Source of the DNA: a virus
IMG/VR virus record: IMGVR_UViG_3300020810_000614
Location: 1 to 20,047 of that record
Strand: one strand, 5' to 3'
DNA length: 20,047 bases
The notes below the pieces were generated by a model. It was not told where the DNA came from. It ran no database searches and saw only the letters and a list, made by a program, of their open reading frames with translations. Of this stretch, positions 1 through 20,047 are shown piece by piece. Numbering within the stretch: position 1 is the first letter of the stretch; each line of letters begins with the position of its first letter. The position numbers and the translations under genes were made by a program.

Positions 1-816
1 AATACCTGCAGCTGTGGTTCCTACAATAACTATACTACTATTAAATGTTTCGGGTAATTCAGTTAAACTATAAGATACTGGTCTTTGTTGGTAATCAATC
101 CACACTCTACCAATAGGATCAGTAGATAGTATTCCAAACTGAGGCACTCTGAGTTTATCAATACCTATATCACTAAACTTTATTTGAAAACTAGGATCAC
201 CTGCTAATATTCTTAGCACTTCTAATCCCATACTAGGATATAATGTATCACCACTTCGTATAACCATTGGCATTCTTCGAGTAACACCATCTACTTCAGG
301 GAATGTTGTAGCAATACCTGTACCATATGCACGACTTTCTAATGCTTCAATTGATGCAACGATACCTGGGTATTCTACGACCTTACCAGTAGGATCACCA
401 ATCATTACAGCACCTGGATTACGTGGATGGTTTTTTGTTTTATCACTACCAAAGTTTGGAAGTACCACTGGATATTCTTCCATAGTTTTAGCTAGTATAG
501 AATCTTTTCCTAATCTATCTGCTTCAGGCATAAGCACATTGAATACAACTAATCCAGCACCTTTTGCATATAACTCTTTAATGATATCAGCATAGATATC
601 TCGACTAAATGGCCATTGACCATATTTTTCTAACGAAGCTTCGTCTATATTAACAGTAGCGATAGTGGTTTGTTGTTCAGGTGCAGATGTAATGAGTGTA
701 TCAAAGTACCGCAATTGCATACTTTCAACAAACATTGGAGATTGTATTTTAATGAACACTAATATACATAAAGTAATAAGTGCTGACCATGGAGTAAATA
801 GATTTATTTTTTTCAT
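1..816 (-). CDS. CHASE2-domain membrane sensor, N-terminal part (cut by window edge)
   Basis: The reverse strand is open for 272 codons from the ATG at 816 to the window edge, so the C-terminal part lies outside. A membrane segment at about residues 8-24 is followed by an extracytoplasmic CHASE2-type domain. Visible hallmarks are IATVNIDEASLEKYGQWPFSR, here read as TVNIDEASLEKYGQWPFSR at about 53-71, a GAGLVVFNVLMPE strand, PGIVASIEALE, EVDGVTRRMPMV and LYPSMGLEVL. The end (SIVIVGTTAAGI) matches the CHASE2 C-terminus, which in the family precedes several membrane helices and a cytoplasmic output such as a nucleotide cyclase, GGDEF or kinase domain. The output is not visible here. It starts 10 bases after the PA14-curlin stop and has no Shine-Dalgarno. 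CHASE2 is known as a periplasmic sensor, often encoded beside FecR-domain proteins, as here. The ligand is unknown. The domain call is fairly secure; phage function is inference. Confidence 0.8.
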   Translation of the reverse strand, partial: MKKINLFTPWSALITLCILVFIKIQSPMFVESMQLRYFDTLITSAPEQQTTIATVNIDEASLEKYGQWPFSRDIYADIIKELYAKGAGLVVFNVLMPEADRLGKDSILAKTMEEYPVVLPNFGSDKTKNHPRNPGAVMIGDPTGKVVEYPGIVASIEALESRAYGTGIATTFPEVDGVTRRMPMVIRSGDTLYPSMGLEVLRILAGDPSFQIKFSDIGIDKLRVPQFGILSTDPIGRVWIDYQQRPVSYSLTELPETFNSSIVIVGTTAAGI

Positions 817-826
817 TTATTATTTA

Positions 827-2179
827 TTAGTTCTGAGTAACCGTGGCTGAGCAACCACCAATAGTATAGCAAGTTTGTTCCAGACTGTATGATTGGTCTA
901 GTGAACTGTTTTGATCTAGTGTTACTGAACTGGATGCTGATCCGTATGTTAACGAGATTGAAGCATCATGATTTCCTAAACCTTGTTGTGTTAAGTCAAC
1001 TGAATGTCCGTTACCTATTAATTCAATCTCAGCATACTTACTGCTATCACCTTTTTGTATTACATTAATTAAATTTGAATTACCTGTTACTGTTGAGAAT
1101 AGTTTTTTGCTATAGTCGTTTGCCTGGAATACATCTATAACATTACTATCACCTATTAGGTCAATGCCTACATAATGTCCCTGATTGACGGTATTATTAC
1201 TTTGTACAACATCAATGTCATTTAAGTCACCAAACAAATCTAAACTTATGGTATGTCCTCCCGTAGCGACAGTATCTATTGCACCTGTACCATTAACTCT
1301 ATCCTGATATAATAATATATCATTTGTACTACCAACAACTGATAGTTCTATTAAATTGGGATCAGTGGTATTTGGAGACCCTTGCATAATCTCAATGGTA
1401 TTTGAATCGCCTGTGATAACACCAGCACTGGCTCCGTCAATACCTCTTATATGATTGCCTGCTGTGCCTTGTTGTGTTATAGTAACAGTATTATTATCAC
1501 CTGCTTGATCTATATAAACTGAGTTGTCACTATTTGAATTGTATGTGCTGGCTCGTGTTCTTGCTGAAGTAATTTCTGTTGATTGACTACCACTAATACC
1601 TGGACTGGATCCAGTTACAGTTGATGTTGAGGGCGGTGTGTATGTTGTAGCATAAACTGAAGTTGGAACAATAGCAACTGAACCTGTTTGGTCCCAATAT
1701 AACTTAACTGCGGCACCTCCACCGTTTTCATACATCCACATATCTAGGTAATATGTAGACCCACCTGTTAATGTTTGATCTGTTGAAACGTAATTCCAAG
1801 TTCCAGCGCCTTGTTCTTGCCAATCATTAATTACAACTGTGCTGTCCAATTTCATGTAAACGCCATCATCAGCATAGAGATAGAATTGTATGTCCTGACT
1901 GCCTGTATCTGGTATAGTAATGTAACCATAGAAGTGTACGATAACTCGATCAGTCTGACCGGAATCTAACACAGCACCACTGCTCCAATTGAAATCTATG
2001 CCTGTGACAGTACCTGAACTTAACGCAGTGGGATAAGTTAAACTTCCACCATTGCCTGGAAATGTGGGATAGGCGCCTGTGCCCTGATAGGTATCGTAGT
2101 ATAAATCAGCTTCGGCTTTTGTTGCGAAAAAATGCGACACGATTAACACTAAGAATGCTATGAATATTGATTTATACAT
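827..2179 (-). CDS. Secreted PA14-domain protein with C-terminal curlin-type repeats
   Basis: This 450-residue protein starts with a signal peptide (residues 1 to about 24, ending ATKAEA). Residues of about 30-175 form a PA14/GLEYA-like beta domain, seen in FYLYADDGVYMKLDS, the following TYYLDMWMYENGGG and AAVKLYWDQTG. In lectin-type PA14 domains an adjacent Asp pair binds calcium and sugar; an ADD motif is present at that place. After a Ser/Thr-rich linker, residues of about 216-450 carry about seven repeats of the curlin pattern G-x-x-N-x5-Q, for example GDNNTVTITQ, GDSNTIEIMQ, GDSNVIDVFQ and GNSNLINVIQ. A Cys pair sits near the C-terminus (CYTIGGC). The ATG overlaps the FecR stop by one base (TAATG), so the two are translationally coupled. 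I infer a sugar-binding adhesin that can join or nucleate amyloid fibres and is exported through the nearby CsgG pore. The sugar specificity is unknown. Confidence 0.8.
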   Translation of the reverse strand: MYKSIFIAFLVLIVSHFFATKAEADLYYDTYQGTGAYPTFPGNGGSLTYPTALSSGTVTGIDFNWSSGAVLDSGQTDRVIVHFYGYITIPDTGSQDIQFYLYADDGVYMKLDSTVVINDWQEQGAGTWNYVSTDQTLTGGSTYYLDMWMYENGGGAAVKLYWDQTGSVAIVPTSVYATTYTPPSTSTVTGSSPGISGSQSTEITSARTRASTYNSNSDNSVYIDQAGDNNTVTITQQGTAGNHIRGIDGASAGVITGDSNTIEIMQGSPNTTDPNLIELSVVGSTNDILLYQDRVNGTGAIDTVATGGHTISLDLFGDLNDIDVVQSNNTVNQGHYVGIDLIGDSNVIDVFQANDYSKKLFSTVTGNSNLINVIQKGDSSKYAEIELIGNGHSVDLTQQGLGNHDASISLTYGSASSSVTLDQNSSLDQSYSLEQTCYTIGGCSATVTQN

Positions 2180-3282
2180 TAGTTCTGTCTCGTAGTGATA
2201 TTGGTAGTACCTTCACTATTAACTCTGTTAGTTATATCAACCGCACCTTGTATTTGACGTATAGTTGTTTCTTGCGTTGTAGGTACGTTAACACAAGATA
2301 TATCACTACCTGTTGTATTCATACACAGTTCAATAGATATGCTATCAGTAGTATATGTTACACCTTGGTCAGGAATAAAATCTGGAAGCAATTCATTCTT
2401 ATCTGAAGTGGATAGTGTTCTTGATTGTGACATAGCTAGTTGTAGATCTAGTATGTCTAACACATTCTTTAAGAAGTCTCTATCTAACAAGTTTTCACTA
2501 AGTCTATCTGTATATATCTCAGATAGGTCTTTGTCTAATTCATTTTCTAATAGGTTTTGATCTAAGGCATTGTCATCTAATAGACTAATTGTAGTATTAT
2601 CCATTTCTTCATCTTTAAATTCTTTTGGCGGTCCTACGATAATGATTTGTCTAATCATTTCTTCTGTTAGATCAACAATGACTGGTGAAGTAGGCTTTGC
2701 TTCTAGGTTAGGTACGCGAGTAGCTTCAAATGGTTTATTCATTAAGACACTACCGCCTAGACTAGCAACTTCAATAGAACCTGTAACGCAATCACGTTCA
2801 ATGTCTAACCAACCAGGAGGACAACTTGGCAATAGAATAACTGTGGTACTACCTATCTCATCTACTGTGGCGGTAAAATCAGTACCACGAACGGATACTG
2901 TGGCACTTGGTGTTCTAATTTTAACTGATTGTGGATTGTTTTTTGCGATTTGACCTGATGCGTAACGAGCTGTACCAGATGCTATTTTGATTGATAGTTT
3001 ACTTGCATCTGCATTTTTTGGATCGTAAACAAAGTCATCAATGATTAACTTTGCTGATTCTGTCATTTGAACCTGAGTAAAATCTTCAAATGTAATTTCT
3101 AAAGTACCTTGACCAGTACGTAGAGTATCTAACATCTCTACATTGGTACCCATAATACCTTCTAATGTTAAATTTTTTCTTTTAATACTTGCAGGATCAT
3201 GTTTTTGATCACTAATAGTTCCTATAGCACTATGAGATATTATTGGTACAATTGTCAGTAGTGCTATTAGTAACTTTTTCAT
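2179..3282 (-). CDS. FecR-domain periplasmic protein
   Basis: The protein has 367 residues. A signal peptide covers residues 1 to about 19 (MKKLLIALLTIVPIISHSA). Residues of about 30-150 fit the FecR domain: VEMLDTLRTGQGTLEITFED, then ADASKLSIKIASGTARYASG, then VKIRTPSATVSVRGTDFTA. FecR domains in this secreted form differ from the TonB-linked anti-sigma FecR and are often encoded beside CHASE2 cyclases, an arrangement also seen here. The middle (about 225-285) is rich in Leu, Asp and Asn with repeated DxxLLxN-like units and is probably helical. The C-terminal 70 residues are Thr/Ser-rich. A good ribosome site (AGGAAAG, 3 bases before ATG) supports the start. It lies between the two curlin-repeat genes, so it may link surface fibre state to the CHASE2 protein. 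That role is inference; the domain call is from motifs. Confidence 0.78.
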   Translation of the reverse strand: MKKLLIALLTIVPIISHSAIGTISDQKHDPASIKRKNLTLEGIMGTNVEMLDTLRTGQGTLEITFEDFTQVQMTESAKLIIDDFVYDPKNADASKLSIKIASGTARYASGQIAKNNPQSVKIRTPSATVSVRGTDFTATVDEIGSTTVILLPSCPPGWLDIERDCVTGSIEVASLGGSVLMNKPFEATRVPNLEAKPTSPVIVDLTEEMIRQIIIVGPPKEFKDEEMDNTTISLLDDNALDQNLLENELDKDLSEIYTDRLSENLLDRDFLKNVLDILDLQLAMSQSRTLSTSDKNELLPDFIPDQGVTYTTDSISIELCMNTTGSDISCVNVPTTQETTIRQIQGAVDITNRVNSEGTTNITTRQN

Positions 3283-3379
3283 ATTCTTTCCTATGTAACT
3301 CTATTTCATAAAGTGTTTGAGCATTGAATGCATTAACATATTTATTCCATAGTTCATTTTTTTTCAAGATAGTTTCCAT
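3230..3379 (-). CDS. Small overlapping ORF (49 aa), unknown
   Basis: A 49-codon frame fills the gap between the curlin gene and the FecR gene. Its ATG overlaps the curlin stop in a TAATG, as at several real junctions in this window. It begins METILKKNELWNKYVNAF and is charged and probably helical, with no signal peptide or membrane segment. Its last 53 bases overlap the start of the FecR gene in another frame. Without it the 96-base gap would be one of the longest here. I do not recognise it. It could be a small protein, a coupling leader or chance. Confidence 0.4.
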   Translation of the reverse strand: METILKKNELWNKYVNAFNAQTLYEIELHRKEYEKVTNSTTDNCTNNIS

Positions 3380-4290
3380 TAGTCTGACTGTATCAAACTC
3401 CAAGTATTACTTGAGCCTGTTATATTAATATTAGCATCATTATCTTGAGCACCTGTTTGAGATGAAGATACAGTGTTACTTCCGCCTGTAATATCTAACT
3501 CAATGTTGTGTCCAGCTGTACCAGTACTACCATTTTGTGTGGCTGTAACCAGGTTACTCGAACCAATAATACCAATATTCATAATGTGATCACCAACATC
3601 AGTTTGTGATGTTGTTACAACGTTGCTTGATCCATTTATATCTAGATCGAAGAACATACCACCTACACCACCTATACCACTTTGTGTAACACCAACATTA
3701 TTAGCTGAACCAATTACATCAATATCAAGGATAGCATTGTCGCTAGACAAGTTAAGTGTTGCAAGGTTAGCACCACCGCCACTTATAGCTACACCTACTG
3801 TGGTTGTGTCAGCGTTGATGGTAAAGTTAAAGTCATTGTAACTACCACCTGTTGCTGTTGCAATTAGACTGTTGCCAGTACCTAGTAGATCAAACACTAG
3901 ATCGTTGTTATCACCAGTCATTTGTATGTCAGCAGTGTTATTGGCTGCAACTCCTAGTCCGTCACCATTAACATCAATACTTGCTACAGAGTTTGAACCT
4001 GTAATGTAGTAAGTTAAATCAATACCAACACCTGATGCTACTGTTGTGTTTAAATCAATACCTAACAAGTTACTACCACCAATTTGCTGTATGTCAACAG
4101 TTTGACTACTACCAGTAATCGTAGCTGCTGTTCCTTCTGTATCACCAATACCGTAGATCTTGTTTCCACTACCGTCTTGTTTTAGATCGATGGTAGATGA
4201 ACTACCAATTTGATCAATATAGATACTATTGTCTGCACTAAAAGCTAATGATATAGTAAATAATGAATATAAAAAGATTATATGTTTCAT
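3379..4290 (-). CDS. Secreted curlin-repeat protein (CsgA/CsgB-like)
   Basis: The reading frame extends upstream to a TTG, but the ATG at 4290 is chosen because AGGAGT lies 4 bases before it and a signal peptide (MKHIIFLYSLFTISLAFS) starts there. That gives 303 residues. The mature part starts with NSIYIDQIG, nearly the same as the first repeat of the PA14-curlin protein (NSVYIDQAG). Curlin units G-x-x-N-x5-Q are clear in the C-terminal third: GSANNVGVTQ, GSSNVVTTSQ, GSSNLVTATQ, GGSNTVSSSQ and GSSNTWSLIQ. The middle repeats are degenerate and Gln-poor. Curlins are secreted unfolded through CsgG and assemble into cross-beta fibres; stacked Asn/Gln ladders hold them together. It follows csgG by 11 bases, which supports a role as cargo. 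Its length is about twice that of enterobacterial CsgA. Amyloid formation is inference. Confidence 0.82.
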   Translation of the reverse strand: MKHIIFLYSLFTISLAFSADNSIYIDQIGSSSTIDLKQDGSGNKIYGIGDTEGTAATITGSSQTVDIQQIGGSNLLGIDLNTTVASGVGIDLTYYITGSNSVASIDVNGDGLGVAANNTADIQMTGDNNDLVFDLLGTGNSLIATATGGSYNDFNFTINADTTTVGVAISGGGANLATLNLSSDNAILDIDVIGSANNVGVTQSGIGGVGGMFFDLDINGSSNVVTTSQTDVGDHIMNIGIIGSSNLVTATQNGSTGTAGHNIELDITGGSNTVSSSQTGAQDNDANINITGSSNTWSLIQSD

Positions 4291-4301
4291 TTTTACTCCT
4301 A

Positions 4302-5087
4302 TTATGTGGCGAAATCCCAAATATCTTTGCGTTCGCCTTCTTTTATTAATTCAACTACAGCTGCTTCAATTGTAGTTTTTACTGCTAATGTAGCTGGTTC
4401 ATTTAATGTTATACCAGACTCAAATTCAAATATTTGTGTTGCATTATCATAAAATTTTAATATAGCCATACTATCAGCGGTAGAGTAAATTGTTTTTTGT
4501 ACATTTACCGCAGCTAATACTGCTCCTGTATTAACACTTACTGCTCTTAAACTTACCGTAATAATATCTTCACTAAACTGTGTTTGTGGTCCAATACCTA
4601 AAACTCTCATTCCTACACCACCACTTCGTGTAGATGAATCATATCCTGTTATACCACCTTCAATAATCATACCAGCAAATTTCATTGGCATAAGTTTCTT
4701 AGCATTAGGACCATCATATGCTTCACGCATTTGTCGTATAATCTGTCTTTCTTGAGTTAAACTTGCAAGACCAACCCGTTCTACGACATCAAACCATTTA
4801 CTGTTACCAACATCTTTTAATGCTTTAATTAAGAAACTTTCTGCTCCTTGTGTAACAGCAGTACTAAAACTTGCCTGAGTATCACTAGGTCTTCTTTGAC
4901 CTGTTTTATCAGTAAAACTATATACAGCAACCGTTACTTTACCGAGTGCTGGCTGGTTTATTGTATCAAATTCTTTAGCAGTCGACTTTTCAACAAGTAC
5001 AGGTGGTTCGTATTTACCATTAATAGTCTGTGTAGTAGCACATCCGTTTAATAATATAAAGGATAGTAATAAAATTAATGTTTTCAT
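4302..5087 (-). CDS. csgG: CsgG-like curli secretion channel lipoprotein
   Basis: This 261-residue protein is close in length to E. coli CsgG (277). A lipoprotein signal ends LLNGC, with the lipid-bearing Cys at 16. Family signatures follow: VAVYSFTDKTGQRRPSD, ASFSTAVTQGAESFLIKAL, KWFDVVER, QERQIIR, EGGITGYDSSTRSGGVG, LGIGPQTQ, SVNTGAVLAAVNVQKTI and ITLNEP. The two membrane beta-hairpins correspond to residues of about 149-184 and 188-230. CsgG forms a nine-subunit outer-membrane pore that exports curlins. By alignment from memory, the constriction Phe of E. coli (F56) is kept as F74 here, but the neighbouring Tyr51 and Asn55 positions are Asp and Ser. The ATG overlaps the csgF stop in a TAATG. 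No csgE is visible in the window. The family call is secure. Confidence 0.93.
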   Translation of the reverse strand: MKTLILLLSFILLNGCATTQTINGKYEPPVLVEKSTAKEFDTINQPALGKVTVAVYSFTDKTGQRRPSDTQASFSTAVTQGAESFLIKALKDVGNSKWFDVVERVGLASLTQERQIIRQMREAYDGPNAKKLMPMKFAGMIIEGGITGYDSSTRSGGVGMRVLGIGPQTQFSEDIITVSLRAVSVNTGAVLAAVNVQKTIYSTADSMAILKFYDNATQIFEFESGITLNEPATLAVKTTIEAAVVELIKEGERKDIWDFAT

Positions 5088-5539
5088 TAAAATGTAAAGT
5101 CACCCAATGGTATAGTCAATGATGTTGTAGTTCCTGCCATATCAGTTACACCTAACACTATATCACCTGAACTTTTATCCCAAGTAATAATATTACCTTC
5201 AAAGTTTAATGTTCCAGATGTTGGACTAGTGCCATCATCATTAAACATTGCTGTAGCTACGTCTTGTGAAATTTGTGCGTAGATACGTGATTCCAAATTG
5301 CTCATGAATTTTTTAACGTTTGTACTTTCTGCTTCACGTTCTGCTTCTTTTAATGCAGATTCTATCTTATCAGATATAGCTTTTTTACGAGAGTGTTCTT
5401 GATTTTCAATTGTTAAGACGTGTGCGGAATAGCCATTCCCATTAAACGCTGGACTTTTAAAATTAAAGTCACGTAATGGTTGTGCTAATGCAATACTACT
5501 AAATACAAGACTAAGAATCAGTATCTTTTTTGCGAACAT
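5087..5539 (-). CDS. csgF: CsgF-like curli assembly factor
   Basis: The protein has 150 residues, with a signal peptide at 1-19 ending SSIALA. The mature N-terminus (QPLRDFNFKSPAFNGNG) matches the CsgF pattern F-x-F-x-N/S-P-x-F-G/N-G-N, the segment that inserts into the CsgG pore. A charged helical part (about 48-100, EAEREAESTNVKKFMSNLE) leads into the C-terminal beta part, with ITWDKSSGDIVLGVTD and LTIPLGDF. CsgF forms a second constriction on CsgG and helps attach the nucleator at the surface. A ribosome site (GAGG, 8 bases before ATG) supports the start, which lies inside the end of the preceding membrane-protein gene (29-base overlap). Coupling to csgG by TAATG supports joint expression. 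It is about 12 residues longer than E. coli CsgF. Confidence 0.88.
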   Translation of the reverse strand: MFAKKILILSLVFSSIALAQPLRDFNFKSPAFNGNGYSAHVLTIENQEHSRKKAISDKIESALKEAEREAESTNVKKFMSNLESRIYAQISQDVATAMFNDDGTSPTSGTLNFEGNIITWDKSSGDIVLGVTDMAGTTTSLTIPLGDFTF

Positions 5540-5780
5540 TTTTTTCCTCTTTCTCTCTTAAAGACAAAATAACATTCACTTTCTGATTTAATCTAATCAA
5601 ATCATTATCTAACATTCTAATGCGATCTATAAGTTCTATCAATACTTTATTTGATTCACTTAATACTGGGTCTATTTCATTAGTAACCCATTTCCATATA
5701 TAAAATACAAAATATCCTAGTCCACCAGCAGCAAGTATAGGAAATCCATATTGATTAACTATAACAGTTATATTATCCAT
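5511..5780 (-). CDS. Small holin-like membrane protein (copy 2)
   Basis: This 89-residue protein has one membrane segment (about residues 10-32, GFPILAAGGLGYFVFYIWKW), then a charged helical tail. It is a paralogue of the 92-residue protein at 6289-6567. Both share GFPI near the start, GYFVF in the membrane segment and a matching tail element (NDLIRLNQKVNVIL here, NHDVIRIDTKVSHAL there). Size and topology recall BhlA/UviB-type holin-like proteins, but I see no decisive motif. The gene overlaps the 33-residue ORF before it by 13 bases and csgF after it by 29 bases. It could help permeabilise the inner membrane, or be a membrane partner of the curli genes it precedes. Confidence 0.7.
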   Translation of the reverse strand: MDNITVIVNQYGFPILAAGGLGYFVFYIWKWVTNEIDPVLSESNKVLIELIDRIRMLDNDLIRLNQKVNVILSLREKEEKNVRKKDTDS

Positions 5781-5869
5781 GATAGTATAAGTCCAACTAC
5801 AACTCCAATAACAAAGGATATAAACATATCTTTATCATACCATATTGGCATATAAGGTAATTTTTTCAT
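5768..5869 (-). CDS. 33-residue single-span membrane peptide
   Basis: A 33-codon frame starts with an ATG that overlaps the nuclease stop (ATGA) and ends 13 bases inside the next gene. It reads MKKLPYMPIWYDKDMFI followed by SFVIGVVVGLILSWII, so it has a short polar head and one hydrophobic helix. The glycine spacing (GVVVG) is typical of small phage membrane proteins. Fit between two genes with overlaps on both sides supports it as real. The function is unknown; a small holin or a regulator of the adjacent holin-like protein is possible. Confidence 0.6.
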   Translation of the reverse strand: MKKLPYMPIWYDKDMFISFVIGVVVGLILSWII

Positions 5870-6285
5870 AGTTTTACTTTACCTTCTTTGATTAATCGGT
5901 TTCTGTTTAATAGATGTTTTTCTTCAACATCATCTTTACTTCCACCAAAGTATGCAACAGCGTAACCTTCATTAATCATAATGTCAGTAACCATTTCTGT
6001 TCCATCATTAGTAGTAAAGTCACCTAATATTCTGCCAAATTTACCTTTAGCATCATACTTGGCGCATTTAAGAATAGACTTCTTACCTAATAATTGTTTG
6101 AGTTTTTCTTTTGCAGCTAGACCAAATACTTTTTCTACTTTGTCTCTTGTGCGTGATTCTGGCGTATCAATGCCGACGATGCGAACTCTCTCATTTGCTA
6201 ATACAACTCCAAATCCTAAATCAATATCAACGTCAACGGTATCGCCGTCGACTACTCTTTTAATAGTAACGTAATATGTAAACAT
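5866..6285 (-). CDS. Staphylococcal-nuclease-like (thermonuclease) enzyme
   Basis: This 139-residue protein covers the whole SNase fold. Motifs are VVDGDTVDV (Asp15), RIVGIDTPES (Arg35, Asp40, Glu43) and GKFGRILGDF (Arg85). These match the catalytic residues of the S. aureus enzyme (Asp21, Arg35, Asp40, Glu43, Arg87), so it should be an active calcium-dependent phosphodiesterase on DNA or RNA. There is no signal peptide, so it probably acts in the cytoplasm, perhaps on host DNA or RNA. It starts 3 bases after the preceding stop with AGAAGGGA as ribosome site. SNase-like genes occur in other marine T4-like phages. It is flanked by two paralogous membrane proteins. Confidence 0.88.
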   Translation of the reverse strand: MFTYYVTIKRVVDGDTVDVDIDLGFGVVLANERVRIVGIDTPESRTRDKVEKVFGLAAKEKLKQLLGKKSILKCAKYDAKGKFGRILGDFTTNDGTEMVTDIMINEGYAVAYFGGSKDDVEEKHLLNRNRLIKEGKVKL

Positions 6286-6288
6286 GGT

Positions 6289-6567
6289 CTAGTCCCTTCT
6301 AGCATCTGTCTGTTCAGCACGTGCAATTCTATCTAAATCTGGAGGTATACCTAATGCGTGGCTTACTTTTGTATCAATGCGGATAACATCATGGTTCATT
6401 GTAGACACTCTTTTATCGAGTGCTTTAATGATTCCTGACATACCTTTAACTGATCCAGTTACTCCCTCTAAGATAAACCGAACTGTTAAGAATACAAAAT
6501 AACCTGCTGCACATGCTCCGGATATAGGAAAACCGACGTCGCCTATAAATTGGAAAATCTCTCTCAT
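6289..6567 (-). CDS. Small holin-like membrane protein (copy 1)
   Basis: This 92-residue protein has one membrane segment (about residues 10-35, GFPISGACAAGYFVFLTVRF) and a helical tail that ends in charged residues (IARAEQTDARRD). It is a paralogue of the 89-residue protein at 5511-5780. The start has no Shine-Dalgarno; instead TATAAATA lies only 5 bases before the ATG. Holin-like is the best guess from size and topology, but the family is not proven. Confidence 0.68.
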   Translation of the reverse strand: MREIFQFIGDVGFPISGACAAGYFVFLTVRFILEGVTGSVKGMSGIIKALDKRVSTMNHDVIRIDTKVSHALGIPPDLDRIARAEQTDARRD

Positions 6568-6572
6568 ACATC

Positions 6573-6580
6573 TATTTATA
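6573..6580 (-). promoter_or_regulatory. Possible T4-type late promoter element TATAAATA
   Basis: The minus strand reads TATAAATA, identical to the T4 late promoter consensus, ending 5 bases before the ATG at 6567. A transcript from it would start at or next to the ATG and be almost leaderless. It lies in the 20-base gap after the large membrane-protein gene. In AT-rich DNA an 8-base match can be chance. Confidence 0.35.
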
Positions 6581-6587
6581 TGGAAAC

Positions 6588-7670
6588 TTACTTCAAATTG
6601 CGGACTTTGGATTCTCTTTTGATTCTCTCGATTTCTAAATCTGTTTCATATCTACCAAGATTTTTACCAACTGGGTCATTTTTGGGCTCAATTGGATCAA
6701 CCACAGGTTCACTTTTCGGGTCTGGATCTAACCATTTCCTTTTAGTTTTTTGTGGTACTCTTATTTTAGCATTACTTTTAATGCTACCCAAATCTTTTTT
6801 CTCAGGAATTATTAAAGATTCGGGCTGTTGCTTTTTTACAATAGGTTCTTTTCTTATTGGTGCATTAATCGGTGCTCGAGGTGGACTTGGATGTGATTGT
6901 TTCCATGACCAGTTAGCAGCAATAAGCATCAATACAGCTAAAGGATCAAATACAATAACAATCATTATAATCATTCCTCTTACAGCTTTTTCTAAAAGGT
7001 TCTTATCAGGATTATTACCATATATTAATGCTGCAATATATTTAATAGGTCCAACCTCAGCTTCAAGTTCACGTAAGTTTTTAGATATAGGTGCTTTTGA
7101 TTGTTGTAGTTCAATAATCTTATCTTGTGACTTTTTAATATCAGCAGTAAACCTAGCCCGATCTCTTCCTTGTGATCGTCGTATTTTTAATGCTCTTTCA
7201 GCAACATCTTCAACATAAGTATTATTTTGTTTATCCTTTAGTGTTCTACCTTCTGATTCCATTTTACGATTAACAACATCATCCATTTGCTTGATAAGAG
7301 ACTTATTATTCTTAATAGTTTCTCTTTCAATATTGATTTGTTCATCGATGAATACAATCTTTTCAGCAATATCACCAGTTGGTATAGCTTGATCTAAATG
7401 AGCTTTAGATAAGAAACCAAATATACCCATTGAAGTAATAACCATGAGTATAATAACGGCAAAAGTTAAATAAGTTTTGAGTAAGAATGGAGCAGGCCTC
7501 CAGTTTCTATATAACCAAGATGCTACTACTAATTTAGAAACTTCTAATACACTACCCATAACAAGAATAGGAACTACAGCTGCAGCAAAGATAGCAGCTA
7601 ATCCCATTAAAGAATAAAACGCAGCAATAACCGATAAGGTTAATGCGGATATAAACATTAGAATTGTCAT
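6588..7670 (-). CDS. Multi-span membrane protein with coiled coil and Pro-rich tail
   Basis: The protein has 360 residues. The N-terminus is hydrophobic, with membrane segments at about 4-25, 28-50 and 63-87, then a long charged coiled coil (about 100-205, with QINIERETIKNNKSLIKQM and KKSQDKIIELQQSK). Another membrane segment is at about 233-252 (GMIIMIVIVFDPLAVLMLIA). The C-terminal 105 residues are rich in Pro and Lys (SHPSPPRAPINAPIRKEP) and look disordered. Proteins of this layout occur in marine T4-like phages, but I know no proven function. The ATG overlaps the stop of the pyruvyltransferase-like gene (ATGA) with ribosome site AAGGAAAC. An open frame of 222 codons on the other strand is only its shadow. 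Confidence 0.8.
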   Translation of the reverse strand: MTILMFISALTLSVIAAFYSLMGLAAIFAAAVVPILVMGSVLEVSKLVVASWLYRNWRPAPFLLKTYLTFAVIILMVITSMGIFGFLSKAHLDQAIPTGDIAEKIVFIDEQINIERETIKNNKSLIKQMDDVVNRKMESEGRTLKDKQNNTYVEDVAERALKIRRSQGRDRARFTADIKKSQDKIIELQQSKAPISKNLRELEAEVGPIKYIAALIYGNNPDKNLLEKAVRGMIIMIVIVFDPLAVLMLIAANWSWKQSHPSPPRAPINAPIRKEPIVKKQQPESLIIPEKKDLGSIKSNAKIRVPQKTKRKWLDPDPKSEPVVDPIEPKNDPVGKNLGRYETDLEIERIKRESKVRNLK

Positions 7671-8458
7671 AATGTTTCCTTGTATTGTTGTATAGTAGAT
7701 TCACAATAATCAAATAAATCATTAAATTGACTATCGTATTTTCCACTTAAAACATCATCTGGTATCATACTAGTTGATAAACCAAATGGTTTAATTAATC
7801 CTTCATTTTTCCATGAATTGCCTTTAGTCACGATAAATTTACACCGTGCTTTTATAGAAGCATACATTTCATGGTGTCTACCTGTTATAAGTAGATCACT
7901 ATTACGCAATCGATTAACAATCTCATCCCAATCTTGTTCAAATATGTTTATCCGTGGGTAATCATTATGTTTATGAGAATTGTTACTATTAAAATATTGT
8001 CCTCGATATATAGTTATGTGTGGGTATTTTTGTTCTTCAACGGAATGCATTAAGCATCGATCGGGGACTATTTCTGAATCAATATTATTTATATGTAAGG
8101 CAGATTGTGAAAGTGGTTCTCTAACAGTAATTCTACTACATCCAGCTAATGCTTTATGATTTGGCATATCTTGCCAAACAGTATTTAATAACTCAGTTTC
8201 ACATCCAAATTGTTGTGCTCGATATAAAGCATCTAAGAATGTTAAACCTATAGAAGATGAATGATGCATTGTACCTTCACCATTCAATATAACCTTGTCA
8301 TACTTCTTGTAGTTTACACTATCAGCTGAAGCGTATTCATTTGTTTTTATACTACCATCAAATACAAACGATTCTACTACCTTTTTGCATCCAAAGTGAT
8401 AGTCTGATGTATCATTAAGTAAAAGTGTGGAATATGAATGTGGTGTCTTTGTATTCAT
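7667..8458 (-). CDS. Polysaccharide pyruvyltransferase family protein
   Basis: This 263-residue protein fits the family of CsaB and WcaK (PF04230-type). Signs are the N-terminal LLLNDTSDYHFGCKKV, the glycine loop YDKVILNGEGTMHH, the middle CSRITVREPLSQSAL and the C-terminal NSDLLITGRHHEMYASIKA. Family members transfer pyruvate from PEP to sugars of surface polysaccharides; some relatives have other sugar substrates. Its first 44 bases overlap the end of the preceding glycosyltransferase-like gene, so the two probably act together on a surface glycan, a capsule or a virion glycan. The substrate is unknown. Confidence 0.72.
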   Translation of the reverse strand: MNTKTPHSYSTLLLNDTSDYHFGCKKVVESFVFDGSIKTNEYASADSVNYKKYDKVILNGEGTMHHSSSIGLTFLDALYRAQQFGCETELLNTVWQDMPNHKALAGCSRITVREPLSQSALHINNIDSEIVPDRCLMHSVEEQKYPHITIYRGQYFNSNNSHKHNDYPRINIFEQDWDEIVNRLRNSDLLITGRHHEMYASIKARCKFIVTKGNSWKNEGLIKPFGLSTSMIPDDVLSGKYDSQFNDLFDYCESTIQQYKETL

Positions 8459-8939
8459 CTGTCATTTTCTCCCATGCTTTTCTCCACCTTTCTGCACATT
8501 GTTTCATTACAATAGCTTTCATTTTTGATGGATGTTTTACTAATTCATCTGTATAAGAATGAGTATTATCTTTTACTAATGAATCACATCCCCATATGTG
8601 TAGTTCTTTTGGATTATATTTTCTTATTGCCCAATGAGCAGCATAATGTCCTGATGATAATTCAAGTGGTGATACATCAGGAAACCTTACCTGTATATCA
8701 AATATTTCTAATATAGGATTCTTTAATAGATAATTTTTTACGTGTTGATTTACTACAACTGGAATATCAATCTTGGCTCGACCTTCACTAATTTTTTCAC
8801 AGATATTAATATCAGACAATAATGTTACATTAGCTTCTTTCACTCTAGTTACATTTGTTCCTACAACATAATCATCTGCATCAATCTTTTTAAAATTAAT
8901 CCAACTTGGACCATTGCCAACAATGTGTATTCTATTCAT
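8415..8939 (-). CDS. Rossmann-type glycosyltransferase-like protein (GT42/DUF115-like)
   Basis: The protein has 174 residues. It starts with a nucleotide-binding motif (IHIVGNGPSW), as in CST-type sialyltransferases and MAF/DUF115 proteins. A second element SSGHYAAHWAIRKYNPKEL followed by HIWGCDSL matches the G-x-x-A-x-x-x-A ... G-x-D pattern of the same fold. It is shorter than bacterial GT42 enzymes (about 250-300), so it may be a minimal version. It overlaps the GIY-YIG gene by 8 bases and the pyruvyltransferase-like gene by 44. A glycan-modifying role is likely, but the donor sugar is unknown, and a non-enzymatic or pterin kinase-like MptE relation is also possible. Confidence 0.55.
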   Translation of the reverse strand: MNRIHIVGNGPSWINFKKIDADDYVVGTNVTRVKEANVTLLSDINICEKISEGRAKIDIPVVVNQHVKNYLLKNPILEIFDIQVRFPDVSPLELSSGHYAAHWAIRKYNPKELHIWGCDSLVKDNTHSYTDELVKHPSKMKAIVMKQCAERWRKAWEKMTDEYKDTTFIFHTFT

Positions 8940-9345
8940 AGGTATTCTTTAAATGAGCGGAATGGATTTTAGCTCCGACAAACTCATTGTAATATTCGTC
9001 TTTAAGAAGTACATGATTAACCATTTGATAATATAGTTCCCAATAAGAACAATCACCTTTACGTTCACATAATTTTAAGATTTCGCGTTTATAATTATCT
9101 TTACCGTTTTGTTCAACCAAAAGTTTTACTTCTTTACTTGAACCATAATAGTCACGCCAATCAGACTCAACTCGAGTTTTGATTTTTCTTTTTCGTTTTG
9201 AATTTTTAGGTAAAGTTTTAGGTTTCCAAAAGAATTTTTTACCGATATACATTTTACCAGTACTTAATTCTGTTATGAGATAAACAAATCCTTGATAGTT
9301 TTCAGGAGTATCTTCATATGGTACTCCGTTGTATTCCCAGATCAT
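8932..9345 (-). CDS. GIY-YIG-type nuclease-like protein
   Basis: This 137-residue protein carries a GIY-YIG core: GFVYLITELSTGKMYIGKKF at residues 19-38, with VYL in place of the GIY element. SDWRDYYGSS follows, with an Arg at 64, and YWELYYQM carries a Glu at 103 in the place of the catalytic Glu. A Lys/Arg-rich insertion (KNSKRKRKIKTR) sits between. The family cuts DNA and includes homing and repair nucleases. There is no DNA-binding tail, unlike Seg-type homing enzymes, so it may be a stand-alone phage nuclease. It starts in a TAATG overlap with the zinc-ribbon gene. Confidence 0.72.
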   Translation of the reverse strand: MIWEYNGVPYEDTPENYQGFVYLITELSTGKMYIGKKFFWKPKTLPKNSKRKRKIKTRVESDWRDYYGSSKEVKLLVEQNGKDNYKREILKLCERKGDCSYWELYYQMVNHVLLKDEYYNEFVGAKIHSAHLKNTYE

Positions 9346-9488
9346 TATTCGTCTAAATCGTCTTCATCAAATATATCACTGCCACATACTGGACAAAAGA
9401 CAATATCTTCTACTGTGACATCATTAGTTTTTACTGAGATATTACCAATCGATTCACAGTTATCGCATTCAAAATATTTTTTAGCCAT
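9345..9488 (-). CDS. 47-residue zinc-ribbon protein
   Basis: A 47-codon frame starts 1 base after the nrdB stop. It has two CxxC pairs, ECDNCES (Cys8, Cys11) and FCPVCGSD (Cys32, Cys35), and ends in an acidic tail (DIFDEDDLDE). This is a classic zinc ribbon with 20 residues between the pairs. The ribosome site AGGAG is 8 bases before the ATG, and the stop overlaps the next ATG (TAATG). Being placed in the nrd operon may mean a helper or transcription role, but no function is known. Confidence 0.75.
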   Translation of the reverse strand: MAKKYFECDNCESIGNISVKTNDVTVEDIVFCPVCGSDIFDEDDLDE

Positions 9489-9489
9489 A

Positions 9490-10479
9490 TTATGCTCCTG
9501 CCTGTCCCCAAACATCTTCCCAAGATCCTTTCATCGCACCTTTAGCATAGTCTGTAACTCTATTTTCAAAGAAATTTCCATGAACTGGAGCATTAATCAT
9601 TTCTTCAACCCATGGTAGAGGATTCTTTTTCACTTTAAATATACCTTTCATACCTAAAGCAATTAATCTTCTATCAGCAATATATCGTATATATTTCTTA
9701 ACGTCAACTGAAGTAAGATCTCTCATATCACCTTCTGCAAATGCTAAGTCAATAAACTTATCTTCTAATTCTACCATCTTTTCAGCAATAGCATAGATCT
9801 TTTCTTTAAGAACATCATTCCAAATCTCTTTGTTTTCTTCGATATAGGTTCTAAATAATTTAATCATTGATTCAGCATGCATAGTTTCATCAACAATAGA
9901 CCAAGTAACTATTTGACCCATACCTTTCATTAAACCATGACGAGGAAAATTAAGCAACATAATAAAAGAACTAAACAACTGCATACCTTCGGTAAAAGCT
10001 GAGAATACTGCAATATGTGCTGCTGTCGCTGATTTAGAACCATTTTTTGAACTGAGTTCGGTAACATAGTCGTGTTTATCCTTCATTTCTTGGTATTCTA
10101 GGAATTCATTATATGTTGACTCAGGCATACCTAAAGTCTCAATCAAGTGTGAATAGGCAGCAATATGTAAGGCTTCTCTTGCAGCAAATCCCATTAACAT
10201 CATTCTTATTTCAGGCTGTGGGAAATATGGTAAATAGTTCTTAACATATCCACCAGCAACATCAATATCACCTTGAGTAAAGAATCTAAAGATATTAGTA
10301 AGAAACTGTTGTTCAGCTTTAGTTAATTTCTTTTTCCAGTCTTTCACATCTTCAGCCATAGGAACTTCTGAATGTAACCAATGTGCTTGTTCGTGTTTCA
10401 ACCAGGCATCATATGCCCATGGATAGTTAAATGGTTTGTAGAATGTTCTTTCGTCGGTCAGGGTTAATTTATTATCCAT
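9490..10479 (-). CDS. nrdB: Ribonucleotide reductase class Ia, beta subunit
   Basis: The protein has 329 residues. All six metal ligands can be placed: Asp71, Glu102, His105, Glu164, Glu198 and His201, in GDIDVA, REALHIAAYSH, TEGMQL and VDETMH. The spacing matches E. coli NrdB (Asp84, Glu115, His118, Glu204, Glu238, His241). Tyr109 sits at the place of the radical Tyr122, so a diiron-tyrosyl radical enzyme is expected. It supplies the radical to NrdA for dNTP synthesis during phage replication. The ribosome site AAAGGTAG lies 3 bases before the ATG. It follows nrdA after 62 bases. Confidence 0.96.
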   Translation of the reverse strand: MDNKLTLTDERTFYKPFNYPWAYDAWLKHEQAHWLHSEVPMAEDVKDWKKKLTKAEQQFLTNIFRFFTQGDIDVAGGYVKNYLPYFPQPEIRMMLMGFAAREALHIAAYSHLIETLGMPESTYNEFLEYQEMKDKHDYVTELSSKNGSKSATAAHIAVFSAFTEGMQLFSSFIMLLNFPRHGLMKGMGQIVTWSIVDETMHAESMIKLFRTYIEENKEIWNDVLKEKIYAIAEKMVELEDKFIDLAFAEGDMRDLTSVDVKKYIRYIADRRLIALGMKGIFKVKKNPLPWVEEMINAPVHGNFFENRVTDYAKGAMKGSWEDVWGQAGA

Positions 10480-10541
10480 TTACTACCTTTATAATTAAAT
10501 TTATGAAATGTTTTGAAATACTATTTATTAAATTAGAAATT

Positions 10542-12332
10542 CTAGCCTTGACACGACAAACATTCTTCATCGTTAACCAAAGCACTAAAATCAATCTCTT
10601 TCATAATATCACGTTCAATACGTTTAGAGACCTTATCTGCTTTTGCTATCTTATCTGATCTACAATAGTACATAGTTTTAAGTTTTTGTTTCCATGCCAT
10701 AAAGTGCACTGCATGAATATAACGAATGTCACTGTCAGGTCTAAAGAATACATTAACACTTTGTGCTTGATCGATATACTCTTGTCTATCAGCAGCGTGT
10801 TGTATTAACCATCGTTGATCAATTTCCATTGATGTTTTAAATACATCCTTTTCCCAGTCAGATAGTATATCTAAATGTTGTACACTACCATCATTAGCAA
10901 TAATAGATGACCATAGTTCATCATACTTATCTGGATCTGATGTCTTAGTCATAATAAGCTTATTAAGATACTGATTCTTATGTAAATGAGAACCTGATAA
11001 TGTATCTTGTCGATACGCATTAGCTCTGAATGGTTCTATCGAAGGTGATGTATTACCCATAATAATAGAGCTGGATGCATTAGGAGCAATTGCCATAAGA
11101 TGTGAAAATCTTAATCCTGCATCAACCGCGTCAGGAGCTGGTCCCCTTTCTTCACCAAGTTTTTTATTGGCAGTGTCCAATCGGCGTCGAACAGTTTGAA
11201 AAATTTCTTTGTTAAGTCCTGTTGCCATGGCTGATTCCCACGGAATATTTTTTCGTTGCAGTAAAGCATGCCAGCCAAGAGCACCAATACCAATGCTCCG
11301 CTCCATAGAAGCAGAGTAAATAGCACGAGAAATGGTATCTGGAGCATTATCAATAAAATACTGTAACACGTTATCCAACATTTCCGCAACATCTTTAAGA
11401 AATTTTTGATTTCCTTTCCATTCATCATAGTACTCCAAATTTAAACTTGATAGACAGCATACCGCAGTACGCTTTTCATTAGTTGGTAATATAATTTCAG
11501 AACAAAGATTTGATTGATTAATCTTTAATCCTTGATCTTTTAACCATTTAGGCATTTTACGATTTGATTCATCAATAAAATGTAAGTATGGTTCACCTGT
11601 TGTTAATCGTAATTCTAATATCTTTTGCCACAATTCTTTTGCAGAAACTTTGTCTACAACTTCACCTGAATGAGGATCTTTCAGTTCCCATGAATCATCT
11701 GCATCTGAATCAATCATACTTCGCTCAATGATTTCCATAAATGTATCAGGAATATTAATACCATGATGTAAATTTAAACATCTCATGTTCTGATCACCAG
11801 TAGGCTTTCTCATTTCAAGGAACATAAGAATATCAGGATGAGATATATTTAAATATGCTGCGTAAGAACCTCGTCTTGTACGGCCTTGTCTAAATGCTAG
11901 TGATGATGCATCATACATTTTAAGATGGGGCATAGCACCAGTTGACTTATCACCAGCAGAACGAATACCAAACCCAATACCAACGCCTCCACCTAACATA
12001 GATAGCCAGTTAGTTTCACTTAAGTTCTCCACGAGACCTTCGGCGGTATCGTCTATAAAATTTAAAAAACATGATATTGGTAAACCTCGTTTAGATCTAC
12101 CGAAAGATAAGATTGGTGTTGAATAACTTAACCAATGCTTACTTGAATATTCATATAACCGTTGTGCGTGTTCTGGATTTGACCCAAACATATTTGAAAC
12201 ATAGGCAAATCTTTGTTGAGGGCTTTCCTCATTATCCATCATATATGATTCTTTTAGTCTTGTAAGACCAAGAGCATCAAATAGAGAATCACGAGAATAG
12301 TCAACCTTGATGCCATAAACTACATCTTCCAT
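10542..12332 (-). CDS. nrdA: Ribonucleotide reductase class Ia, alpha subunit without ATP cone
   Basis: The protein has 596 residues, against about 750-760 in E. coli and T4. It starts directly in the catalytic region, so the N-terminal ATP-cone domain that senses dATP is absent. Catalytic residues are present: Cys88 (LPISCFLN), Asn275-x-Cys277-x-Glu279 (NLCSE), Cys292/293 (TAVCCLSS), the Tyr pair at 555-556 (KTMYYC) and the C-terminal redox pair ECLSCQG. It reduces ribonucleoside diphosphates with NrdB. Lack of the cone predicts no shut-off by dATP, useful for a phage; this is inference. The ribosome site GGAG is 5 bases before the ATG. It is transcribed from the promoter region at 12420-12459. 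Confidence 0.95.
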   Translation of the reverse strand: MEDVVYGIKVDYSRDSLFDALGLTRLKESYMMDNEESPQQRFAYVSNMFGSNPEHAQRLYEYSSKHWLSYSTPILSFGRSKRGLPISCFLNFIDDTAEGLVENLSETNWLSMLGGGVGIGFGIRSAGDKSTGAMPHLKMYDASSLAFRQGRTRRGSYAAYLNISHPDILMFLEMRKPTGDQNMRCLNLHHGINIPDTFMEIIERSMIDSDADDSWELKDPHSGEVVDKVSAKELWQKILELRLTTGEPYLHFIDESNRKMPKWLKDQGLKINQSNLCSEIILPTNEKRTAVCCLSSLNLEYYDEWKGNQKFLKDVAEMLDNVLQYFIDNAPDTISRAIYSASMERSIGIGALGWHALLQRKNIPWESAMATGLNKEIFQTVRRRLDTANKKLGEERGPAPDAVDAGLRFSHLMAIAPNASSSIIMGNTSPSIEPFRANAYRQDTLSGSHLHKNQYLNKLIMTKTSDPDKYDELWSSIIANDGSVQHLDILSDWEKDVFKTSMEIDQRWLIQHAADRQEYIDQAQSVNVFFRPDSDIRYIHAVHFMAWKQKLKTMYYCRSDKIAKADKVSKRIERDIMKEIDFSALVNDEECLSCQG

Positions 12333-12371
12333 ACCGACTCCATATTATATTGTTGTTTTTTACGATCAATC

Positions 12372-12386
12372 AGAGATGTAATCTCT
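12372..12386 (-). promoter_or_regulatory. Short dyad in the nrdA leader
   Basis: The leader holds a perfect inverted repeat, AGAGAT, a 3-base loop and ATCTCT, about 40 bases before the nrdA start. It could be a small RNA hairpin or an operator. It is too short and AT-rich to be sure. Confidence 0.3.
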
Positions 12387-12419
12387 TATTAGATATAATT
12401 GAAATTTACTTGTTTTTCA

Positions 12420-12459
12420 TATTTATAATAATTATACTATACTTTTAAATTAAAGTAAA
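12420..12459 (-). promoter_or_regulatory. nrdA promoter (sigma70-like, with TATAAATA overlap)
   Basis: On the minus strand TTTACT (12459-12454) and TATAAT (12436-12431) are separated by 17 bases. TATAAATA, a T4-like late element, follows at 12427-12420. The upstream box reads TTTACTTTAA, close to the boxes at the primase promoter (TGTACTTTAA) and at the 16585 gene (TGTACATTAA). The leader to nrdA is about 90 bases. The -35 box lies inside the last codons of the preceding gene. Confidence 0.55.
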
Positions 12460-13416
12460 TTTATTTGGGATCTTAGATCCCTGGGATCTATTTTCTTTCA
12501 TATCTCCCATGTCATGCCACTCTCTTTGAGAATTAATTTTACTAATATCTATTGAGCTAAGGTTTCTATTTATATGTGCATCCGATCCCACATTAATGAA
12601 TATGCTATTTTTTTCACCTTTATTTTCAAATCCGTCCCACGCTTTGGCGTCATATGCGGCAGTTGTAGGAATTGGCATTTGATCTGCAGTTGGAGATGGT
12701 TTTAAAAATGGCATAGTTGCTGATGTTACAATAGCATCACCTTTTTCTCCTCGATGAATATTACGTGCTACTGCAATACCATGAGCTTCTGCTTCGGGCC
12801 AACCAATTTGTAATGCTCGTACCATTGTACCTGTAGATACTGCACACCAAATTTGAGATGGATCGTGACCTAGTTGTTCACTAATATTTTTACACATATT
12901 AACTAAACCTGCTGTAACCATTTCATTACCACTAAAACCAAATGGAAGGAACGTTGCATTATTTTCTTCAGCCCATTGTTTAGCATATTGATTTAAAACT
13001 GGCATAGCTGCAATTTTAATAAATCTAACATCTACATGCGGATACGCAAATAATGCACCTTGGTGATTCGAAACTGTTTTAGAAGCTGGACAAAAGAATA
13101 CAACTTTTTTATTATACATTTCAGCTAACATAGCAATAGCATCAGGTGCATGCCCTTGTCTTGGTGCTACATAAACTAATGTATCATGTGGTGCTTCGGC
13201 AATTACTCGTTCACCACCAAAAGCTTTTAATCCACCTGGAGCAAGATCTGCTCGTAGAATATATTTGTCTTTATATTTTTCTACTGTAGGTTTTTCAATG
13301 TTACTTTTAAATGATCCCCATAAATCTAAATAATATTCTCTTGCATCATAACGATCCATTCCCATTGGAATATCTTTATTCCAGGCATCATCTGTTACAG
13401 TGAATAATTTAGCCAT
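12445..13416 (-). CDS. PLP-dependent (TrpB-like, fold type II) enzyme-like protein
   Basis: The frame is open to a TTG at 13428, but the ATG at 13416 has GGGG 6 bases upstream and is chosen, giving 323 residues. The core resembles ACC-deaminase and threonine-synthase-like PLP enzymes. RADLAPGGLKAFGGE at 55-69 has a candidate PLP Lys at 64. VYVAPRQGHAPDAIAMLAE resembles the helix after it, and AVSTGTMVRALQIGW (from 192) could be a phosphate-binding loop. The last 60 residues are polar and unlike the family. It is the last gene of a four-gene block with two aGPT-Pplase-like proteins. PLP enzymes are known to process amino-acid groups on hypermodified thymines in some phages, so a base-modification role is plausible. 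The exact reaction is unknown. Confidence 0.55.
   Translation of the reverse strand: MAKLFTVTDDAWNKDIPMGMDRYDAREYYLDLWGSFKSNIEKPTVEKYKDKYILRADLAPGGLKAFGGERVIAEAPHDTLVYVAPRQGHAPDAIAMLAEMYNKKVVFFCPASKTVSNHQGALFAYPHVDVRFIKIAAMPVLNQYAKQWAEENNATFLPFGFSGNEMVTAGLVNMCKNISEQLGHDPSQIWCAVSTGTMVRALQIGWPEAEAHGIAVARNIHRGEKGDAIVTSATMPFLKPSPTADQMPIPTTAAYDAKAWDGFENKGEKNSIFINVGSDAHINRNLSSIDISKINSQREWHDMGDMKENRSQGSKIPNKFTLI
12467..12489 (-). repeat. GATC-rich dyad near the end of the PLP-like gene
   Basis: On the minus strand AGATCCCAGGGATCT is followed by AAGATCCC, so two alternative hairpins share the middle arm. The 7-base arms are identical in both. There is no T-run after it, so it is not a standard terminator. 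It lies within the last codons of the gene and just before the nrdA promoter. It may be a structured RNA element or chance. Confidence 0.35.
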
Positions 13417-14390
13417 GTTTGACCCCAATCTAAACGCCTATACCATTCAGGAGAAATGTGTACACTTGAACTATTTTCCATATATGTATTTGCATATGTT
13501 TCACCATCCATTTTATACCAATCAAGTGGTGGCATTACTGTTTTATTACCACTTAATTTATTTAATATTTCCATCCATTGATATGTTAAATTTAATCGTT
13601 CTTCTCTACTACCATAAAAAGGTGTATCTTTAAAATATCCAGTTTTTGGTAAACGTCTACTTTCATGTTCTATTGGAACTGGAATTGTATACCATACATC
13701 ACATTCATATTCAGATTCAATTGCTTGACCTTGTTTGACATATTCTTTTAGCATATCTTCAAGATTAAATCCTGCATGTCTCATAATATGATGACGTATA
13801 TCAATTGAACCATATGATAATGTTATAGTACCAAATGGTTTTAATCCTCTAAATTCTGTAATGATACCACGTTTAAGTGTACCATATAATGTTTTACCAT
13901 TTTCTCTTAATACTATATCAGTTAATCTCGAATATGCTGGAGTATGAGAATCGCCAACCGAAATACCATCAAATTTATTTGATATTGATAATAATTCTTC
14001 TTGTTTTAATGATTTGACTTTACTTAATCGTGCAGATAATGCATCACACCATTGTTCTGTAATACCACTAAATGTAGTTGGAGCATTAGTACGCTTTTTA
14101 AGTTGTTCACCCCAATCTGGCATATCCCAATCAAGTGATACAACATTTGGATGAGCTGCGACACGATTAATGCGATTAAATATTTCTTCTGTAGCACCAC
14201 CAAATAAATTTAATGAACCACCAAAATTAACACCATGTTCAATATAAACAATAGATGCATTTGCAATATTAGTTGAACATCTATGATCAATTGTTGCATC
14301 AAGTTGATCTTTCCATATAGAAGCCCAACCCAATACATGAGAGTTTTTTAATTGTGGTATATTACTAATTGGATTTGTTAATACGTTCAT
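13395..14390 (-). CDS. SGNH/GDSL-hydrolase-like protein
   Basis: The protein has 331 residues. The C-terminal two thirds show SGNH-fold blocks: GISVGDSHTPAYSR (GDSH at 146-149, Ser148), a central strand TITLSYGSIDIRHHI (around 193-201) and a late catalytic-type motif SSSVHISPEWYRR (His311). The first 140 residues (IVYIEHGVNFGGSLNLFGG and VSLDWDMPDWGEQL) form a separate part that I do not recognise. SGNH proteins are esterases or acyltransferases on sugars and other small groups. It begins 3 bases after the preceding stop, and its 3' end overlaps the PLP-like gene by 22 bases from the chosen start. A role in moving an acyl or amino group within the same pathway is inference. Confidence 0.5.
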   Translation of the reverse strand: MNVLTNPISNIPQLKNSHVLGWASIWKDQLDATIDHRCSTNIANASIVYIEHGVNFGGSLNLFGGATEEIFNRINRVAAHPNVVSLDWDMPDWGEQLKKRTNAPTTFSGITEQWCDALSARLSKVKSLKQEELLSISNKFDGISVGDSHTPAYSRLTDIVLRENGKTLYGTLKRGIITEFRGLKPFGTITLSYGSIDIRHHIMRHAGFNLEDMLKEYVKQGQAIESEYECDVWYTIPVPIEHESRRLPKTGYFKDTPFYGSREERLNLTYQWMEILNKLSGNKTVMPPLDWYKMDGETYANTYMENSSSVHISPEWYRRLDWGQTWLNYSL

Positions 14391-14393
14391 ATT

Positions 14394-15434
14394 TCAAACA
14401 TCACTTTCCAAAAATTCTTTTGTCATTCCAAAAATTCTTTTGTCATCATCCCTTTTAGCTAGATCAAAGGAATTGGGAAATATCCACGTATATGGGATAC
14501 GTTTAGTTGGCTTTTTAATACCATGACTAATAGCTATATGCTTGTAAAATAGGCAGCTTTTATCCTCTACATTAATCATCTTTTGTTCACGCATAGGATT
14601 TAATGGATGTTCACATAATGTTTTCATTTGTTGTATCCACTGTTCACCATATTTATTGGTTGGTATAAACTCACCATTTGGACCTATTTCGTATTTCACT
14701 TTACCATTTAAATTTTGTCCACCAAAAATCTGATGCATACCATCGAAATGGCCAGTACCACCAAATAATACTGAATTTGGATCTACTAAATGCGGATATG
14801 CAAATGCCATATATCTTGCTGTATTTTTACATGGATATAATGGACTTCTAAAGTTTTGATGTTCTTTAAAATATGCCTCTAATCTTTTTGCAAATTCCAT
14901 CATTGTAAATGGTCTATTCATTTGAACTGGTTCATCTAATATTGTATGAATATCATTAGCAGCTTTCATTGGACCTTCGAGTAACCATTCTTTAACATTA
15001 GTACCTTTAGGATAATAAATTTGAAATAAATCATTACGAGCATGACGCTGTGATTTAAATTTCTCCCTAGTAATATCAATGCCATCATCCATAAGAGACA
15101 TTAATGTGCCCCAATGTTCATTACTAAATGAAAAAACAAGAGTATAAAATAATCTCATTTTATTATCTGTAACATTTTTCATAACATCCACAAATGGATG
15201 TTCATGCCAATGTAATCTATGAGAAAATATTTGATAATCTTCTTTTAATAGTTTATCTTCACGTTTGTCAAATGCATTACACCACTCGAAGAATTTTTCA
15301 AATCTCTGTTCTTGAGTCCAATCTTTCATCCAACTTTCTGTTGGTTTACCATTCTTTAATACTATTTCAGATGTATTTTCATATGTAATATTCTTATATG
15401 GTTCATCTGTAAAGTCCATTAAATCGCTTGGCAT
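14394..15434 (-). CDS. aGPT-Pplase/amino-acid:DNA-transferase-like helical protein 2
   Basis: The protein has 346 residues; a start at Met6 (15419), where ATG overlaps the previous stop (TAATG), is equally possible. Residues of about 195-240 read FRSPLYPCKNTARYMAFAYP, then DPNSVLFGGTGHFDGM and HQIFGG, like the glycine motif of alpha-glutamyl/putrescinyl-thymine pyrophosphorylase and 5-hmdU-kinase helical domains. A late motif INVEDKSCLFYKH (288-299) matches their E-x-x-L-C-E-F-x-K. These families act on hypermodified thymine in phage DNA. The match is from pattern memory only. The last codons are altered by a 20-base tandem duplication (14406-14445). It may be a partner of the 388-residue protein before it. 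Confidence 0.5.
   Translation of the reverse strand: MPSDLMDFTDEPYKNITYENTSEIVLKNGKPTESWMKDWTQEQRFEKFFEWCNAFDKREDKLLKEDYQIFSHRLHWHEHPFVDVMKNVTDNKMRLFYTLVFSFSNEHWGTLMSLMDDGIDITREKFKSQRHARNDLFQIYYPKGTNVKEWLLEGPMKAANDIHTILDEPVQMNRPFTMMEFAKRLEAYFKEHQNFRSPLYPCKNTARYMAFAYPHLVDPNSVLFGGTGHFDGMHQIFGGQNLNGKVKYEIGPNGEFIPTNKYGEQWIQQMKTLCEHPLNPMREQKMINVEDKSCLFYKHIAISHGIKKPTKRIPYTWIFPNSFDLAKRDDDKRIFGMTKEFLESDV
14406..14445. repeat. 20-bp perfect tandem duplication
   Basis: The plus strand has TTCCAAAAATTCTTTTGTCA twice, with no gap and no mismatch. Because 20 is not a multiple of 3, the second copy is read in another frame: DKRIFG then MTKEFLE. With a single copy the frame would read DDDKRIFGK and stop at TGA, so the duplication has added a few residues and moved the stop to just before the next gene. 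It could be a recent slip in the genome or an assembly error. Confidence 0.9.
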
Positions 15435-16585
15435 AGTTCTTTATATTTTTCTATTGACATATTATTTTCTTTTAATATATAATCATCTGAAGGATGTGCT
15501 GACATATTATTAAATGTTTCAACTAGACCTAATTCTAACATCTTTTTTTGACGGCCATATGGATGATCTGTAATTCTACATGATGACCATACTTTATCAA
15601 AATCTAAGTGATTATAGTCTGCACCCGGTCGAATATAGTTTTCAACCCATCTAATAAAATCACAACACACATCTTCAGCATTATAAGGATAAGCTCCAGT
15701 ATCCTCATATATTTTCATCATAACTTCATCAAGAAATTCTTCTTTAGGCATTTTACTTGTAGGATTTGCAAGATATGATATGCATTCTACTGCATTTGTA
15801 CCATAATAAAATGGTGATTCTCTGTTGACATATTCTGGATACCAATCTGCAATATCTGCAACGACTGCTGCATATTGGAATTTATATTGTCTCAATCCAT
15901 TTTGCACATTCCAATCTAGCATAAAAGATCCAATCTCACGTAAATCTTTTTTTCCGCCTTTTTCTAAAAATTCAGCAAGATCACGAGCTAATCGTGGTGC
16001 ATATTCTGTTAGATAATAATCACCGCCTCGTTTGAATCGCGATCCAACTGGTGGTTTTGGAAATGCAGGAAATTGATAACCGATTGATGTATAGAATGGT
16101 TTATCATAATTATTAACAACTGCAGTCATATTTTCTATAGTTGGACAATCGTATAGATAAAATAATAATGTATTATGATATCCACTTGGCTTAGTACCAT
16201 AATTAATAGCTGAACCGCATACGCGATGTAATATAAAAACATATAACCATTCTGGTAATTTAAAATCGCTATGTTTACCAGTCCAATTTTTAGCTACAGT
16301 TTCTCTTTGTACTGTAACATTATTGGCTTCCATCTTTTTCCAATATGGATGATCTTCAGTCCAACCATAAAATACATCATTTACTATTTGAGAGAATCCA
16401 GCAAACTTACGTTCAACAACATCATATAATTCTACATTATGCATTAAGTCATCGCTGACATTAGATTCTAAATGAGGTATCATACCGTATGGTTCATTTA
16501 ATGATACATTACATTTTTCTTGTTGTTCTTTGGCTATAGAGAAATATCTTAGATATTCATCATAGTATTTGGTAATTTCAATCAT
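15419..16585 (-). CDS. aGPT-Pplase/amino-acid:DNA-transferase-like helical protein 1
   Basis: The open frame reaches 16678, but the ATG at 16585 is preferred: it follows a TATAAT box by 7 bases and gives a clean N-terminus (MIEITKYYDEYLRYF), 388 residues. Conserved elements are HRVCGSAINYGTKPSGYHNT (120-139), VVADIADWYPEYV followed by YGTNAVECISYL (261-272), and AEDVCCDFIRW (303-313). These match by pattern the GSA, GPGA and E-x-x-L-C-x-F-x-K motifs of alpha-glutamyl/putrescinyl-thymine pyrophosphorylase and 5-hmdU-kinase helical families. Those act on hypermodified thymine in phage DNA. There is no Shine-Dalgarno. It heads a four-gene block. The homology call needs an HMM search; the phage could instead use the fold for another nucleotide reaction. 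Confidence 0.5.
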   Translation of the reverse strand: MIEITKYYDEYLRYFSIAKEQQEKCNVSLNEPYGMIPHLESNVSDDLMHNVELYDVVERKFAGFSQIVNDVFYGWTEDHPYWKKMEANNVTVQRETVAKNWTGKHSDFKLPEWLYVFILHRVCGSAINYGTKPSGYHNTLLFYLYDCPTIENMTAVVNNYDKPFYTSIGYQFPAFPKPPVGSRFKRGGDYYLTEYAPRLARDLAEFLEKGGKKDLREIGSFMLDWNVQNGLRQYKFQYAAVVADIADWYPEYVNRESPFYYGTNAVECISYLANPTSKMPKEEFLDEVMMKIYEDTGAYPYNAEDVCCDFIRWVENYIRPGADYNHLDFDKVWSSCRITDHPYGRQKKMLELGLVETFNNMSAHPSDDYILKENNMSIEKYKELCQAI

Positions 16586-16592
16586 ATATAGT

Positions 16593-16621
16593 ATTATAAC
16601 AAATTTTAAAATTAATGTACA
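16593..16621 (-). promoter_or_regulatory. Promoter of the 16585 gene block
   Basis: On the minus strand TGTACA (16621-16616) is followed after 17 bases by TATAAT (16598-16593), then 7 bases to the ATG. The box TGTACATTAA is shared in form with the primase and nrdA promoters. The short distance implies a leaderless or nearly leaderless mRNA, in line with the lack of a ribosome site. Confidence 0.6.
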
Positions 16622-16622
16622 T

Positions 16623-16703
16623 TTATTCTGAAATAAAATCTCCGGCCATTGGGAATATTTCTGCAATTGCACAAGCAATTTCTCTTGTTAATCTTACTTT
16701 CAT
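16623..16703 (-). CDS. 26-residue ORF after the primase
   Basis: A 26-codon frame starts in a TAATG overlap with the primase stop and has GGAG 9 bases before its ATG. It reads MKVRLTREIACAIAEIFPMA then GDFISE. It ends just before the next promoter, filling the gap exactly. No family is recognised; it may be a short peptide or a coupling artefact. Confidence 0.5.
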   Translation of the reverse strand: MKVRLTREIACAIAEIFPMAGDFISE

Positions 16704-17713
16704 TAGCACTTTCTCCATTGTGTAAATTTTAATTTAGCTTCTATTCCTTGATGTGTGTTTGTATTTATGGTTTTTATAATGCCGTCAGATTTTTTACCAC
16801 TTAAAATCATTTCATTAATATCTTTTTCTTTTATTGTATCAGGCCATAAACATACTTTATAATCTTGTTGAATATATTTTTCTATATAGTTACATATCTC
16901 TTTAGATCTTGGTTCATTATCCATTACAATAACTGAATTTAAGCTGCGGATTGTAGGAGAGTCCATACCAGCACCACTAACGGCAATACAGTTAGGAATA
17001 AACAAAGAATCAATAGGACCTTCAACCACATAGACGATTTCTTTAGTATCAATTCTATCCAAGCCATAAATCTTTTCCTTCTCATCATCAAGTTTAATTG
17101 TTATATATCGTGGTTCTTCTTTACCAAATGATCGACCTTGTAAAGCAAACACTTTACCATTATCAAAATATGGAATAATTAACCGAGGAATATCATTCTC
17201 AGTATTCATAAAATGAAATTTAAGGTTATTTACAAAGGTTTTAAATTTAGGAGCAAAGTATAAGTACTTCCATTTATCATTTGGAATCTTACGTTTTACT
17301 ACATATTTGACTGCCGGGTGTGAAAAAGGGAGTGAATCTACACAAAAAGCACCTGCTTTTATTATGTCTGTATTAATCTGTATCTCGGATTCAACCAGAG
17401 TAGTTTCTTTAATATCTGTATGATCAAAGTGTTTATTAGCATTTTCTTTATATCGTTCTAGTACATACTCATTATACATTGTTGAATCTAAGTGTTTGAT
17501 TAAATTGCCGACATTAGATGAATATCCACAGTTATGGCACTTATAAACAAGATGCGATTTATGTAAGAATACATAGCCGCGTGCTTTTAACGCATTAGAC
17601 TTAGAATCGCCACATATAGGGCAACTAAAATTCCAATAGTTTTCTTTTTTCTTTTTGAAGTTTCTGAGTTTATAACTCAGTAGATTCACATATTTTGCAT
17701 CAATATATAACAT
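16703..17713 (-). CDS. DNA primase (T4 gp61/DnaG type)
   Basis: The protein has 336 residues. An N-terminal zinc-binding domain has CPIC at 31-34 and CHNC at 59-62. The catalytic Toprim domain follows, with VVEGPIDSLF (Glu231), VIVMDNEPR (Asp265) and KDINEM (Asp298). It makes RNA primers for lagging-strand synthesis with the phage helicase, which is not in this window. The length matches T4 gp61 (about 340). There is no Shine-Dalgarno; TATAAT lies 8 bases before the ATG, so a leaderless mRNA is likely. Confidence 0.88.
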   Translation of the reverse strand: MLYIDAKYVNLLSYKLRNFKKKKENYWNFSCPICGDSKSNALKARGYVFLHKSHLVYKCHNCGYSSNVGNLIKHLDSTMYNEYVLERYKENANKHFDHTDIKETTLVESEIQINTDIIKAGAFCVDSLPFSHPAVKYVVKRKIPNDKWKYLYFAPKFKTFVNNLKFHFMNTENDIPRLIIPYFDNGKVFALQGRSFGKEEPRYITIKLDDEKEKIYGLDRIDTKEIVYVVEGPIDSLFIPNCIAVSGAGMDSPTIRSLNSVIVMDNEPRSKEICNYIEKYIQQDYKVCLWPDTIKEKDINEMILSGKKSDGIIKTINTNTHQGIEAKLKFTQWRKC

Positions 17714-17721
17714 ATACTACT

Positions 17722-17750
17722 ATTATACAATAGATAGTATTTAAAGTACA
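17722..17750 (-). promoter_or_regulatory. Primase promoter
   Basis: On the minus strand TGTACT (17750-17745) and TATAAT (17727-17722) are separated by 17 bases and sit in a 55-base gap before the primase ATG. The same box plus spacer occurs at 16593-16621. Confidence 0.6.
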
Positions 17751-17768
17751 ACGATTTTTGATTATTTT

Positions 17769-18197
17769 TTAATATTCTCTAACAAATAAGCTTAGGATAT
17801 AACCTAATACAGCACCACCACCCATTAATAACCATCTCCATGTTTCTAATACAGTAATACGATGGTCTTGGTTTTTCAATTTAGCTTCCATTACGGCATG
17901 GATTTTTTCATGTTGAATAGTACTAGACTCAGCATTTTCTTTGAGTTTTTCTTCTATATTGTTTTCTACTGAATCAATATGGTTTCGTAATTCTATAGCA
18001 AACAAATTGATTTTGTCATGAATATCACGGACATCTTGTTCATTACGGTTAGAATCTTTTTCAAGATTATTCATTCTTTCTTCATGAACCGCTAGAAGTT
18101 TACCAATATTATTATTAACTTCAGCTAACTTTTCTATTGAATTATCTAGTTTTTCTACGATCTTTTCTAATGCTTTTAAATCATTCTCAGTTGCCAT
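17769..18197 (-). CDS. XhlA-like coiled-coil protein with C-terminal membrane anchor
   Basis: The protein has 142 residues. Residues 1 to about 115 form a long coiled coil (LEKIVEKLDNSIEKLAEVNN and similar heptads). It ends DHRITVLETWRWLLMGGG and one membrane helix (AVLGYILSLF). The RIxxLExWxW element next to a terminal helix is typical of the haemolysin XhlA-type family. XhlA works with a holin and an endolysin in some phages. It follows the o-spanin gene with an 11-base overlap, so membership of a lysis cassette is likely. It could also be a virion or membrane-associated protein. Confidence 0.65.
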   Translation of the reverse strand: MATENDLKALEKIVEKLDNSIEKLAEVNNNIGKLLAVHEERMNNLEKDSNRNEQDVRDIHDKINLFAIELRNHIDSVENNIEEKLKENAESSTIQHEKIHAVMEAKLKNQDHRITVLETWRWLLMGGGAVLGYILSLFVREY

Positions 18198-18600
18198 TAT
18201 CTATGGGATCCTTTTTAGGTTCATAATAGTTTTGATACTGTAGAATAATTAATCTCTGTTGTGCTATGTAATTTCTTATGTTAGCCATATCGATAGCTAA
18301 CTTTTCATAACCTTCAGAGGTCACTGCAAATAGTACTAATGTTTTTTTCTCTTTCTTCAGTTTTTCAAATACTGTCTCATAGTTATCAGGAGTAAGGATA
18401 ACCCATTCAACACCCTGTGCCTTTATAGGATCAGGTAAATCAAGTTCTAATTTAACACGTTCTACTTCAGTAGTTTTAACTTCTATAGGTTTAACACTAT
18501 TCCAATTAAGGAAAGAGCAACCACTACTTAATAAGAGGAGTGTAACCAGGATTGGCCAATGAAGGACATTCCGGATTGATTTCACTTGATAATTTAGCAT
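18187..18600 (-). CDS. Outer-membrane spanin lipoprotein (o-spanin, Rz1-like)
   Basis: The protein has 137 residues. A lipoprotein signal ends LLLLSSGC, with the lipid-bearing Cys at 28. The mature part is about 110 residues, longer than lambda Rz1, and mostly polar. The first 77 bases lie inside the preceding i-spanin gene in another frame, the usual layout of spanin pairs. Together they fuse inner and outer membranes at the end of lysis. There is no strong family motif, so the call rests on the lipobox and context. Confidence 0.72.
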   Translation of the reverse strand: MLNYQVKSIRNVLHWPILVTLLLLSSGCSFLNWNSVKPIEVKTTEVERVKLELDLPDPIKAQGVEWVILTPDNYETVFEKLKKEKKTLVLFAVTSEGYEKLAIDMANIRNYIAQQRLIILQYQNYYEPKKDPIDNGN

Positions 18601-19012
18601 TTTTTTCTTCTTCAGTCAGAGGGGCACCTGATGCAATTTCTAAACAACGTATTGCATTTTTAGTACCTCTATTAATTAATCGTTGAATTGCTTTAGGTTT
18701 AGCCGCAGCAATTTGTCCAAAGTCACGTTTTTCACCTTTTGCATTCACGTTTAATTTATTTGTTAATGCATCTACTTCAGCTTTTTGTCTATCAGCTTCA
18801 GTTTTTAATGCGCCATTAATTGATTTTATTTCTTCTATATCTTTATACGCTTTATCAATAACATCTTGTTGGCTTGTTACAGCATCATTAAGTTTTTGGT
18901 TATTAGCTTCTGATGTGGCAAGATCAGCTTTTAAATTTGTAACATACCAAAAACCGACGGCTAACACTATAACAATACCACCAATAATAATTAATTTAAT
19001 TGTACCAAACAT
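18524..19012 (-). CDS. Inner-membrane spanin (i-spanin, Rz-like)
   Basis: The protein has 162 residues. An N-terminal membrane anchor (about 5-24, IKLIIIGGIVIVLAVGFWYV) is followed by a periplasmic coiled coil (about 27-90, ADLATSEANNQKLNDAV and similar). The C-terminal part (GEKRDFGQIAAAKPKAIQR) is basic, then Pro-rich. It overlaps the o-spanin gene by 77 bases. i-Spanins bridge the periplasm to the outer-membrane partner. It starts 1 base after the preceding stop. Confidence 0.75.
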   Translation of the reverse strand: MFGTIKLIIIGGIVIVLAVGFWYVTNLKADLATSEANNQKLNDAVTSQQDVIDKAYKDIEEIKSINGALKTEADRQKAEVDALTNKLNVNAKGEKRDFGQIAAAKPKAIQRLINRGTKNAIRCLEIASGAPLTEEEKNAKLSSEINPECPSLANPGYTPLIK

Positions 19013-19013
19013 A

Positions 19014-19517
19014 CTATCGTCTTGCTAGTTTTATCATATCTTTATATTTCTTAACATCTTTTTTATTTACCACTGGTTGATCTGTAGATACCATTGCTCC
19101 TGTTGCATTTGCTGGAGCTTCTTCATCAATATCTTTAAGATATTTCTCTACTAATATTTCTTCTTCGATCAATGATAAATCAAGTTCCATTAATCTATTA
19201 TAACGATCTTCCATTAAAGATGTAGTTCTTGAATCCGATTCATAGTATTCTTTAACAAGGAATAGTGCAGAAACTAAACTTTTTAATTTACTTTCTCCAC
19301 CAGGTAATTTATTGATAATACGTTTCATATTAAATACTAATCTATGCAAATAGGTATAAGCATCATGTTCCTTAGTACCACTAAGTTGTGATGTTTTCTT
19401 TAATGCTTTACCTTTTTCGTCAATAATTCCAAGTTTATACGCATCGGTATCTTTGAAATTTTTAACGAGCATTGATAATATTCTAAATGCTATTACGTTA
19501 TCTACAAATTTTGCCAT
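19014..19517 (-). CDS. Conserved T4-like phage protein (167 aa), unknown
   Basis: The protein is mostly helical, with no signal peptide. It starts MAKFVDNVIAFRILSMLV and has FKDTDAYKLGIIDEKGK, then YTYLHRLVFNMKRIINKLPG and GESKLKSLVSALF. I recall similar proteins in marine T4-like phages, next to the gene that also precedes it here; none has a proven function as far as I know. It overlaps the preceding gene in a TAATG, with AGGGAT as ribosome site. Confidence 0.7.
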   Translation of the reverse strand: MAKFVDNVIAFRILSMLVKNFKDTDAYKLGIIDEKGKALKKTSQLSGTKEHDAYTYLHRLVFNMKRIINKLPGGESKLKSLVSALFLVKEYYESDSRTTSLMEDRYNRLMELDLSLIEEEILVEKYLKDIDEEAPANATGAMVSTDQPVVNKKDVKKYKDMIKLARR

Positions 19518-19894
19518 TAAATATCCCTAAGTGTACTAATAATGAATTCATCTAATTCTATTTCTGATAACTTTACTTTATACGGTGGAACTTCATCTGG
19601 CATTCTTTGAAGGAATACTAGAAAAGTTGCCAAAATATAATAATGTTCTGGATCTGTTTTAGAAAAAAGCATGTTCGTAGTATTATCACCAAATAAATTG
19701 TAAAGTACAATTAAATGATTTAGTATTAAAGTTTCCTTTAGATCTAAATCAGAGTGATATCGAATAAACAGCTTCTTTAAATAAACAAATCTTTTCAAAT
19801 CATCATTAAACTCTTCAACCGTATAACATTGGCTATTGTCATAATGATTCATTGCATATGTTATAAAGTTTTCTTCAGTCAATAGTTGATTCAT
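19517..19894 (-). CDS. Conserved T4-like phage protein (DUF7207-like), unknown
   Basis: The frame is open to a TTG at 19906, but the ATG at 19894 is preferred, giving 125 residues (MNQLLTEENFITYAMNHYD). It has a mostly helical make-up, with CYTVEEFNDDLKRFVYLKKL and LILNHLIVLYNLFGDN. It resembles a small protein family of marine T4-like phages. It is the first gene after the terminator at 19904-19932. The role is not known. Confidence 0.7.
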   Translation of the reverse strand: MNQLLTEENFITYAMNHYDNSQCYTVEEFNDDLKRFVYLKKLFIRYHSDLDLKETLILNHLIVLYNLFGDNTTNMLFSKTDPEHYYILATFLVFLQRMPDEVPPYKVKLSEIELDEFIISTLRDI

Positions 19895-19903
19895 AATTAC
19901 TTT

Positions 19904-19932
19904 CAAAAAGAAAGGGGAGGATTACTCCCCTT
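19904..19932 (-). terminator. Rho-independent terminator
   Basis: The minus strand has an 8-base stem AAGGGGAG/CTCCCCTT with a 5-base loop (TAATC), then TCTTTTT. It lies 12 bases after the stop of the structural gene at 19945 and ends that transcript before the next genes. Confidence 0.9.
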
Positions 19933-19944
19933 ATATGTTATATA

Positions 19945-20046
19945 CTATGGGTTAACAGTTAATAGAACAGCAGAAGAAGTTACATCAGCTGCACCAACAG
20001 ATGATACAACAACTCTGTAAGAGTATCCATCTAAACCAGTAGTAGG
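19945..20046 (-). CDS. Ig-like domain structural protein, C-terminal end (cut by window edge)
   Basis: Only the last 33 codons are seen. They read PTTGLDGYSYRVVVSSVG then AADVTSSAVLLTVNP and a TAG. The pattern G-x-x-Y-x-V-x-V-S ... T-S-x-x-x-x-L-T-V is the last strands of an Ig-like beta-sandwich, often found at the ends of phage tail-fibre or capsid decoration proteins. Which protein it belongs to cannot be seen. It is followed by a strong terminator. Confidence 0.6.
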   Translation of the reverse strand, partial: PTTGLDGYSYRVVVSSVGAADVTSSAVLLTVNP

Positions 20047-20047
20047 A

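Follow-up and report, generated by a model that had tools for sequence, protein, structure and literature searches.

Results

The window analysed here is the whole 20,047-nt stretch of record IMGVR_UViG_3300020810_000614, which represents only a 20 kb fragment of an uncultured T4-like virus. Four open reading frames, P1 to P4, span 16585-12445 on its minus strand (Table 1). P1 and P2 overlap by 16 bp, P2 and P3 are separated by a 3 bp gap, and P3 overlaps P4, a tight spacing as in an operon. An earlier note on this DNA had described a four-protein set here and ascribed GSA, GTG/GTNA and ED-x-x-C-x-F-x-K/R patterns to its first two members. All four reading frames are present with the motifs described, GTNA falling in P1, GTG in P2 and the ED pattern in both, although GSA occurs in P1 only.

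Table 1. The P1–P4 genes and their neighbours in the window
Gene	Position	Strand	Assignment
P1, 388 aa	15419..16585	(-)	HhH-DNA-glycosylase-like fold, P2 homologue; probable base-flipping transferase or partner subunit
P2, 346 aa	14394..15434	(-)	Amino-acid:DNA-transferase-like fold
P3, 331 aa	13395..14390	(-)	SGNH-like C-terminal half; N-terminal half weakly T4 beta-glucosyltransferase-like; PHROG 13881
P4, 322 aa	12445..13413	(-)	Fold-type II PLP enzyme, invariant Lys63
nrdA, ribonucleotide reductase large subunit	10542..12332	(-)	PF02867, E 1.2e-105; next downstream of P4
nrdB, ribonucleotide reductase small subunit	9490..10479	(-)	PF00268, E 5.5e-75; context gene
DNA primase	16703..17713	(-)	PHROG 47, E 3.9e-82; upstream of P1

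P1 to P4 form one module. All 100 fetched loci that hold the four genes carry them on the same strand within 6 kb, in six different orders, and across six long genomes these are the sole families common to all and missing from T4. The module is hosted by T4-like phages as well as by one or more further phage types, with the full set in at least 100 loci, while the P3 family extends to more than 560 viral loci and to cultured Aeromonas phages. No P1 or P2 was found in cultured phages at E 1e-5. The smallest version comprises P1 and P3, to which P4 and then P2 are added; an apparent P3 and P2 module without P1 (L396, L402) was dropped, as these contigs end there.

P1 carries G124-S-A, G262-T-N-A and E304-D-V-C-C-D-F-I-R, and P2 carries G226-T-G and E290-D-K-S-C-L-F-Y-K. 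The ED..C.F.[KR] pattern arises by chance in 0.03% (P1) and 0.02% (P2) of 200,000 shuffles per protein, and the tested motif residues are invariant at ungapped positions (105 of 106 P1 rows and 94 of 98 P2 rows are ungapped). Profile comparison indicates homology between P1 and P2 (E 1.9e-5, against 0.63 for a reversed control), in support of the earlier note's grouping of the two proteins.

AF2 models of P1 and P2 reach a pLDDT of 91.3 and 88.5, respectively. Neither had a Foldseek match in the PDB at E 0.001 or better, and VIA re-ranking was needed to reveal fold relatives, with Z scores of 8-9 being moderate for helical proteins. The best match of P2 is 8z2n, the PaMx11 gp46 5-phosphomethyl-dU glycinyltransferase (Z 9.4, 223 aa, 4.2 Å); 8z2n and 8z2m (Z 9.2) hold the top two rows, and glycosylases come next at 7.7. 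In BFVD, P2 matches A0A6J5LCY1 at E 3e-29 and has neighbours named 'Amino acid:DNA transferase', as well as a weak fold neighbour in an aGPT-Pplase clade-1 protein (E 0.017), so the amino-acid:DNA-transferase likeness proposed for P2 is upheld by its predicted fold. For P1, the best folds are 8-oxoguanine DNA glycosylases, with 1xqo at Z 8.1 followed by the DUF2419 queuine-salvage enzyme 7ulc at Z 8.0, and PaMx11 gp46 is absent among the VIA rows listed.

The HMM searches suggested for these families turned out negative. No P1, P2 or P3 family member matched the ADDT (PF18724), HMUDK_hel or aGPT-Pplase models at E 0.1, no Pfam model, HMUDK_hel (PF18723) included, matched P1 or P2, and searches of P1 to P3 against Pfam, NCBIfam, PHROG and PDB sequences gave no functional match. 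Matches of P1 to APH and Cactin were weak, at chance level, and were discarded. P2 aligns with the HMUDK_hel profile only at E 0.05, in a co-linear manner with the GPGA and ED/DVE..LC.F.K motifs in register, and no match emerged when P1 or P2 was compared by hhalign with individual M6, ViI and phiW-14 proteins. The link of P1 and P2 to hypermodification families is one of modelled fold and profile, not of Pfam HMM.

The earlier assignment of P4 to the fold-II PLP enzymes holds, and the hypermodification operon of phage M6 encodes a relative. It matches PHROG 7093 'threonine dehydratase' (E 1e-65), Pfam PALP (E 9.5e-7; 28.9 bits, under the curated cut-off of 35 bits) and, by hhalign, the M6 gp52 family (97.9%, E 6e-13). 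All 124 sequences without a gap there keep Lys63, the putative Schiff-base lysine. The gp52 family adjoins gp51 (ADDT), which matches PF18724 at E 1e-46 and has been solved as 25qc, and gp54/gp55 (HMUDK). The M6 operon is taken to encode ADDT (gp51), a PLP enzyme (gp52), a radical SAM enzyme (gp53), the HMUDK kinase (gp54), HMUDK_hel (gp55) and a thymidylate-synthase homologue (gp58).

The earlier note expected such a thymidylate-synthase homologue as a partner. One is present in relatives of the window, but it is a T4 gp42-type dCMP hydroxymethylase (hhalign to T4 gp42, E 8e-93) and not an enzyme of the dUMP route. The 20 kb window itself contains no hydroxymethylase. The gp42 family is co-located in 25 of 27 P3-anchored loci with flanks of at least 4 kb, and among the closest relatives of the window's P2 (81-85% identity), 13 have a gp42-type gene upstream. 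Most of the linked sequences are 50-65% identical to T4 gp42, and both the cytosine-specifying Asp179 (T4 numbering) and the catalytic Cys148 are kept in 47 of 47 plus 45 of 45, that is 92 of 92, distinct sequences. This Asp is alignment-independent, whereas the corresponding residue of M6 gp58 is read as Asn or Ala depending on the alignment. Genes for dCMP deaminase and PRA-PH also adjoin the module, and the combination of an Asp-type thymidylate synthase, PRA-PH and dCMP deaminase has been tied experimentally to modified-cytosine virome DNA (PMC8670742).

One order class, P3-P1-P2-P4, has a linked gp42 homologue in 0 of 11 loci. None was found on three long contigs of this class (150-183 kb, possibly incomplete), and a 256 kb contig carries a divergent Asp-type enzyme elsewhere. 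In this class a homologue of the T4 gp56 dCTPase follows P4 (E 4e-16). Among the small genes linked to the module, c5, PRA-PH and DUF6378 bear no recognisable gp56 likeness. The gp42-type enzyme that usually accompanies the module makes 5-hydroxymethylcytosine (hmC) the likely target of P1 to P4; its absence from the window and from the P3-P1-P2-P4 loci counts against this reading.

P3 is SGNH-like by its motifs (GDSH, G-x-I-D-x-R-H-H and S-x-H), as had been proposed for the enzyme following P1 and P2. The motifs follow the order of SGNH blocks I, II, III and V, though with no Asp at His-3, and Ser148, His149, Asp197 and His311 are present in all ungapped sequences, with Gly170 also invariant. 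P3 matches PHROG 13881 at E 2.5e-107 and Pfam Lipase_GDSL only at E 0.0098, in 2 of 55 members. In the Aeromonas phages 31/avDM9, a P3 homologue (E 3e-60) is fused to an HMUDK_hel-like domain.

An unlikely alternative is that P3 acts as a glycosyltransferase or sugar-tailoring enzyme on hmC, with the other proteins decorating the sugar. T4 beta-glucosyltransferase (BGT) is matched weakly by 10 of 55 P3 members (best E 0.002), the P3 N-terminus aligns with the BGT family profile at E 1.7e-5 over 89 columns, in phiAS4, IME13 and Aes516 a probable GT-B gene and one for UDP-galactopyranose mutase come before P3, and CTP_transf-like genes lie near some P1–P4 modules. However, the broader P3 family lowers the BGT match to E 0.0034 over 45 columns, and this weakens the idea that P3 is a plain T4-BGT relative. 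The SGNH order of the C-terminal half, with its invariant Ser148 and His311, and the lack of a constant sugar-gene partner in the listed contexts also speak against a sugar.

The note's partners implied a thymine route of the M6/PaMx11 type, in which 5-hmdU is phosphorylated, P2 transfers an amino acid and P4 decarboxylates. The P2 fold resembles the 5-PmdU glycinyltransferase and P4 is related to M6 gp52, but the cytosine type of the linked hydroxymethylase in every distinct sequence makes this route quite improbable. The DNA kinase to be sought in the further genome was not found in relatives either: PF18748, the 5-hmdU kinase, has no match in nine long relatives; an identical search recovers the M6 kinase. 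Two contigs of near-T4 length have P-loop ORFs, none of them seen to be a small P-loop kinase, and neither the M6 gp53 radical-SAM nor the gp54 kinase family has a match among P3-anchored loci. The hmdU kinase, moreover, does not phosphorylate hmC (PMC6457204).

It is very unlikely that the module modifies 5-hydroxymethyl-dCMP or dCTP as free nucleotides, ahead of their incorporation; the hmC carbamoyltransferase does act on both 5hmdCTP and DNA (PMC8670742) and the module lies among nucleotide-metabolism genes, but P1 and P2 have the folds of DNA-base-flipping glycosylases and a DNA glycinyltransferase. That P1 and P2 are active glycosylases attacking host or rival-phage DNA, as the best P1 folds might suggest, is hardly credible given that a transferase sharing this fold is what P2 matches best, and that a free glycosylase would not be expected to be constantly accompanied by a dCMP hydroxymethylase, a PLP enzyme and P3.

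Discussion

We consider it likely that P1 to P4 constitute a post-replicative hmC hypermodification module in T4-like and some other phages, and they probably build a cytosine decoration that would protect from bacterial defences. The DNA-base hypermodification cassette first proposed for this locus is supported because the four genes are linked, P1 and P2 have fitting folds, P4 is kin to a known PLP enzyme and P3 bears SGNH motifs. Sequence identifies the linked gene as a dCMP hydroxymethylase, and we suggest that it would act with dCMP deaminase and dCTP-removing enzymes to supply 5-hydroxymethyl-dCMP and so hmC DNA. P1 would then flip out hmC and, with P3, install or activate a first group on the 5-methylene, as we infer because P1 and P3 make up the smallest module and Aeromonas phages join P3 and an HMUDK_hel-like domain in one protein. 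P4 may remodel an amino-acid-like group on the base and, in the fullest version, P2 would add an amino acid or amine, as its transferase fold suggests.

The weakest step is that P3 stands in for the missing kinase. Neither a kinase nor any other activating enzyme was identified, which counts against the model, as do the moderate Z scores and missing Pfam matches of P1 and P2. Tentatively, a kinase-independent route is possible, in which P3 as an SGNH-type enzyme activates the hydroxymethyl of hmC in place of phosphorylation, P1 and then P2 substitute an amino acid or amine, and P4 remodels the product. Phage hypermodification in general protects from restriction and other DNA-targeting defences, and this is most likely its purpose here.

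To our knowledge, amino-acid-based hypermodifications made with such enzymes occur only on thymine, via 5-hmdU and a kinase, and the known decorations of hmC are sugars or carbamoyl. The module joins the hmC supply set with transferase-fold and PLP enzymes, minus the known kinase. It predicts a novel modified cytosine in virion DNA, and its enzymes could serve to attach new groups to hmC; if the kinase-independent route is true, a new class of hypermodified cytosine would be widespread in aquatic T4-like phages.

M6 and PaMx11 likewise hold a thymidylate-synthase homologue, two HhH-like-fold proteins, a homologous fold-II PLP enzyme and dCMP deaminase close together. Unlike theirs, the hydroxymethylase of the P1–P4 module is cytosine-type and not uracil-type, no hmdU kinase or M6-type radical SAM gene was found with it, the SGNH-like P3 is extra, and P1 and P2 match neither the ADDT nor the HMUDK_hel model of Pfam. 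T4 hmC glucosylation shares the gp42-type dCMP hydroxymethylase, the replacement of cytosine and the T4-like phages, but P1 to P4 stand in the place of the glucosyltransferases, and six long relatives have no beta-glucosyltransferase homologue. The Aeromonas phage 31/avDM9 fusion and the phiAS4-type stand-alone gene share the P3 homologue, and phage 31 encodes a gp42 that keeps Asp179, but no P1, P2 or P4 is seen beside P3; in phiAS4-type phages UDP-galactopyranose mutase adjoins P3 instead. In the 5hmC carbamoyltransferase modules found by MetaGPA, the neighbours are again Asp-type thymidylate synthase, PRA-PH and dCMP deaminase, but P1 to P4 occupy the carbamoyltransferase slot (PMC8670742). 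CmoA/CmoX/CmoY, which make 5-carboxymethylcytosine-glycine, also decorate phage cytosine with an amino acid, but through other chemistry and enzymes (PMC12783734). Separately, a gene assigned only to the C5-methyltransferase family, with no identity to CmoX implied, lies near some P1–P4 modules.

A conserved four-gene module

P1 to P4, the proteins of the candidate cassette, are consecutive in the window and joined by overlaps or a 3-base gap; the same window, a 20,047-base viral fragment from IMG/VR, carries T4-like genes for primase, nrdA, nrdB and SegE. The motifs from which the earlier note proposed a DNA-base hypermodification cassette are present, the tested residues are invariant across all ungapped family members, and the frequency of ED..C.F.[KR] in shuffled sequences is only 0.02-0.03%. 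When each protein's relatives were collected separately from viral contigs, a locus retrieved via one of the four nearly always contained the other three: distinct P1 loci flanked by 5 kb at each end hold P2 (16/18), P3 (16/18) and P4 (14/18), and distinct P2 loci hold P1 (23/23), P3 (22/23) and P4 (22/23). All 100 four-gene loci encode P1 to P4 on the same strand within 6 kb, in six orders, and this shuffled order with a constant gene set argues that they share a function. They are the only families common to six long relatives (150-183 kb) yet absent from T4, and one module (L155) lies on a contig without recognisable T4-like genes adjoining.

Locations of module genes and other features, in the window unless a phage or locus is named
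Feature	Position	Strand	Content
P1	16585-15419	minus	
P2	15434-14394	minus	
P3	14390-13395	minus	
P4	13413-12445	minus	
Curli block	827-5539	minus	PA14 + curlin-repeat protein; FecR-like; curlin-repeat protein; CsgG (E 3e-49); CsgF (E 2e-12)
360-aa protein	6588-7670	minus	weak Tetraspanin-like match (E 2e-4)
Two consecutive proteins	7667-8939	minus	one polysaccharide pyruvyl transferase-like (E 1e-5)
C5-cytosine-methyltransferase-family gene, L049	13943-15142		
The same, L031	13057-14259		
The same, L012	12357-13562		
phiAS4 (L317)	1769-5041		UDP-galactopyranose mutase, probable GT-B gene, P3
Aeromonas phage 31 (L167)	6402-7925		symporter gene, just before the P3 fusion gene

Relatives of the module proteins

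The AlphaFold2 model of P2 (pLDDT 88.5) most closely matches crystal structures of gp46 from the Pseudomonas phage PaMx11 (8z2n: Z 9.4, 223 residues, 4.2 Å), a 5-phosphomethyl-2'-deoxyuridine glycinyltransferase, with 8-oxoguanine glycosylases ranking after it. Its best neighbour among predicted viral proteins (53% identity) and the second best were both annotated automatically as 'Amino acid:DNA transferase domain-containing protein'. A sequence relative of the gp46 crystal structure, gp51 of Pseudomonas phage M6, matches the Pfam amino-acid:DNA transferase (ADDT) model, which has no match in P2 itself. The P1 model (pLDDT 91.3) adopts an HhH DNA-glycosylase fold; glycosylases occupy its top rows (Pa-AGOG, Z 8.1), and DUF2419, an enzyme of queuine salvage, scores Z 8.0. 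Profiles of P1 and P2 from the enlarged family match over 133 columns (E 1.9e-5; reversed control 0.63), on a scale where the M6 families of ADDT and HMUDK_hel, the helical partner of the 5-hmdU DNA kinase, match at only E 0.0055.

P4 is, as previously proposed, a fold-II PLP enzyme with an invariant Lys63, and profile comparison relates it to the M6 gp52 family (E 6e-13). In the M6 operon, gp52 occurs together with ADDT (gp51), hmdU kinase (gp54), HMUDK_hel (gp55) and a thymidylate-synthase homologue (gp58), and published work attributes to this pathway a step in which an amino acid attached to DNA is decarboxylated with the help of PLP. In gp1 of Erythrobacter phage R6L (L165), a P4-related PALP PLP domain and an N6/N4 DNA methylase form one protein, a hint that other DNA bases may also be targets of PLP enzymes.

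P3 (PHROG 13881) may be SGNH-like, as the earlier note proposed: its C-terminal GDSH, conserved Gly, G-x-I-D-x-R-H-H and S-x-H follow the SGNH block order, but the Asp three residues before the last His is missing. The N-terminal half weakly resembles T4 beta-glucosyltransferase. In Aeromonas phages 31 and avDM9, P3 is fused to a C-terminal domain matching HMUDK_hel below cut-off (E 0.0008 and 0.002); in phage 31, a sodium:solute symporter family gene (PF00474, E 7e-53) immediately precedes the fusion. Stand-alone P3 in phiAS4, IME13 and Aes516 adjoins UDP-galactopyranose mutase and a probable glycosyltransferase; the three-gene row of phiAS4 is a candidate for sugar modification of 5-hydroxymethylcytosine (hmC) in cultured phages.

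Cytosine as the predicted target

A thymidylate-synthase-family gene is present in 72 fetched loci, and its profile matches T4 gp42, the dCMP hydroxymethylase, at E 8e-93. Asp versus Asn at T4 position 179 distinguishes dCMP from dUMP enzymes, and Asp occurs there, together with Cys148, in 47/47 distinct linked sequences and in 45/45 further distinct sequences that the P3 scan brought in. The homologue anticipated by the earlier note is thus linked in relatives, as the dCMP rather than the dUMP type. In an experiment, contigs carrying modified cytosine were enriched for the Asp-type thymidylate synthase accompanied by PRA-PH and dCMP deaminase (PMC8670742). Where P3-anchored loci extend 4 kb or more in each direction, 25/27 include the hydroxymethylase gene, and it lies upstream in 13 of the P2 relatives nearest to the window (81-85% identity). 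It is absent from the window and from the near-identical 14.5 kb sister contig L001, and its presence in the window's own phage is a prediction. By these sequence criteria, the base modified by the module is predicted to be cytosine.

Loci of the order P3-P1-P2-P4, which usually adjoin nrdB/nrdA, form the exception, with a linked hydroxymethylase in 0/11 distinct loci and none in three long contigs, which may be incomplete genomes. One 256 kb member encodes a divergent enzyme with the Cys and Asp away from the module. In this class the gene after P4 is homologous to T4 gp56 dCTPase (E 4e-16), which also points to cytosine replacement. Many modules (21 loci) have a C5-cytosine-methyltransferase-family gene shortly downstream of P3, which may provide a further cytosine step.

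Proposed order of action

In the P3-anchored loci flanked by 4 kb or more at each end, the gene sets are nested (P1+P3, n=4; P1+P3+P4, n=15; all four, n=8), which suggests that P1 and P3 would make a first product, P4 would alter it and P2 would put a further layer on top. The DNA kinase sought as a partner did not appear: the hmdU kinase model PF18748 matches M6, 0/9 long relatives and nothing in Aeromonas phage 31, and in two contigs of near-T4 length the ORFs with a P-loop are either large proteins of the replication or packaging type or chance motifs. Moreover, hmC is no substrate for known 5-HMUDK phosphorylation (PMC6457204). Without a known kinase, the module would use a kinase of a different type, some other form of activation or a direct reaction. 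The M6 pair of kinase and HMUDK_hel is paralleled by P1+P3 and by the P3-HMUDK_hel-like fusion; by this analogy P3 may supply the activation performed there by the kinase, the least certain part of the scheme.

Decoration of hmC and amino-acid-derived thymine hypermodification are already known, and database names for single P2-like and P4-like proteins predate this analysis. Our literature search, with most subscription papers outside its reach, found no paper describing this combination.

Other features of the window

Beside the SegE-like homing endonuclease lie two consecutive proteins, and a further 360-aa protein is encoded nearby. The window also contains a curli/type VIII secretion block in this T4-like phage; a similar curli gene set has been reported in pelagiphages (PMC9599517).
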